This document shows positions 1 to 64,000 of a DNA stretch of 64,000 nucleotides, piece by piece. A model generated the notes under the pieces. That model was not told the origin of the DNA. It ran no database searches and was given only the letters and a program-made list of their open reading frames with translations. The DNA lies in NCBI GenBank assembly GCA_949710005.1, contig OX453285.1, positions 9,569,233-9,633,232 on the forward strand, written 5' to 3'. The stretch is from Ricordea florida. Lineage: Eukaryota > Cnidaria > Anthozoa > Corallimorpharia > Ricordeidae. Positions within the stretch are counted from its first letter, which is position 1. Each line of letters begins with the position of its first letter. Position numbers and translations under genes: made by a program.

Positions 1-95
1 TGATTAACACGCTATGAATTAGTTTCTCTTCCTTTCCCCCCTCCCCCCAAAGCAATGTTGCAGTTTGTGCAGCTCTGTACACCTTAGCCTAAGGG
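1..95. repeat. Interspersed repeat, copy 1
   Basis: About 90 bases that recur in the same orientation near 11478-11570, with a pyrimidine tract (CTTCCTTTCCCC) followed by a stretch ending in ACACCTTAGCC. The two copies differ by a few substitutions and indels, and their flanks diverge abruptly. The window edge cuts this copy, so the element may extend left. No coding potential was seen. Confidence 0.75.
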
Positions 96-641
96 GGAGG
101 GGAGGGATATTACTGGTATCCACGTGGTTAGAGAAGTGCATATTACGCTACATCTGATTATTTGATAAGTTAAGGATGTGGAAACAAGGTTTTCCATAAC
201 TGTCCCAAGGATTTTTGTCCTCCATTGTCTGAACAATATTCCAAGTTTTACATATGAAATTTGCTAGGAATTTTTGAGTGAAAAGTTGGGAAACCAGTAT
301 TCGTTGTCTCCATTTTTAAAAGTACGCTAGTACCTTATTGTGTGCGTGTTTTGAAAACAAGTCGGAGGTGGGGCAGGTAGGGAACAGCACTCTGTCATAT
401 ATGATATAAAGAGTGGTGTCGGTTTTGTTATATAATTATTATCTATTTGTTCATTGTCTTTAAACCATAGTTTTCAATGCCTAAGGGAGTGATTTTAAGT
501 CACATTCTGGGAATGTGTAGTTTTCATGTCTTAAAACTAGTTGTTGTATCCAAAGGGGTAAAAGTTGATGGGGAGAGGGTATGTGATTCGAGATTCGTTC
601 CCAGGCTTAGCCCAATTTTTGTAACCATTTTTAGCGGGAGG
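96..641. other. Stretch without a recognised gene
   Basis: This stretch precedes the Rep-like coding region. It is AT-rich with a G-rich patch near 90-110. Open reading continues upstream of the first plausible Rep start but shows no recognisable domain, so it may be the leader of the Rep element. I see no inverted terminal repeat that would define its left end. Confidence 0.4.
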
Positions 642-1371
642 ATGCTATTCGTCATCGCAGATAGAGCAAACATGGGATGTCTGCAAGCTGGGAGACAACG
701 CGTTGTGTATTTAATTACATATAGTCGAGCGGATGTTGTCAAGTTTCCTTCAAAAGAACGTTTTTCCAGTGCTGTATTACAAGCTTGGCAGAAATTTGGA
801 GTTAGAGTTCTACAGTGGGTAACTTGTATTGAGGCTCATTACAACACAGATAGTGCCGAAAATGGAGAGAATATGAATCTATACCATTATCACATGGCGA
901 TCAAACTGGAAAAGAGGGTGCGGTGGTTTCAAGTACGAAAGTATTAAATTATAGAGGAGAACATCCGGATAAAGGTGAACTTCAGTGATAGCCACACCAC
1001 CTACTACAGCGCGTACCGTTACGTCACAAAAGAAGACAGCAACGCTTTGCACTCGCCTTGCCATCCAGATTTAACCGACGTTCCTCCTCAAACCGAATCT
1101 GCTGTGGCCACGAAAAAGAGGAAAGCTAAGGCCAAGCAACAGCGTTGGAAATCAAAGAAAAGAGGAGGTGATCGCTTGAGCACTTTTGACGTGTGTCAGC
1201 TAGTGCAAGCCAAAGCCATAAGCTCACGCTTAGAACTGGTGTCTGTAGCGGCGGCTCAAGTTAGAGAAGGGAAAGCCGTGCTTGCTGAATTTATTGCCAA
1301 TCGGGGAAGTAAAGCGGTCGATGAAGCGATTCAGTTAGCGAAGGAATTTGCCGAGGCCGAAACACGTTTAA
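642..1371 (+). pseudogene. Rep-like protein, N-terminal part (HUH endonuclease)
   Basis: This is the first half of a rolling-circle replication initiator of the CRESS-DNA virus/parvovirus type. Three HUH-endonuclease motifs occur in order: an LITYS-type motif I near 700-720, the metal-binding HYHMAIKL near 885-910, and the catalytic-tyrosine motif YRYVTKED near 1014-1036. A basic linker rich in Lys/Arg (about 1105-1165) follows, then a helical segment. The ATG at 642 or 672 could be the start; neither is decisive. An in-frame TAA at 945-947 interrupts the gene, and a piggyBac element is inserted at the TTAA at 1368. The SF3 helicase half continues at 3322. From memory, cnidarian genomes hold many relatives of this protein. 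It could be a domesticated or endogenous viral gene or the core gene of a transposon; I cannot tell which. Confidence 0.78.
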
Positions 1372-3325
1372 CCCATTGACATCCAAGACCCTGAGCCCAG
1401 ACCACCCTCTCAAAATCCAGACAAAATGGCCACTTGAGTGAACTCGCACACCATTGTTAAAACATTTCAAGATTTTAATGAGTTCCCTTTGTCCTTCTGC
1501 TGTAAAAATTCACAGAAATCCTATTTATATAATAAAGATTTACTAAATCAACTTTTATCTTACAAAGGTGCAAGATGCTTTCTTAAAAAAAATATGAAAG
1601 TTGGCAAATCCATTCAGCAGGGCATCCTTTGCATAGTTATGTACAGTGCCCATCAGCTTTCAGAGAAATTTAAAATAGAACAACACACTTTTTACCCTAA
1701 TTTTATTCGGTATGTTGCATAAAAAGGCTGTTATGAAATCCTAGTTGAATTTGGAACGGGTCGTCTAGCCAGGAAGAAATAAATCTTCAGCTTTTGAGCG
1801 TGATTCAATTTTGAATTTGCCCGCCACTGCGACATCACGATACGTCATAAGATGCAACCACTAACATTTATTTGCGACTCAAGACCAACAAACTTGATAT
1901 AATGCTTCAATTCTAGTTCCAAAATGAATGGAGAATACATCAATTCTGATTATAAACAATAAATGTAACTGAACAATGAAGTAAATCTGTTGTGTTCATC
2001 TACGAACAATGGTCAACAAGCGAAGCCCTACGCAGCGAGCCTGGAATAATTTTTACAACGAGACTGCATTGTAATAAAAAGAGCAACGATATATACAACA
2101 AAGGAAAAGTTCTGTCTCTTCATTTCTACAAAGTTAAGCCGTGCCATCCAGCAAAGCAAGACCTTTCACCCCGCATTTGGCGACACAAAGGAACACCACA
2201 CTGTTCACATTCATACGATGTTTCGAAGGTTCGGCGTTGGCCTTCCTTGCGCTTTCATGTGCATCTAATGCTTGAAAGACAGTCTACCGTTGAACTTCAC
2301 AGGCCCCTCGTCCACAGTGATGTTTTTGCCGGGTGTGTGGGCTTTGGAAAAGCTCTGTTCTAATACAATAACAAGCAGCCGAACTTTGCAAAGCAGATCT
2401 GCTCAGTCCTCTGTATTTGGGTCGGCAAGATGGAAGTACTTTCCCAGAGTTTTAAAACGCTGCTTAGGAATGGTTTTTTTGAAGCCCGAAACTCCAATAA
2501 ATTCATCAGAATCCCAGTAAATTTCCAGCTGTGGAAGTTCGTGGATTCCAATTAAAATATTGAGGCTAAGATATGCTGAAATTTCCACTCAATTGGTTAC
2601 GCACGTTGCATCGCCCTTTGAACGAGGATAGGCAATGCTGTGCCGGACGATTTCATCAAGGAATTCATTGTTGATGTAAAGATTGAAGAAATCTTTGGCT
2701 GTCGAGATTTCTGGATGGGCCGTAGCGAACAGAGAACTCTTCTACATTGATTCCACGCAATGTATTTGACCACCGAAGTGGATTTGGCGGTGCATCCTCA
2801 GAATCTGTGTTGCTAACAGTTTCTTCATCGCTGCTTTCGCCGCTTTCTTCATCAGCAAAAACCTTAACATCAGAATTACTTGCGCTTTCCTGAGGTTGTT
2901 GGTTGATGAGAGCATTAATCTGTTTATCCACTGCTGAAGTGATTCTTGCTCTTGCCATCTTCGGCGATTCTGCCTCATTTGACTGATTTCTTTGACTGTA
3001 AAATCGGCGAAGAAATCTTCTTTTTCATCGGATGAACCTGACAATTCATCAACTCCACCAGAAGCGATGTTCAGAACCAAACTGCTGTTTTCAAAAATTC
3101 GTTAAAAATCGTAAATAGAACGTATTCTCGAGAGTTTGGTCTGAAAGGAAAGCTAAATTTATGCACGTCACGTTTCACTGCATTTCAATTCTCGGGGGAG
3201 TATAGTTTCTTAGCTACAGCCAATCAAAGTAGGCAATATCTGACAGGGCGCATGGGGGCGCACTGGATTTTCAGAGGGATTATATTTCCGGACGCATGAG
3301 GGCGCACTGGACGTCAATGGGTTAA
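1368..3325 (-). mobile_element. piggyBac-type DNA transposon inserted in the Rep gene
   Basis: The element lies between two TTAA sites (1368-1371 and 3322-3325). Its ends are inverted: TTAACCCATTGACATCCA on the left matches TGGACGTCAATGGGTTAA on the right. TTAA duplication and precise ends are the piggyBac hallmark. Removing the insert and one TTAA restores the Rep reading frame across the site, which shows that the element arrived after Rep and integrated in coding sequence. Inside the right end, a GGGCGCACTGGA motif occurs twice. The interior carries a decayed minus-strand transposase. Confidence 0.88.
2050..3080 (-). pseudogene. piggyBac transposase, decayed
   Basis: Minus-strand pieces in several frames resemble a piggyBac-family transposase. 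An acidic, Ser-rich N-terminus (about 2780-2960) precedes a segment containing LRWSNTLRGINVEEF. Next, near 2410-2590, comes a stretch with YLSLNILIGIHELPQ and KQRFKTLGKYFHL, the typical start of the catalytic domain. Near 2260-2330 a VDEG-type segment marks the middle of the catalytic region. At least two frameshifts and several stops are present, and the C-terminal cysteine-rich domain is not visible. The protein would cut and paste DNA at TTAA sites; this copy cannot be functional as it stands. Confidence 0.72.
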
Positions 3326-3993
3326 AGCGGTCTAAAAAAGGTCGCATTGAACTGTTAGAAGAGGAGCTGACCGGTTAGTGCATTGAGGGTTGTCAAGGGA
3401 GATGGCTTACAGCTGCTGAAGAGTTACTCCGGCGCCACGAGATTGAGAAGCGTTCATTTTGCAATGCAATTTACAGTGCACTGGAAAGAGGTAGAGGGAA
3501 GTTTCGCAATGTTTATATACATGGTCCTGCAAATTGCGGAAAATCGTTTATTGTATGGCCACTAAAAGTTATTTACCAGGCGTTTTCGAATCCCGCCATG
3601 GGTTCATTTGCCTGGATAGGTGTTGAAGAAGCTGAGGTTATATATCTTAATGATTTTCGATGGCATCCTAAAATCATTGCCTGGGTCGAATTTCTGCAAG
3701 CTCTAGAAGGGGATACAGTTCACTTACCAGCACCCAAAAATTTATGTAGCAAAGATATTGAGCTATCAAAATATACCCCGTTTTTTGCGACCTCGGATGC
3801 CCCGTTGCTAGTTAAAGGGGGTATGATTGACCGTGTGAATACAGAAATGATGAACTGCCGATGGGTTTTTTTCAATTTCTGGAAGCAAATACCACATGCA
3901 GAACAGGAGGATATCCCCCCGTGCAGATTTTGCTTTGCAAAATTTATTTTGGTAATGTGTGTGGCTGATGTGATCCCTGTTTACCTTGCGTGA
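3322..3993 (+). pseudogene. Rep-like protein, C-terminal part (SF3 helicase)
   Basis: This is the second half of the Rep-like protein. A superfamily 3 helicase is visible: Walker A GPANCGKS near 3520-3545, Walker B VIYLNDFRW near 3636-3662, and a motif-C-like FATSDAPLL near 3785-3812. A Cys-containing tail (PPCRFCF) closes the domain. A TAG at 3376-3378 interrupts the frame near the start of this half, and after it the frame stays open to 3993. Together with the HUH motifs before the piggyBac insertion, the domain order is that of CRESS-DNA and parvoviral replication proteins. No capsid gene was found next to it. Confidence 0.78.
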
Positions 3994-4500
3994 CTAAAAC
4001 TTGTCATTTGAACGACAACTTTTGTAACAGTTCTCGGGCTAAAAAATCTTTTTTACGCCTTTTTGAAGGCCCGCACAATCCAGTTATCTACTTGTAAGAA
4101 TTTTTGTTCGAGTACCCCCTGTAAATATTGGTTGTAGATAAGGGATTATACTCGGAGAACAATTTTGGAAACAGTTCTCGCCTTAAACTAATCAAGAAAT
4201 GAAATATGAACAATATTCTTTTTAAATATTTTACCTGAGAACTGTTGTAAATCGCAAAAGCCATTTGCTTTATACATTGCTTGTACAACATTCAGTGGCA
4301 ATGAAACACTTTATTACTGTTTTTATATAGCTGGATCATAGATGATGATTCCTTTGCGCGATATTTCACATAATGCAGCAGAGAACTGTGTCCAAGAAAT
4401 GTGTTATGTAAGAAAAACAACAACTGGGCATGACTCCCAAAGGGTGAGGACGTGTCACTCTGTGCTCCCCTCCTAAGCTATTTTTTTTTTCTTTATCCTG
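3994..4500. other. Stretch without a recognised gene
   Basis: This lies between the Rep-like gene and the LINE. It is AT-rich and has two similar TTTGTAACAGTTCTCGGGC / TTTGGAAACAGTTCTCGCC phrases near 4020 and 4165, a possible diverged duplication. No coding region or terminal repeat was recognised. Confidence 0.4.
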
Positions 4501-4591
4501 GCAAGTATGAGTAGAAATTTACGGCTACGAAAGGGGCAGCCAATTTACAAGAAGAAATGCCAACTGATAGCAATTTAGAAGAATAACTCAA

Positions 4592-5320
4592 TTGATCAAG
4601 AGCTTGGCAGGGAAAATCGACCAGCTTGATTCAGATAGCCAAAGCCGCCATGATGTCCTGTGCGTTAAACTTCAGCAACTCGAGTCCATAACAGCTAACT
4701 TGTCGGGTGAGATTAACGACTTAAAGCAAGGTCTTGAATTTACTAATAAAGAAGTCGAGATGGTAAAGGCTACCTTGAGTGATAAACTGGGCTCTGCTTA
4801 CGTTGCCACTTTAGAAAGAAAAGTCGAAGACCTCGAGAACCGGTCGAAAAGGAACAATATTGTTATATGGAATATTCCAGAAGGTGCCGAGAAAGATTCC
4901 TCTCGTCAAGATATCGTCAGCAACATTTTGAGTCAGCATATGAAGTTGGAAAGCGACCTGGAAATAATGCGTGCTCATCGAACAAATATAAGAAGACAAA
5001 ATATCAAGGAAAATACAGCTCCACCTTTAGCAAGACCCGTCCACATGTATTTACTACGCTACACAGATAAACAGTAAATTCTCCGCAGCGCCGCGTCGGC
5101 CCTAAAAGATAATCCTTTCTTGGAGGCAAATCTTTACATCTCTGACGTGTCGAAGAAAGTGAGAGACGATCGAAAGAGGCTGAAGGAGAGTCATATTAAC
5201 GAAATTCGCGCTCGAGAAGAGGTGGACTTCGCTTATACTCCTTGGTCCGTCCCTGCGCGTATTCTCTACAAAGTTAAAGATTCATCGAAATTGAAATCTT
5301 TCTTCTTGCCAGATGAGTGA
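4592..5320 (+). pseudogene. LINE ORF1 (coiled-coil RNA-binding protein)
   Basis: The translated region has an N-terminal coiled coil of about 75 residues, then LEDLENRSKRNNIVIWNIPE-type sequence (near 4825-4880), the start of the RRM-like domain in L1-type ORF1 proteins. A C-terminal domain follows and includes VDFAYTPWSVPARILYK near 5222-5270. An in-frame TAA near 5078 separates the two halves, and both are in the same frame. ORF1 proteins coat LINE RNA as trimers and act as nucleic-acid chaperones. No clear ATG opens the frame, since the open stretch begins at a TTG. Confidence 0.75.
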
Positions 5321-5701
5321 ACTTGTATTTATTTTATGTCATAGTATAGTTAGTAATATATTTAGGGGGCTTTATCCTAATGCGTTTATTAGTTGTTAAA
5401 AAGCAAAAACTAAGCCAGGAAATACTTATATTTATTTATTTGGAAAAAAGAAAAGCCATGTAACGTTTAGGACCGGACATGGCTGTTGGAGCAAAGGATG
5501 CGAGACTCCAGCAGTAAAGATTCCGTTAATATGTTCTCGGAAACTTTTTTCATCCAAATTTCATTATGTTTGTGTTTTTATAAGTGTCTGTTTGTGTTTT
5601 GTGCGTTGCAGACCCTTCTCATCCATTACTTATGTTATATTAATTGTCAATAGCCTGCGCCACATACTTTTTTCCCTTCAGCTCAATACTAAGGACGATT
5701 C

Positions 5702-6572
5702 ATGATGAGTTCTTGTGATTTCAAAATGCTATCTCTGAATGTAAGAGGTTTGAGTAACTTTAAGAAACAACGTTCAATATTTGCATGGTGTAGAAAACAA
5801 AATGCAAATATAATCTTTCTTCAAGAAACACATTCTACACGTGACAAAGTGAAACAATGGAAAGCTGAATGGGGTGCACCTTTAGAACTCGCCCATGGGA
5901 GCAGTAATGCAAGAGGTGTTGCGATATTATTACGAAATGGCTTTGATTGTAAAATAAAACAGAAATATGTTGATCCCGCTGGTAGATATATTGGAATTCA
6001 AGCACAAATCAATGACGAAAACTTTTATTTATTTAAAGTTTACGGTCCAAACAATGATAATCATGCCACTCAATTTTATGATCATCTACTTGCCATCCTT
6101 AAAAGAGAAGACCTTGCTTATGAAGATAAAATAATTATTGGAGGGGACTTTAACTGTCCTATGAATCCGATGTTGGATAAACAAGGCGGGATAATAATGA
6201 TCAGAAAGAAAATTGTTGAATGCATCGAAGAAATCTTAAGGACATTCAATTTGCATGATATATGGAGGGTAAAAAACCCAAGGAAAAAAAGTTTTACATG
6301 GTGCCAAAAATCTCCATTTATCTTTTGCAGACTAGATTATTGGCTCATTTCAGACACACTCCAGGACTTGATTAAAAATGTAGACATTATTGCAGCCATT
6401 AAAACGGACCATTCGGCAATTGTACTTCATTTGCAAGGGTTTGAGGAGACTAAAAAAGGGCCGGGTTTCTGGAAAATGAAAACATCGCTTCTGTCAGATG
6501 AAAATTTTATTCAACTAATGAAAACGAATCTGGAGATATGGAAAGAAGAAGGGAAAGATTTCTCAGATACTA
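5702..6572 (+). pseudogene. LINE ORF2, endonuclease domain
   Basis: An apurinic/apyrimidinic-type endonuclease occupies the start of ORF2: LSLNVRGL near 5730, FLQETHS near 5815 with the catalytic Glu, IIGGDFNCP near 6133, and KTDHSAIVLHL near 6400 with the terminal DH pair. This enzyme nicks target DNA for target-primed reverse transcription. The domain is intact over about 290 residues. It then runs into the Tc1-like insertion at TA 6571-6572 and continues after 7823. About 380 bases separate it from ORF1. Confidence 0.85.
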
Positions 6573-7822
6573 CCATTTGCGTTCAACCCTGAAGCGTGAC
6601 GGTTTTCTCGCACAAGTTTACTTTTCAAACATAACGGTTTCCTAGACAACTGTCTCGCATAGTCCAATGAAAGTGTCTCGTTTGGAGCGAGAAACTGCTC
6701 ACCTTCCAATGTAAATACTTGCATGTTTTGCTCTCGCAATGTGCATGTTTTGAAAATATATTAGAGGGTTTGCGGGTTTCACCGGGAAGTTGAGAAGTCA
6801 AAAGCGCGATCTCTTTAGTGTATATATTGTAAGAGCACTTTCCGTTTCAAAAAGGTCACGACGGATTAAGGATTCTGGAATACGACCTCGATTTGTTCAA
6901 AGGAAAACCGGTTATTTGCAGCGATGGAGGCAAGAAAATTAATAAGTTTGGGAGAACTTATCGTCCAGGGATTCTCCTAGATGGGAACTTGAAAGGGATG
7001 ATTATAGATAGGATTTTGGGTGAAGGAGGTGACCGTACTACAGGTTATATTCCACGTTCATTCAAATATTTTTCTGACGAATTACATGTTCATGTCAACA
7101 CGATTAATGCGATATGGCGAAGATACTGCGATGACTACTCGCTAACTCCACGACCCAGAGGAGGTGCAAAATGGAGTAAACTTACAGAAGACGACCTCGA
7201 ACTGATAGAAGTGTTAAAGATCGAGAAGCCCTCACTTTCTCTCACAGAAATAGTAAGTTATGTGGAAGAAATGGGTGGTGAAAATGTGTCCCTTTCTGCT
7301 GTTTCGAGAGCGCTTGTAACGTGAGAATCTGCTTTCCAAGCATCTCTTTCATTTGCAAATTAAAATATACAGGACTTAGGTCAATCTCCAAGTCTTGTCA
7401 TTCATGGTTAATCGAAGGCTCGCTGCGGAAGTTGACTTGGCTAGGTAAGGAACCTCTCTTTAATAAAAGTCGCGCTTTGAAGGAATCAAAGTCGCATTCC
7501 AGAATTTCGTCTTCTGTGATGAAGAATGGTGTTGTCCTTTTGGAAGCATAATAATCATAAACTACTCTTATCTGCTCAAAAGACATCGCACTTTTGACTT
7601 CTAAACTTCTCGGTGAAACCAGCAAACCCTCTAATATATTTTCAAAACCTGCACATAGCGAGAGCAAAACATGCAAGTATTTACATTGGAACGTGAGCAC
7701 TTTCGCGCTCCAAACGAGACACTTTCATTGGACTATGCGAGACAGTTGTCTAGGAAACCGTTACGTTTGAAAAGTAAACTTGCGCGAAAAAACCGTCATG
7801 CTTCAGGGTTGAACGCAAATGG
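6573..7822 (+). mobile_element. Tc1/mariner-like element inserted in LINE ORF2
   Basis: Two long inverted repeats of about 228 bases (about 6573-6800 and 7595-7822, estimated mid-90s percent identical by eye) start with CCATTTGCGTTCAACCCTGA and are flanked by TA (6571-6572 and 7823-7824). Deleting the element and one TA restores the ORF2 frame exactly. The interior keeps only the DNA-binding half of a transposase, so this 1.25-kb copy is non-autonomous. Both the TA target and the encoded helix-turn-helix domain fit the IS630/Tc1/mariner superfamily. Confidence 0.87.
6893..7324 (+). pseudogene. Tc1-like transposase, DNA-binding half
   Basis: The 140-residue frame reads as the N-terminal half of a Tc1/IS630-like transposase. 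A first segment contains NKFGRTYRPGILLDG, followed by helices typical of a paired-like helix-turn-helix (FKYFSDELHVHVNTINAIWR) and a second helix-turn-helix around LELIEVLKIEKPSLSLTEIV. The DDE catalytic domain that should follow is absent, and the sequence runs into the right inverted repeat region. A minus-strand frame (about 7410-7587) also lies inside the element; I do not recognise it. The start codon is uncertain because coding resemblance begins just upstream. Confidence 0.7.
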
Positions 7823-7824
7823 TA

Positions 7825-10300
7825 GTAAAAGAGTTGCTTGGGATTGGATTAAATATAAGGTTCGTCTTTTTTCAATGCAATACTCAAAAGAGCTAGCAAG
7901 AACTAAGAGAGAGAAAGAGGAAAGTTTGCAGAAGAAATTCCAAGCTGCTCAAATACAACTTCAACAAAATCCTTGCGAAGAATTTGAAGAGATTCTGGAC
8001 AAGTGTAAGACTGAGTTAGAAAAATTTTATGACGAAAAAGCCAATGGCTTAATTGTTCGCCCAAGGGCAAGATGGCATGAACATGGGGAGAAAAGTACAA
8101 AGTATTTCTTAAGTCTGGAGAAAAGAAATCATACAAGGAAACACATTAGAAAACTTTGTCTAAGTGGAGTTATTACTACCAGCTATGAAAAAATAATAGA
8201 CTTCTCTTCAAATTATTATAAAAGTCTGTACAGTAGGAAAATCAATACGGTGCAGCACGACAAATTGGAACACTTTCTTGGTCAAGCTAGCATTCCAAAA
8301 TTGTCTGAGGAAGAAAGACTAAGTTGTGAAGGACGAGTAACTATTGAAGAATGTGTCAAAGCACTGGATACTTTTGAAAATGGAAAGACTTCTGGTAATG
8401 ACGGTATACCTGCCGAGTTTTACAAAACTTTTTGGAACTCTGTGGGTGAGCTTATGACCAATGCCTTTAACTGCTCTTTTGACTCGGGAGAAATGTCAAA
8501 TTCACAAAAACAAACAATTATCACATTAATTGATAAAAAAGGTAAAGATCGAATGTTTTTGGAAAACTGGAGACCGATTTCATTTGTCAATGTTGACTCC
8601 AAGCTTGCTTCTAAGGTCATTGCCAACAGAATAAAAATTAACCGTTCTTACTCAAATAATCCACCATAATCAATCCGGTTTTATCAAGGGTAGATTTATT
8701 GGAGAGGTGGCTCGCTCAATCCTCGACATTATCGATTACACTGAATCGTTAAAGTTACCTTGTACAGTATTCTACTGTTTATAGACTTTGAAAAGGCCTT
8801 TGACTCTATTGAATGGGATTTTCTTTATCAATCATTAGAGGCCTTTAATTTTGGTCCGACCCTGATAAGATGGATTAAAACCTTCTACAATAATCTTTCG
8901 TTGAAGGCATAAAAATCGATAATGACGAAATTAAAACACTCCTGTATGCTGATGACATGACTGTTACTCTGGCTAACACCTCTTCTGTAGAAATCTTCAT
9001 GCAAATCCTGAACGATTTTGAAAAATGCTCTGGTTTAAAAATGAATGTTTCAAAAACTAAAGCGATGTGGATTGGGGCAAATAAGAATTCATTAGAGAAA
9101 CCTCTGGGTCTTGAATGGTGTACTGGAGTTAAAACGCTTGGAATTCACTTCTCGTGTGACCAAGGAGAGGTCATAAAACAAAACGTTCATGAAAGATGAA
9201 GTGACGTTAAAAAAACGATCAACCTATGCAGTTTGAGGGGTTTATCCTTGTTTGGCAAAGTGACCATTGTAAAATCGTTCCTTATACCAAAGCTTTTATA
9301 TGTTTCTACAATATTGGAAACCCCACAAGAAATTATTAAACAGATGGAGAGGATGGTATATACATTTTTGTGGAAAGGTCCAGATAAAGTGACTAGACTC
9401 TCAGTCATTAACACGCTGAAGAACGGTGGCCTGAATCTTACGGATCTTGAAACCCAAATTAAAGCAATAAGGCTGTCTTGGATTTCACAGATACTTGATG
9501 AGCGGGTAGGTCCATGGAAGTCGTATTTTACATTTCATTTGAAAAATATGGAGGGACTCTGCTCTTAAAATGTAATTATGACGTAAGAGATCTCAATTTA
9601 AGTTTAAACGGTTTTTATCAGCAGCTACTTGTATGGTGGGCTATCCTCGTTCCCACCGGTGTAATTTGATCCTATGACTTTCAAATATAACGGCACAGAA
9701 TTCAATACGCACTCAGCGAAATCTAAGCAGTTTTACTCACTGCTGATTGGTAATAAAGCTAAATATCTGTATAGATTCAAAACTCTGTCAGCCGATTTGG
9801 AAATTTCAGACCCGTTGCCGGAGTTGTTCTCGATCCCCTATAATGCAGCAGGTGAAACGTATGTGTGGTCTTTTCAGTATAAATTATTAAATAACATTTT
9901 GTTCACAAATACCAAGTTATTTAAAATTGGGTTAATTGATTCAGAGAAGTGTTCTTTCTGCGCAATTTACAATGAAGTCTTATACCATCTCTTTTATGAC
10001 TGCTCCTATGCGCGCACCTTTTGGAACAGATTTTGCACTTGGTGGTCTAATATTCGTAGTGAAAATTTGGGCTTATCCTTAAAAGATGTTATGGTTGGCA
10101 TTTTAAATAGAAATGATCTGCTAAATTATCTGATAACTTTAGGTAAACTATGTATATGGGAGTGTAGAAGAAACAAAGCAATTCCAAAATTTGATTTGTT
10201 TCTACACAAAGTAGAAGCCAAGAAGGAGAGTGAAAGGTTCATTGCCTTAAGAAATAAGAAACTTCAAGATTTTAGGAAAAGATGGGAACTTTTATTATAA
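7825..10300 (+). pseudogene. LINE ORF2, reverse transcriptase and C-terminus
   Basis: ORF2 resumes after the Tc1-like insert. Recognisable blocks are GLIVRPRARWHEHGEKSTKYF near 8050 (the linker typical of L1), LENWRPISFVNVDSKLASKV near 8560, a DFEKAFDSIEWDF catalytic block near 8787, and LYADDMT near 8942. The sequence between the last two is too short: the block with the RQGDPLSP-type motif is missing, so an internal deletion removed part of the palm. Frameshifts occur near 8640, 9200 and 9570. The C-terminal part (9674-10300) has a Cys-His cluster (CSFCAIYNEVLYHLFYDC) typical of Tx1-type L1 ORF2. The protein is inactive. Confidence 0.83.
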
Positions 10301-10590
10301 TAACTTTTGTTGTGATATTACGTGGAGAAAGTATGTGGATGGCTCATTCAAAATCTGTACTGTCTATTTTTTGGGTATTAACGAAGTCATGTCTCAAAAT
10401 CTAGTTGAAGTATCTGCACTGTGTCTGTGATGTGTTGTGTTGTCTACCTCACTAAAATATATATTATACGTTAAGGGAATAAATTGTAATAGGGGTAGCA
10501 TTGTTGTTAGTTTGGTAAGAAACTTGATGTATGTAATGTTAGTAATGTACAGTTGCATGTTTTAATAAAATAAAAAATAAAAAAAACACT

Positions 10591-10782
10591 GACTTAGTGT
10601 AACGCAATTCTGTACTCTTTTCATGATACAGCATTATGATTTAATACAGGTGGGAACTATTTTGTAAGTTTAAAAGTTGATTCAGTCCGATTATCAATCA
10701 AAGTAGCTGTGGTTCAAAAGAAATGAGACTTCATTGTTTTTGTATAAGAAAAATAGTATAAAGGTGACATTCAATTGCATGA
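10591..10782. other. Spacer between LINE tail and transposase remnant
   Basis: This short stretch follows the LINE A-rich tail. A CACTGACTTAGTG palindrome-like phrase near 10590-10605 may be one end of the Tc1-type remnant to the right, but I found no matching partner. Confidence 0.3.
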
Positions 10783-11400
10783 TTAATATTTTATCCTTTC
10801 GCCCTTGGAGGCGACAATAGCTGTAATCCTTCTGTTCATACTAGAGATAGTTTTATCTATAATTTCAATGGGTATATTCCCAAATGCTTCCAAAACTTGA
10901 ACGCTAAATTCATCAAAGGATTCCTTTATAATGTTTTTGGATATTGCCTCCTGATCTAAGTAGCGCTTAACAAGATGGAAAATATTTTCTATGGGATTTA
11001 AATCCGGTGAACGGGGTGGGATTTCATGAAAGCTTCCCCCAATATCTTCCAGGGCCAGTTTTGCGGCCCGACTGGTCTGTGAGGGGTCGTTGTCCATAAC
11101 AAATAAACGCCGACCATCTGCTTTTTGACCAGCTTTTGCAAAAGTAAGGTTGAAATGTTCGCGAATAAGTGTTGCAAAATATTCACCGGTCATTTTCTCG
11201 TACGGTACTTTTAAGATGACTCCTTTTCCGTATGCTATGGCCACGATAACATGCAAATGTCGTCCACCCGCTAAATCTTTACAACGTTTTGCTGTAACTT
11301 GAAGCCCTTCCTCTCGTTTCCGCCACACCCTGGCTCTGTTAGAGGCCGCACCACTTTTCGGGTTAGACTTGTTCCCTGTCTTATTATGGTGTGTTTTTTC
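10783..11400 (-). pseudogene. Tc1/IS630-type transposase, catalytic half
   Basis: The 181-residue minus-strand frame is the DDE half of a Tc1-like transposase. It contains the second catalytic Asp in LFVMDNDPSQTS (near 11087-11122) and the third acidic block in PPRSPDLNPIENIFHLVKR (near 10970-11030), ending in the usual C-terminal helices. Open reading continues upstream to about 11400 without the N-terminal helix-turn-helix, so the gene is 5'-truncated. It is not the missing half of the 6.6-7.8 kb element in any obvious way, since the strand and flanks differ. Confidence 0.8.
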
Positions 11401-11477
11401 TATTTATCAAAACGTTCTTAGTACTTTTGTGCGTTAGACAATATTCAGACAATGGGGGACAAAACTCTTGGGACGAT

Positions 11478-11570
11478 CAACACGCTATGAATTAATTTCT
11501 CTTCCTTTCCCCCTCCCCCCAAAGCAATGTTGCAATTTTGTGCAGCTCTGTACACCTTAGCCTGTTCTGT
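11478..11570. repeat. Interspersed repeat, copy 2
   Basis: This is a direct copy of the first ~90 bases of the window, from the phrase AACACGCTATGAATTA to ACACCTTAGCC. Beyond that point the two loci differ completely. Confidence 0.75.
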
Positions 11571-11574
11571 CAAA

Positions 11575-11830
11575 CCACATCACGTAATGATCAAACCACG
11601 TAGCGAAGATACGAGACAACATCACAGCGTAACCACATTACATCATGACAAGTGCACAAAACATAACTTAACAACCTCAATACGGTACATCATGATAAAA
11701 ACACATCACATCAGGACCACATTACAAGACATAATGAAGAAACCACAAAACATAATGAAGCAACTACAACACGTAATGAAGGAACCAAACCAAATAAGGA
11801 TAAACAACCACATAAGAAAGTTATGGCTTT
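11575..11830. repeat. Degenerate minisatellite (ACCACATnACATAATGA-like)
   Basis: About 250 bases are built from irregular copies of a 15-25-base unit with the core AACCACAT..ACATAATGAAG (for example CCACAAAACATAATGAAG near 11740 and CTACAACACGTAATGAAG near 11764). Nearly every unit contains CAT/CGT followed by AATGA. No coding function was seen. Confidence 0.65.
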
Positions 11831-11956
11831 CCATAGAGAATTGCTCTTAATTCCTTCTAATTTGTACTGAATGTTGGGATGACAATCTTGACTACTATAC
11901 TTCAAAAGGAAAACTTGCAAAAAAAATAACGTTAAACACTTGATACGTTACTGGCT

Positions 11957-12403
11957 GTGTTAGTAACAATTTTTTCTTTATTTTGCAGATCATATGTTGA
12001 CCCTAAGCCTGCTCCTGAGTTAATTCAGAATGGCAAGGATGCTCTGCATTGCGGGCTTCTCGAGCAACTCAAGAGTAAAAGTATCTTGCCCACTGTCATT
12101 GCTTTTCGCCATGATGTTTTTAATTTTTTGTTCAAAGGTAAAGGGCGCAAAAGCAATGACACTGGGCATATTCTTCTGGAAAAAGCAGACTTTAATATGT
12201 GTGGTTTCCCAAGTAACTGGAATAGGATTTTAGACAATATTGGTGATGGAGGACAGATTATCTTTCCTGTTAAGGTGCAATTATTCCTGTCTTGGAGTCC
12301 CAAGAATCATACCTTAGTAGGAAACTCAAATTCCCATCTACCTCGCTACTGTCCTGAAAAGTTAAGTGTATCTGTATGTAAACAGGCTTGCAGTCTATCA
12401 TGA
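11957..12403 (+). other. Possible coding exon of unknown family
   Basis: An open stretch of about 145 codons follows a good splice-acceptor-like sequence (TTTTATTTTGCAG ending near 11988). The translation (for example DALHCGLLEQLKSKSILPTV) has the composition of a globular protein but matches no family I recognise. It could be an exon of a decayed transposon gene or of a host gene. No partner exon was found in the neighbourhood. Confidence 0.3.
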
Positions 12404-12759
12404 AAATATATTTCTTATTGATTTATTTATTGGTAATTGTTATACATTATTATATAGGAAAACAAAGGAAAATGATAATTGAGCAATAATATGTACATCA
12501 AATTACATCCATATATATTGTTAATCATATTATGATGAATTTAAAAGATGTTGACTATGATTCTTTTACACTTCTGTGTAGTTTAAACACACAATTTATA
12601 ATACTTTTTCATTATTTAATATCGTTCTTAATTTGGTTTGTGTCTCTTATTTCTGCGAGCGTCCCCCAGCTCCTGTTCCGAATATGTTGTGTTTTTACGT
12701 CATGGTATGTATGTCATACCATGAGCTATAGTAATGGTTGGATTTGTCACTCCATTCCT
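12404..12759. other. AT-rich stretch without a recognised gene
   Basis: AT-rich sequence lies between the orphan exon-like frame and the CR1 fragment. A GTATGTATGTCATACCATGAGC-type local palindrome near 12703-12730 is the only structure seen. Nothing here is coding. Confidence 0.4.
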
Positions 12760-13013
12760 GTTAAGCTTGAGAAGGAATTTGAAAGTTCCATGTTGTTGTC
12801 AGCATCAAGTAGAGTGCTAGAAAAGTTAGGTACACCACAACTTGAGCATATCCATACCGCTGATGGATTGGCTAGGCCTTCGTACATTTCAGAACTCATT
12901 AGCATACAGCGAGTATGATACCAAATGTCACATTGGACGCCTCTCTGATTAGTTTTAACCGGTTTAGTGCAGGATCCACAAGGATGTTTGTAATGTGGGC
13001 CAGGGTCGGACCG
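12760..13013 (-). pseudogene. CR1/L2-type LINE fragment with PHD-like finger
   Basis: This is about 250 bases nearly identical to 45578-45839 in the same orientation. On the minus strand it encodes a PHD/zinc-finger start (CGSCTKPVKTNQRGVQC, then WICSSCG) as found at the beginning of ORFs of CR1/L2-type LINEs. The two copies end at the same GGTCGGACCGT point and then diverge, which implies either a common 5' end or a shared mobilised segment. Only the first part of the ORF is present. Confidence 0.65.
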
Positions 13014-14034
13014 TACATGATGCTCTCACTAAGCTAATCGTCGGTTTACACCCTCTTGATGGTCCTAGAGCCGTTATCCGTGTTGATCCTGCCCCTGGTT
13101 TTTCATCCCTGAGCAACAACGACTCACTTGGACACTTAAACGTCTCAATCGATGTCGGCCGTATTAAGAATATGAACCACAACCCTGTCGCCGAGAAGGC
13201 TGTCCGCAAACTTGAAGAAGAGCTCCTCCGACAGCAACCAGGTGGAGGACCAGTAGGTGAAGTTGGCCTCGCTCTGGCTACCGCACGTCTTAACTCCCAC
13301 CTTCGTTTCTCGGGCCTATCTTCTCTCGAGTTGTGGACCCAACGCAACCAATTCACCCATGAGCAGTTGCCGTTATCAGATTACCAACTCATACTCGATA
13401 GGCACAAACATCGTTCTACTAACCACGCCTATAGCGAGAAATCCAAGAACCCCCGCGGTCTCATCGCGAACACGCCACCTCTACAGGTTGAAGATATTGT
13501 CTACCTCTTCTCTGACAAGGACAAGTCACGCGCCCGTGATCGCTATGTCGCTGTCTCCATCGACTCCCCTTGGTGTTTTGTGAAGACGTTTCGTGGCTCA
13601 CAACTACGAGCCACTTCTTACAAAGTCAAACTGTCCGAATGCTATTCTGTACCCTCTTCCGTCATTGTGTCCAGCCCTCCAAGCCATCCAACTCTTCCAG
13701 ACATGAATGACGAGCCTCCCGTAACTCCTGCGGTGTTCCCAGCCCCGGTACATCCTATGTAAGCTCCCCCTGCACCTCCAGAACTCATCACCATCCCGTC
13801 TGACGAGGAGCAAGTCCCATCCTTCACCAGTGATGACCCACCACTTAATACCACCAGTAGCTCACCTGTTCCAGTTGCTGTACAAGATGAGTCAAGCACA
13901 AGCGTTGCTGCCACAGATCAGCCAATGTTGTCACCTCCCAACTTTCCTGCCCTCTCTGATTCAAGAACTCAAAGGCAGCGCAGACCTCCTTCATACTTGC
14001 AGGATTATGTTAGATTCTCAACGTCCGCGTGGTA
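13014..14034 (+). pseudogene. Gypsy-type LTR retrotransposon integrase, C-terminal part
   Basis: The frame opening at 13014 reads as the later integrase core and C-terminal domain of a Gypsy-like polyprotein. It has RVDPAPGF near 13080 (an Asp-containing core block), NHNPVAEKAVRKLEEELLRQ near 13180 (carrying the catalytic Glu), a segment around ELWTQRNQFTHEQLPLSDYQ, and an SH3-like ARDRYVAVSI block. A TAA at 13760 is followed, with a frame change, by a Pro/Ser-rich tail that ends near QRRPPSYLQDYV at about 13975-14010. The N-terminal zinc domain and everything upstream are missing. Integrase joins retrotransposon DNA to the genome; this is a remnant. Confidence 0.75.
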
Positions 14035-14379
14035 GCATTAGATCCACAGTTAGTTCTAAGTTCACACTTTCACAAGATACTACTAGAGACTGAGACATTT
14101 GGTTAGTCTGTCGTAGTTAACATGCACTTTACTTGGTTTAGTTGATATTTTCATTGCCCATGTACTTCAAGCCCTTGTACTGGTACAGTTTGTCCATTCA
14201 CTACCATTTACAGGAGAGAAGAGGTTGCACCAGCAGGCAGTTCCTGCAGCATTAGTATTGTGGTACGTGCACGCATGTTTTCGCGCAATAGATCATGTTA
14301 TGTTTTTTTGTCGGCCATCTTGGTTGTATTAAAACCGCTGTTGAAGTTCTTTCGTTGTGACGTTCGTTCTCGTCTCCTT
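14035..14379. other. Possible LTR remnant
   Basis: Non-coding sequence directly follows the Gypsy integrase tail, where a 3' LTR would be expected. I could not find a second copy in the window to confirm it. It contains a GTACTGGTACAG phrase and a long T-run but no gene. Confidence 0.3.
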
Positions 14380-14450
14380 AACATTGGCGAAGGCTTTTGA
14401 GAAGTCTAAGACAACACCACATGTGTATAAATTATTGTCAATGGCTTGCC
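14380..14450 (-). pseudogene. LINE reverse transcriptase, downstream piece
   Basis: On the minus strand this encodes the catalytic block GVVLDFSKAF of a LINE reverse transcriptase. Its upstream part is found at 16375-16680, and the two are separated by the 1.9-kb THAP element. The frame passes cleanly through one copy of the 8-bp target sequence. Confidence 0.75.
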
Positions 14451-14465
14451 GGATCATGTATCTTA

Positions 14466-14592
14466 TGGGGGGCCTCGGTCGACACATCGATCGAGATATC
14501 GGTCGATGTCTCGATCGATACTCGGTCGATACATGGTAGATATGTCGACCGAGTCTCGATCGATACTCGACCGACACTCGGTCGACATACCA
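14466..14592. repeat. Left subterminal array of TCGATCGA/TCGGTCGA palindromes
   Basis: A dense series of TCGATCGA, TCGGTCGA and TCGACCGA words at about 10-base spacing lies just inside the left end. A ~45-base block (GTCGACCGAGTCTCGATCGA onward) recurs in the same orientation near the right end at about 16262. Such arrays are likely transposase binding sites; this is inferred from position. Confidence 0.75.
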
Positions 14593-14736
14593 CCGATATA
14601 ACGCTCAATAGCGAAGTGCACTAATGACGTCACGAAATTTTAGACCCCCGTCGTGAGTCAGACAAACAAACGCCAATTCTGCAATGCTTGTAAGGGGAAT
14701 GTGTGAATAGCGAGCGGTTCGCTTCCATTTTTTACG

Positions 14737-14988
14737 GTTCTCACCGACGAAGACGACGTTCCAGGTTCTAAATTTGAAAGAGAACCCGAAGAATACACTG
14801 TTGGCCAGTTGAAGCGGTGGTTAAAGTGCAGAGGATTGAAATTGAGCGGAAAACGAGATGAGCTACTGAGACGAGTGAGCGACTGTATCAATAGCGGAAA
14901 TCATCACACGCTCAATCCGAGTATCGACGATGGCAAATGGTTCTCCGCCAAAGTTTTCATAGAAAATGCAAAGTTACAAGCAAATTGA
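14737..14988 (+). CDS. SAP-domain peptide of the THAP element
   Basis: An open frame on the plus strand contains a clear SAP-type DNA-binding helix pair: EEYTVGQLKRWLKCRGLKLS followed by GKRDELLRRVSDCI (about 14783-14895). An acidic segment comes before it and a short tail after it. No ATG is obvious at the left, so either the first exon is missing or this is a later exon. From memory, cnidarian transposons often pair such a SAP peptide with THAP proteins, which fits the THAP frame on the opposite strand 500 bases away. It probably binds DNA ends or AT-rich DNA. The frame closes with TGA at 14986. Confidence 0.55.
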   Translation, partial: VLTDEDDVPGSKFEREPEEYTVGQLKRWLKCRGLKLSGKRDELLRRVSDCINSGNHHTLNPSIDDGKWFSAKVFIENAKLQAN

Positions 14989-15473
14989 AGCTTAGGTTTG
15001 CTTCCGTTTGTTCCATCCATTACTACGCATTGAAATCGGTGCAAGATATAAATGGTGCCGAAGAGATCGAAGACGGACTAGGACACATGACGGACAAACC
15101 ATTGAAAAATGGCTGAAAATACGTGGATTCAGACAACTCGTATTTTGAAGATGCAGTCTGAGATTCTTGATCTGAAACCAGCTTCCCCGACAAGTTCTCA
15201 TACACGTGCTTGCGCGTCACATCATACAGTTACTTGATCTTCTTCAAATGTTGTTGATTCTTTGATGGCATCGGTTGTCCTAGACTCAAGTAATTCCCGA
15301 TCGTCAGTCGGCATAAACTTCAGAAACTCATCTGATTGCTCGCCATAGTTCTCTTTAATTACCTTTTTTTGCTTTGTCACCGGCTCCTCTCTCGATTTTG
15401 GGGCCTTTCTCTTTGGAGCTGACGCTCGTCCTGCTTGTTTTGGTGTGAGATTTGCTTTGAGCGGGTTTGAAAA

Positions 15474-15734
15474 CTAGACTATGGAACCTTTTCCTCCGGG
15501 CCAGTGAAGAGCACAAATGTACGTGTTTTTGTTAACGTTTTTCTCCGTAAAGAATTCCCGTGAACAAGCCACTATCCAACGCTTGCACTTTTCGAGGTCT
15601 TTCGCCGGCTTCGGGAAAGGTATAAATACATCATGCCCCGAATTTTCCAACTCTTTCAGCGATTCCTGCCATTTTTCTGGATATCTTGAGTCTGTTTTGC
15701 AGTTACCCCAACAGCAGTGTTTGGTGCCCACCAT
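15474..15734 (-). CDS. THAP zinc-finger domain protein (fragment)
   Basis: The 86-residue minus-strand frame starts [20 protein letters not shown] and continues through [20 protein letters not shown] to [11 protein letters not shown]. This is the C2CH THAP finger: C-x4-C, the conserved Trp after the basic linker, and the C-x2-H near the end. THAP domains are the sequence-specific DNA-binding module of P-element transposases. The frame stops at 15474 after about 85 residues, and no RNase-H-like transposase domain follows, so either downstream exons were lost or an intron begins here. The ATG at 15732-15734 fits the conserved start of such proteins. Confidence 0.72.
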
Positions 15735-16219
15735 TTCTCTTATTTCTAGAATGATAAACCGAAGAATTGACTAAAATTTTCACTTTTAGGTTCACAACCG
15801 CGACTCCCGCTCATACATTTGCTTTGTTTTGATCTCAATGTTTGTCTGACTCTCTGCGGGGGGCCTCATGGGATCTCACGCTGACAAATCTATTTTTAGT
15901 AAAAGTGCACTTCGCTATTGTCATCTGAGTGTCGACCGCTAATTTCGATCGCCATAGTGTCAGTCGGTTATCAGTCAACTATCGACCTTTGTTGGATAAG
16001 TTTTACAGTTCCTCAATCGACATATCGTCCGATATGTCATTTACAAGAGCAATAGAGAAAGCACAAGAGAGGAAAAATATGAGAGACTGGGTTATTCCCA
16101 TTAACTTAATTGAAAAGTCAAGTTGTTTAATAAAAATAGATATTTTAATTTTTGAGGTATCAGTAAAGTATCAGTGAAGTATCGGTGAAGTATCAACTAT
16201 AGCGCCGGACATGTGTGTA

Positions 16220-16360
16220 CAGACATATCGGCCGATATGTCGGCCGATATAGCTGTTTATTGTCGACCGAGTCTCGATCGATACTCGACCGACACTCGGT
16301 CGACATATCGGTCGAGTATCGATCGATGTGTTGACCGATGTATCGGTCGAGGCCCCCCAT
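16220..16360. repeat. Right subterminal array of TCGATCGA/TCGGTCGA palindromes
   Basis: This is the counterpart of the left array, with words such as ATATCGGCCGATAT, TCGATCGA and TCGGTCGA up to the inverted end at 16374. It includes the ~45-base block shared in direct orientation with the left array. Confidence 0.75.
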
Positions 16361-16374
16361 AAGATACATGATCC

Positions 16375-16680
16375 GGCTTGCCTTGGTGTATTTGTGATTT
16401 CGGTTATAGCTTGAGCTGTTGAATGTCCTTTTCTAAACCCAAATTGAGATTGAAAGATGATTTTATGCTTTTCAATGTAGTTGATAAGTTGGTTACAGAT
16501 ACATTTTTCAAATATTTGTGTAAAAGTTGATAATGTTGATATAGGGCGATAATTTGCAGGATCTGTAATCTCGCCTCCTTTGTCAATTGGTGTAATCTTG
16601 GAAATTTGCAGAATATCAGGTACGATACCCTGTTGTAAAGATTGATTAAAAATGAACGTTACCCTTACGAAAATATGGTC
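16375..16680 (-). pseudogene. LINE reverse transcriptase, upstream piece
   Basis: The minus-strand reading gives the start of a LINE reverse transcriptase: GIVPDILQISKITPI, NYRPISTLSTFTQIFEKCI, and FRKGHSTAQAITEITNT just before the 8-bp target. These blocks are typical of CR1/Jockey-like LINEs. The catalytic DFSKAF block is on the other side of the THAP element. The upstream part of the ORF is absent. Confidence 0.8.
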
Positions 16681-16689
16681 TATTTTAAA

Positions 16690-17290
16690 TCTATTTTATT
16701 CCTATTTTATATGCTGTTTTATTACTATTTTTTTTTTGTATTTTTTCCCTATTTTCAGGGACTATTTTAAAGCAATTTTTTATCTATTTTAAACCTATTA
16801 TTTTGAAACAAAAAATAGTGAAAAATAGTCCAGATCTGTGTACTCAAAAATTCTCTAAATTAGCTTTAAAATAGCCTTAAAATAGTCTAAAATGTGTATG
16901 AAATCTGATGAGAAAATAGTGTTAAAATAGTATGAATAAGACAAGCTGAAAATAAAATAGGTTGAAAATAGCCTTAAAATTGAAATAAAACAGGGATAAA
17001 ATTGGGATATAATAAGGAAAAACCTTGGACAATAGACTGAAAATAGTCTTAAAATAGACATAAAATATGAATAAAATAGTTTCAAAATAGGTGCCCTATT
17101 TTAAAACTAGTTTATCTACAGAAAAAAACAGGTTTAAAATATACATAAAATATGGATAAAATTGGGATAAGTAGGGAAAAACCTTGGGCCATAAGCTGAA
17201 AATAGCCTTAAAATAGACATAAAACAGGGATAAAATAGTTTCAAAATAGGTGCCCTATTTTAAAACTGTTTAATATATGCCATGCAAGGT
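16690..17290. repeat. AT-rich minisatellite (AAAATAG-type)
   Basis: About 600 bases are dominated by AAAATAG/TAAAATAGAC words. Two ~158-base units are clear, each containing GTTTCAAAATAGGTGCCCTA near 17080 and 17237. The left part has the complementary CTATTTTA orientation. No gene was found. Confidence 0.75.
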
Positions 17291-17560
17291 AAATAGTACT
17301 GCTAGTTCATAGATCCACAAATCAATTGGGTATACAAAATAGCTTGAAAACAGGTAACACTATAGTTAAATTATTCAAAAAACCTTCCTTACAGACTAAA
17401 GTTTGCTCAAACTGTAGTACTTTACAATTGCACCTGCATGCATGGCAGGATGGTTTGAGACATATTAGGGATCATATAAATTTTTCGGAGACTGTTTCAA
17501 TTAATTGCACTGTTTTATTTTTTTTTCACTCTTTACGTAAGGCCAAAGTGATAAAAGGAA
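17291..17560. other. Left flank of the Polinton, no recognised gene
   Basis: An open frame (17326-17565) shows no recognisable domain. The 5-base sequence AGGAA at 17556-17560 is the left copy of the Polinton target duplication. Confidence 0.4.
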
Positions 17561-17752
17561 AGTAGTATATAGGAGGAGTTTTACCCACGTTGTTGTTGTT
17601 ATTGTTGTAATTTTTGAAAAAAGAGATAATTTTTTATTAATTACTGAAAAATTTAAAAAAATATTACCCAAAATTACACCAGAAAATTATCAGAGTGTTA
17701 ATCAGATATTGCAAATAAAAAAATGAAATTATGATTTAAAAAGAAGAATTAA
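17561..17752. repeat. Left terminal inverted repeat of the Polinton
   Basis: It matches the reverse complement of 31495-31688 with one visible substitution (near 17581) and a 2-base difference in an A-run. It contains a GTTGTTGTTGTTATTGTTGT tract and ends within GATTTAAAAAGAAG, so both outermost genes share the same upstream region. Confidence 0.93.
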
Positions 17753-17766
17753 TTTACAAATTACAA

Positions 17767-18765
17767 ATGGATAGACTTACTTATAAACAATTAGAACAAC
17801 TTGCTAAAGATTATAATATTAAAGGACGATCAGGAATGAGGCGAAAAAATTTACTTTTACCAGAGTTGCGAAAAATTCCTGAACTCGTAGAAATGTATGA
17901 TAATGTGGAGCCACCACCTAAACCACAACCAGGTACACAACCAGGCTCACCACCACCTAAACCACAACCAGATACACCACCAGGCTCACCACCTCCAGCT
18001 TTACCTATTCCAGCACCTAGAAAAAATATTCCTAATCAGAAGGAAAGAATCATTCCACAACCTAGAAAAAATATTCCTAACCAGAAGGAAAGACCCATTC
18101 CAACTCCACGCGCTAAAAAACCTGAACCAAATAAACTACAACCCCCAAAAACAATAAACAAAAATTCAAAAGTGACAGAAAGAATAAAGTTTTTTGAATC
18201 GCTTAAGGATACCAAACACTCGAAAAAACCCACAACCAAAAAAATATTCAAAAACTACAAAGTGACAGACAGAAAAAAGTTTTATGATTCGGTTACAGTT
18301 ACCACTAATGAAAATTTACCTAATAAACAGCAAAGGAATATAATTAAAAATTATAAAGTGGAAGATAGAAAAAAGTTTTATGAATCTTTTAAAAATCTCA
18401 CAAATAAAAAAATCATCAAACCAATAAAAAATATTTCTAAACAGAAGGAAAGACCCACACCTGCACCTAGAAAAAAGTTTAATAATCAGCCCAAAAATAA
18501 GCCGGAAACAGGTGAGAAAAAAGATAAGAAAATTAAACTAAGACCGCCAACAAATTTTAAATTTATTCCTTTTGGAAGCGAACCAGACGAGACGGTGGAG
18601 CAAAACAACATTGTAATAAATGCGGATCTTAATAATGACATATCACAAATGATTATGGATAGAATAAGACCAGAGATTCAGATGAGAACAAGGGTTTTAT
18701 ATGGTTTCAAATCCAACATTCATCGTGGAAACGGAGAAATATCTTTTTTACCCCAAAACACTTGA
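17767..18765 (+). pseudogene. Protein-primed DNA polymerase B: N-terminal Pro/Lys-rich region
   Basis: This 332-residue frame starts 15 bases after the left inverted repeat. Residues 1-40 form a SAP/HeH-like helical module containing YNIKGRSGM, closely like the start of the minus-strand protein at the other end of the element. A Pro-rich stretch (about residues 45-120) and three basic repeats with the core RKKFY-S follow. The last 25 residues, including TRVLYGFKSN, resemble the sequence that precedes the polymerase in Polintons, so this is probably the front of one long polymerase protein. The frame is lost within or near a T-run at about 18744, and coding continues in frame 2. The long basic N-terminus may hold the terminal-protein function; this is inferred. 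Confidence 0.7.
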
Positions 18766-19600
18766 TGGAGAAGGAACTTTTACAACAATAAACGAAATTG
18801 AGGGGTATATTGAACGATGTGAAATAAAAAGACTAGATTTGGAGAACACAAAAGTATGGAGTACCGCGTATCTTCCAGCATCAGAAGTTGTAAAAACACC
18901 AGGTGTATATCAAGGTAGAGTTGTGTTTACTGAAGTTCATGTAAAAATAATTCATACAAATGAACCTTTAATGGGTTGCGGAACTTTACCAGATTGGATA
19001 AAAAAAAAGAAATGTATTTATGCTCTTGATAATTATGATAACAACATGTGTTTTTGGAATGTCCTGGCTGTTCACATGAACTGTCGTGATGGGAAAAATA
19101 GACCCGCGGAGAGAACAACCCAATTGGCTCTAAAAGTGGCTCAAGAATTTTATGCCAACCCAAATCTGAAAGTTGAAGATGTACAAAGAACGAATCTTAT
19201 TGAACTTGAGGATATCTCAAAGATGTTTCATATTAACATTAGGATATTTGAGCCAAAAGACCAAAAAACGTGGGTTCTGGTGTATGGTAAAGGTAGGATC
19301 AAAAAAGGATTACCAACTGTGGATGCTGGGCTTTATAAAGGTCATTGCTTTTACATCAAGGATTTGGAGCAGTTAACTAGTCTCTGGGAATGTACTGGAT
19401 GTGAACAAAGATTTACCAGACATGATAATTATAATAGACATTTTGAGGATGATACCTGTACAGGCGGAAAAACACAAGTAATTTGTAAAGGTAAAAAATG
19501 TCTACCAATAATGAGCAGCTCGGAAAAAATATTTTATGGCGGAAATACCCAATTTAGTTATGTTGCATGTAGATGGATCGAGAAACATTCATCATGCTAA
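18701..19600 (+). pseudogene. Protein-primed DNA polymerase B: OTU-like and zinc-finger region
   Basis: This is the second polymerase fragment. Residues 105-130 (CIYALDNYDNNMCFWNVLAV) and 211-221 (LYKGHCFYIKD) look like the Cys and His blocks of an OTU-like cysteine protease, with C117 and H215 as the candidate pair. From memory, an OTU-like domain has been described in front of polymerase B in some Polintons and in bidnaviruses. A C-x2-C...H...C zinc finger follows at residues 231-253. The frame ends near 19600. A short deletion that changes the frame lies between about 19570 and 19590, and the exonuclease part is in another frame. Confidence 0.65.
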
Positions 19601-20714
19601 ATGCGGGCATGGTGGTGAACGATGTGTTAAGGATGGTGAAAATGAACTTTTTTTGGTGGATGGTTATGAACCTGTGACTAATACAGTTTTTCAATTTTAT
19701 GGGTGTAAATGGCATGGCTGTCCTTGTTCAAGTGGTGATAAAATTAAATACAACGAAACTCTGAGAAAGGAACGGATAATCAAAGACTTGGGGTATAATT
19801 TAGTATCTGTTTGGGAGCATGAAAAGCCAGAATTAAAATATGTAAACTTTAAAAAGAAATTTTTTCACTATCCACATTTTATTGTTTGGGATTCTGAATC
19901 AATGCAACCAAAACAACATGAAAGGGTTACTGAAGATCTAACTTTCATAAATAAACATATTTCAGTTGCTATAGGTATCTCTGATAATTTATCGAAAAAA
20001 CCAACCTATCTTGAGAATAGTAATCCAGAGGAGCTTGTAAAAGATTTTTTTACTGAATTGGATATAAGACAGAAAGAAATTGTTAAAAAAGTGAGAGAGG
20101 AGTACCCCCTACTGGATGAAGATAGTATTCCAAAAAAAGTAAAAGAGCAGTATGAAGTGTGGTGTAATCAAGTTCCTGTTTTAGGTTTTAATTCCGGAAA
20201 GTATGATATTAATATGATTAAGAAACATTTTGTAAAGAGTTTTACCGAACTAGAGGGTAAAATAAATGTAGCAAAGAAAGAAAATAAGTATATGTACCTG
20301 AAAACTCCCCGTTTTAATTTTTTGGATATGATTAATTACATAGCCCCGGATCTATCTTTAGATAAGTGGTGTAGAGCAAATAAATGTGAGGATCAAAAAC
20401 TTGTATTTCCTTATGGATGGTTGGATAGTTATGATAAACTTTCTCATCCCGGGCCTGTTGAATATGAAGACTTTTATTCGAGTCTGAAAAAGAAAATATC
20501 AATCACCAAGGAACATTATGAAGAGTTTAAGGTTGAATTCAAAAAGAGGGGGTGTGTTAACATGGGGGATTGGTTGAGAGAGTATACCCTGGCTGATGTT
20601 ATTCCTTTTGTAGAAGCTGTTGAAAAAACGCGTGAAAAATATTTCTGTGATGAAATAGACATACTGAAAGATGCAGTATCAATCCCAGGGATATCAATGA
20701 AATGTGTTGAATAA
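19536..20714 (+). pseudogene. Protein-primed DNA polymerase B: exonuclease region
   Basis: This third fragment carries the conserved CGHGGERC and FYGCKWHGC blocks (residues about 23-62) typical of Polinton polymerases. The three 3'-5' exonuclease motifs follow: Exo I WDSESM (residues 118-123), Exo II NSGKYD (219-224) and Exo III YTLAD (350-354). All key acidic residues are present. The true coding entry is not the ATG at 19536 but an in-frame continuation from the previous fragment. A small deletion near 20700 shifts the frame before the palm domain. The domain proofreads during viral-type DNA replication in the nucleus. Confidence 0.85.
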
Positions 20715-22416
20715 AGCCATAAAAAATAGTAAGGGTAAGTATGATTTGTATGCTCCGGGTGATCCTTGCTATTGTAAATGTGATGTCAATTGTAAAAAAC
20801 CGAAAACCGGTAAGGGTAAATGTAAAAAATGTTTAGCGGTAAGAAAAGAATGTACTATATGTAGTAAAAATAAAGCTTATGATCTTTTAAAAACAGGCAT
20901 GGTCGGTGGTCAGTCTCAGGTTTTTGTTAGGCTTGCAATAAAAGATGAAACAAAAATTAGACCTCATAAATATAAAAATCCAAAAACATGCAAACCTATC
21001 CGTGGTGATGACGCAAACAGCTTGTATCTATTTGTATCAGGCCAAAAAATGCCGTGTGGAAAAGGGGAATATATTGAGGTAAAAAATCCAACCGATACAA
21101 AATATATTAAAAAAATTTGTAATGATATTCTTACAGATAAATTGTTCGGTTTCTGTCAAGTGGATATTCACACACCAGATAATCTTTTGGAAAAATTTGA
21201 GGAGTTACCACCTTTATTTGTTGTAGATAGTGTTCCTGAAAATTTAATACCTGATCACATGAAACAATATCAAAAAGATACAGGTAGAAAAACTATAAAA
21301 GAATCGCTAAAATTGTTAAGTGTAACCAGAGCAAAGAAAATTTTACTATATACACCGCTAATAAAATGGTATCTTAATCATGGTTTGGTAATAACCGCTG
21401 TTCATAAAATTATAAAATATCAACCGGGTAAGCCATTTGAGTGGTTTCCAAGTGAAGTAAGCGAGGCGCGAAGAGAGGGTGATATAGAGGTTATGGCTGA
21501 AATGTTACAGAAAGCGGTAAATGAAAATGAAAAAGATAAAATAGATACCATTATTAATAATTTGAAACAATTCCCCTCTGTAGCACCATTTATTGATGAA
21601 AATAAAGATATTGGAGTGTTGATTGAAAAATTACTTACAAAGTATGCTGGAAAGAAAGAATTAGGTGATACTTTTAAACTGAAGGGAAACTCATTCTATG
21701 GTAAAATGATTGAAGATAAACAAAAACACAAGAATACAAGTTATACTCAAAACGCGGATGAGGCTAATGAGGCTATTAGAAGCTCATTCTTTGAAGATAT
21801 AGAACAGATAAATGAAACATATGAAATAACAAAACGGAAACGCAGTGTAGAAATAAATACACCTTATCAGTGTGGTATAGCCGTATATCAACTATCCAAG
21901 CTTCGAATGTTAGAATTTTACCACGATTTTATTGATTATTATTTTGACAGAAGTGATTTTGAGTTAAATTATTCAGACACAGATAGCTACTACGTCTCAT
22001 TTTCGGATGAAGATTTGGATAAACTTGTAAAACCAGAACTCCGAGATGAATATTTTAGAGAAGGTAAAGCAAAATTCCTATCAACTTCAAAATATCACGA
22101 CAAAACACCAGGGCTTTTTAAGACAGAGTTTGAAGGAAAAAGAATGATTGCTCTTTCGCCAAAATGTTATTACGCCGATGATGGAAAGGGGAAAACAAAG
22201 TTTAGTTGTAAAGGGTCCATACATTATCAAAACGATATGACGTGGAATAGATACTATGAAGCTTTAGAAGGGGTAATAGATAGGGTAAAAAACACAGGTT
22301 TTAGAGTTAATAAAAACGAAATTGTAACATATACTCAAGATAAATTAGGGCTGAACGCTTACTATGATAAACGTATTGTTAGAGAAGATGGAATTCACAC
22401 AGACCCATTGTATTAA
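20704..22416 (+). pseudogene. Protein-primed DNA polymerase B: polymerase domain
   Basis: This last fragment holds the polymerase core. A Cys-rich cluster (residues 22-53) is followed by GMVGGQSQVFVR (65-76), motif A DANSLYLF (103-110), motif B KLKGNSFYG (325-333), motif C YSDTDSYY (423-430) and the K-x-Y motif SPKCYY (485-490). Inserts between the motifs have the sizes expected for protein-primed family-B enzymes (TPR1/TPR2). This part is uninterrupted to its TAA at 22414. Its apparent first codon is GTG, because it is the continuation of the exonuclease fragment. The enzyme would replicate the element using a terminal protein as primer; as it stands the gene is split into four frames. Confidence 0.9.
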
Positions 22417-22417
22417 C

Positions 22418-22643
22418 TTATTTCAAAACAGAAGCAGGCGGCAACTGAGTATCATAAGGCGCAACTTGAAGCTCCTCCCTCACAAAACCCCGTCTTGGTC
22501 CGTTTAGTAAATAATACAAAACTGGTTGATTAGATGAAACCACACTCCTAGAAATATCATAAATCTGAATACTCCATATAGGATCAGTGGCTCTTCGTTC
22601 TCCACCTTCAAGTTCACCCGGAGCTAACCGGAGCACCCGGAGC
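22418..22643 (-). pseudogene. Polinton integrase, C-terminal remnant
   Basis: The minus-strand frame of about 72 codons reads as the end of a retroviral-type integrase. A TDPIWSIQIYDI block leads into an SH3-like segment with QPVLYYLL and RGFVREELQVAP, then a Pro-rich end (TQLPPASVLK). I recognise this C-terminal pattern from Polinton integrases. The zinc domain and catalytic DDE core are absent: the frame is cut at the fold-back sequence at 22644. The stop codon lies next to the convergent stop of the polymerase. Without the core the element cannot integrate on its own. Confidence 0.6.
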
Positions 22644-22703
22644 TTTTAATCTATCCTCTCGTTCTTCATCTTAAAAGATGAAGAACGAGAGGATAGATTA
22701 AAA
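22644..22703. repeat. Perfect 29-bp fold-back (hairpin) junction
   Basis: Arms 22644-22672 and 22675-22703 are exact inverse complements separated by only two bases. The right arm belongs to the open capsid frame, so the left arm is an inverted copy of capsid coding sequence. It sits exactly between the truncated integrase and the truncated capsid gene, so it is best read as a rearrangement junction rather than a functional hairpin. Confidence 0.92.
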
Positions 22704-23582
22704 CAAGGTATTTCTTCTGTAAACATGAGGAAGCTTAGGACAAATGCGGGTGATAAGGTGGACACAGATGCAAAGGAAGTGGCTCTTGCAGTAGTACACA
22801 ACACCAAGTATCATATTCCACTAAATCATCCTATTCTCAACGATCATGGGGTTTTCTATCCAAAGGCGTTAGATCATCAACTAATATTTGAGATTACACT
22901 TGCTCCAGTTCACGATATTGTTGTTTATTCTGATACGACCAAGCCACCAACTTATAAAATCACAAACCTTGAGTTGGAATATTCTTGTATTTCAAGCGAA
23001 TACTTAGCTCGTGAGGCTCAGGCAGCTTATCAGGTTGGTAAAGGATTCTTTTATGAAAATGTCACTCTACACAAAACTTTCACCATATCCAGACCTAATG
23101 ATAGTGTTATAAACCAGCATATTAATCTACCTAGAAGGTCAATTACGGGGATATTATGTTTGTTTACATTACCATACGGTGGAGGAGCACGAGACTCTGA
23201 GAATTTTTTCAATCCAGGTATCACCTCAATCAATATCGATGTTAATGGTGTACCAAACCGTTTCTACTCTAAGGGAATGGTACCTTCAGACCTCTGGGAG
23301 TCGGTAAAGAAACGTTTCGGAAGAGATGGTGGTTCCTCGCTTCACTCGGTAAAGGAAAAGGATTTTTATACTAATAAGTTTGCTCTGTGGGTTGATATGA
23401 GAACACATCCAGATAATGGTATTCATGGAGGAGGTCTGGCCTTAAACAATGCACAAGATGGTGTAAAAATAGAAATTAAAAGAAATCTTAGTGGATCTGG
23501 TATTATGACTTGTTACATGTTTGTGGTGGCCGATGCATTAATGGAGATAATGAATTCAAACTTAAGATCAATCATGTATTAG
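22675..23582 (+). pseudogene. Polinton major capsid protein, C-terminal half
   Basis: The open frame runs upstream of the ATG at 22725 into the fold-back arm, so the 285-residue frame from that ATG is a truncated protein. It contains HIPLNHPILNDHGVFYPKAL and LIFEITLAP (near 22810-22915), which I recognise as the start of the second jelly roll in Polinton/adintovirus double-jelly-roll capsid proteins. The remainder alternates short beta-strand-like stretches and ends in MTCYMFVVADALMEI. Usual family length is roughly twice this, so the first jelly roll is missing. The packaging ATPase follows 7 bases downstream, the usual Polinton gene neighbourhood. Confidence 0.7.
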
Positions 23583-23591
23583 TTAAAAGAT
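23583..23591 (+). promoter_or_regulatory. TTAAAAGAT box before the ATPase
   Basis: TTAAAAGAT runs directly into the ATG of the ATPase gene (ATG at 23590). It is a variant of the box found before most genes of this element. Confidence 0.55.
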
Positions 23592-24235
23592 GGAAGAATT
23601 ACGAGATAAAGTTCCTTTTCATTGTATTATAACCGGTCCAACAAATTGTGGAAAGACAAAGTACATCATAGATCAGCTCCGAGGACCATTCCGAAAAGTT
23701 TTTGAATACATTGTTTTAATATGTCCAACTTTTTTCTAAAAATAAAACATATCATAATTTTGCTAATAAAGATAAACATTTCTATGTATTATCACCCGAT
23801 GCTAGTAACATTGATGAGATTAATGAAATGTTAACTGATTGTCAAACTTTATTCTCCGGAACAAATACACTAATAATTTTAGACGATTGTGCTGTTTCGA
23901 ATGATCTAAAGAAATGATCGAACAAGTTTATAGATCTAGCATTTTCTGGAAGACATCATGGTTTACCAGTTTGGGTTCTCACTCAGCAGTTAACATCGAT
24001 AGCAAAACCATTCCGGGAAAATGTGGCTTGTGTGGTCTCATTCCATAATCCATCACAGAAAGGTATGAAGATGCTTTTCGAAGATTATGGAGGTGATTTA
24101 GACTCTGAAACTAGTAAAAAGTTTGTACAACTCCTGAAAACTAAAAAATATTCTAGACTCTGTTTATGTTTACGTTATTCATTTCAATGTTATTTGGAGA
24201 TCCCTTCGGGGTGTTCTTTTCCTGCGGTGGTTTAA
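23590..24235 (+). pseudogene. FtsK/HerA-type genome packaging ATPase, broken
   Basis: The first 49 codons contain the Walker A motif GPTNCGKT (near 23632-23657). After a frameshift at a T-run (23731-23737) the second frame carries Walker B TLIILDDC (near 23868-23892), then a TGA at 23917-23919 where an Arg codon (CGA to TGA) is likely ancestral, then a sensor-like VWVLTQQ block and a C-terminal domain ending at 24235. This A32-like ATPase pumps DNA into capsids in Polintons and many large DNA viruses. It has two independent lesions: one homopolymer frameshift that could be a sequencing error, and one transition-type stop that is probably real. Confidence 0.88.
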
Positions 24236-24260
24236 AAGAATAAAATGTTTTATTACAAAA

Positions 24261-24269
24261 TTAAAAGAT
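24261..24269 (+). promoter_or_regulatory. TTAAAAGAT box before the 176-residue gene
   Basis: It overlaps the ATG at 24268, like the box before the ATPase. Confidence 0.5.
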
Positions 24270-24798
24270 GACAGAAGTTGAAGATTATATTGAAGAACAG
24301 GTAGAGGTAAAAGATGATGTAAAATATAATGATGATATTGAAATAAAACAAGAATCACTGGCTATTCTCGCATCTCTTGGGACTACAAAGGAATATTTGG
24401 GTGTTGATATGAGTCTAGGTGATATAAAGAAACTCACAGAAAAAGACATTGAAAAATATTATAATCGATATCAGGCGGTATTAGGTAAGAAAATTAGTGG
24501 CGGATTAGTAGATTCATCTCTTCAATTAGTTTCTCAAGTCATTTCTTACGTGGTTCCTGTGGATGATATAGAAGCTCTTTGTAAAGATTTGAAGAATGAT
24601 GATTTGGTTAATCGTGAACTGACAAACATTGTAGGTCTCTTAGCATTAAAAGCAGGAAGATTAGCAGCACTTGCTAGCGGACTATTCCAGGTTGCTAAAC
24701 ACATTAAAATCAACAAAATACAAGAAGTTTCAAAAACTAATACAGAGGATTCCAACAAAACTGAGCAGGCTGTTGGTGGGTATGATACTGTCTACTAA
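24268..24798 (+). CDS. Polinton accessory protein, 176 residues
   Basis: An intact frame with an acidic N-terminus (residues 1-30), a helical middle with ILASLGTTKEYLGVDMSLGD, and a hydrophobic stretch near residues 125-145 (GLLALKAGRLAALASGLFQV) that could be a membrane or amphipathic helix. The C-terminus is polar. I recall similar proteins in other cnidarian Polintons but know no function. It sits 32 bases after the ATPase, at the start of a co-oriented cluster of five likely virion genes. It is preceded by a TTAAAAGAT box and could be a minor virion component. Confidence 0.7.
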   Translation: MTEVEDYIEEQVEVKDDVKYNDDIEIKQESLAILASLGTTKEYLGVDMSLGDIKKLTEKDIEKYYNRYQAVLGKKISGGLVDSSLQLVSQVISYVVPVDDIEALCKDLKNDDLVNRELTNIVGLLALKAGRLAALASGLFQVAKHIKINKIQEVSKTNTEDSNKTEQAVGGYDTVY

Positions 24799-24809
24799 GC
24801 ATGATATGA

Positions 24810-24818
24810 TTTAAAGAT
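24810..24818 (+). promoter_or_regulatory. TTTAAAGAT box, with TTCTTAATGAT extension
   Basis: It is located 26 bases before the ATG at 24844. The extended form TTTAAAGATTTCTTA is repeated almost exactly before the genes at 25347 and 26013. Confidence 0.75.
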
Positions 24819-24843
24819 TTCTTAATGATATGTAAAAAAAATC

Positions 24844-25287
24844 ATGTCTGAAGAAGTTGTTGAACAAATTCCGGCTCAGCCCGGCCCGCTCTTCGAGCGA
24901 ATTACAAAGGATCCTCCTACTAATGTTCCCAAAAAGAAAGAGGAAGATCCTAAAAAAGTTGCTGCAGGTAAGAAATTAGCTGAATATAATAAAAAAGCAA
25001 AAGAAGCGTTAGCTAGGGAAATGAAACGTGAAGAAGAAACTAAAAATGAAGAAAAAGAAGAAAAGGAAAATAAAAATACAGAGAGTGAACCAAAAGCATG
25101 GATTCCAGAGCTATCTTTTACTACTGTATTATCCATTGTAGGAATAGGGTTTACAGCATTTGATATGTTTATGAGATATTATAAAAACAGAATACCTGAT
25201 TTATCACAAGTTCCAACTAATGTTTCACAAATGTCACAACCTACAAAGATTCCTGTACCACAACCACCAAAAATAGGAATGTTATAA
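24844..25287 (+). CDS. Polinton membrane protein, 147 residues
   Basis: An intact frame. Residues 28-85 form a Lys/Glu-rich helical segment that includes KKVAAGKKLAEYNKKAKEAL. A single transmembrane segment follows at about residues 93-110 (FTTVLSIVGIGFTAFDMFM), then a short basic stretch and a Pro/Gln-rich tail (KIPVPQPPKIG). The AAGKKLAEYNKK pattern recurs, as I remember, in small proteins of other Polintons. A charged N-terminal region plus one membrane anchor would fit a protein linking capsid, DNA or membrane; this is inferred. Its promoter-like box is one of the three best-conserved in the element. Confidence 0.72.
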   Translation: MSEEVVEQIPAQPGPLFERITKDPPTNVPKKKEEDPKKVAAGKKLAEYNKKAKEALAREMKREEETKNEEKEEKENKNTESEPKAWIPELSFTTVLSIVGIGFTAFDMFMRYYKNRIPDLSQVPTNVSQMSQPTKIPVPQPPKIGML

Positions 25288-25314
25288 GGACGAATCTAAA
25301 GATGAAATAAGTAG

Positions 25315-25323
25315 TTTAAAGAT
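25315..25323 (+). promoter_or_regulatory. TTTAAAGAT box, with TTCTTACTG extension
   Basis: It is located 24 bases before the ATG at 25347. The sequence from the box to GTAAAAAATT closely matches those at 24810 and 25981. Confidence 0.75.
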
Positions 25324-25346
25324 TTCTTACTGTTTAGTAAAAAATT

Positions 25347-25565
25347 ATGTCAACTGAAAACAAACTTGTGAAAACTGTTACTGAATCAGCAGTACTTATC
25401 GGATTAGCAGCTGGAGTTGGATATGTAGCTAAAAAAGCTCTTAAAGAATCATTTATGAACGATCCCTCCTCAAGTATTACAAACTATGCTAAATGGGTGG
25501 TTGTATTGTCAGGTAGTATGTACCTAAAAACATATTTAGAGGATCAAAAGATTTTACCAAATTAA
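25347..25565 (+). CDS. Polinton small membrane protein, 72 residues
   Basis: A small intact frame with two hydrophobic segments: residues about 13-30 (ESAVLIGLAAGVGYVAKKAL) and 47-61 (YAKWVVVLSGSMYLKTYL), separated by a polar loop. The size, the two-helix layout and the shared promoter-like box with neighbouring genes argue that it is real rather than a chance frame. The stop is 6 bases before the next start. The function is unknown; a virion membrane protein is a reasonable guess. Confidence 0.65.
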   Translation: MSTENKLVKTVTESAVLIGLAAGVGYVAKKALKESFMNDPSSSITNYAKWVVVLSGSMYLKTYLEDQKILPN

Positions 25566-25569
25566 AGAT
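25561..25569 (+). promoter_or_regulatory. ATTAAAGAT box before the 130-residue gene
   Basis: ATTAAAGAT lies 2 bases before the ATG at 25572 and overlaps the end of the preceding gene. Confidence 0.55.
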
Positions 25570-25571
25570 TT

Positions 25572-25964
25572 ATGGCAGCAATAGCAATGATGGTTGGTGG
25601 AGCTATATTGAATGCAACTACATTTGTTGGTGGCTCATATCTTGCAAAATATCTCTCAGGTGATAAAACAGATGCAGAACGAATACGACATGATAAGGCA
25701 TTAGAAAAATATCAAAAAGATTATGCTACATATCAGGAAAATAGACAGAATCTAATTGATTGGAAAGTACAACAAAAGGATGCAAAATATCAGGCATCAA
25801 AAAATATTTCAACTACCGATGAAGCTTTGAAATTTTATAGTCAAACACATGAACCAAAATTCTCTGATTATTATAGACCCAGTGACAATCAAAAGATGGG
25901 TGAAATGGTATATGTAGGTGGTGGTATGTTAGCGTTGGGTTATGTGGTTAGTAAATTCTTTTAG
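25572..25964 (+). CDS. Polinton virion-type membrane protein, 130 residues
   Basis: An intact frame with an N-terminal hydrophobic segment (MVGGAILNATTFVGGSYLAK), a central charged helix (residues about 32-80, including RIRHDKALEKYQKDYATYQE), a conserved-looking EPKFSDYYRPSDNQKMGEM block, and a C-terminal hydrophobic segment (GGGMLALGYVVSKFF). I recall homologues with the same layout in many cnidarian Polintons; no function is known to me. A hairpin anchored at both ends in a membrane, with a helical middle, is the simplest reading. The gene is tightly packed between its neighbours. Confidence 0.75.
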   Translation: MAAIAMMVGGAILNATTFVGGSYLAKYLSGDKTDAERIRHDKALEKYQKDYATYQENRQNLIDWKVQQKDAKYQASKNISTTDEALKFYSQTHEPKFSDYYRPSDNQKMGEMVYVGGGMLALGYVVSKFF

Positions 25965-25980
25965 TGAAGTGTGTGATCAG

Positions 25981-25989
25981 TTTAAAGAT
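25981..25989 (+). promoter_or_regulatory. TTTAAAGAT box, with TTCTTACTGAT extension
   Basis: It is located 24 bases before the ATG at 26013. It is one of three near-identical extended copies. Confidence 0.75.
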
Positions 25990-26012
25990 TTCTTACTGAT
26001 GAGTAAAAAATC

Positions 26013-27218
26013 ATGGCAGATGTTGAAGAAATACCGGACAAAGAAAATCCCTTTGATACAACAGCTGATTTGGGTGGAGATGATAAGGATGAAACACTAT
26101 ATATGAGTCCAAATACATCCACAACTATTCCTGATGATAATGAGGAGGAAGAAACTGGATTTGGTGGTGATGAATTTGATCCACTAATAGCTAGGGAAAG
26201 AAAAGAAGATAATAGATCTCTAGCTTTTAAAAAGATAGAAGAGAAGTTCTACAATTTTGATCCATTAAATTCACCATTTAGTGCGAGAATTGATGATAGG
26301 GGACGAGTATTGGTTAGATTGACTGATCGAGCTGATAATAAGGAGCATTTACTTATTAACTCTAATGGAGATTTGGTAAAAAACCATGATACACTTCCTA
26401 TTACAATCAGGAGAGCAATTGGTATTGATTCTCAGACTCTTATTCTAAATAATAATAAACTAATTGATGATTTGAATGAAAAGAATGAAGAAAATAGAGA
26501 TTTACTAACTGCGTTAAATGGACTAAAATCAGTAACGGAAACAAGTGATTTGGAAATACAACAACACATTAATAATGATAAAGAAAATCGTAGAATAATT
26601 GAACAACAACAAACTAGAATTGCAGAAATTGAAAGTTTTTTAGACTTAGCAGTTAAACAAAAGACAGAATCAAAAATAGAGATTGATAAACTTTTAGTTG
26701 AATTAAAACAATACAAAGATGAGTTAGAAAAAAATAAAAGGGGGTTATCAAATTTAACAAAGGTAGAACAAAGTAGAGATCGTTTACAATCCAGGGTTAA
26801 TGAATTTGAAGAACTATCGAGAAAGAAGATAATTTTAAATCAAGAACAAATAAGTGATCTAGAGAGAAAAAATGATGAAATACTTAAAAAGATGCCTCTT
26901 CGTGATCGTGTGAAGGCTATATTCAAAAAGTATGGTTTTACAGTCTTTGCTGTTGTGAGTGCAGTAGGTGTAGTCATTGGTGTTATCGTTTCTAATCTTT
27001 CTAAAGGTCTAACCACATTGGGAAAAGGTGTGGGAAATGGTTTGAAAACGATTGGTAAGAAACTCGGTGAAATATTGCCTGGGGTGGTTGGAGCGATCGT
27101 GAGCTTTCTTTTCAAGACTGCAGGGGAGGTTATTGGATTTTTAGGTAAGAATGCTTGGTTATTGATAATGGCTGTGGTTCTATATTTTGTGGAACAGTTT
27201 AAAAAGAAGAGACAATAA
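26013..27218 (+). CDS. Polinton coiled-coil membrane protein, 401 residues
   Basis: An intact frame in four parts: an acidic N-terminus (1-75), a folded region with SPFSARIDDRGRVLVRLTDR, a long coiled coil (about 150-290, rich in Glu/Lys/Gln), and a strongly hydrophobic C-terminus with RDRVKAIFKKYGFTVFAV and several Gly/Ala-rich membrane segments ending in WLLIMAVVLYFVEQFKKKRQ. I recall the C-terminal part as highly conserved among cnidarian Polintons. A protein with a long stalk and multiple membrane segments could be a virion membrane or spike-like component; the role is not known to me. Confidence 0.78.
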   Translation: MADVEEIPDKENPFDTTADLGGDDKDETLYMSPNTSTTIPDDNEEEETGFGGDEFDPLIARERKEDNRSLAFKKIEEKFYNFDPLNSPFSARIDDRGRVLVRLTDRADNKEHLLINSNGDLVKNHDTLPITIRRAIGIDSQTLILNNNKLIDDLNEKNEENRDLLTALNGLKSVTETSDLEIQQHINNDKENRRIIEQQQTRIAEIESFLDLAVKQKTESKIEIDKLLVELKQYKDELEKNKRGLSNLTKVEQSRDRLQSRVNEFEELSRKKIILNQEQISDLERKNDEILKKMPLRDRVKAIFKKYGFTVFAVVSAVGVVIGVIVSNLSKGLTTLGKGVGNGLKTIGKKLGEILPGVVGAIVSFLFKTAGEVIGFLGKNAWLLIMAVVLYFVEQFKKKRQ

Positions 27219-27237
27219 CAAAACCTTCCCGAATTCA

Positions 27238-27246
27238 TTTAAAGAT
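27238..27246 (+). promoter_or_regulatory. TTTAAAGAT box before the 198-residue gene
   Basis: It is located 26 bases before the ATG at 27272 and followed by ATCATGTTGATCAGTAAAA, similar in layout to the three extended boxes. Confidence 0.7.
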
Positions 27247-27271
27247 ATCATGTTGATCAGTAAAATACAAT

Positions 27272-27868
27272 ATGGATGACTACAATAGAATTTATCCACA
27301 ATTACCAATGAATGGTGATCCAAATAATTTCAGACTACAAAAGTCATGCGAAGTACTACAAAATCTTGAGAAGGAAATTAAACATTACGAGGATGTTAGG
27401 AAAAAATACAATAGAGCGAGGGGTATATTTACAAAAATCAGTGTTGGTAGTGGGGTGTTTTCAGTTATTTTATCTGCAAGTGGACTTGGAACCTCCCTTA
27501 CTGGTTTTGGTGCTGCTGTTGGTATCCCATTAGGAGCGGTGGGAGGTATTTGTGGGGGAATATCGGTTGGATTCGGTGCTGCTTCTAAACGGCTTTCCCA
27601 TAAAGTTAGTAAACATGAACAGACAGTTTCTCTGGCAAAAGCAAAAGTAAACACCATTAACGATTTGGTTTCAAAGGCACTGAAAGATAACGCTATCTCT
27701 GACCAAGAATTTTCGCTAATTTTATCAGAGGTGGACAAGTTTGAAAAACTAAAACTAGAAATCCGCCAAAAAACTCGGAAAGATACAGAAAAAAACTTAA
27801 ATATGAATCAGATAAGAACAGAGGTTCGTGCGGAAATATTAAAGGAGTTAACAGCTCCCGTACGTTGA
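27272..27868 (+). CDS. Polinton Gly/Ala-rich membrane protein, 198 residues
   Basis: An intact frame. A helical, charged N-terminus (about 20-50) leads into a Gly/Ala/Ser-rich hydrophobic region (52-105, including GLGTSLTGFGAAVGIPLGAV), then a conserved-looking KRLSHKVSKHEQTVSLAKAK block and a C-terminal coiled coil with DNAISDQEFSLILSEVDKFE. I remember the same architecture in numerous cnidarian Polinton proteins. It resembles membrane-active or pore-forming helical proteins only in composition, so no activity can be assigned. It has its own upstream box. Confidence 0.75.
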   Translation: MDDYNRIYPQLPMNGDPNNFRLQKSCEVLQNLEKEIKHYEDVRKKYNRARGIFTKISVGSGVFSVILSASGLGTSLTGFGAAVGIPLGAVGGICGGISVGFGAASKRLSHKVSKHEQTVSLAKAKVNTINDLVSKALKDNAISDQEFSLILSEVDKFEKLKLEIRQKTRKDTEKNLNMNQIRTEVRAEILKELTAPVR

Positions 27869-27987
27869 AAATGTCATTTGAGAGAACTCCTGTAGGATGT
27901 AATTGTTTTGCTGGTATTAGAAAAGAACGGTATTAGAATAAACCGGAGGTGATTTAAAAGCATCCTATTATCAACTTAAATAATAAG
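27869..27987 (+). promoter_or_regulatory. Leader of the 527-residue gene with TTTAAAAG box
   Basis: A GATTTAAAAG box at 27951-27960 lies 27 bases before the ATG at 27988. It is a weaker match than the others. Nothing else is recognised. Confidence 0.4.
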
Positions 27988-29571
27988 ATGACACTCAAGG
28001 ATTTCAGAAATAAATATCCAAATGCTAATCAAAGCCAATTTGAAGTTGTAGCTGATCCGTATGGTGGATACATTAGGTGGAGATTCAATGGGATAACAAT
28101 CATGTCTAATGATGATCCTACCGGAAAAACATGGACTGACGACCTATCACCCCGTTTGAAAAGGCTTTTATGGAAGGATTTAGGGTTGGATGATCCTTCG
28201 GGGTTTACCTCTGATGAATTAAGTTCATTCCCAAAGAGTTTAACTATGACTAATCGAAGCTATCCTATACCTGCAATTGATTTTGATGACTTTACAAGTG
28301 ACATTACAAAAATGTTAACCTCACTGGATATATATGTGTCAAATAAGAAGAAATTCACAGCAAAGATGAGAAACATATTTACATCCCAAGTTGTGACTTT
28401 CAAATTTGGAAAACAAAGTAGAAAATGGTTGAATGCTCCTGATATGAATTATTGGCCTCAACAACTTAACTTTGCAGTATGGTGTGCGACCTCAGGATGT
28501 GGGATAAGTCCTTTTGAAAGTCTAAATTACCCTAAAGTAGTGAATAGCTTCATTAAGTTTCATATATATTTCACAGTAAGGAGGATATTATATGAATTGA
28601 GTCTTCCCTTACCTGATGAACAACCTTTTGTAATAAACAACAATCCCTATAGTAAAGTAGCATATCAGCGATTGTGCACTGAATTCGGAATTGCTAATAA
28701 TTCTGACTTTAGATGGAAAGGTGGTCGAAATTGTGGATTGGGAGATATATTCCTTGATTATGGTGCTGGATACCGACCGGAGGGAGGAACTAACGGAAAA
28801 GGTGGAGGATATCAAAATGTGCATATTGTAAGGAATTATGATGATGAAGCAGATCAGTGGCCTGGTGAAGGTGGTAAATTTGCAGATGAAGGAGGTAAGA
28901 AAGAAAAGGGTAATCTCATCTCATTTATCCGTAATGATGACTTTGCTGATTTCAAATATGCTTGGTTTATCCCAACAAGTGGTCATGGACTCACTAAAGC
29001 TGGACTTGGTAGATTGAATCGATCTGCTGAAGCTTTTGTTTACTGTATATTGGGAGCGCAAGTCAACACTAGAAACTCGATTTACGGTAATGGTGGTGGG
29101 GCGATAGAGACACAACAAGAATTCTTATCCTTATTTGAAAGTAGTGTGATCGAGAATGACATTTCTAGTTCGATCCAAAGATATCAATTAGCTGTACAGG
29201 AAGCGAAATTACGACTTGATTTAGCTATTGCTCCTGGTGTATGGTTAATGCCTAGTAATATGATAATCAACACTGAAAGCGTGACTGGTTTTAACAACAA
29301 ACTTATGAAAGCGAGTAATGATATGAATTTTGGTGTGAATAATTCCATAAACACTGAAGCAAAACAGGTTGGAATAAGTCATAACATGGGATCCTCAAAG
29401 GTAAAGTTACCACATAGAACTGAAACGAAACCAAAACCCTCAACGAAAACAGACTCAACGGAAACATACTCAACAAAGCATGAAAATAATATTGACTCAA
29501 CGCAACATGAAGATAATATATTAGCATTTATGGTTGTCGCTGGTGGATTAGCGTGGTATCTATTTCGGTAG
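27988..29571 (+). CDS. Polinton large conserved protein, 527 residues
   Basis: This is the longest intact frame of the element. It contains LSPRLKRLLWKDLGLDDPSG, SLTMTNRSYPIPAIDFDDF, and a striking block KWLNAPDMNYWPQQLNFAVW followed by CATSGCGIS. A Gly-rich region (about 250-300) and a Ser/Thr/Pro-rich stalk (about 455-505) lead to a C-terminal hydrophobic segment (ILAFMVVAGGLAWYLFR) that is probably a membrane anchor. I recall the same protein in many cnidarian Polintons. A long ectodomain on a stalk with a membrane anchor would fit a virion surface protein, but no fold is recognised and this is only inference. Confidence 0.78.
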   Translation: MTLKDFRNKYPNANQSQFEVVADPYGGYIRWRFNGITIMSNDDPTGKTWTDDLSPRLKRLLWKDLGLDDPSGFTSDELSSFPKSLTMTNRSYPIPAIDFDDFTSDITKMLTSLDIYVSNKKKFTAKMRNIFTSQVVTFKFGKQSRKWLNAPDMNYWPQQLNFAVWCATSGCGISPFESLNYPKVVNSFIKFHIYFTVRRILYELSLPLPDEQPFVINNNPYSKVAYQRLCTEFGIANNSDFRWKGGRNCGLGDIFLDYGAGYRPEGGTNGKGGGYQNVHIVRNYDDEADQWPGEGGKFADEGGKKEKGNLISFIRNDDFADFKYAWFIPTSGHGLTKAGLGRLNRSAEAFVYCILGAQVNTRNSIYGNGGGAIETQQEFLSLFESSVIENDISSSIQRYQLAVQEAKLRLDLAIAPGVWLMPSNMIINTESVTGFNNKLMKASNDMNFGVNNSINTEAKQVGISHNMGSSKVKLPHRTETKPKPSTKTDSTETYSTKHENNIDSTQHEDNILAFMVVAGGLAWYLFR

Positions 29572-29576
29572 ATGAC

Positions 29577-29725
29577 TGTTTTTTCAGCTTACGCGTAAGT
29601 CGTTTTTTATCACAGGTTAATTAACATAACAATTTTTTTCAGCTTACGCGTAAGTCGTTTTTTATCACAGGTTAATTAACATAACAATTTTTTTTCAGCT
29701 TACGTGTAAGTCGTTTTTTATCATG
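29577..29725. repeat. Three tandem 55-bp repeats with 12-bp palindrome
   Basis: The unit CAGCTTACGCGTAAGTCG (starting at 29585, 29640 and 29696) is followed by TTTTTTATCACAGGTTAATTAAC. It contains a perfect 12-base palindrome CTTACGCGTAAG (CTTACGTGTAAG in copy 3) and a 10-base palindrome GTTAATTAAC. It is the only such array in the element and could be a replication, packaging or regulatory site. Confidence 0.9.
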
Positions 29726-29742
29726 GGTTTTGATTATAGAAA

Positions 29743-29751
29743 TTTAAAGAT
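29743..29751 (+). promoter_or_regulatory. TTTAAAGAT box before the 211-residue gene
   Basis: It is located 24 bases before the ATG at 29775, just after the tandem palindromic repeats. Confidence 0.7.
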
Positions 29752-29774
29752 GAATATGGTGTAATCAAAACAAA

Positions 29775-30410
29775 ATGTTGAGTATTACCATGTATGAGTC
29801 AGAAACTAGGATTTATTTAGATCCTCCGTTGAAAAATCTTCGAGAGATACAGCTACTGGATTGTAATATACAAACCAAAAGATTGATTAATTTCAAGGAT
29901 CAACAGATATTGTTTAATGATAAGAATCAGCCCTTCATAATAATTCAACCCGGCACATATTCGCTACGTAATATCCAATCGATCTTTCTTAATGATACTG
30001 ATAGGGCGAAGATAACAATAATTGAGACTGATACTGTTGACTATCTATATTCCAATAAGAACTTCAACATAAAACTTACGAGAGGGTTACAAGTTGGTTT
30101 GGGGATGCCTGAAGTTATAAATCCTGGTAAATTATACCCCATAAATAGACAGATTAGTGAGCCCCTGAGACTTATGTGTAGTATAGTAGATAATAAGTCT
30201 TCATATATGAATAACACCAAATATGGAGAACTTGTAAAACTCTCACCATCACACCTACTTGCTAACATACCCTCACAAGAATATCCAACAATTCCAGTTC
30301 AAAAATATGAGAGCCTAATAAACCACTTCGATTTAAGCATCTTAGACATTGAATGGAAAAAACTTGATCTTAAGGGTTCTCACATAACTTTAAGTTTAAG
30401 ATTTAGATAA
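29775..30410 (+). CDS. Polinton 211-residue protein, possible minor capsid protein
   Basis: An intact frame of mostly beta-type sequence, with alternating hydrophobic strands (EIQLLDCNIQTKRLINFKD, QPFIIIQPGTYSLRNIQSI, FNIKLTRGLQVGLGMPEVI) and an end LKGSHITLSLRFR. The size and all-beta character suit a single-jelly-roll minor capsid (penton) protein, which Polintons normally encode, and no other gene in the element fills that role. I do not see a diagnostic motif, so a tail-fibre-like or other structural protein is also possible. It has its own TTTAAAGAT box and is the last plus-strand gene, facing the convergent right-end genes. Confidence 0.5.
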   Translation: MLSITMYESETRIYLDPPLKNLREIQLLDCNIQTKRLINFKDQQILFNDKNQPFIIIQPGTYSLRNIQSIFLNDTDRAKITIIETDTVDYLYSNKNFNIKLTRGLQVGLGMPEVINPGKLYPINRQISEPLRLMCSIVDNKSSYMNNTKYGELVKLSPSHLLANIPSQEYPTIPVQKYESLINHFDLSILDIEWKKLDLKGSHITLSLRFR

Positions 30411-30447
30411 TTTTTTTGTTATGTAACACTGACTTGCGTTATATAAC

Positions 30448-30977
30448 TTAATTTTCTCCCCACAACTCTTTCAAAAACTTTAACTCCTCAATATCAGTAC
30501 ACCAATCTAAAAGTCTAGATGGATGCCATGCTATAGGCATTAGATCATCATACAAGTCTTTGTAGAATTTACGTTTATGTAATATCTTATCAACATTCAT
30601 GTATATGGTAACATAAAATGAATCAATAATAAAATTATTAATATTATAATAATAAAAATGGTAGTTATCATCATAATCATCATCATCTTTATAAGGGTTT
30701 TCTTCCTCTTTATTAGCATAATATATTAAATCTCTAGCAAATTTATTGGTACATATACTATCCCCATCAAATCTTTTTATACTATCAGAAAAAAATATTT
30801 ATCACCATCAGAATGCCAAATTTCAAAATAAATCTCATCTGATTCATCATTAAAACCTCGATTTTTTGAGATCTTATATAACAAATCTGTCTTGATTGAA
30901 TCTATAAAATCATTAACACCCAGTTTTTTAAAATTAAAATACTCAAAATTAATCTCATCGATTTCATCAATATCCAT
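30448..30977 (-). pseudogene. Right-end gene with WHPSR..DWC motif, frameshifted
   Basis: Minus-strand coding starts at the ATG at 30975-30977 (MDIDEIDEINFEYFNFKK), and the frame is lost in a 7-base A-run (T-run on the coding strand) near 30790. It continues in another frame to a TAA at 30448-30450. The second part has an acidic loop and ends with DLMPIAWHPSRLLDWCTDIE, a pattern I remember from proteins of giant viruses (Mimiviridae-like), though I cannot name a function. The box ATCTTTAAA (TTTAAAGAT on this strand) lies 19 bases before the start. The homopolymer position means a base-calling error cannot be excluded. Confidence 0.6.
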
Positions 30978-30995
30978 TTTAGTAATTTAATTCCA

Positions 30996-31004
30996 ATCTT
31001 TAAA
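30996..31004 (-). promoter_or_regulatory. TTTAAAGAT box on the minus strand
   Basis: This is the reverse-complement copy of the box, located 19 bases upstream of the minus-strand ATG at 30977. It shows that the motif follows gene orientation. Confidence 0.7.
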
Positions 31005-31017
31005 TCACAATTTTAAT

Positions 31018-31482
31018 TTAATTTTTTTTTTGTTGTGTATCTTGTGTTTTTCGACACTCTTTACAACTCGCCTTTTGTTTTTTGTGTTCACATATTTGTG
31101 ATCCTCCACATAATTTACAAAAATTTCTCTGTCTGTTGTGTTCACATATTTGAGATCCTCCACATAATTTACAACGATACTTATTTTTATTGTGTTCACA
31201 TATTTGAGATCCTCCACATAATTTACAACGATACTTATTTTTATTGTGTTCACATATTTGAGATCCTCCACACTCTTTACAAAAATATTTACTTTTTCCA
31301 TGAATACAAATATAATTATAATTGATAGTATCTTTTGGGATTAACTTATTAATATCCTCATCTGTAAATTTTTCCAGAGCTTTAATTAAATCCGCTTTAT
31401 TCATTCTAGATCGTCCTTTAATTTTCAACTCCTTAACAATATATTTAAGTTGCACAACATATAATCCGTTTAGTTGCTCCAT
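31018..31482 (-). CDS. SAP/HeH-like domain plus Cys-rich 18-residue repeats
   Basis: An intact 154-residue frame. Residues 1-40 form a helix-extension-helix module (ELKIKGRSRMNKADLIKALE) very like the start of the polymerase protein at the other end. From residue 58 come five copies of an 18-residue repeat, GGSQICEHNKNKYRCKLC and variants, with the pattern C-x2-C-x5-C-x-H-x7; each probably binds zinc. I remember such CEH/CKxC repeat proteins from giant viruses and algae. The gene starts 12 bases inside the right inverted repeat, so it shares its upstream sequence with the polymerase gene. It is probably a DNA-binding regulator; this is inferred. Confidence 0.75.
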   Translation of the reverse strand: MEQLNGLYVVQLKYIVKELKIKGRSRMNKADLIKALEKFTDEDINKLIPKDTINYNYICIHGKSKYFCKECGGSQICEHNKNKYRCKLCGGSQICEHNKNKYRCKLCGGSQICEHNRQRNFCKLCGGSQICEHKKQKASCKECRKTQDTQQKKN

Positions 31483-31494
31483 TTTTTTTTTACT

Positions 31495-31688
31495 TTAATT
31501 CTTCTTTTTAAATCATAATTTCATTTTTTTTTATTTGCAATATCTGATTAACACTCTGATAATTTTCTGGTGTAATTTTGGGTAATATTTTTTTAAATTT
31601 TTCAGTAATTAATAAAAAATTATCTCTTTTTTCAAAAATTACAACAATAACAACAACAACGTGGGTATAACTCCTCCTATATACTACT
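31495..31688. repeat. Right terminal inverted repeat of the Polinton
   Basis: It is the inverse complement of 17561-17752 with about one substitution and a 2-base A-run difference. The flanking AGGAA at 31689-31693 is the target duplication. Confidence 0.93.
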
Positions 31689-31693
31689 AGGAA

Positions 31694-34079
31694 GTATAAT
31701 ACAAAGTAACATAGAAAAAAAAACTCATGATTAGGCAGTTAGCTAGCTGCAGTGGCTTTCTCTAGTTCCCCATCCTTTGCCTTTTTGGGGCTGTTGTACG
31801 TTTACCTGAAATAAAAATAGAGCAAAAATTAACAGGCAATATTTTACACAACAGTAAGTTTATATTTTAATTACCTTTGTGAACAATATGATTTTGCTAT
31901 TTGATTTTTTAAAATTAAGATTGATTGAATTATGCAACACCGTATCACTGAAAAGAATGCTATATCGTATTTTGGACCATTTTCTGTCAAACTTAAATGT
32001 TGACAACTTATAGGTTCTATAATCGCAAGCAATCTTAAACTTGTTTTGGTGTTGAGCTGTGTAACAAACGAACAAAGCAAATCTGTGTTTGATTGTTTCG
32101 GTCTTTCGCTCTTTCGCGACGCCTTTTCACACATGGTATCAAGATCTCTGAAAAAAACTTTGGTCATAAGCTAGATATTGATCGCTGTTTATGCTCTAAA
32201 GCTAAACCTATCTTTGAGCAACAGCTTAAAACTGCAGCAGATTCAAACAATTCTCTCATTCGAACAGCTTGCAGCTTTTCGATCAAACAGATTCCAGTCT
32301 CAATTAATTGCCCTTCACTCTGATTTTTCCGCCGAAAGATGAAAGACCGAGGTCAAATCACACCAGATCATGCATGTCAAAGGACAACAAATGACGGACT
32401 GGAGAAATCAATATCGAGGGAAACATTTTACGTTTCAAAACAAAATACGACATTCACATGGTATTGGGCCACCGCTACTTTTTTTTTAATCCTAACGTCT
32501 AAGAAAGGCTGTTTGCTGTCTTGCGCGCCTTGTCAGTTGTCACAACTCTTTTCTGGCGGTCAGGAAACAGGATGCTACCATATGACCAGTGAAGCGCCAG
32601 AGATTAGAAGTTAATTTACCGTGAAACTCATAGCTTTGCACGGGCTAAAGAAGTCCCAGGACTATTAGCTTTCCATAATTGTCACGCTGTGGTCAAGATA
32701 ATTCATAAGGTCAGATACGTGCAATTTTGGCATATCAGTGATAGTAAATTCACTGGAATTTACGAACAAAGTGAATGTGCACTGGCGGTTTAAGCCCAGT
32801 TAACTTTTACTTGAAAGGTTAGACTATTTTTTTAAGACTAATAATAAATTTAAAACTTGCGATCATTACTGTAACTGGACACAATGTGGCGGGATCAGTT
32901 ACAAAGCTAATATAACAAAGCTTCCATTTCCATTGACTAGTGCGCAGTTTGTCGGCTACTAATCAACCATCGTTTTCAACAGTTGTTACCAACGTATATA
33001 GCATGTATTCCGTGATCACATTCTTAATATCAGCTTAAGATTTGTTACGGAATATGTGGTCAGTTTGAGATCAATTCCTCCTTGGAGACGAAACTTCGTG
33101 CGCGCTACAAGCCACCACAAACATTATTTCATGAAGGTCCAAATCTCCTGGGATCATCGATATATAGCTTTTACAATCATCGAATCATAGCAATACTTTT
33201 TAGGATTGAGGTACGATCTTACCTGATATGTAGTAGACTTGAAAGGTTGATGTTGATGAAAATGAAGACAGAAGACTGAGAAAATTTGGAAAGAACGGTG
33301 GTTGAATTGATCGTTCAACTGCAGCCTGGTTCAACTGAGCGCATTGTGGCCTCGCTCTGAGCATTGGCATTCTTCTCTTCCCGCCACAAATTTCAAGCTG
33401 CTTATTGGTTCAAAGACTCGTACCCAGTTTTTGTCAGTCACATTTTGGACTTGGTTGCTGTGCCGTTCGTGGGCTTTCGCTTTTCCTAAAAGCACAAGGG
33501 ACGATTCTGGCTCCAAAAAGTGGTGATTTTAAGCTGAAGGTGAGCCTTCGCGTCCAACTCTTTGGCGAAGAAAGAAACTAAAACGAAAAATTCAAAGCAA
33601 CCAAGAAGACGAGTTGTGTGACAACGAAATATCACAACATCAACCGGATTCCCAAGATCAAGATGCATGTAAACATGGACACGGCTCCACTTCAAAGTTA
33701 CAAAGTGACACATAAGTTGACGATATGATGCAGACGATTCAAAGTGACAGTAGTTTTTCTAGCTTTTCGGACCACTTTTGTCTTGGTAAGCGTCATTTTC
33801 ATTCTTTTCAGTCACGAGTTGAGCATAAATATTTTTGCACAATTTTCACGAGAGTTTTTTTTTTTTGCATCGGAGCAACTTCAAAATTATACCCCGGCCA
33901 TTTTTGAATGTTTAAAATCTACTTCCCTATGTGAAAAATCAAGGCTTCAGAAACAACTCTCAATGATCTCAATTGAAAATTCTATGGGTTTTCATTGTAC
34001 TTGAAATCAATGCCGAAGAACAATCATTATCATAACCCCACATCCACACAGAAATACCTTTTTCTGGCTACATCTTTAA
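31694..34079. other. 2.4 kb without a recognised gene
   Basis: Mostly AT-rich, non-repetitive sequence. Short open frames are present but none has recognisable domains or convincing length. A possible minus-strand splice acceptor lies near 31805-31818, before a ~20-codon frame. I see no repeat arrays, terminal repeats or RNA genes. This may be intron or intergenic host sequence and is the least transposon-like part of the window. Confidence 0.45.
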
Positions 34080-35301
34080 CTCGGTTTAATTTATTGTTAT
34101 ATGCTTTATAAAAGTTTACTTTATTGAGGTCTTTACTAAGGAAATGGGTCTTAAACAGCTGTTGCCTACGTTTTATAGAGTTAAGGATAGCTTTTGATAG
34201 CCAAGGTTTCGCTGACTGTTTTATTTTTTTGCTTGATAGTTTTTTTTTACCGGTGCATGCTTGTCAGATATAGATTGTAAAGCATCGATGACATTATTCA
34301 TACTTTCATTAACGTCTTCACCGACGAGTTGGTTGAAGTCTATATTTCCAAGGTCACTTAAAAATAAATGTTGATCAAAATGGGAAAAATCCCGGACATA
34401 TTGTGTTTCATGGCGTAGAGGAACCCGATTTCTCACTGTACAGTAAACGGGTAAGTGATCCGTTATATCAGCTAAACATATTCCCGCTTTTGTTATTTTT
34501 TGTGGCACGTTTGTGTAGATGTGATCAATCAACGTTGCGGTATGGTCGGTTATACATGTGGCTTTAGTAACCAGTGGCATGTAGCCCAAGTCAAGAAGCA
34601 TGTCAAGATAATCTGATGTTTGGTTATCTCTATCGTAATTTAATAAGTTTATATTTATGTCACCTAGAATAAAGACTTCTTTGTCTTTATTGTTTAGGTT
34701 AGATAATTGTTCTTTAAGTGCATTATGTAATTCGGCACAGTCATTCGTTGGGTGTCTATAAATACAACCAACTATTGTTCTTTTCTTTTTTTCGCATAAT
34801 TTTGACCCAGCACGATTCTATTCCATCCCCAGTTATTTCCAAATCTCGCCTCCTAATGAAGTTTAATTCTTGAGAAATATAAAGGCTGGCACCTCCTACT
34901 CTAGTTGGAGAATTAGTATTCAAAAAGACATATCCCGGTATGCTAATGTTATAGATGTTTTCGTCTTGTAGTTTTGTTTCAGATATAGCTATGATTTCTG
35001 GAGTCTCTTTGACAGTCAAAATAAGATCATTTAGTGATGTTAAATTTTTAGGTAGGCTACGTATATTAAAGTGCATCATAGAAAAACCAAGGTACTTATT
35101 CGCCTGATAAAGGAAATTTCCAGTTTGTTTAATAGTATGGTAGTTTGATTGAATATAGCTGTTGTATGGATTATCTTGTAACTCACATTCTTTTTCAGGA
35201 CTGGCAATAATATCTCGAAATAGATCTTTCGACTCAATTAGAGAGTGATATGAATGGTGTACCCACTCTCCCGTTATCCTAAGGAACTCTTGGGGATCCA
35301 A
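34080..35301 (-). pseudogene. LINE ORF2, endonuclease domain (minus strand)
   Basis: The minus-strand reading has an N-terminal region, then HFNIRSLPKNLTSLNDLI near 35020-35075, IIAISETKLQD near 34965-35000 with the catalytic Glu, a VGGASLYIS block, and after a frameshift ITDHTATLIDHIYTNVP and ADITDHLPVYCTV near 34420-34560 with the final DH pair. This is the apurinic endonuclease of a CR1/L2-like LINE. The sequence fades out near 34080 before the reverse transcriptase, so the 3' two thirds of the element are missing or deleted. At least two frame changes occur near 34600-34760. Confidence 0.78.
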
Positions 35302-35466
35302 ATTCTAGAAAGGAAATTCAGAGAGCACATTATTGTGATTTATACTCACAGGGATGTGTTGATAATATTAAAGACTGTTAAGATAAATACGTCTAGCATG
35401 AAGGATATTTTTTACGGCTGTAATGTGCTCTAATTTGTGAACTTCTCACTGGACTTTTTTTTTTTT

Positions 35467-35780
35467 TTAGCGGCGTGTGCGACTTGCATGTTCCGATTTA
35501 AACTTGTCTAGATCTTGTGCATTGTCAAATGAGAAGGATGGCTTATTCTCATCCTCCCTAATAAAGATCCTACCGTTATATGTCCAGATGTACTTCCACT
35601 TAAGATGCTTTTTCACTATGTTGACATCCCCAAAGAGCTTTTTCTTCGATGGTGTTAGGGACTCAGAAACGAATACATCTGCTTCGGATAACAAGTTGAG
35701 ATTTGGCAGGTCTTTGGCCTTCTTCCTTTGCAGTTTTCGTCTACTTGAGTAGAACTTGTTTCTACCACTGATCCCCAGGA
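35467..35780 (-). pseudogene. LINE ORF1, C-terminal end (minus strand)
   Basis: This minus-strand frame ends shortly upstream of the ORF2 remnant. It contains a KKLFGDVNIVKKHLKWKYIW block followed by NGRIFIREDENKP, which resembles the C-terminal end of small LINE-associated ORF1 proteins. About 165 bases separate it from the endonuclease start, the usual spacing between ORF1 and ORF2. Its N-terminal coiled coil is not visible to the right. Confidence 0.55.
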
Positions 35781-36799
35781 TTTTGTTCTACATCTCTGCT
35801 GAGGGTGAACTTACAATGACTGATTCTGTGACTGAGAGTTTTATAAACATGGAATAAGTTACCAACAGTATTAATTTCTCTGAACTAAGATTTGTCAACA
35901 GTCATTGGTAATATTTATGACCAACATCCAATGACCTTTTCTTGGATTTGTTTCCTTTCTAATGGTTTTTGACACCATAATTTCCTAGTTTTTCTAGATG
36001 AAGAAACGGTGTTTAGTATTGCTTTTGTTGACAAAGCAATGAATACTAGATGACATTGGTAAATTTTTTTATAATATACTTACGAACCACTTTCCATACT
36101 TTCTTGCTTTTCTACAAAACACGGGTCAGGACTTTCATAGGGACTCCATCACATGGAATGACACGAGAGATGTGTCGAACACTCTGATTAGTATGAGATT
36201 CAGCATAACGAGAAGATAATGCTACAGATAATTGTACAGCTTTTTTAAATATATCATCGTCATTTTCTAGAAATCTATTCGATTCTGTCGATATTATGAA
36301 CTGATATAAGCTTACAAGTGCGCACACAAAGACAGTGGTAAACAAGGTCACTATTAAAAACCTTTCTGTGCACAAAATAATACCTTATCATGGTAGTCAT
36401 TAAAAAAAATGGCCAAAACTTGCTTATGTAAATGCACTCATCTTGGAGCCTGTGTTGTTCAGCAGAATGTCTTCTATTTGCAATCTTCACAGTTGTTCTC
36501 AAGAAGGTCCCTGCTAGTTATGAACGTTCGAGTTAGATTTGAGTTGATTTGTCTTTTGAGTTTGCGAAACAACCCGGTTCGAAACTGACGCTCGACATCT
36601 TAAAGTGTGGGTCCAATTCGAGCGGCATGTGCGTCTGCATGCATTTTGAGAGTCTCGTAAGGAAAGGAAGTGGGAAAATATTATTTCAAATTGAACTCTG
36701 AACGCTGCTTTAACTGAGGTTCAACTCGTGTTGATGACTCTTCCCAGTCCCTGCTCGGCTGCACATTTGCGATGTACATAGATAGATAGGCAACCCAAA
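35781..36799. other. 1 kb without a recognised gene
   Basis: AT-rich sequence between a LINE remnant and a decayed transposon ORF. Only small frames without recognisable domains are present. Confidence 0.4.
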
Positions 36800-38460
36800 C
36801 CTAGACTCGTGCCCGCACTAGGCATGCACGAGTAATAATTACTACATACCATGAGGTAGCTCGAAGGAGCCTTTGATTCTTATTGTATGGTCTCTTAGAT
36901 CTTTCCCTCTCTCGTAGTTCCCACTGCCTTGCCTCGAGTTGCAACACATCTGTAGGAGCATTCCATTTGTTTGACTTTCGCAAAACAGTACCCCCGGCCA
37001 TATCATTGTTTTTTTTGTACCCCCTGCCCTGTAAAGAGTTTTACTGTCTTACGTTTTACAACGAAGATTGGTATGTGATATACCATACTATCCATATATT
37101 GTGTTACGTTTGCCCTCTTGTACCCAATCCTTTTGTTGCACAGCGATATAAATAGAGTTACCCAAGCTTTTGCTTTCTCAAAATAACTACTCATTTCTTC
37201 CTCTGATGGTTCCTTGTTAGTAAGGATAGTATAAATAGCATCAAAGTCCTCCCAATTTTTTTTACGATATTTGCAGTCTCTGGCTAGATAACATCAGGAA
37301 GCTTGCTAGGTAGATGCTTCCGTAATTTTTTTTTGTCAGACCCCAGAAGACTTGTAAAGTCATACTGTCCCGAACCCTTGCCATCAGCATTCGTTTTCTC
37401 CCAGATGTCAAAAGAAACACCACAGGATCTACCGGTAGTTGTTCCCTGCAGATCACTTAAATGTCTATTTTTTCTGGCTCCCCCTTTTTTATTCCAGTGA
37501 TCCTGTTGACCCCATTGAGTAGCATTCCTTATTACATTTTCAATTAAGACATCAAGTATTCTAAGTAACAAATGTAGCTCGTCTAGTATAATGTGATCTA
37601 CTTCTATATTAATTAATGGTTGGTGTTCACAACAGTATTTTTCTTTTGCAATTCTTTTCTGTGACATTTCATTAATTCCTTTAATGTTCTTTTTAGTTTT
37701 GGTGATTGATTATGACTTAAGTCAAGGTCCATCTTCCAGCGATCATCTTTGTGGACCTTGCACCATATGCATGCATAGTATGATGTTGCCCCTTTTAGTC
37801 CCATCATTAGTAACATAAATTTATAATCCCTTCCCAGAAAAAAGTTCTAATTTGATTGGTTTTCATCTGCATTGATTTGCTTGTTTTGTACTAAAGTATT
37901 TATGTCAAGGAAAACATCTGCAAAACATGTCTGCAGTGTTCTGTAGTCTTCCTTGCCCTTGACAACAGCAATAGTATGGTTTCCTTTTGCTGCCATCACA
38001 TCATCCCCTGTTGGTAAGATGGCAAAACGTAACAAAATGAAGCTAGAATTCCTAGTCATTCTAGCACCATCCCAAGATATTTTGATTCTTATGGGCTCAT
38101 CATGGTCGTCAGGGTGGCTTGACAAACAGTCTCGTATCCATCGAAAGACATTTGCGCTCCTTCGGACCCCCCCCCCCCCCAGGAGTAGATGTTACATGGC
38201 AAATGCTATTCAACTGATCCCTTCCTTGCTTTACCAGATAAGACTTTGGCAAGCCATCAGTGACCATGCTGAGCTCATGGTAAAAAACAGTCCCGCACAC
38301 AAAACTTATCCAGGAGGAAAAGGATCTTTTCCACATTTTCTTTCTCTTTTTGTGGAAGGGCCTGGAACCCGTTGCTACTTTCTCCGTCTCCAGATGGGTG
38401 GTCTTGTGGTTGCATCTCTACTGTATGTGAGTCACCAGACTTTGTTTCGGTTATAACCAT
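36800..38460 (-). pseudogene. Decayed transposon-type ORF of unclassified family
   Basis: Minus-strand pieces, in order from 38460 to 36800, are an N-terminal segment; IKISWDGARMTRNSSFILLR; GLKGATSYYACIWCKVHKDD; a frame with YCCEHQPLINIEVDHIILDE and RSCGVSFDIWEKTNADGKGS; then FEKAKAWVTLFISLCNKRIG; YHIPIF; and LRKSNKWNAPTDVLQLEARQ with a basic C-terminus. I recall this protein as a high-copy family in corals and other invertebrates, consistent with a mobile element, but I cannot name its class. The CIWC and YCCEH blocks may bind zinc, and acidic residues occur in a DDE-like spread. At least five frame changes or stops make this a clear pseudogene. A C13-14 tract interrupts it at about 38168. 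Confidence 0.6.
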
Positions 38461-38977
38461 ACTCTTTACTTCAAGGCCAAATGATTTGGCAAACCATAAC
38501 GCTGTCTAGGCTCTTGAAGTGAATGTTTTAAGAGCTTCTGCCTGTGAGACCGGGGCAGGCTTGGAAATTGGGGTCGGCCGATTTGGCTCAAATTTGGTAC
38601 ACTTAGTTACTATGGAGACTTATGCAAAATGCCAAAGTTTCAGCTCCATTCCTCTTATTTGGGCTGAGTTCTAAATGTTAAGGGTTTCATAGCAAAAGAT
38701 ATGGATCAAAGAAATATTTCTGTTGTTTGTGAGATAATTGTTAAGTTAATGTACTTAAAGACATTTTTAGTGAAAGTGAAAATAACCCAAATTTAAGTCG
38801 GATTTACTTAAGTGCCCACTTTTGAAATAACACAAATCCGACATGAGCAGAAAGTTTTGCCCTAGATATGTAAAAAACAAAGAGAAAATACTAAGGTTAC
38901 GGCTTTTTGACTGTGCGGCCTCGCGTTGAAGATGCTAATACAGCGTCTTCCGGTCTAGTCATTTCCCCCTGTAATAA
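38461..38977. other. Stretch without a recognised gene
   Basis: Non-coding sequence before element A. No structure was seen beyond simple AT-rich composition. The AA at 38976-38977 is the proposed left target duplication of element A. Confidence 0.4.
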
Positions 38978-38994
38978 CCCTTGTAGAAATTCAG

Positions 38995-39235
38995 TACATT
39001 TAAAGTATACTTCAAGTATACTTTTTTTGTACTTTCCAGAGAGGAAGTACATTTGAAGTATACTTAATATCGACTTCAACAAAAAAGTATAAATGAAGTA
39101 TATTAAACAAATTGTGGTAAATGTACTTCACTTATACTTCAATTGGAAAAGTATACTGCAAGTATACTTTTCTAAACTTTGGAATTTGCAAAAAGGTTAG
39201 CATACCAAATAAAGTATACCTTAAGTATACTTTTA
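38995..39235. repeat. Left subterminal AAGTATACTT array (element A)
   Basis: At least six exact or one-off copies of the palindrome AAGTATACTT occur over 240 bases, in both spacing registers, along with partial AAGTATA words. It mirrors the array at 42815-43045. Confidence 0.85.
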
Positions 39236-39674
39236 AAACTTTTAAAGTCGCAGACAATCTAGCATGCAAGTCTGCAATCTTAAAATCTCTCCAAAGATCC
39301 TTTAAAACGGAAACAATTAATACACGTTCAAAAACTATTCCAGAAAACATTTTGAATCAGTAGTACACAATTGTCCAGAAGCAACAGGAACCATATTTCT
39401 TGCTTAATGTCAGTATTTTAGTTTTTTTAATAACTGGTGTAACATATAAACAGAAACATTTCCCAAATTATGATATAGGGAGTAATCACTAAACAGCAGG
39501 GTATCACAAATGAGGTGGTTCACAACTGATCTAATAAAAACATTGAAATTTTTTGTATAAGCATATACAATATGCACATACCAGACATAAAGAATAATTA
39601 ACAATAATAGTTATTTTTCCAAACCAGTGACATAACTTGGGTGTAAAGTAAGGGTATAATTCTGAGACAGTATT

Positions 39675-40243
39675 TCAAAGAGTTGTTGCAACTAAATACA
39701 TGTTTATTGATAAAATTATTTTGACTTCTTTTCTATTTACAAAATTTGTACCACACTTGCACACGTTACCAGCACTCTCCTCAGAATCGAAAGCCATAAG
39801 GTAATCTTCGATGCCTTCTTGTTTATCTTCTGCAATTATCTCGGCTAGTCCTGATTCTGAAGGCCTAAGAGGTCCATCTAAAGGGTCACATTGGTCGCCA
39901 TGCTCATGATCATAATCTTCGTATTGACTAAAATAACTCTCACAGTCATCCGTTTCGAAAGGAACAGCAGTCTGGCGTAACGAACTGTGTAATGGTTCAC
40001 CGGTTTCCATATGTGTAATTTCATGGATGGGTAACAATGGAAAGCTGCCGCTCAGTCGCGCGTCATTCCCAAATGTTGACTCCGTTCTGAGGTCGTCCGA
40101 GGGCAAAGCAGTGGACGTCGGGAAGTTCTTTGGCCAACGTCTCAAGGTTGTTCGAGGTATCTTTGATCCCGGTTGAAAGGTCCACGCAAGTTACTCTTCT
40201 TTAGCTTTTTTGCTGAAGAAGAATCCTCACTGTTGTCCGCCAT
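39675..40243 (-). pseudogene. Minus-strand acidic gene of element A (transposase-like N-terminus?)
   Basis: Minus-strand coding begins at the ATG at 40241-40243 (MADNSEDSSSAKKLKKSNLR). It meets a stop near 40143 and resumes in another frame with a Ser/Asp/Glu-rich region (DDCESYFSQYEDYDHEHGDQ), ending at 39675 in GNVCKCGTNFVNRKE. The acidic, low-complexity character and its divergence from a BEN-like gene copy the layout of the TNP2 N-terminus in element B (55388-56242). No catalytic domain follows on this strand, where the subterminal repeats begin within 440 bases. It is probably the first exon(s) of a lost transposase gene; this assignment rests on position and composition only. Confidence 0.4.
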
Positions 40244-40478
40244 TTTTTTCTCTTGTCCCTGTCAAGCTCCGCTGACATCTAGCACAGTCGGCTTATATAC
40301 GGGGTCTTATACTTTTCCTTACTTGGCAACATACGGGACACAGAGTTTAGTTTTGGCGGGCGAAACGAACTGGCCAGCGAACTTTGTCTCTCGAAAGTAA
40401 CCTTGAGATCGGTGACTCGTGAAATTGCGTTGGTATTTTGCCTTTTCTATTTAGATCTTACCTCTGTCTGTTTACACA

Positions 40479-42428
40479 ATGAGCGACACAAAGAAAGACA
40501 ACAAAAGGAAAACAACACCATCATTCAAGTATGGTGAAAGAAGTAAGTGAAATTGTTTTATATAACAAAGTTCCAAGTTCTTTTCACACGTAAAGATGCG
40601 CTGCATTCGTTGCCCGCTATTAAGCCCCAAAGTTTATCGCATTTTAATCGATAAATATAGACTGATGTGTTCCCATAAATTATATAAACGTTTTCTTAAT
40701 ATGAGTTTGCAGACACCCTTGTGCTTTGCGCTATAAAAGAAACCTAAACGGTTCTCTCAAATTGAAAGAAGAGGCAGCATGTTCTCGTTGTTGTTCTAAA
40801 AAGTCGAGGTCACTGCAATTCGATTTTTAACTATTGTATATACAGTAAGAATTATTTGTTTGCCTTTTTAGAATGGTTTCGGGTGTAATTTATTGAAGAC
40901 AATGTTAAGTTTATCGTTGGTGAAACTGAACTTCAGCAATGCATATGTACCTGGACAAAAAGTACTACCCTTGTGTGGTTCTGAGCGAGAGTGGTGAGTT
41001 TCTACCATTATTTTTCGTTTATAATTCGTTTAGCCGTTTAAACTTGCCCTTACCGTTCTTAACAGTAAATTTCATGAAAGTTTCAGCCAAAGCAGTTGGT
41101 TGTGTATCTATTTAATGCATCCCTAGTAGTGGGTAAAAAAATGGTCATACTTTCCAGTCAAAAGGAAATGATACATACTGAAAGTGCATGCAACTGAAAT
41201 AACTGTTATGCGCATACGCGTTCAACAAAAGCAACAAGTATTACTTACATGCAAATCTTTTCAAGCCTTTGGGCCAAAAGGAAAGAATACAATAAGAGGT
41301 AATTGAAATCTGTTTTACTTTCATTTTAACAGACGACAAAGAGCAGTTAACAAAAAGTAAAACTGCAATGGATTCCACAGCTGCCAAGCTGTTTTTACAG
41401 CCACAATGAGCTTCTAGGGAGGAGTCTTGGAGGAAAAAATGGAAAACAGTGTGTTGATACAGACATTCTTGAGAGCATCTTGAGTAAGTATAATCAATAC
41501 TTAACAATACTTATTAAAATGATAAAAATGTTTACACTGCATGAGCCAGTCTTTGAAAGGGTAGGTTAATGCAGTGAATTGGGAATTCTTAAAATTTTGA
41601 CAAAAGATTTGTTTTTTAAAAAAAAAATCATTCAGATGCATTGATTGAAGTTGCCAATAAGGTACTGGTTTTAAAGTGCAAGCATTAACATATGCAGAAA
41701 CAGTAAGATGTCAATCAATGATCAGTATTTTACTGCTTTTACATATAATACTGTATGTTGCCTAGTAAACTATATAATGCTTTTGTTGTGAATGAGCATT
41801 TACGGCTGTCCACTAGCTTGTATAAAAAAGCCTTTGATAGTGTCTCTAAAATAGCTTTTTGCTTAATACATGACTATGCAATAAACATATAGAGAACTAA
41901 AGTACAGATGTTTTTGAGATGGCAATAGTAACCACAATAAGTTTATTTTCTTTCCCAGTGGTTAAACAAAGCCTTTGTCATATTATCATTATTGTTTCAG
42001 GTATATAGTAAAAGCAGTTGCCTTAGTTAATTCTGATCACTATTTATATCTCAAAAATGTCTTTGCTTGCTATCTAATATTGAAAGTGGCATGGGATCAA
42101 CAACATACAAGAAGTGGTGACTTACAAGAAGTTAAAAGGAAAAGTTTAAGTAATCTGTAAAAGTGGCTGCCCAAAGAAATTAGTTACAGGGATCATATTT
42201 GGCTGTGTTTTTGATATAATAGCTTCTCTAAGTCTTTCCTATTCTCATTGTTTTGTAGGTTACACAAGAAAGAAGTTCCCAGACATGACATGTGACAGTG
42301 GGGTCAAAACAGCATTGCAGAACAAAATAACCTGTCTTGAAGCTAAGTCAACAAAAGGACCATCCAAGTTGCTGATTATTGAAAAATGTGCAAAAAGCTT
42401 CTTAAAACACCTGTTTAAAATGTCTTAG
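40479..42428 (+). CDS. BEN-like domain gene of element A, multi-exon
   Basis: A likely first exon (40479-40542, MSDTKKDNKRKTTPSFKYGE) ends at a GTAAGT donor. Further exon-like segments have splice signals: about 40937-40993 (between CTTCAG and GTGAGT), 41401-41483 (TTTTTACAG to GTAAGT; ELLGRSLGGKNGKQCVDTDI), and 42259-42428 (TTTTGTAG to TAG stop; YTRKKFPDMTCDSGVKTALQ). The last two join in frame and resemble a BEN domain: a Gly-Lys-rich turn, then Leu/Asp-rich helices, then an FP turn. BEN domains bind DNA or chromatin proteins. The exact exon chain is unresolved, since the 40937-40993 and 41401 segments do not join in phase, so an exon or a mutation is missing. Confidence 0.5.
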
Positions 42429-42814
42429 ATACAGTGATGGAATTGTCCATTAAAATTTTTAATCTTTGCAACATACATTTTATTGTTTATTGCTAAAAAC
42501 TAGAACATGAGTTTATTTCAGTTTAAAGAAATCTAGTCACTACTTCATGCAGACTGTTGCTGTGCATGATTATATATTTCTAAACATATACATTATTATA
42601 TATTATTATCAAATTCAGTGAGTTCCAATTAACTTGAAAGATCAGAGTAGAGGTGCCTTTTTATAATATTGTGAAAACCTCTTTTTAGTCAGATTTACTT
42701 TTCACCGAGAGTACATTTGTATTGCATAAGTCACGTTTATTACAGTATATATATATTGATAAGAATAAATATGTAGATTGATTAAACCTGTGTTTCAGTT
42801 ATTTATACATGTAT

Positions 42815-43045
42815 GCATTAAGTATACTTCAAGTATACTACAAGTATACTTTAAGTATACTTCCTTTAAAGTATACTTCAAGTATACTTCCTTTAAAGTA
42901 CACTTTAAGTATACTTTTTGGGTGACCAAAAGTTGTGTACTTTAAGTATACTTCTGTAAGTATACTTTAAGTATACTTTAAGTATGAATGAAGTATACTT
43001 TTTAAAGTGTTTATCACCTATTTAAAGTATACTTTAAATGTACTA
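42815..43045. repeat. Right subterminal AAGTATACTT array (element A)
   Basis: Ten or more copies of AAGTATACTT or AAAGTATACTT lie within 230 bases, denser than the left array. The array ends about 15 bases before the right terminus. Confidence 0.88.
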
Positions 43046-43061
43046 AATTTCTACAAGGGAA

Positions 43062-44540
43062 AGCTTATATAGAGTATGTTAGCCACAACCTTTCCAATAA
43101 CCTACCTAAATAATACTTTATGTAGCACTTTTACTTTCTAATTCCACCTGAACGTTAAAATTGGGAAGATATGAAAATCTACTTCAGGAGAAAGTCACTT
43201 CCGGTCCAACAGTCCACATTGGATGATTTTTATTAAAAGTGGTATTTTTATATTCACAATGAAATCTCAAAAAGCTGTTTATGTATCTTTATGCCTATAT
43301 GTTTTTCAATTTTTTAACAATTTTTTTTTAGCGAAAGCAATTAAAACTCTATTGCATGTTGAATCCCAGTTTGTTGACAAAATATATTATGAGGATGTTT
43401 TTTAAAACATCTATACTGGCAAATATATGCAAGGCAAATATTTCCATTTGGTGAGAGAGCGACGCCATTTAAACTGTTATTTGAGTAAAAAGTGTTTCTA
43501 GTAAAAAGAAAGAACCCAGAACCCATAATTAAACCTGGGCCTTTACAGTCATTTCATGTTAACTCTCTCCCCAACCACTTCACCACCACATCGATCCGCA
43601 CGCCACATAAACTGTCCTTGCCCCTAGCTATGACTTACTTTTGTATTTCACAGAGTTTGACCCTTGTTTTTGTTTCCAGTGAGTCAATATTCCCCATGTC
43701 TCACACCTGCTAACATGACTTGTTGCTCATCTCACCCGCCTTGGGCACAGGCATCCCAAGGTCATGATCTGAGAGCGATAGCATTTTTTTTTTGTTTGTT
43801 TTTATCTTATATTTCGATCTAGGTTCCGCAAAAGCTAGAAAATGTCCATAAATTAAATAGTTTGACTTGCTTTCAGCTCTAGATGTCTTTGTATCTTCGA
43901 GAATAAGTAGGCACAAACAGAGGATGGGCGCAGGAGGGGGGGGGAGGTGAGCTTTACACAGCTGCTTGTGAGTGTTGCTTTTGTTGTTGCTGCAGTCTTG
44001 TTTGTGAGAGCAAAAAGTCACTGCGCGATACACCCAAATTTGCTTAGAGCAATGATCTGAAGAGATACAGCGTACTTTACGCTGCAGTTTTTCTCTTCAA
44101 TTCCTTTTACAAGCAGTGGCAAGTTGGGAAAATTAACTTCGGGGAAACTGCACGTGAACTTGTTGCTCATAGTTAAATTTAAAATCTTATTTAATTGCGT
44201 TAATGATGAATTCTCATGATCAGTATCTCTTGGCAGTCCTTGGAAAAGTATAAAATTGTACTATTGAGGTAGTAAAAACAATGTCATCAATTCAATGTTC
44301 TTTCTGGAGTAATGATGACCTTTAGCATCTCTAGACCGCGATGTAACTCACCTTTTGGTTAAAGTTGGTGCTGGAGGCACCAAAACTTCAGCCTATCACA
44401 GACTTCAACATTTTCCAGAGTACAAACTAATATTGAATCAAGCTGGAAGGTGTGGTGTCGTGAATGCGGAATTCAAGAAGATGATGCCCTACTTTGCAAA
44501 ATTAGGCATAACATCTCAACCTTTTTCCTTAATGCTGTTT
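43062..44540. other. 1.5 kb without a recognised gene
   Basis: AT-rich sequence with short frames only. A frame at 44355-44555 (KVGAGGTKTSAYHRLQHF) has no recognised domain. No terminal repeats or RNA genes were seen. Confidence 0.4.
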
Positions 44541-45005
44541 AATTCATTTTTATGATGTCAAATAAAAATATTTAACAACAACTGCAATATACAGTTGATC
44601 TTTTACATTGGGAAGACTAAAGTTTGTAATGCCAAAATTTTCGCGATCTTTCTTATATATTCATTGCAAGGGTTCTGTATGTAATAACAAGTCTTTAAAG
44701 TTTCCTAAAAGCCCTGTGCTTTCAATCATGATTTTCCACACTAACTGTATGGACAAATGACTGTATGGACCAATTCATTTTTATGATGTCAAATACAAAT
44801 ATTCAATAACAACTACAATATACAGTTGACATTTTACATTAAAAAAAAACCCCTCTAAGGAGAAACTAAAGTTTGTAATGCCAAAATTTTTATGATCTTT
44901 CTTATGTATTCATTCCGAGGTTGCTGTATGTAATAACAAGTCTTTGAAGTTTCCTAAATGCCCTATGCTTTCAATCATGATTTTCCACACTAACTGTATG
45001 AACAA
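44541..45005. repeat. Tandem duplication of ~235 bp
   Basis: Two successive copies of a unit containing TTTTTATGATGTCAAATA, CAATATACAGTTGA, AAAGTTTGTAATGCCAAAAT and TTCCACACTAACTGTATG, with about 90 percent similarity by eye. The copies start near 44541 and 44775. They are non-coding. Confidence 0.85.
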
Positions 45006-45024
45006 ATGACTGCACTAGGATGAT

Positions 45025-45290
45025 TGCTACAGGTCAGAAATTCGATCATGCAATGGCATTCCAGAGTTTAAGCGCAAACTTAAGACTCATCTTTTTAAGA
45101 AAGCTTTTAGCCAGATCTTTTTATAATTCAGTGTATTTTTATTTTTTAAATTGATCTTTTATTTTCTATTATATACAAATTGTAATTTTTGAATATAGAT
45201 TTTTATTTTTTAATTGAAAATAACTTGTAAAGCGCTATTGGTTAGCAATAGAAATAGCGCTATATAAATAAAAGTATTATTATTATATTA
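45025..45290 (+). pseudogene. CR1/L2-type LINE 3' end
   Basis: The plus-strand reading gives RSCNGIPEFKRKLKTHLFKK, the usual C-terminal end of CR1/L2/Rex-type reverse transcriptases. It is followed by a 3' UTR that ends in AGCGCTATATAAATAAAAGT and an ATT microsatellite, which are typical of the 3' tail of these LINEs. Confidence 0.7.
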
Positions 45291-45370
45291 TATTTCTGAA
45301 ATAAATGGGTGGAGAGGTTGGCTGTGAGGTGAGGTTGGAGGCCATTACCAGGACTAATTTGTGAGTTTTC

Positions 45371-45839
45371 TTATTTAGTTGGTAAGGGAATCAGATGTAG
45401 AAGTGTTTCTCTTTTAGCCGTTAGACTTTGGCAGTTGACATTCAGGATAGATATATTTTTCTTCACTGGTCGGGAACTTTTCACCGAGTTTGTTCTTGGT
45501 AAAGATGAGTCATATGGGACACCTGGCATATCTGAATGGCTACAAGAACTTGGGTTGGCAGATAATTTACCTTGTGTTAAGCTTGAGAAGGAATTTGAAA
45601 GTTCCATGTTGTTGTCAGCATCAAGTAGAGTGCTAGAAGAGTTAGGTACACCACAACTTGAGCATATCCATACCGCTGATGGATTGGCTAGGCCTTCGTA
45701 CATTTCAGAACTCATTAGCATACAGCGAGTATGATACCAAATGTCACAAATGTCACATTGGACGCCTCTCTGATTAGTTTTAACCGGTTTAGTGCAGGAT
45801 CCACAAGGATGTTTGTAATGTGGGCCAGGGTCGGACCGT
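45371..45839 (-). pseudogene. CR1/L2-type LINE fragment with PHD-like finger, longer copy
   Basis: The minus-strand reading starts with the same zinc-finger segment as the copy at 12760-13013 (CGSCTKPVKTNQRGVQC, WICSSCGVPNSSSTLL). It then continues through a Ser-rich linker to SILNVNCQSLTAKRETLL, the beginning of the apurinic endonuclease. It stops near 45371. The part from 45578 to 45839 is shared with the other copy. Confidence 0.72.
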
Positions 45840-46489
45840 GAAGAAGCAGTGGAGAAGGGAATGAGTCCTTATCTTCCCATAGCAACATGGCTTGCATGTA
45901 AAAGACATGTAGAAGGAGATTGCAAAAGGAAGCTTCACTCTTTAAGAATTTCTTCGGAGCATCGCACAGCATTCCTTCGTGACATATTTGGGTCTGATTT
46001 CAAGCAAATAAAGGGGCTTATCGACTCAGACGGATGCGAAGATTTCGATGCTAAGCTGGACAGATTGCAAGAGGTTTGGAATTCCAGAGAAAAGAAGGCT
46101 AGAGGGACAGCGCTGTCCGAGTCAAGTGCAGCGGAATTTCACGTCTATTTCGTTACGCACGTTTCCCAAGACATGAAGAAGAACATGATTGCACCTGTTA
46201 GAAAACAAGCAGGCCTGGGTGAATCGTTTTACTTCAACAATGCAGCCGAGTCAAAGCATTAATGGATAATGGCCCGAAAGGTGAAGATTTAATAAAACTC
46301 ACCTGGACAGAAGTAGTAGACTTACTGAAGTCTACTTCAGAAGAGGAGGAAAGAAATTGTGAGAGAGCCATTGTGGATGAGGGCCCTTACAAAATAAGGG
46401 ATATCTTCACTCCAAAGCTTCAGGTTCCTTTCTCTGCCTACATCGGCAAGTCACATGCCGAAAAGGCAAAGATCAATAAAAAGGTACGC
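45840..46489 (+). pseudogene. Transposon-type ORF, part 1 (interrupted by element B)
   Basis: The plus-strand frame contains PYLPIATWLACKRHVEGDCK, FHVYFVTHVSQDMKKNMIA and KQAGLGESFYFNNAAESKH, then after a frameshift near 46258 KLTWTEVVDLLKSTSEEEE and AIVDEGPYKIRD. I recall this protein as a repetitive family in coral genomes, probably transposon-derived, of unknown class. Element B is inserted at TA 46490-46491. The C-terminal part is recognisable at 62937-63490 on the far side. Confidence 0.6.
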
Positions 46490-46509
46490 TACCCCAGTAA
46501 AAATATTTT

Positions 46510-46660
46510 GTGATCACAGAGTGATCACAAATCACGCCCGTGATCATGTGTGTGATCACACATTTTAGCGTGATCACAAAAAAGGAAGGCATGATGTATG
46601 CCTGATTGGAGTGATCATGCCTTTTTCATCACTGAAGGTGTGATCACGTATCACGGTCTG
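46510..46660. repeat. Left subterminal GTGATCAC array (element B)
   Basis: At least five exact GTGATCAC words and several one-off versions (GTGATCAT, AATCACG) occur in 150 bases, with another exact copy near 47018. It mirrors the denser array at the right end. Confidence 0.88.
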
Positions 46661-47299
46661 ACTGATCTGACTTCTTATCACTTTCAGAGGGACAGAAACG
46701 GAAAATTATATCAATATTTTTTGCTCGAGTATGTTCGAAAGTAAATAGAATTGTGTCCAGCAATTTATCGGCCCGATTACACAGGCCTGTTTGTGCGCTT
46801 TATCGCACAGGCTGGCCTGTTTACGCGCTATTTATTTGCCCTCTAGGGGTTGAATATTTGCATGATTGAGAAAATCTGATAGACCAGCCAGAATGGACAA
46901 AGCTCCTAATCGAATCCCTCTTTTGTATGAATTCATCACCCAGCCCATTACTGACTCATCGCGAACTGGCATCTGATGCTCGGAAGAAAAAAAAAGAGTT
47001 GCCAAGCTTAATAACCGATGTGATCACTTTGTGGTTGATTTCATGGTAAACAATATTTAATTACATATGCATTCCCAACGACCTTTGGTTTACGCAGAAT
47101 CAATTCAGTTTAACCTCAAACGAAGGTAGAGTCAAAGTTTCACTTGATTAGGACAAACACAGAGTTAACTTCACATGTTAGTTATACAATATCATTTAAT
47201 TTAAAACAGCAGCAGCTGTCTGTAACGCTCTGATGTTTTTATTGTAACATCTATAAATAAATCCTCATCTAATGAGACCAGTAAAGACTAACCAGAAAA
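46661..47299. other. Left interior of element B, no recognised gene
   Basis: AT-rich non-coding DNA between the subterminal array and the transposase tail. A CAGGCCTGTTTGTGCGCTTTA / CAGGCTGGCCTGTTTACGCGC near-duplication lies at about 46780-46830. Confidence 0.4.
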
Positions 47300-47497
47300 T
47301 TGATGTTTGCACAGTTTTTAGTTATGTTCTTTACATCGGGAAAACGAGAAATCATACACGCATTGTGAGTAGAATATCAATGAAGACACATTTACGTCTT
47401 ATCTGCTCCACAGATATCACAAATGGCCTTCCGGACCCTGGTTTGATGTGCACGTGATGTTTCACAAGGCATTTATTGCGATACTTTCTTAAAACAT
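47300..47497 (-). pseudogene. TNP2-like transposase, C-terminal piece
   Basis: The minus-strand reading gives KCLVKHHVHIKPGSG followed by IRRKCVFIDI, which resembles the C-terminal end of TNP2-like animal transposases. It lies directly beyond the LINE that interrupts the gene and is in the same orientation as the main part. Beyond 47300 the frame is not followed. Confidence 0.5.
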
Positions 47498-47498
47498 C

Positions 47499-48528
47499 AC
47501 GATTCGACAAAACAAGGAAATACAGGGAATCAAAGTCTTCAATTCCGAAGCTAAGATAAGTCAATTTGCTGATGACACTTCATTAATTTGCAACAGCTGC
47601 GACTCTGCTAAAAAAGCAATCGAAGTGGTGGACGCCTTCGGGAATATCTCCGGTTTGCGATTAAATCCCACCAAAACCAAAGCTTTATGGCTCGGCCCTT
47701 GGAGAGAAAGAGAAGATAAGCCATTTGGATTTAAATGGCCTAAAGAACCGGTTCGTGCACTAGGTACTTTTATATCATACAATGAAAGGCAAAATAATAA
47801 AAAGAATTTTCTTGTTAAAATTGACAAATTAGCTTCTAAACTAGAGGTTTGGCGGTCACGTAAGCTTTCTATATTAGGCAGATGCCTAATAACAAAATGC
47901 CTTGGTATCTCGCAATTAGTTTACTCTATGTCAATCCTGGAAGCTCCTTTGACTTGTATTTCAACTATCAATACAACTATTTTCCAGTTTACTTGGAAAA
48001 AAAAGAAAGATAAGATCAAGTGTCAAGTAATGTACCAAAATTATGATAAAGGAGGAATACGTGTTCCAAATGCGGATGTAATGGTCAAATCCCTAAAGCT
48101 AGCCTGGATATCAAGGCTTTTATCTAACTATGAGAAATGGAGCCAGGTTTGGAAAGCAATCCCAAACCACTTTTTCGACATGTATGGTGGTCTAAATTTC
48201 TTGTTAAGATGTAACTACGAATCGAGATTTCTTAAGCAGACCGGTATGCCTCAATTTTACAAAGTAATGCTGCAGTACTTTCATGAATTAAAATCCTCCT
48301 ACGAAACTGACCTTGGGCAGGACTTGGTTTTATTCAACAATAAAGAAATTCTTATAGATAGTAAGACCTTTTTCTATAAATCATGGTTTCAGAAAGGGAT
48401 TTTCCGAGTTCATGACCTCCTAGCGAATAACGGTGCTCTTCTCTCGCATAGTGAATTCACTACAAAGTATAACTTAAAATGTAACTTCTTACAGTATTTA
48501 CAGGTGGTCTCGGCAATACCGAGGCGAC
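47499..48528 (+). pseudogene. LINE reverse transcriptase, piece 1
   Basis: An open frame starts at the QFADDTSLI catalytic motif, continues through the thumb region (SGLRLNPTKTKALWLGP, the usual block after the YADD box), and has KLSILGRCLITKCLGISQ and FTWKKKKDKIKC. It then runs to the TA insertion site of a MITE-like element. The frame is intact over 330 codons, so this insertion is relatively young. It continues at 49458. Confidence 0.85.
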
Positions 48529-48530
48529 TA

Positions 48531-49455
48531 CCGTATTTTCCGGTGTATAAGTCGACCTTTTAAGTCTTGAAAATCAGTCCAAAAAATCGACCTCGACTTA
48601 TACACCGGCCAAAAATCGCCGGGTGAAAAACATATCACTTCATCAGCATAACAATAGACTCCAAAGTGAAAACACATAAAAGCAACTACACAAATAACAT
48701 GGAGAAGAACATTTAATAGTAAATAGCACGATAATGAATAAAGGAAATGTTTAAAAGTGTGTGGTTTCCTCCCTGATTTGTCTCATTTGTAACCTTGCTA
48801 CTTTAATACGTCTACTCTACATTCGGTCTTTCCAACTGACATCACACTTAACCTCTTCGTTCCATCACATACCGTCCCTTAAGCTTGATATCTTCGCAGA
48901 AATCATCGCTTTTCCTGTAAGTCCATTGGGTCTACTTTGTGATGTTATAAGTGAGAGACATTTGTAAATAAACTTGATCAAATCCACAGTGAAATAAAAT
49001 TCTTCGATCGAACAGAAACAGGTCCATGCTTGCTTGGTAACCTCTCAACTAGCTTTGTAAGGTAAACCAAGATGGAGGCTTGTTTACAGACTCGTTTCTC
49101 TGGCTTCTTTCTTACGTTTTGTGTGTTCCTTGGTCAAAAAAAGCTTCAAAATGTTTGATAAAAGTAGTGACCACTGTTTTAAACAGGTATTTTAACAATT
49201 TCAGGCTAAATCGTTCAATTTTTTATTAACACAGTTCTCAAGTTCGCATCTTACACGATGGATGCGATCGTTCTGTTGAATTTGATGCGTGGCCTCAAAG
49301 ATGTTCTGCAAGTCAAACAAGACTCATTTTTCAACATTATCTTAAACAATTTTTTACTCCATTTTTACTCCTGAAATCAAGAAAATCTTAATTTTAAGGC
49401 TCAAAAAGTAGGGTCGACTTATACACCGGTTCGACTTATACACCGGAAAATACGG
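48531..49455. mobile_element. Non-autonomous TA-target element (CCGTATTTTCC ends)
   Basis: A 925-base unit flanked by TA (48529-48530 and 49456-49457), with ends CCGTATTTTCCGGTGTATAA and the exact inverse. A second inverted copy of the CGACTTATACACCGG motif lies just inside each end. No transposase is encoded. Excision plus one TA restores the LINE frame. It is likely a Tc1/mariner- or pogo-derived MITE; I remember this terminus as a common animal repeat. Confidence 0.88.
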
Positions 49456-49457
49456 TA

Positions 49458-49879
49458 GTTGAAAAAGCAAAACAAAATCTGGACGCTAAATTTACTTATT
49501 TACCAGATGATACTTTTTTCCAGCTATCATCCTCAATAAGCGTGAATCTTCTAAAATGGAAGAATAGAGACTACTACTGGCTTTTTATAAACAAAGACAA
49601 TCCAGAACTCAAGGCGCCTAGGAAATGGGCTCGCAATCTGCAGTCCAACGAAATAGAATTGACGGGCTATTTCAAAAATTTAAGAAATATCTGCAAAGAA
49701 AATAATTTGAGAGAGTTCTACTTTAAATTCTTACACAGGATTATTGTAACAAGAAAGGAACTGTGTTTATACGGAATAGAAAGTGACAGTGCCTGCATTT
49801 ATTGTCAGGATCCTGACTCAATTAGCCATTCTTTCATCCACTGTCGATGGTCGAAAGAGTTTTTTGCAGAAGTTATTAA
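49458..49879 (+). pseudogene. LINE ORF2, piece 2 (C-terminal region)
   Basis: This continues the LINE protein after the MITE with VNLLKWKNRDYYWLFINKDN, and then a Cys-His cluster CIYCQDPDSISHSFIHC typical of the L1-Tx1 ORF2 C-terminus. It is interrupted at the TTAA at 49876-49879. Confidence 0.82.
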
Positions 49880-52397
49880 GAGCGACGGTCAGGAAATATC
49901 GACCAAAATGTTAATTTCGTGGCAAGAGTTGAAAAATCGATTTCTTTCATTTTTTGTCCATAGATAGCTTTTAGGTAGACAAGATACCTGATGTGGATTG
50001 TTCCCGCCAAAAGCTTTTTATTTTTTAGAAAAATTAGAACATCGGTTTTTGTGGTCGGAGTCACAAAATTGGCTAATTATTTACGTGAAATTTGCATACA
50101 TCAACTTGCCTCTCGTTCGCAAACAAAGCCGCATGGAGAAATTTGGACACTTTCTTTCAACAGAACCACTGTTCTTCTTTTACTAGAAGATTCTTTTTGA
50201 GCAAAAGCGACACTCACCGAGCAGAAATAATTCAAAAATGAGGAATAGGTGTTATGAATAACAAAAATTCCGTTTTGTTATTGATTTTCGACGGCAATAT
50301 TGCACATGTGGTATAACTCCAAATTGACTTCATTCTAGTTAAATCCCACATTTAGACATACATCTAAAACATACCTGGGAATTAGCTTGGGTTATTGAAG
50401 GAAGTCTCTATAAGGCGGTATCGAAGTTCAGGAATTTTCATGGTGGGTCGGCGGTAATTGTGTAAACACTTCCAGTTTCAAAATCCATGAAAGTGGATAT
50501 TTGATCTCCAGATACTCATTTTTCTTAATCCTTGTAGGTTTTATAGTTGCAAAGTTGCGTTTCTACTTAAAGAGTTCGATAGAAAAGCCAAACTGGGTGA
50601 ATTTTAGCCATTTTGAAACGCTAAACTCTACTGGTCGACCGGATACTCCGCGTGACGAATTGTTTCGTGACTAAACGTGATATTGGGGAGTCGATCAGTC
50701 ACCGAATCACAATATTAACAAGGCATTTCTTGACGGCGAATGAGAACAGTGTTTTGAGGATGAAAAAATTGATCGTCCTAGGCAAGTAAACAGAAAGGTA
50801 AAAGATTCAAACCAGAAGGGCCTCCTGATTCAAGCTTATGTCTTGACATTTGTTGCATGAAGGCGAATATGGAAATTATATGCGCAAAGCGCAAGCTGTG
50901 AAGTGGGGGACGGGGAGGGGATCAAGGCAGCCAGAAAAATAGTCTTTCATGGAATGCATTGACGACATAATCAGTAATCGCTAAAAAGACTGTAAAAAAA
51001 TCGTGCTTCGAGATTGGTGGAGGAACTCGGCACAGATTCGATCCTCGACGCCACCCAATAGAGAGAGATGAGCGGTGCCGGGGACAAAATCGTTAATTCC
51101 GAAAGGTTTGACTCCGAAGAAAAGGATGTAGATACTCTTCCCAAAATAAGTTCGATTTCGGTTTCTACGTCAGTTATTGACTTATGACCCACGATGTCTC
51201 TTTTGCAGTTCAGAAATGGAATAACCTCAGTTGATCTGCTCCTATCTCTGGGGTCATAAGAGCAAGAAACGCCGACTAAGGAGCTAAAAGAGCACTTAAC
51301 GTCCATGATGACACAAAACTGGCAAAGCAAATTCACTCCAAGTTCGCTAATTAAATTTTTCAGCATTTAAATGACTAATTCAATTTACTAATACGCTAGA
51401 GCTAGTAAACTGCTTCGAGCTTTTGCCAACTCTGTAATTTCTTCAACAATTAATAAAAATAAATCCTCACAATTGAAGTAAATATCAATTTGAAAAGCAT
51501 CTTTTATTTTTGCCTCTCTGTTCCGATTCTTCTGAAACCAAAGGAAGCGAAAAAAAAAAACAAGTATAAAAGTTAAACAGGTTAGCCGAGAGCTAATCAA
51601 GTTACATCCTGATATTTATCAGTGAAAACATCTTACAGTGAAAAAGAAAACTTCCACCTTAACAATGAGAAAAAATAACCTCTCTTTGGCCGATTACCTT
51701 TTTTTCAACAAAAAAGGACGAAAAGCGCACACCAGAATCGTTTTCAGTACGCTTTCGTGTATATTCCGGTCAGCTGTGTAAAAACTCTGCTTGACGTTAC
51801 GGTCACGCAACAAGAATTGTTTACTCAGCCGTTGAAGAAATTTGAATGAAGTACGGTCATTTCAAAACCTTAGTATGAGGTGCTGTAAGGAAAACCCATG
51901 CTGATTCTAACATTTTATCAAGAAAAACCTTAAATCCCTCTAATGACATAGTTAAAAGGAAAATCTGAATTATACCACATAGTGAAAAAAACATTTGTAT
52001 TAATGAGGTATTTGCGGGATTTTTCACGTTTGAAAATAGAGCACTTTCCTGTGCGTTGTTTGCTATTTATGAACAACAATAAAGATAAGTCATATAGTTT
52101 CTGTGAAAGTACGGCACTCACTCTATCAAAATCCGGTGTTATGATCCTTTGAATCGTTTTTCCTTGAAGACCAAAAGTAAGTTTAAAATATCAATTTCAC
52201 ACTTGCTTGCGGGACCTTTCGGGATCGTCGCGGGTCAAATTCGTTTTTCTCAGTTTTCTCAGAATTAAAGCGCTCCGGAAGAAAAAGAAATACATTTAAT
52301 TTCTTCTATTCTTAGTAGCTTTTTATAGTCAGAAAATAAGCGAAATTCATTTTTCAACTCTTGCCACTGAATGGTCGATATTTCCTGACCGTCGCTC
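49880..52397. mobile_element. 2.5-kb TTAA-target element without recognised transposase
   Basis: Flanked by TTAA (49876-49879 and 52398-52401). The ends are inverted, starting GAGCGACGGTCAGGAAATA, and the match extends imperfectly for ~80 bases (including GGCAAGAGTTGAAAAAT). TTAA duplications occur with piggyBac and Kolobok elements. Small frames inside (for example minus strand 50971-51366) carry no recognisable domain, so it is presumably non-autonomous. Removing it with one TTAA rejoins the LINE frame. Confidence 0.82.
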
Positions 52398-52401
52398 TTA
52401 A

Positions 52402-52633
52402 GTGGTTTAATGAAAAAAATGGCACCTCCTACTCACTTAACATAACTGAATTACTCTTTGGGAAATTCTCAACAGAAATTACCGCCCCATCAATTATGAT
52501 GTTAAAAAAGCTTAACTATGCTCTTTTATTTGCTAGATACTATCTCTATACAAACAAGTTAAATTCAAAAGAACTGAGATTGAGAGAATTTATAAAAAAA
52601 TTAGAATTGAAATATCGCATTGAAAAATTTTAA
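52402..52633 (+). pseudogene. LINE ORF2, piece 3 (C-terminus)
   Basis: The final part of the LINE protein (NITELLFGKFSTEI, LNYALLFARYYLYTNKLNSK, ending LELKYRIEKF) closes with TAA near 52633. A ~290-base 3' UTR with an AATAAAG signal near 52891 and an A-run follows. Confidence 0.8.
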
Positions 52634-52919
52634 TCAATGATAAATTAAGCCTCAAATAAGTTCAGATAAAGCTATGGCGTATTAAATTATATACACGGTG
52701 AAGGTTACGACTTGCATGGTGTCTACTATATATACAGAACATATATGATGCCTATTGACTAGACGTCGCCAATTCTTGTTGTAATAATTTCTTTTTTTTT
52801 TTATCTAAAACCAATAGTTTAATGTAGCATTAACCAGTGTAATGTATGTAGCAATATTGTGATGTATTAATGTAATGTACCTTGTTATTGAAATAAAGAT
52901 TATTAAAAGAAAAAAAAAA

Positions 52920-53549
52920 TCACGCACAATATCTTTGTTCTGCTCATTGTTTGTTAAAGACTGTAGAATTTCAGTGCATTCTTGCTCATTAAAAAATGGT
53001 AATGGGTCAGAGTTTTCCTCAAGTTCATTGCCAATGCAAAGTCCAAAATCATGTATCTTTAAAAACAGTGTCACTCTGCCATAACAAAGCGTATTGTTTC
53101 TATCTGTATATTCAATTACCATTGAGTCAGTTTTGCGTTTTTTCGCGCCCAAAGAATAAAACTTCTGTCCGTCATCACTCTGAAATCTGCAATAAGGTTC
53201 AAGTTCATAATCTGTGGGAAACTTGTTTGCCATTACAAATACCCTTACTAAGGTCTGTATGTTGCTGTCGATGTTTCTTCGTTCTTTTCCACTTAAGTAG
53301 CCCCCTTGTATTTTGGCAGACACCTAGTGAGAACTTTTAGAATAACCGGTAAGACTTCGCAGCAGCATTTTGCTGTCCTTAGGAATGTCGTTATCTTGCA
53401 AAATTTTTTTCGTAAAATTAGAAAGGCCGAAACAAAGACCAATTGCACATCCAATTTGTTCCATAGCGTGATGCGTTCCATGAACAAGTGGTTTGATAAA
53501 AGCATTCATGCTTTCAAAAGCAAAGCAACTGTATGCCCATAGTGGTCCT
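52920..53549 (-). pseudogene. TNP2-like transposase, downstream piece
   Basis: The minus-strand reading starts with GPLWAYSCFAFESMNAFIKP (near 53490-53549), a block that follows the last catalytic region in animal TNP2-like transposases. It continues through IGLCFGLSNFTKKIL to a second stretch (QTLVRVFVMANKFPTDYELE, CYGRVTLFLKIHDFGLCIG). One stop occurs near 53323. It lies between two LINE insertions and continues both upstream (54206) and downstream (47497). Confidence 0.72.
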
Positions 53550-54205
53550 CGGCGTGAAACATAAAGAGGTGTCTATACTAGTTCACAATACGTTGATTCT
53601 GCCATTGTTTGATTATTGCGATGTTGCTTGGAGTGGTCTGTTACAACAAGACCAGGATAGATTACAGCGTCTACAACACAGATCGGCGCGTATAATTACG
53701 TGTTGTACACGCTCCACTGAGGCAATGAATCAATTACGTTGGTCGAGTCTTTCCAAGAGACGCTCTTATCATAAGGTCAAGCTTGTTTTTCTTTGTCTAA
53801 ACTCTTTAGCCCCTAGTTATTTCTTGGCATTTTTTACCAGATTTTCGAACATTCATAGCTATTCCACCAGGCAGAGCAGTAGGTTATTGTTACCTAGGGT
53901 GAAATCAAATTTTGGAAAAAACACGTTTCTTTTCAGTGGAGCAAAAATTTTTAATGAGTTGCCCACTGACATAACAAAAGCACAAGACACACAGACTTTC
54001 TGCCGCCGTGCAAAAGGGTTTTTATTATCGAAATAGTTCTTAGTGATTGTCTCTTAGTATTAAGTATTGTAAATAGATTTCTAACGTAGTTCTTAGTTTT
54101 TAAAGTGTACATGAATTTGCATTTTTAACTTAATGTTATCTATACAGGGCCCCCATGGATACCAGCCTTTGAGCTGAACGGGCTACCCTGTTTAAATAAA
54201 GTTCT
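53550..54205 (+). pseudogene. CR1/Jockey-like LINE 3' fragment inserted in the transposase
   Basis: A plus-strand frame encodes the end of a LINE reverse transcriptase (HNTLILPLFDYCDVAWSGLL, RLQRLQHRSARIITCCTRST, then KSNFGKNTFLFSGAKIFNEL). A ~170-base 3' UTR ending in TTTAAATAAAGTTCTACTTT follows. It splits the minus-strand transposase cleanly: the transposase reads on from both edges. It is 5'-truncated, as is usual for LINE insertions. Confidence 0.82.
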
Positions 54206-55403
54206 ACTTTACATAATAAGCTAAATGCTGCAATAAATGGACATTCATGGTGCATTGTGTTGGCGCATACAGTATTCCCATTAAAAGAACAAAGTCTTGT
54301 AGCATGCCGTCTGCCTCTTCAAGATCTGTGCTTGATATTGAATCGGAACACAAAATTCCAATTGCTCCGACAAGAAGACACCAGTGAAAAATGTACAAGG
54401 GATTTAAGATTTTGAAGAAAACTGGCACAGAATAATGCAGTAGCCAGTTTTTGAGTTCTGTTGCTTTCCAATGTTTAAGATCTTCTAACGATCTGGGCAA
54501 TCTACCTACAATGTCTGGCGGCTTTATCAAAAGAAGTTTGCGGGACATAGACGAAGTCTTTGTCCCTATATAAAAGGCTTTGTCTGTGTTTCCATTGGAC
54601 CTTTGTTGATGCATAATGTACTTTACAACTCCAAGACAAACGGAGTGCATCCAATCGATTGCAAATGAACGTACTAAATCAAACGGATACGAAAGCTTCA
54701 CGAGAATGCTATGCCCCTTGACTCCCATAACCGCTTTCTTAATAGTGGCCTTCAATGCAAATTTAACTTGATCTTCATGAGTCCTTTTCACGGGGCTTTG
54801 TTCAAAAGGCCAGTATCTATGGATGTTGTTTGGCCCATAGCCAACTCCTTCTGACTTGCAAAGATGGCAAGCGCATTTTCCATTAAAACGTTTCATATTC
54901 ATCAAGTCAGCTCGTGCAGGCAAGTCGGCTGTTGCTATAAATAACAGACATTGGACATTGATGTCCCCATCTGCACTGTCTGGTACATGTATTCCAGTCG
55001 AATTTAGACCATTCAGCTTTTCAACCAAAGGGTTAAGAAATGTCAACATGTTTGGATCATGTTTGTCACAATAGATGTACGCAGGAATAATGAACATTTT
55101 TTTTTTGAATCGGTGTTCCTTTGGGAGCTCGTTGATCATGATATAAACCGGCCACAAATGACCAGCCCTAGAAGATGAATATTTGTTAACTCCATCAGTG
55201 TTAACTGTAAACGAAATATTGTACAATTGTGAAAGAAAGCCCCTAGGATGTATGAAATTCTTGTAGTCGAGTCCGTGGAATATGTCATGAATACTGCTAC
55301 AGCTAGCTGCACGCTTTACCTGCTCTTTTCCTTTCTTTAATAAGTTCACAAATTCAGAATCTCTGAAAAGATCGTTGATCTTTTCTTCTAAATGCAGATC
55401 CAA
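54206..55403 (-). pseudogene. TNP2-like (EnSpm/CACTA) transposase, catalytic part
   Basis: A long minus-strand frame of about 400 codons. Recognisable blocks are FTVNTDGVNKYSSSRAGHLW with the first acidic residue (near 55150-55215), IATADLPARADLMNMKRF followed by CACHLCKSEG (the second Asp and Cys cluster, near 54860-54960), and KLSYPFDLVRSFAIDWMHSV with LGVVKYIM (near 54610-54700). These are the signature of TNP2/Transposase_21 enzymes, which cut and paste CACTA elements. The frame reads through to the LINE insertion. It overlaps the N-terminal frame by 16 bases because of a small frameshift near 55460. Confidence 0.85.
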
Positions 55404-56242
55404 AAAACTCGACAGTCCTGCCTTGCTGCATTTGGCATTTGGGCACTTGTCGGCTTTAACAGCCGGAAACAGTTAGTACAGTAATTTATCTTTGTTGGTT
55501 CCTTGGAGCCAAAGTATTCTTTCATGATCACTTTCATTTTGTACACCGACTGAAAAGTTTGTCTACATCGGTCTCCAAGCAATGCGGATAGCAAGCGAAG
55601 GAGATCTGCCCAGGCTGCTTTACTCAAATTGTGCTTTAAAACAAAGCTTACAATTAAGACACACGATAAAATTTTCGATATTGTGCTGCCTTGATAAAGT
55701 GGCTTCTCCTCGTCAGGAAGCGTAGTTTCGTTTTCTCGTTCAGGGACCATCTCTTCTGGCTCGTTATCCCACTGTTCACTTTCCGTTTCGGAAACACTAT
55801 CTTCACTATCTGAAGATGATTCAATGTCACTTTCCTCCCCTGATGAAGAAGTGGTACTAGTATTGAAGGTAGCTTCATCTTCGAAGTTATCAGCGGAAAT
55901 CTCTTTTTCTTCATTCTGTATTTCCACAGTCGTGCCGATCGGCATCTCTTCATTTATGTCTGTCTCACTCATTCTTTCCACTGATCCAGCGGTGTCCATT
56001 GAAGCTGGCAAAGTGCTGCAGGCTTCCACAATGCCATGATATCTCCTAAGTTGTCTACTGGGATTCTCCTGATCTCCTGATCTTTTCATTCTCGCTCCGG
56101 TCTTTTTGTGATAATACTGAAGCTGTCTGGATGTTTGTTTTGGTTCTTCAGCTTTGCTTTTCCCGTGTTCTGGGTTTTCATTTTCGCTCTCAGAACCTGA
56201 ATATGTTTTTTCGCTGCTTGAAGAACTGTCGAGGTTGTCCAT
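55388..56242 (-). pseudogene. TNP2-like transposase, acidic N-terminal part
   Basis: This frame starts at the ATG at 56240-56242 (MDNLDSSSSSEKTYSGSESE). The first 180 residues are acidic and Ser-rich, followed by a helical region and a zinc-binding start (INYCTNCFRLL). The next Cys pair is found in the overlapping frame, so a single-base indel near 55460 splits the zinc cluster between frames. The start is about 710 bases from the divergent plus-strand gene start at 56956, leaving a shared promoter region. Without that indel and the two LINE insertions, the gene would be a typical animal EnSpm transposase. Confidence 0.78.
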
Positions 56243-56955
56243 ACTTAACCAAAATATTACCAGGTGAAGAAGTTATTTTACATGGCATTCATTCATGCAA
56301 TAATTAAACACTTATCTGTCATGTAAGTCGTTAAACAATCTTGCAAGGAATGTTCTCGTGATCGTTTTATCGGATGGTGAATAACGCGAAGCAAAAAATA
56401 AACGTAATTTAAATGGTTTAGACATCATATCCAATATGGGTTGACTTAAACATAATACTGTAGGTTTATAAAGTTATCCTTACTCAGAGAGTTGAAGGGA
56501 ATCAAAGCATGTCTTTGTTAAGGAATTTGCGTGCAGCTGTTATACTTATCTGTCATTAAGGTCGTTTGGCAGGAGAAGAATTTAATACGAAGAATGTTTG
56601 GATTAGATGACTCACGCGAAGCAAAGAAAACGCATCCATTATCTGAGCCTGTAGCTCTTCCATTTTTGGGAGAAAATATATTTTCTTAATCTCAGTTTGG
56701 TTTCAAAAAATAATTCTTGTGTACCCCTAATGGTAGATTACAATGTTTCTAATGCAAAATGGACAAAGTGATACTAATCTCGTGACATTCACCGCTGTAA
56801 CCAATCCCTGCTCATTCTGTATCAGTTTACCCATTCTCCAGTGAGAGGTCAGTTGAATTCAAAGCGGGACCTTTGAAATCTTCTCTAGGACAGTTAGCGA
56901 GCTCTTGGTGTTCACCAATCTTTCAATAGTATCTGTGTGTCTTTTGGTCAGAATC
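56243..56955. promoter_or_regulatory. Divergent promoter region of element B
   Basis: These 710 bases separate the minus-strand transposase start from the plus-strand gene start. Similar phrases such as ACTTATCTGTCAT..AAGTCGTT (near 56310 and 56545) and CGCGAAGCAAA (near 56386 and 56614) occur twice, suggesting a diverged duplication of ~230 bases. No TATA box stands out. Confidence 0.45.
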
Positions 56956-57663
56956 ATGGCGGTTTTCTATGCAGTAGAATTTCCATTAGAGGATGCTAAG
57001 TCAAGGGGACCTCACATTGTGCCGGAAAGCAAGGTTAACGAAGAAAATGGCTCTACCCAAGTTCTGTGGAAAGTTGTGGATGAAAATGGTGCACTAACAG
57101 AGGCATATTTTAAGGCAACAAGCCTTAAAAAGGGCACAAAGAAAGAGTGTGGCGAATTTATTGACCGCCTTAAGAAATCGCGTGAAAAGGCTGAGATCAG
57201 CAATAAATCGGAACGGAGCCAAAAGAAGCCTCGCAAACTTACTGACTACGACTTTGACGATCTTACGGAGCAGCTCACAGCAAAAAGACCACGGCCTGAA
57301 GTACGCGAATTTTCATTGAAAAATGTTAGCGCAGAAGATCTTGAAATAATGGAGTCCGATTCGGAGTCATTTGACCCAGAGGCTGACGGAAAATCCGTTC
57401 TTGCCGATTGGCAACAAAAGGCGCGTTCCTCGAAGGCGGGGAAAAAGAAGAAAACCGCCAACGGTTCTTCCCGCCAAAACCGAGAGTCAGTACCACCACA
57501 AAAAGATTCAAGCTCTAAGGAGAAGAAGGAAAAACCAAGGGCGAAAAAAGACAAGGAAAACGAAGAGAAAGGCTTCAGTAATGCAGCACTGAAGAAAGCA
57601 AGATCTGAAATTGCAAAAAGAGCCAGTCTATTGACATTGGCAAGACAGTCTCCCTTAGCATGA
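56956..57663 (+). CDS. Charged protein of element B, first plus-strand frame
   Basis: The ATG at 56956 (context AATCATGG) opens a 235-residue frame. The first ~80 residues look folded (MAVFYAVEFPLEDAKSRGPH, TQVLWKVVDENGALTEAYFK). The rest is highly charged, with Lys/Ser-rich stretches such as KEKKEKPRAKKDKENEEK. It ends at a TGA that overlaps the next ATG (ATGA at 57660-57663). I recall similar N-terminal modules in BEN-domain proteins of cnidarians. It is divergent from the transposase and may be the element's second protein (like plant TNPA), binding subterminal repeats; this is inference. Confidence 0.55.
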   Translation: MAVFYAVEFPLEDAKSRGPHIVPESKVNEENGSTQVLWKVVDENGALTEAYFKATSLKKGTKKECGEFIDRLKKSREKAEISNKSERSQKKPRKLTDYDFDDLTEQLTAKRPRPEVREFSLKNVSAEDLEIMESDSESFDPEADGKSVLADWQQKARSSKAGKKKKTANGSSRQNRESVPPQKDSSSKEKKEKPRAKKDKENEEKGFSNAALKKARSEIAKRASLLTLARQSPLA

Positions 57664-57911
57664 AGTTACTTCTTCATGGGAATGAAACGGACAGACCCGT
57701 TGAGTTTAATCTTTCTGTGGATCCGGAAACCACATTCAAGACCTTGAAAAGCCTTATAGCGCAGACGACACGAATTCCATCTGACAAACAGCTCCTGGTT
57801 ATTAAAGGACAAGAGTGGAAAATGGATGAAAATGGTCGAATATGTGACGACTGGTCGACTGATGACCTGGTGGCAATATCTGAAGAATGTAAACTGTCAA
57901 AGGGTAAGTAG
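57660..57911 (+). CDS. Ubiquitin-like domain frame of element B
   Basis: An 83-residue frame overlaps the previous stop by four bases. The pattern VEFNLSVDPETTFKTLKSLI followed by RIPSDKQLLVIKGQEW matches the beta-grasp layout of ubiquitin-like domains (strand, strand, helix, then P-x2-Q-x-L-x-x-x-G). The frame stops inside GGTAAGTAG, a good splice donor (near 57905), so it is probably an exon. It is either fused to the preceding frame with a +1 shift or read from its own ATG. A ubiquitin-like module in a transposon-borne DNA-binding protein is unusual. Confidence 0.55.
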   Translation: MKLLLHGNETDRPVEFNLSVDPETTFKTLKSLIAQTTRIPSDKQLLVIKGQEWKMDENGRICDDWSTDDLVAISEECKLSKGK

Positions 57912-58224
57912 TTTTATTTCAGCAATATTGAAATCCATGAATTTTCTGTTCTGTCTTATTCTGCGTGACTAACCAAGATGCCAGCAGCAGACAGTTCAGT
58001 GCAAAAATAAGCGGATGCCACTGAGAGGAAAGCCGACAGTTGCCGTAAGTAAATATTTCATTCCTACAGGTAGAAGAATCATGTGCATTCATTTGTAATG
58101 GAATGAACAATGCAAAGTGGAAAGACGGATTTCATTTCAGTTTTTGCATTTGCTCTTAGCTCTTGCCATTCCACAAGACCCAGGAACTAATTAATTGATC
58201 TGTTTTGACTTGACCTGATACCCT

Positions 58225-58331
58225 GGATGGAGAATTCGAAGATGAAGCCGGCGAAGTTGATGTAACCTGCGACTTTGACCCAAGCTATCCATCAGAGCAG
58301 GAAAGCGACAAATCAAAGCAAGAAAAAGAGG
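58225..58331 (+). CDS. Acidic exon of element B plus-strand gene
   Basis: A short segment reading GEFEDEAGEVDVTCDFDPSY and ending KSKQEKEG just before a GTGAGT donor. An acidic, probably disordered linker exon is the likely reading. A further small exon may lie near 57980-58045 (ending at GTAAGT). The exon chain is not proven. Confidence 0.4.
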
Positions 58332-60240
58332 GTGAGTTAATTTTACGCCTTACCTTATTTTTCAGAGAATTTGACACTAGATTCGGGATTATTGAATTTA
58401 TACTGAATCCTTAATTGTTTTATCCGTGTCAAGTGATTGAAATCCTTTGTGTTGGTGAGTTGGCGCATCGATGCCATCGCCAGGCGTTTTGGCCACGTTA
58501 ATTAAAGCCGTCATTTTCATGTTGTAAATTTGGTTTTTAAATTTCTAGCTTGATGCCAAAATACGTAGAACACAGTGTCGAGTCTCTTAGAAAATGAATA
58601 TTTTAGGAATTGCTTCAGTCGGTTTTAGTGTAGTGTTCTAAACGCTACAGTAGTGGGATTGTATACGAAAAGGTGTAGAAATGTAAACGGTTAACCTCAC
58701 GTTGTGTAAACAACTGCTCAAGTTGAAATGCAAATTAGTCGCGAACAGTCATGCAAGATTGATCACAGAGTCATCACAAATATTTTTTTCAACAGTAGCT
58801 CATGCCAAGCGTGAACAACTTTTTCTCAGTAGTACAGTCTTCGCTAAAGATTGTACTGGTTGCCAGCTAAGTTTTTGCATCATGATATTTGGGAGTTAAT
58901 TAACTAAAGAATCTAAATTTACCACAACATTATAACGTGACATATTCCTAAAACAGCAACATTCCGCCACGCTTTCTCAAGTTCTTCTTTCGATGAATAA
59001 ACATTTCGTTTGAGACTTGAATACTTCCTAAGAAGAACTACTGGCTAAAGTTTGCTTTAGTCTTTTAAGATCTTCAGACATTATGACAAGACAACCACGT
59101 AAAATCTTCGAGGTGCAAAAGACATTACTCTTTCAAAGTCGATTTCATCGATAAGAAAAGAAATTAATTAAACACCGGAAGTGGTGTTCCGTTTTCCAAC
59201 ATGGAATCTCTGAGCTTAATGTGAACTAACATAGCCAATGTAATAACAACAGCAAATGAGAATTAATGTGTTTTGTTTCTATTCAAGTTATAACTTATTT
59301 AATAACCTCAGAAAGTAAATAAGAAAAGAATGGCCGGTCAATTTATAATGACTTTCGTCTTTTCTTTCAAATCTACACTTCAAAACCTTTATTCTGTGTT
59401 TTGTGTGTGATCAGATTTTACCTACACAAATATCGTCTTGATAAGATGTACACTCTTTTTTGGTGCAAAAATCATACAATATATGTAAATGACATTCACT
59501 GGGTATCAAATGTGGGACAGAGAGAGACCACGGTTACAATCAGTAGAGTTCTCACGGAAATTCATGTGCGGGAAATTAGCTTAGTTATTTTGCTGTTAAC
59601 TATATTAACATTATATGTGATAAGGCTTTTCAACTTACCATTGATTATCGTCACCCTATGCTTGTCAAAAATTCAGATTTTCCTTTTCACAGGCAGATTG
59701 GCTTTCTTTGAGCATAATTCACATGCGACAGAACTAACTTCTTTATGACGTGACAAAAAATGAAACCAGATTGAGAAAGATATCATACTAATAAGTTGTT
59801 GACAGAACACACTGACATTACAAACAATTAATATTTTAAAATGTGTCGTTATTTACTATATCTGCATATGGGAAGGAGCCAGGCTTGTCACAGTAGTCTA
59901 TATAAGAATTTATTCTTGGTTCAAACTGAGGAAACTCATTACCTTTAGCTTTCATATTATTTTCATATGAAATAATTTGAGTAATCGTGAGTATTTACAC
60001 AAAGAAGCCATGTATCTGATTGTTATCTTTTCAAAATGCAAATCATTAACAAAAGGTATTGCCCTTGAAATATAACCGGACTAGTAAATTCTTAAGACAC
60101 CTTAAATTTATGATAGATTAAGTTAATCAAATTATACCTAGTACATATTGTATATATGATTCATTTTAAAAACTACAAAATGAATAAGCTGGTACTGTAG
60201 CAAATTTTTTAAGTACACTGTACAGCAAACAGTAGCCAGG
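58332..60240. other. Probable intron, no recognised gene
   Basis: 1.9 kb of AT-rich DNA lies between the acidic exon and the BEN-like exon. The open frame at 59401-59748 is hydrophobic but shows no recognised domain. No repeats or terminal inverted sequences were seen. Confidence 0.45.
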
Positions 60241-60252
60241 GAGAATTAAGCA

Positions 60253-60681
60253 ATGATGACAACGAAACCAAGGAAAATGCCTGGTTTATACTTTATTTAC
60301 GAATCTTGCAATAAACTAGATGTATTTGGTGTATCAATCAATTTAAAAACTATAGCTCAGCACGTTGTAACAACATCGTTCAGTTCCAAAAAAGAAATAC
60401 CAACACTCAGGGGAGTGTACGTGTTAAAGAAAAAGATAGAGCAGCTCCCAAAAAACACCGCAAAAGGATTTGCCCTGAAGCTATTCGAACTTGTATTTAG
60501 CAGGGATGAGGCAAAGACAGGAAGCGTTGAAGGGAAAGGCGACAAACTCCTAAAGCTGGACCCAAACAGAATAGCAGCGGTAAAAGAATGTACAGAGCTG
60601 ACGTTCTCTGCCGATGAAAATGTTGAGTGGGCCATAATAGGCCTTTTGCAGCTAAGCCATCACGTGACCTACTTTTCATAA
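60253..60681 (+). CDS. BEN-like domain exon of element B
   Basis: An open frame whose core (about 60391-60640) reads TLRGVYVLKKKIEQL, then KGFALKLFELVFSRDEAKTG, then LLKLDPNRIAAVKECTELTF. The order of helices, the acidic E/D after the third hydrophobic block, and the LD-x3-I-x2-V helix fit a BEN domain. A short acidic exon (GELSNDDNETKENAW) may precede it from about 60238, and the true exon boundaries are unsettled because the first residues of the frame do not fit the domain. The end (LLQLSHHVTYFS) also departs from the family, so the last helix may be lost or spliced. Confidence 0.5.
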   Translation: MMTTKPRKMPGLYFIYESCNKLDVFGVSINLKTIAQHVVTTSFSSKKEIPTLRGVYVLKKKIEQLPKNTAKGFALKLFELVFSRDEAKTGSVEGKGDKLLKLDPNRIAAVKECTELTFSADENVEWAIIGLLQLSHHVTYFS

Positions 60682-60689
60682 AATTATGG

Positions 60690-61076
60690 GTTATAACTTA
60701 ACAAATGCCAGAAATGGAAAGAGCGCATCGAAAATACCAAAATGGCCAAGTTTGAGGCCCCTGGCATGAAAGAGTAAGTTTATACGACAGCTTGAATTTT
60801 CGGAAAATTTAGAGGATTTGTATGGAAAATGTTGCTGGAGAGCAAGGCATTCTTTAAGTTATAGCCCATAATATGAAAATTTTTTCGGAAAAATTTGGTC
60901 ACGTGACCCCAGCTGCAAAAGGCCTATTAAAAAAAGTATTGATGAGAAGTGCAGAATGGTCCGAAATGACAGATGTTTTGTGTGGGCAGGGGTAAACCTA
61001 ATGAGGAAGGATTAAAGAAAAGATTGCATCACCACTGCCAACGACTAAAAAAGGACCATTGCATCGTTGCTAAGTA
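60690..61076. other. Interior of element B, no recognised gene
   Basis: Non-coding. A GGTCACGTGACC palindrome-like word near 60897-60907 and a CATCACGTGACC near 60658 are similar, and each lies in a phrase ending AAAGGCCTATTA or its inverse (GGCCTTTTGCAGCTAAG near 60640; AGCTGCAAAAGGCCTATT near 60910). They suggest a ~250-base inverted repeat pair. Confidence 0.45.
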
Positions 61077-61180
61077 TTGTTTAATAAACAAGCAGGAGTG
61101 TTTTATCAGATTTAAAAGCCCGAGGCGAAGCCGAGGGCTTTTAGAGCTGATAAAACACGATCTGCGAGTTTATTGAACGG
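61077..61180. repeat. Imperfect ~100-bp palindrome
   Basis: GTGTTTTATCAG...TTTAAAAGCCCGAGG is followed by its approximate inverse (CCGAGGGCTTTTAGAGCTG, ATAAAACAC), with outer arms AATAAAC / GTTTATT. The centre is CGAGGCGAAGCCGAG. It could be a small fold-back MITE; no target duplication was established. Confidence 0.75.
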
Positions 61181-61410
61181 CTTCAAAAACTTATTTGTGG
61201 AGTCTCTGTTCATTTCACACTTTTTTGTTTGTTTTCCTGAAATGCACACGGGTTTTTATCTCTATTTTAGTCTCAATGGGTATTGTTATTTGGGATAAGC
61301 TAAAATAATGATCTTTTCAATTTTTTCAGTAAAGACTGCATGATTTGAATTGCTAATCTTGCCTCGTTTAAAACTTATGTGAAAGTTGCTTTTGGAACTC
61401 TGATTTCAGC

Positions 61411-61650
61411 ATGCCACCGAAAAAAGTATTCAGGAAAGCTAAGAATGTTCAAGAGGAGAGGGAGTTATTTGAGGAGTGTGTTCCAAAATAAACCAAAAAT
61501 GCTAATAAGTGGTCGTATAAAATTTTTTCGGAGTGGCAAAGGGAAAGAGAAAACAAAGACCCTAGTCAGGAGCAGTGTTCGTTCACATTTGAACCTGAAA
61601 AAATACAATGCCAGTGATGTCAGGTTGTGTATTCAATAATTGTACTTTCA
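61411..61650 (+). pseudogene. KIAA1958/DUF3504-like recombinase N-terminus
   Basis: After a TTTCAG acceptor, a frame starts MPPKKVFRKAKNVQEERELF. It meets a TAA near 61490 and continues in the same frame with NANKWSYKIFSEWQRERENK, a block like the N-terminal helical domain of tyrosine-recombinase-derived (Crypton/KIAA1958) proteins. The catalytic recombinase domain is not present. It may be a captured exon or a fragment of a separate element inside element B. Confidence 0.45.
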
Positions 61651-61962
61651 ATATGTGAGCCTAAAATTAAGGTTAACTTTCATCATGTTATTAAACAGAG
61701 TGAATGTTGGTTGTTTTGCATCTTTAATTTTGATATGGAAATTTAGGATAAAGTTTTATATAAATCTTCATGTTCGTTAGTATTCTTTATATAAAGTTCT
61801 TATCCTAATTTGCATCTCTTTGCATTTGCTTTGTATACCCCATATTTCCCTGTCACCGAATTCAAATCCCTCCCCGGGCTTTAAGAATGGTGAGCTTTAC
61901 CACATATAAAGGTTCCTGGACGTGACTAATTTCCCTAATTTCATTGGCCAAAAACCTAAGGA
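61651..61962. other. Stretch without a recognised gene
   Basis: AT-rich non-coding sequence. Related AAGTTCTTATCCTAA / TTAGGATAAAG..TTTTATATAAA phrases near 61744-61810 form a loose inverted repeat. Confidence 0.4.
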
Positions 61963-62140
61963 CTTATGTCGTTTATAGCATCACTGCCAAAGACTAAAAA
62001 AGGACCATTGCTGCATCGTTGCTAAAGACATTTAAAGGACTTATTTAATATCGTTTATAGCATCACTGCCAAAGACTAAAAAAGGACCATTGTATCGTTG
62101 CTAAAGACATGTAAAGGACTTATATCGTTTATAACATTAC
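61963..62140. repeat. Tandem repeat of ~78 bp
   Basis: Two adjacent copies contain CATCACTGCCAAAGACTAAA, AAAGGACCATTG, ATCGTTGCTAAAGACAT and AAAGGACTTAT. A third, diverged copy of the core (CACTGCCAACGACTAAAAA) lies at about 61028-61075, 0.9 kb upstream. Confidence 0.85.
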
Positions 62141-62694
62141 ATATGTGTTCTAGTTTATTATTACTATTATAATTATTATTCAAGTTTGCTTCAAGCAGTA
62201 TAGATAGGTGTTTCAGTAAAGCTGCCTGTGAAGCTTAAATTACGATTTAAATGGAATGTGTAATCAATTTCAAATGCAACTTGAAACGTAGTATTAAAAT
62301 AAGTTTACCCTTAGAGACTTGTAGATGATTGAAATTCATCTTTGTCTTAAGTCGCGGACATCCTTAAAAGTCATTAAGTTATGTGGCTTTTAACATTTGC
62401 AATGTACGGGAACCCATGTTTTCATTCGCTCTGAGTTAAATTAACAACAGCGGAATTCCGATAATTTTCTCGAAACTCCAAGGAAAACTACAATATTATT
62501 GGTTCGCGAAATCGGGAAGTTTAGAAATCGTCAGGAAAACGAGTCTGACTAAAAAAGGGACACGAGTTTGAGGTGGGAGGCTAAAAATCCCTGAGGTTCC
62601 TTGAAATTGGGCTCAAAATTTGTCATATGTGATTTTCTTCTCATCTGACCGTGATTGATTCAAGGCCTAAAATTCGTCTGGCCGTAACACAATA

Positions 62695-62920
62695 CTTTCT
62701 GTGATCACGCTACTATCACAGTGTGATCACGCCGTGATCACTGAGTCAATCACGCCTAAAATTAGTCTGGCTGTGATCACAATATTTTTGTGATCACGCT
62801 ATTTTCAAAGTGTGATCACGTCGTGATCACGCCGTGATCATGCAAAAAAGGTTTTTACGCGTGATCACGGTGTGATCACACCCAGTGATCACACCCGTGA
62901 TCACGGCGTGATCACGCCTT
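62695..62920. repeat. Right subterminal GTGATCAC array (element B)
   Basis: About a dozen exact GTGATCAC words occur in 225 bases, often as CGTGATCACG. An internal ~65-base near-duplication contains CGCCTAAAATTAGTCTGGC (near 62752) and CGGCCTAAAATTCGTCTGG (near 62660). The array ends about 20 bases before the right terminus of element B. Confidence 0.9.
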
Positions 62921-62936
62921 TATTTTTACTGGGGTA

Positions 62937-63490
62937 ACTTTCCATGGAGGCAGCTTTACAGCTGAGAAGAGGACCGACTAATCTTACCAAGAAGCAAGAA
63001 AAAAACTTGACTGAATGTGCATATAAAAAAGTACCAAAGTCAGTCGGTGAAAAACCAGGAGAAGCAGAGAGAAAATGAAAACATGTGCCGCAAATGCAAT
63101 GCTCAACTGATGGTTATAGCCAGAGAGTTCTAACACCTTCAAAACCAAATCTGGACACAACTACATTCAAAGTCAAATGGCTTAAGAACTCTTAAGTGTA
63201 CAAATGTTATGGGTGTCAGCAAAACATCTGTCCAAAACCCAAAAAAGGCGCCAAAGTAGTTCCTCCACCGCCATGGGATTTTGTTCTTACGTGACTGGAA
63301 ATAAGGCCAATCCCTAACTGTGATGGACAATTGAAGATGTCGTTCAAGCCAGAGCCAGTTCATTACCACCCAAATTTGTCCTGCATTCGTTGCGCCCACG
63401 GGAAAAGGTTTTACCGTATTGTGGATGTAACGCAAGCCGACAAGGAGGAGATGGATGATATCCATATTAAGCATTTAGGTAGTGAATTTT
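62937..63490 (+). pseudogene. Transposon-type ORF, part 2 (beyond element B)
   Basis: Directly after the right end of element B the plus strand resumes a related protein with LRRGPTNLTKKQEKNLT. A Cys-containing segment with PPPPWDFVLT follows, and then a conserved-looking end with MSFKPEPVHYHPNLSCIRCA. Together with 45840-46489 this is one ORF split by element B. Multiple stops and frameshifts show that it is dead. Confidence 0.55.
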
Positions 63491-63508
63491 AGGTAGGTAG
63501 TGACCGCC

Positions 63509-63574
63509 GACCAGTTAGCTCAGTTGGAAGAGCACTGGACTACCGTGCGGGAGGTCGCGGGTTCAAAACCCCAC

Positions 63575-63630
<56 letters not shown>

Positions 63631-63840
63631 GACATCTGCAAATGGTTAGACTTTCTAGTCTTCTCGGATAAGGACGATAAACCGTAGGCCCCGTCTCACA
63701 ACTCTATCTGTAATGTGGGACGTAAAAGAACCCATGGCACTGTTCGAAAAGAGAAGGGCGTGTTCCCGGTGTCATGGTCTATTGGTCTGATTGTAATGCG
63801 CATATGATTATTAATATAGAATATGCGCAATATAAATAGA
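63509..63840 (+). mobile_element. tRNA-derived SINE
   Basis: The first ~74 bases (63509-63582) look like a tRNA: an A-box TTAGCTCAGTTGG, a B-box GGGTTCAAAACCC, and a CCA-like end. The body continues with AAGTGCTGCCTTTGTAATGA, ACTTTCTAGTCTTCTCGG and CCGTAGGCCCCGTCTCA. It ends near an AT-rich stretch before an ATT microsatellite. The internal promoter is for RNA polymerase III. I remember a very similar SINE from corals. The tRNA part is not proposed as a functional tRNA gene. Confidence 0.8.
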
Positions 63841-63871
63841 GTATATTATTATTATTATTATTTATTATTTT
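63841..63871. repeat. (ATT)n microsatellite
   Basis: A short run of TATTATTATT units lies between the SINE and the LINE fragment. Confidence 0.9.
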
Positions 63872-64000
63872 ATGTGGCGTCCCACAGGGCTCAATTCTTG
63901 GACCTCTTTTGTTTATTATTTACATTAATGATCTTCCTAATGTCTCTAGTCTTACTCAATCTTTACTGTTTGCGGATGACACAAGTATTTTTTGTTCCCA
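63872..64000 (+). pseudogene. LINE reverse transcriptase fragment, cut by the window end
   Basis: The frame reads [20 protein letters not shown] and then [11 protein letters not shown], the two catalytic blocks of a CR1/L2/Jockey-type reverse transcriptase. No upstream part is present, so the copy starts in the palm domain or was broken by the microsatellite. It continues beyond the window. Confidence 0.85.

Follow-up and report, generated by a model that had tools for sequence, protein, structure and literature searches.

A CACTA-type transposon of Ricordea florida with a predicted BEN-domain gene and palindrome arrays at its ends

The window analysed here (64,000 nucleotides of Ricordea florida DNA) contains one CACTA/EnSpm-type, animal TRC-like DNA transposon at positions 46492-62934 (16.4 kb), in which a transposase gene stands divergent to a second gene, hereafter gene 2, predicted to encode a BEN-domain protein. 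We consider it probable (about 0.72, judging from sequence) that this is a two-protein animal CACTA element moving by cut and paste, whose BEN protein reads the palindromes at the element ends in the manner of TNPA. The unusual feature of the element is its second gene, and not the CCCC ends or the 2-bp duplications. The window element is one damaged copy of its family with both genes broken, and its features are as follows (L012 and L014 are other copies in the genome).

46490..46491, left target-site duplication TA
46492..46505 (+), left terminal inverted repeat CCCCAGTAAAAATA, exact match
46510..47027, left subterminal GTGATCAC array, 6 exact
47320..47501 (-), transposase gene, 3' part (start approximate, mapped from L014)
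47502..52913 (+), later insertion, LINE-type retrotransposon (RVT_1 match; zf-RVT just below cut-off)
52914..53564 (-), transposase gene, C-terminal part
53565..54210 (+), later insertion, fragment with a presumably LINE-like C-terminal frame (duplication ACATAA)
54211..56242 (-), transposase gene, N-terminal and catalytic part (PF02992), in two frames in the window copy
56956..57903 (+), gene 2 exon 1, charged N-terminus and ubiquitin-like domain
58214..58331 (+), gene 2 exon 2 remnant (L012 acceptor string absent, donor present)
60410..60638 (+), gene 2 exon 3 remnant, first part of BEN domain
60639..60925, later insertion with inverted ends, within the BEN exon
60926..61015 (+), gene 2 exon 3 remnant, last part of BEN domain (end placed by mapping from L012)
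61074..61957, probable later insertion, lacking in L012 and L014 (approximate edges)
62701..62915, right subterminal GTGATCAC array, 12 exact
62842..62858, decayed counterpart of the palindrome GTAAAAA-N-TTTT-N-AC (pattern unmatched in the window copy)
62921..62934 (-), right terminal inverted repeat, exact match
62935..62936, right target-site duplication TA

Element ends, copies and target sites

The first-pass annotation had proposed a single element bounded by exact inverted 14-base ends. Both ends were found as described, and no further match to CCCCAGTAAAAATA with one mismatch or fewer was detected elsewhere in the window. A search for other copies in the 538-Mb genome, within which all comparisons of copies were made, gave 41 exact occurrences of the 14-mer (23 on the plus and 18 on the minus strand), the control with the reversed 14-mer giving 1 and 4, and revealed ten facing end pairs with lengths of 8.1-28.8 kb, in agreement with the proposal of one element. 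The many unrelated insertions in the window copy might instead suggest separate repeats that adjoin by chance, but with nine more facing pairs in the genome, and with ends, transposase and gene 2 collinear in the fetched paired copies of subfamilies A and B, this reading is scarcely credible. Among the 41 exact matches, 12 were unassigned to any BEN-exon locus, and three of these (L001/L022, L003 and L004/L024), with no GTGATCAC nearby, may be chance or decayed matches.

The size of 16 kb first ascribed to the element had to be revised, because later elements inserted into the window copy; the six shortest of the fetched copies measure 8.1-9.5 kb. The LINE insertion has a tail rich in A and an imperfect duplication of 10-11 bp, and itself holds another nested insert. 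In addition, about 430 bp that in L014 hold the beginning of exon 3 are missing before 60410, and the ubiquitin-like domain (~57660-57903) lies in a different frame. ARAGORN found no tRNA genes in the window.

The TA duplication is present on both sides of the window copy, but elsewhere in the family the flanks are AT, TT, CA, AA or GTA, and TA is no fixed target. For the 12 copies of which both ends were read, 2-bp identity was observed in 10, together with the 3-bp duplication GTA in L014 and no duplication in L017/L018. The host reading frame that had been noted to continue on both sides does resume when one TA is removed, but with TAA as the junction codon. The termini begin with CCCC and not with the CACTA or CAC of the CACTA/EnSpm (CMC) superfamily, while the CCC start combined with a 2-bp target duplication is that of animal TRC elements. 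CCCC had been taken as a departure from the usual terminus; since SmTRC1 and the Tribolium and Aedes elements start with CCC and carry 2-bp direct repeats, according to the available sections of PMC1636069, it is no departure for animals, and we dropped it as an unusual feature.

The transposase and the second gene

The TNP2-type transposase reported inside the element was recovered in the window as a Transposase_21/TNP2 match (PF02992, E 8.9e-14). In L014 the protein is an uninterrupted frame of 953 aa with the same match (E 3.9e-13, 49.5 bits against a cut-off of 28.6), as expected by sequence for the CACTA/EnSpm (CMC) superfamily. Its residues D353, D442, CxxC 461-464, HxxxH 671-675 and E695 (numbered without the start Met) follow the D-D-CxxC-HxxxH-E order described for CMC transposases in the accessible part of PMC12730594, and the D and E residues named are the putative catalytic ones; in L013 the first D is replaced by N. 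No separate DNA-binding domain above the Pfam cut-off was found in the transposase. In subfamily D a transposase match was obtained at one of four loci (L023), two of the four being incomplete by 5,000 letters each. L014 combines an open transposase with a broken BEN exon and L012 the opposite, and no copy with both genes whole was recognised among those inspected.

The facing-away plus-strand locus, annotated as a charged protein, a ubiquitin-like frame and a BEN-like exon, gave the corresponding matches in the window (PF00240, E 5.4e-6; PF10523, E 1.3e-4, 22.6 bits, just below the cut-off of 23.2), and the accessory gene content is indeed unusual. Beyond that earlier reading, the three parts are predicted from sequence to form one gene of three exons: in L012 its 591 codons are open throughout, and encode in this order a charged N-terminus, a ubiquitin-like domain, a probable coiled coil and a C-terminal BEN domain. 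A single frame spans the N-terminus and the ubiquitin-like domain in both L012 and L014, and the four splice sites, with both introns in phase 1, have corresponding positions in A and B. PF10523 reached 29.0 bits in the spliced L012 protein, above the cut-off for a BEN domain, and was matched in all four exon-3 proteins given (one from A, two from B, one from D). The ubiquitin-like domain scored 25.9 bits against a cut-off of 25.4 over residues 249-286, without the Gly-Gly tail in which true ubiquitins end. AlphaFold predictions made without an alignment gave a mean pLDDT of 40.8 for the window ubiquitin-like frame and 43.6 for the window BEN remnant, and both were excluded from the fold search.

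Parts of gene 2 are present across A-D: exon 1 was matched in A, B and C only and the BEN domain in A, B and D only, exon 2 gave no match in B, and the single C copy fetched has kept only the start of exon 3. Comparison of A with four B copies gave pS of 0.66-0.80, and pN of 0.21 for the BEN domain, 0.29 for the ubiquitin-like part and 0.10-0.14 for the transposase core. The amino acids of gene 2 are constrained, and the synonymous sites are saturated between A and B, so that no reliable ratio can be given between subfamilies; within A the differences are few and the ratios range from 0 to 3.

These data bear on the possibility that gene 2 was captured from the host and is a passenger without any function in the element. 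Host fragments can be captured by DNA transposons, and the genome contains other BEN exons (28 PF10523 matches, 6 of them in element loci). Against this stand the presence of gene 2 parts in A-D, the matching splice sites and the amino-acid constraint. Moreover, the exon-3 search detected the BEN exon at 20 loci, 19 of which have an exact and correctly oriented element end: an exact right-end repeat lies within 10 kb at 18, only a left-end repeat at one, and no exact end at the last. Two of ten other BEN loci inspected match the gene 2 exon at E <0.05 (26-31% identity), and none of the ten has more than one GTGATCAC. We therefore regard a mere passenger as very improbable.

A distant transposase/BEN neighbour pair (C14), about 9.5 kb apart, is also divergent; a 4-kb stretch there holds a BEN frame and repeated palindromes, none identical to GTGATCAC, and no CCCCAGT end. 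In viral contigs, no confirmed relative of the BEN exon was found among 413 pattern stretches, and a search for a palindrome cluster found none.

Palindrome arrays and the putative end reader

The window contains 19 copies of GTGATCAC against 0.79 expected. The palindromes had been described as dense only at the two ends of the element, and 18 of the 19 do lie there (6 left, 12 right), the exception being one outside the element at 33012. In the 10-bp form Y-GTGATCAC-R they fill both ends, and ten related copies, with no letters missing, together carry 169 within 600 bp of their termini and none in some 121 kb of internal sequence, a repeated subterminal motif confined to both ends as in TNPA-type systems. 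When left ends of A and D were compared, 55 of 56 columns at palindrome sites were identical versus 50 of 90 other columns, in an alignment partly anchored by the palindrome sites themselves; the spacing +11, +19, +12, +18 recurs in six of the seven left ends read (A-D). The palindromes are thus better conserved than their surroundings in both sequence and spacing, like a footprint.

The BEN domain of gene 2 is, by profile comparison with solved structures, nearest to that of BANP (2.7e-6; BEND3, 0.007; PDB 7yug, 7v9i), with 22 of 70 aligned residues identical in subfamily A. Three of the eight BANP contact residues recur in each of the three aligned subfamily sequences, namely Arg316 (base contact) and Lys314 and Lys250 (phosphate contacts). 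The other base contact, Ser313, is replaced by Glu in every one of them; none keeps Ser271, Lys278 or Tyr305, and Ser310 is kept in A alone. Two BANP BEN domains bind head-to-head on palindromic DNA, as described in the available text of PMC11472053. Neither the CpG found in BANP sites nor the CATG found in NACC1 sites is present in GTGATCAC.

To our knowledge, how the transposase of animal CACTA elements finds and pairs the ends is poorly known, and we know of no animal counterpart of plant TNPA and of no BEN domain in TNPA itself. The first-pass annotation had already proposed that the second gene reads the palindromes, and this role gains indirect support here. Travelling together with a fixed palindrome array, the BEN protein is a candidate end reader, and most likely represents, by analogy, this family's counterpart of TNPA, binding the subterminal array. 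The 953-aa transposase would cut at the CCCCAGTAAAAATA ends and produce the 2-bp (once 3-bp) target duplication, while the 591-aa protein would bind Y-GTGATCAC-R with two BEN domains per palindrome and bundle the element ends so that the transposase can act, the part ascribed to TNPA in maize En/Spm. Binding of the palindrome by BEN, its need for transposition and the role of the ubiquitin-like domain are predictions of this model.

Alternatively, the transposase itself may read the palindromes, and the BEN/ubiquitin-like protein may do other work, such as repressing or insulating the element promoters or countering host silencing. The arrays do sit where the transposase has to act, BEN proteins are mostly chromatin or transcription factors in the literature available to us, and the second, right-end palindrome GTAAAAA-N-TTTT-N-AC, resembling the inner end sequence, suggests that end reading may involve more than one protein. 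We nevertheless judge this alternative unlikely, given the lack of a separate DNA-binding domain above the Pfam cut-off in the transposase, the joint presence of BEN lineage and palindrome in subfamilies A, B and D, and the recognition of subterminal repeats by a separate protein in plant CACTA elements (PMC2613891, in the part available).

If the BEN protein is indeed the end reader, the palindromes would be a new class of DNA target for BEN domains, and the element could be one origin of the BEN genes found in animals. More tentatively, and with less than even odds in our estimate, animal CACTA transposons might have recruited BEN for end reading, a chromatin-factor fold that is methylation-sensitive in BANP doing the TNPA job: BEN dimers bound to 10-bp palindromes, whose spacing is often close to one helical turn (11-13 bp), would form the end-bundling array, the ubiquitin-like domain would engage the host ubiquitin/SUMO machinery, and some animal BEN genes may have travelled with such elements.

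Comparison with known systems

With SmTRC1 and other animal TRC elements the Ricordea element shares Transposase_21, the CCC start (Aedes CCCAGTCAAC, here CCCCAGTAAAAATA) and 2-bp direct repeats; the portion of text available for these elements describes no BEN or ubiquitin-like gene, and the word 'subterminal' is absent from the paper (PMC1636069). A search of the literature for BEN with CACTA, EnSpm or transposons, and for EnSpm in cnidarians, Repbase entries lying outside it, showed no BEN-carrying CACTA element among the top matches listed, and the one paper naming BEN alongside CACTA-type terms did so in its reference list only.

Maize En/Spm (8.3 kb) and plant CACTA elements, with TNPD and TNPA, likewise combine a TNP2 transposase with a second DNA-binding protein for subterminal motifs, the binding of the second protein being a prediction here; the plant elements differ in their CACTA ends and, for a soybean element, in a 3-bp duplication (available part of PMC2613891). 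Furthermore, tnpA and tnpD derive from alternatively spliced transcripts, whereas the second gene of the Ricordea element is divergent and has its own exons. Fungal EnSpm elements with TET/JBP genes also carry an extra gene, but theirs encodes an enzyme thought to counter methylation and the one here a predicted DNA-binding protein (PMC12730594, as far as available). With BANP and BEND3 gene 2 shares the BEN profile match and the DNA-helix arginine and lysine, and with BANP also a coiled coil (PMC11472053, excerpts); it differs from BANP in the glutamate replacing the recognition-helix serine, in the added ubiquitin-like domain and in being borne by a transposon.

Element copies, their ends and target duplications

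The first-pass annotation had proposed a single element at window 46492-62934, bounded by exact inverted 14-base ends that start with CCCC, and the ends were indeed found exact and facing each other. A search of the 538-Mb source genome for other copies bounded by this end repeat gave 41 occurrences of the 14-mer (23 plus, 18 minus) against 5 for the reversed control, including 10 facing pairs, indicating a genuine, repeated element. The proposed size of 16 kb holds for the window pair (16.4 kb), but six of the ten pairs span 8.1-9.5 kb; the remaining pairs measure 17.0 kb, 17.5 kb and 28.8 kb. Twenty stretches were fetched from the genome (handles beginning with L), comprising the full length of six paired copies, seven pieces from three others, and seven single ends; in two of the latter, L025 and L027, the second end is present with one base changed. 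Both ends were read in 12 copies, including the window copy, and their flanks share 2 bp in 10 cases (AA three times, TA, AT and TT twice each, CA once), while L014 carries a 3-bp duplication, GTA, and comparison of the L017/L018 flanks gave no duplication. The target duplication is therefore usually 2 bp without fixed sequence; the TA duplication noted earlier is correct for the window copy but not general. Four subfamilies were assigned by blastn pieces.

Subfamilies of the element
A: window copy, L012, L014, L015/16, L019-21
B: L009, L010, L011, L013; about 70-82% to A in transposase pieces
C: L017/18; about 80-86%
D: L023, L025, L026, L027; 90-99% mutual identity over pieces compared with L025

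Palindrome arrays at the two ends

The claim that palindromes are dense at the two ends only was borne out: in 10 copies, which are relatives and hence not 10 independent tests, exact GTGATCAC occurs 75 times in the left 600 bp and 94 times in the right 600 bp (169 terminal sites), vs 0 in the interior (about 121 kb, all letters read). Most sites extend to Y-GTGATCAC-R, with a pyrimidine before in 116/130 and a purine after in 118/130 of the A-D sites with at most one mismatch. The first site begins at base 19 or 20; the left spacings +11, +19, +12, +18 are common to 6/7 left ends from all of A, B, C and D (L009 is one site short), and the right spacings start +11, +12, +13 in 6/8 right ends, those of C and D26 being different. 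One end, L028, follows neither pattern. The outer 160 bp past the end repeat were aligned, the sites themselves helping to anchor the alignments; site columns of A vs D were identical at 55/56 on the left (other columns 50/90) and 54/64 on the right (others 37/82), and those of A vs B at 55/56 on the left (others 52/90) and 59/64 on the right (others 46/82).

A second palindrome, GTAAAAA-N-TTTT-N-AC, echoing GTAAAAA of the end repeat, was identified once each at 10 loci, 40-90 bp inside the right end (L009-L014, L016, L019, L025, L026; subfamilies A, B, D), and in decayed form at window about 62842-62858, but nowhere else in the searched loci (L001-L008 left out). It is possibly a transposase site that distinguishes the right from the left end.

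The two genes and the linkage of BEN to the element

The L014 transposase is a single frame of 953 aa (PF02992, E 3.9e-13) with D353, D442, CxxC 461-464, HxxxH 671-675 and E695 (numbered without the start Met), the residue order reported for CMC lineage transposases (PMC12730594). Among 48 scored of 353 candidates in the genome search (50 rows), matches at 27-42% identity represent other, related transposase families. Gene 2, the divergent plus-strand gene, was predicted from sequence in L012 as 591 aa, with both introns in phase 1.

Predicted gene 2 exons in L012
4722-5667: exon 1
5987-6124: exon 2
6808-7499: exon 3

The four B splice-site strings are present in 4/4 B copies, and the A strings number 4/4 in L012, L014 and L019, 3/4 in L015 and 2/4 in the window. 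The L012 protein carries a ubiquitin-like domain at 249-286 (25.9 bits vs cut-off 25.4) and a BEN domain at 507-572 (29.0 vs 23.2); BEN was matched in 4/4 exon-3 proteins submitted. Against solved structures the exon-3 profile matched BANP (2.7e-6) and BEND3 (0.007), and, for the coil part, a designed helical protein (0.005); by eye this part is probably a coiled coil. In subfamily D the BEN exon was matched, the transposase in L023 only and gene 2 exon 1 not at all, 5,000 letters each of L025 and L027 lying outside the comparison.

Codon comparison of A against four B copies (tblastn-aligned codons)
Transposase core: pS 0.66-0.68, pN 0.10-0.14
BEN: pS 0.78-0.80, pN 0.21
Ubiquitin-like part: pS 0.72-0.75, pN 0.29
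Gene 2 N-terminus: pS 0.72-0.75, pN 0.30-0.35
Coil part: pS 0.71-0.76, pN 0.36-0.37

BEN vs D retains 67-68% amino-acid identity at pS of at least 0.98. Exon 2 is the least conserved part of gene 2, since tblastn gave no match among B copies and dN/dS vs C is 0.89. Within A the differences are few, and the ratios, 0 to 3, are little informative.

Both genes are broken in the window copy, which is about 92-99% identical to L012/L014 over longer aligned pieces, has four extra stretches relative to them, and lacks about 430 bp, including the exon 3 start, present in L014.

Extra stretches in the window copy
47502-52913: LINE with RVT_1, A-rich tail and imperfect 10-11-bp duplication; further insert inside
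53565-54210: LINE-like fragment, duplication ACATAA
60639-60925: short insert with inverted ends, within the BEN exon
About 61074-61957: extra stretch

An insert with 29-bp perfectly complementary ends (48527-49459) is nested in the LINE, itself nested in the transposon. As to the host ORF proposed on both sides, the same frame resumes once one TA is removed, but the junction codon is TAA; the interrupted frame lies at 46223-46491 and 62937-63085, and the stop of the joined frame sits exactly at the junction. Outside the element, a tRNA-like stretch at about 63502-63582, in which ARAGORN called no tRNA, resembles a SINE head.

The exon-3 protein matched 24 places in the genome (37/37 candidates scored), or 20 distinct loci after merging adjacent pieces. 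An exact end repeat lies downstream in the expected orientation at 18/20, no more than 2.3 kb away at 17 of these loci and 9.8 kb away at the other; one locus has the upstream repeat only, and one, C14:10375054, has no exact end repeat. PF10523 matches the genome 28 times, of which 6 are inside exon-3 loci. Among 10 BEN loci returned by the BEN search of the genome, two match exon 3 at E <0.05 (26-31% identity) and one more through a 22-residue stretch alone (E 0.57), each of the 10 carrying 0-1 GTGATCAC per about 3.2 kb. On this evidence, the BEN lineage of exon 3 is resident in the element. Elsewhere, C14:11807147 / C14:11816877 mark a pair made up of a distant transposase (31% identity) and another BEN frame not of this lineage, with about 9.5 kb between them and the divergent orientation seen in the element; the 4 kb around this BEN frame contain no GTGATCAC array. 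In the fetched stretch L051, GATCGTTCCA occurs four times within about 70 bp (reverse strand, about 3813-3881), perhaps a different repeat array.

Proposed mechanism and relation to known elements

The maize system requires two proteins, TNPD as the putative transposase and TNPA as the factor that recognises the subterminal repeats (PMC2613891). Known targets of BEN domains are short palindromes, as for NACC1 on ACATGT (PMC7764960) and BANP, of which two molecules sit head-to-head on CGCG DNA with Arg316 and Ser313 contacting bases, oligomerisation being aided by a coiled coil (PMC11472053). Arg316, Lys314 and Lys250 of BANP are retained in all three aligned subfamily sequences, Ser313 is Glu in all three, Ser271, Lys278 and Tyr305 are changed, and Ser310 is retained in A only. 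From the TNPA role, the binding of palindromes by BEN and the retained BANP contacts, we infer that the gene 2 BEN protein binds the element palindromes: two BEN domains would occupy each palindrome and, with several palindromes per end, BEN proteins would bundle the ends for the transposase.

The open-licence literature searched, with few subscription journals, gave no report linking BEN with CACTA or EnSpm. The element itself is an animal CACTA/TRC relative. Its CCCC terminus had been regarded as a departure from type, a view that does not stand, as a 2006 study had already described animal TRC elements that have CCC ends and direct repeats of 2 bp (PMC1636069).
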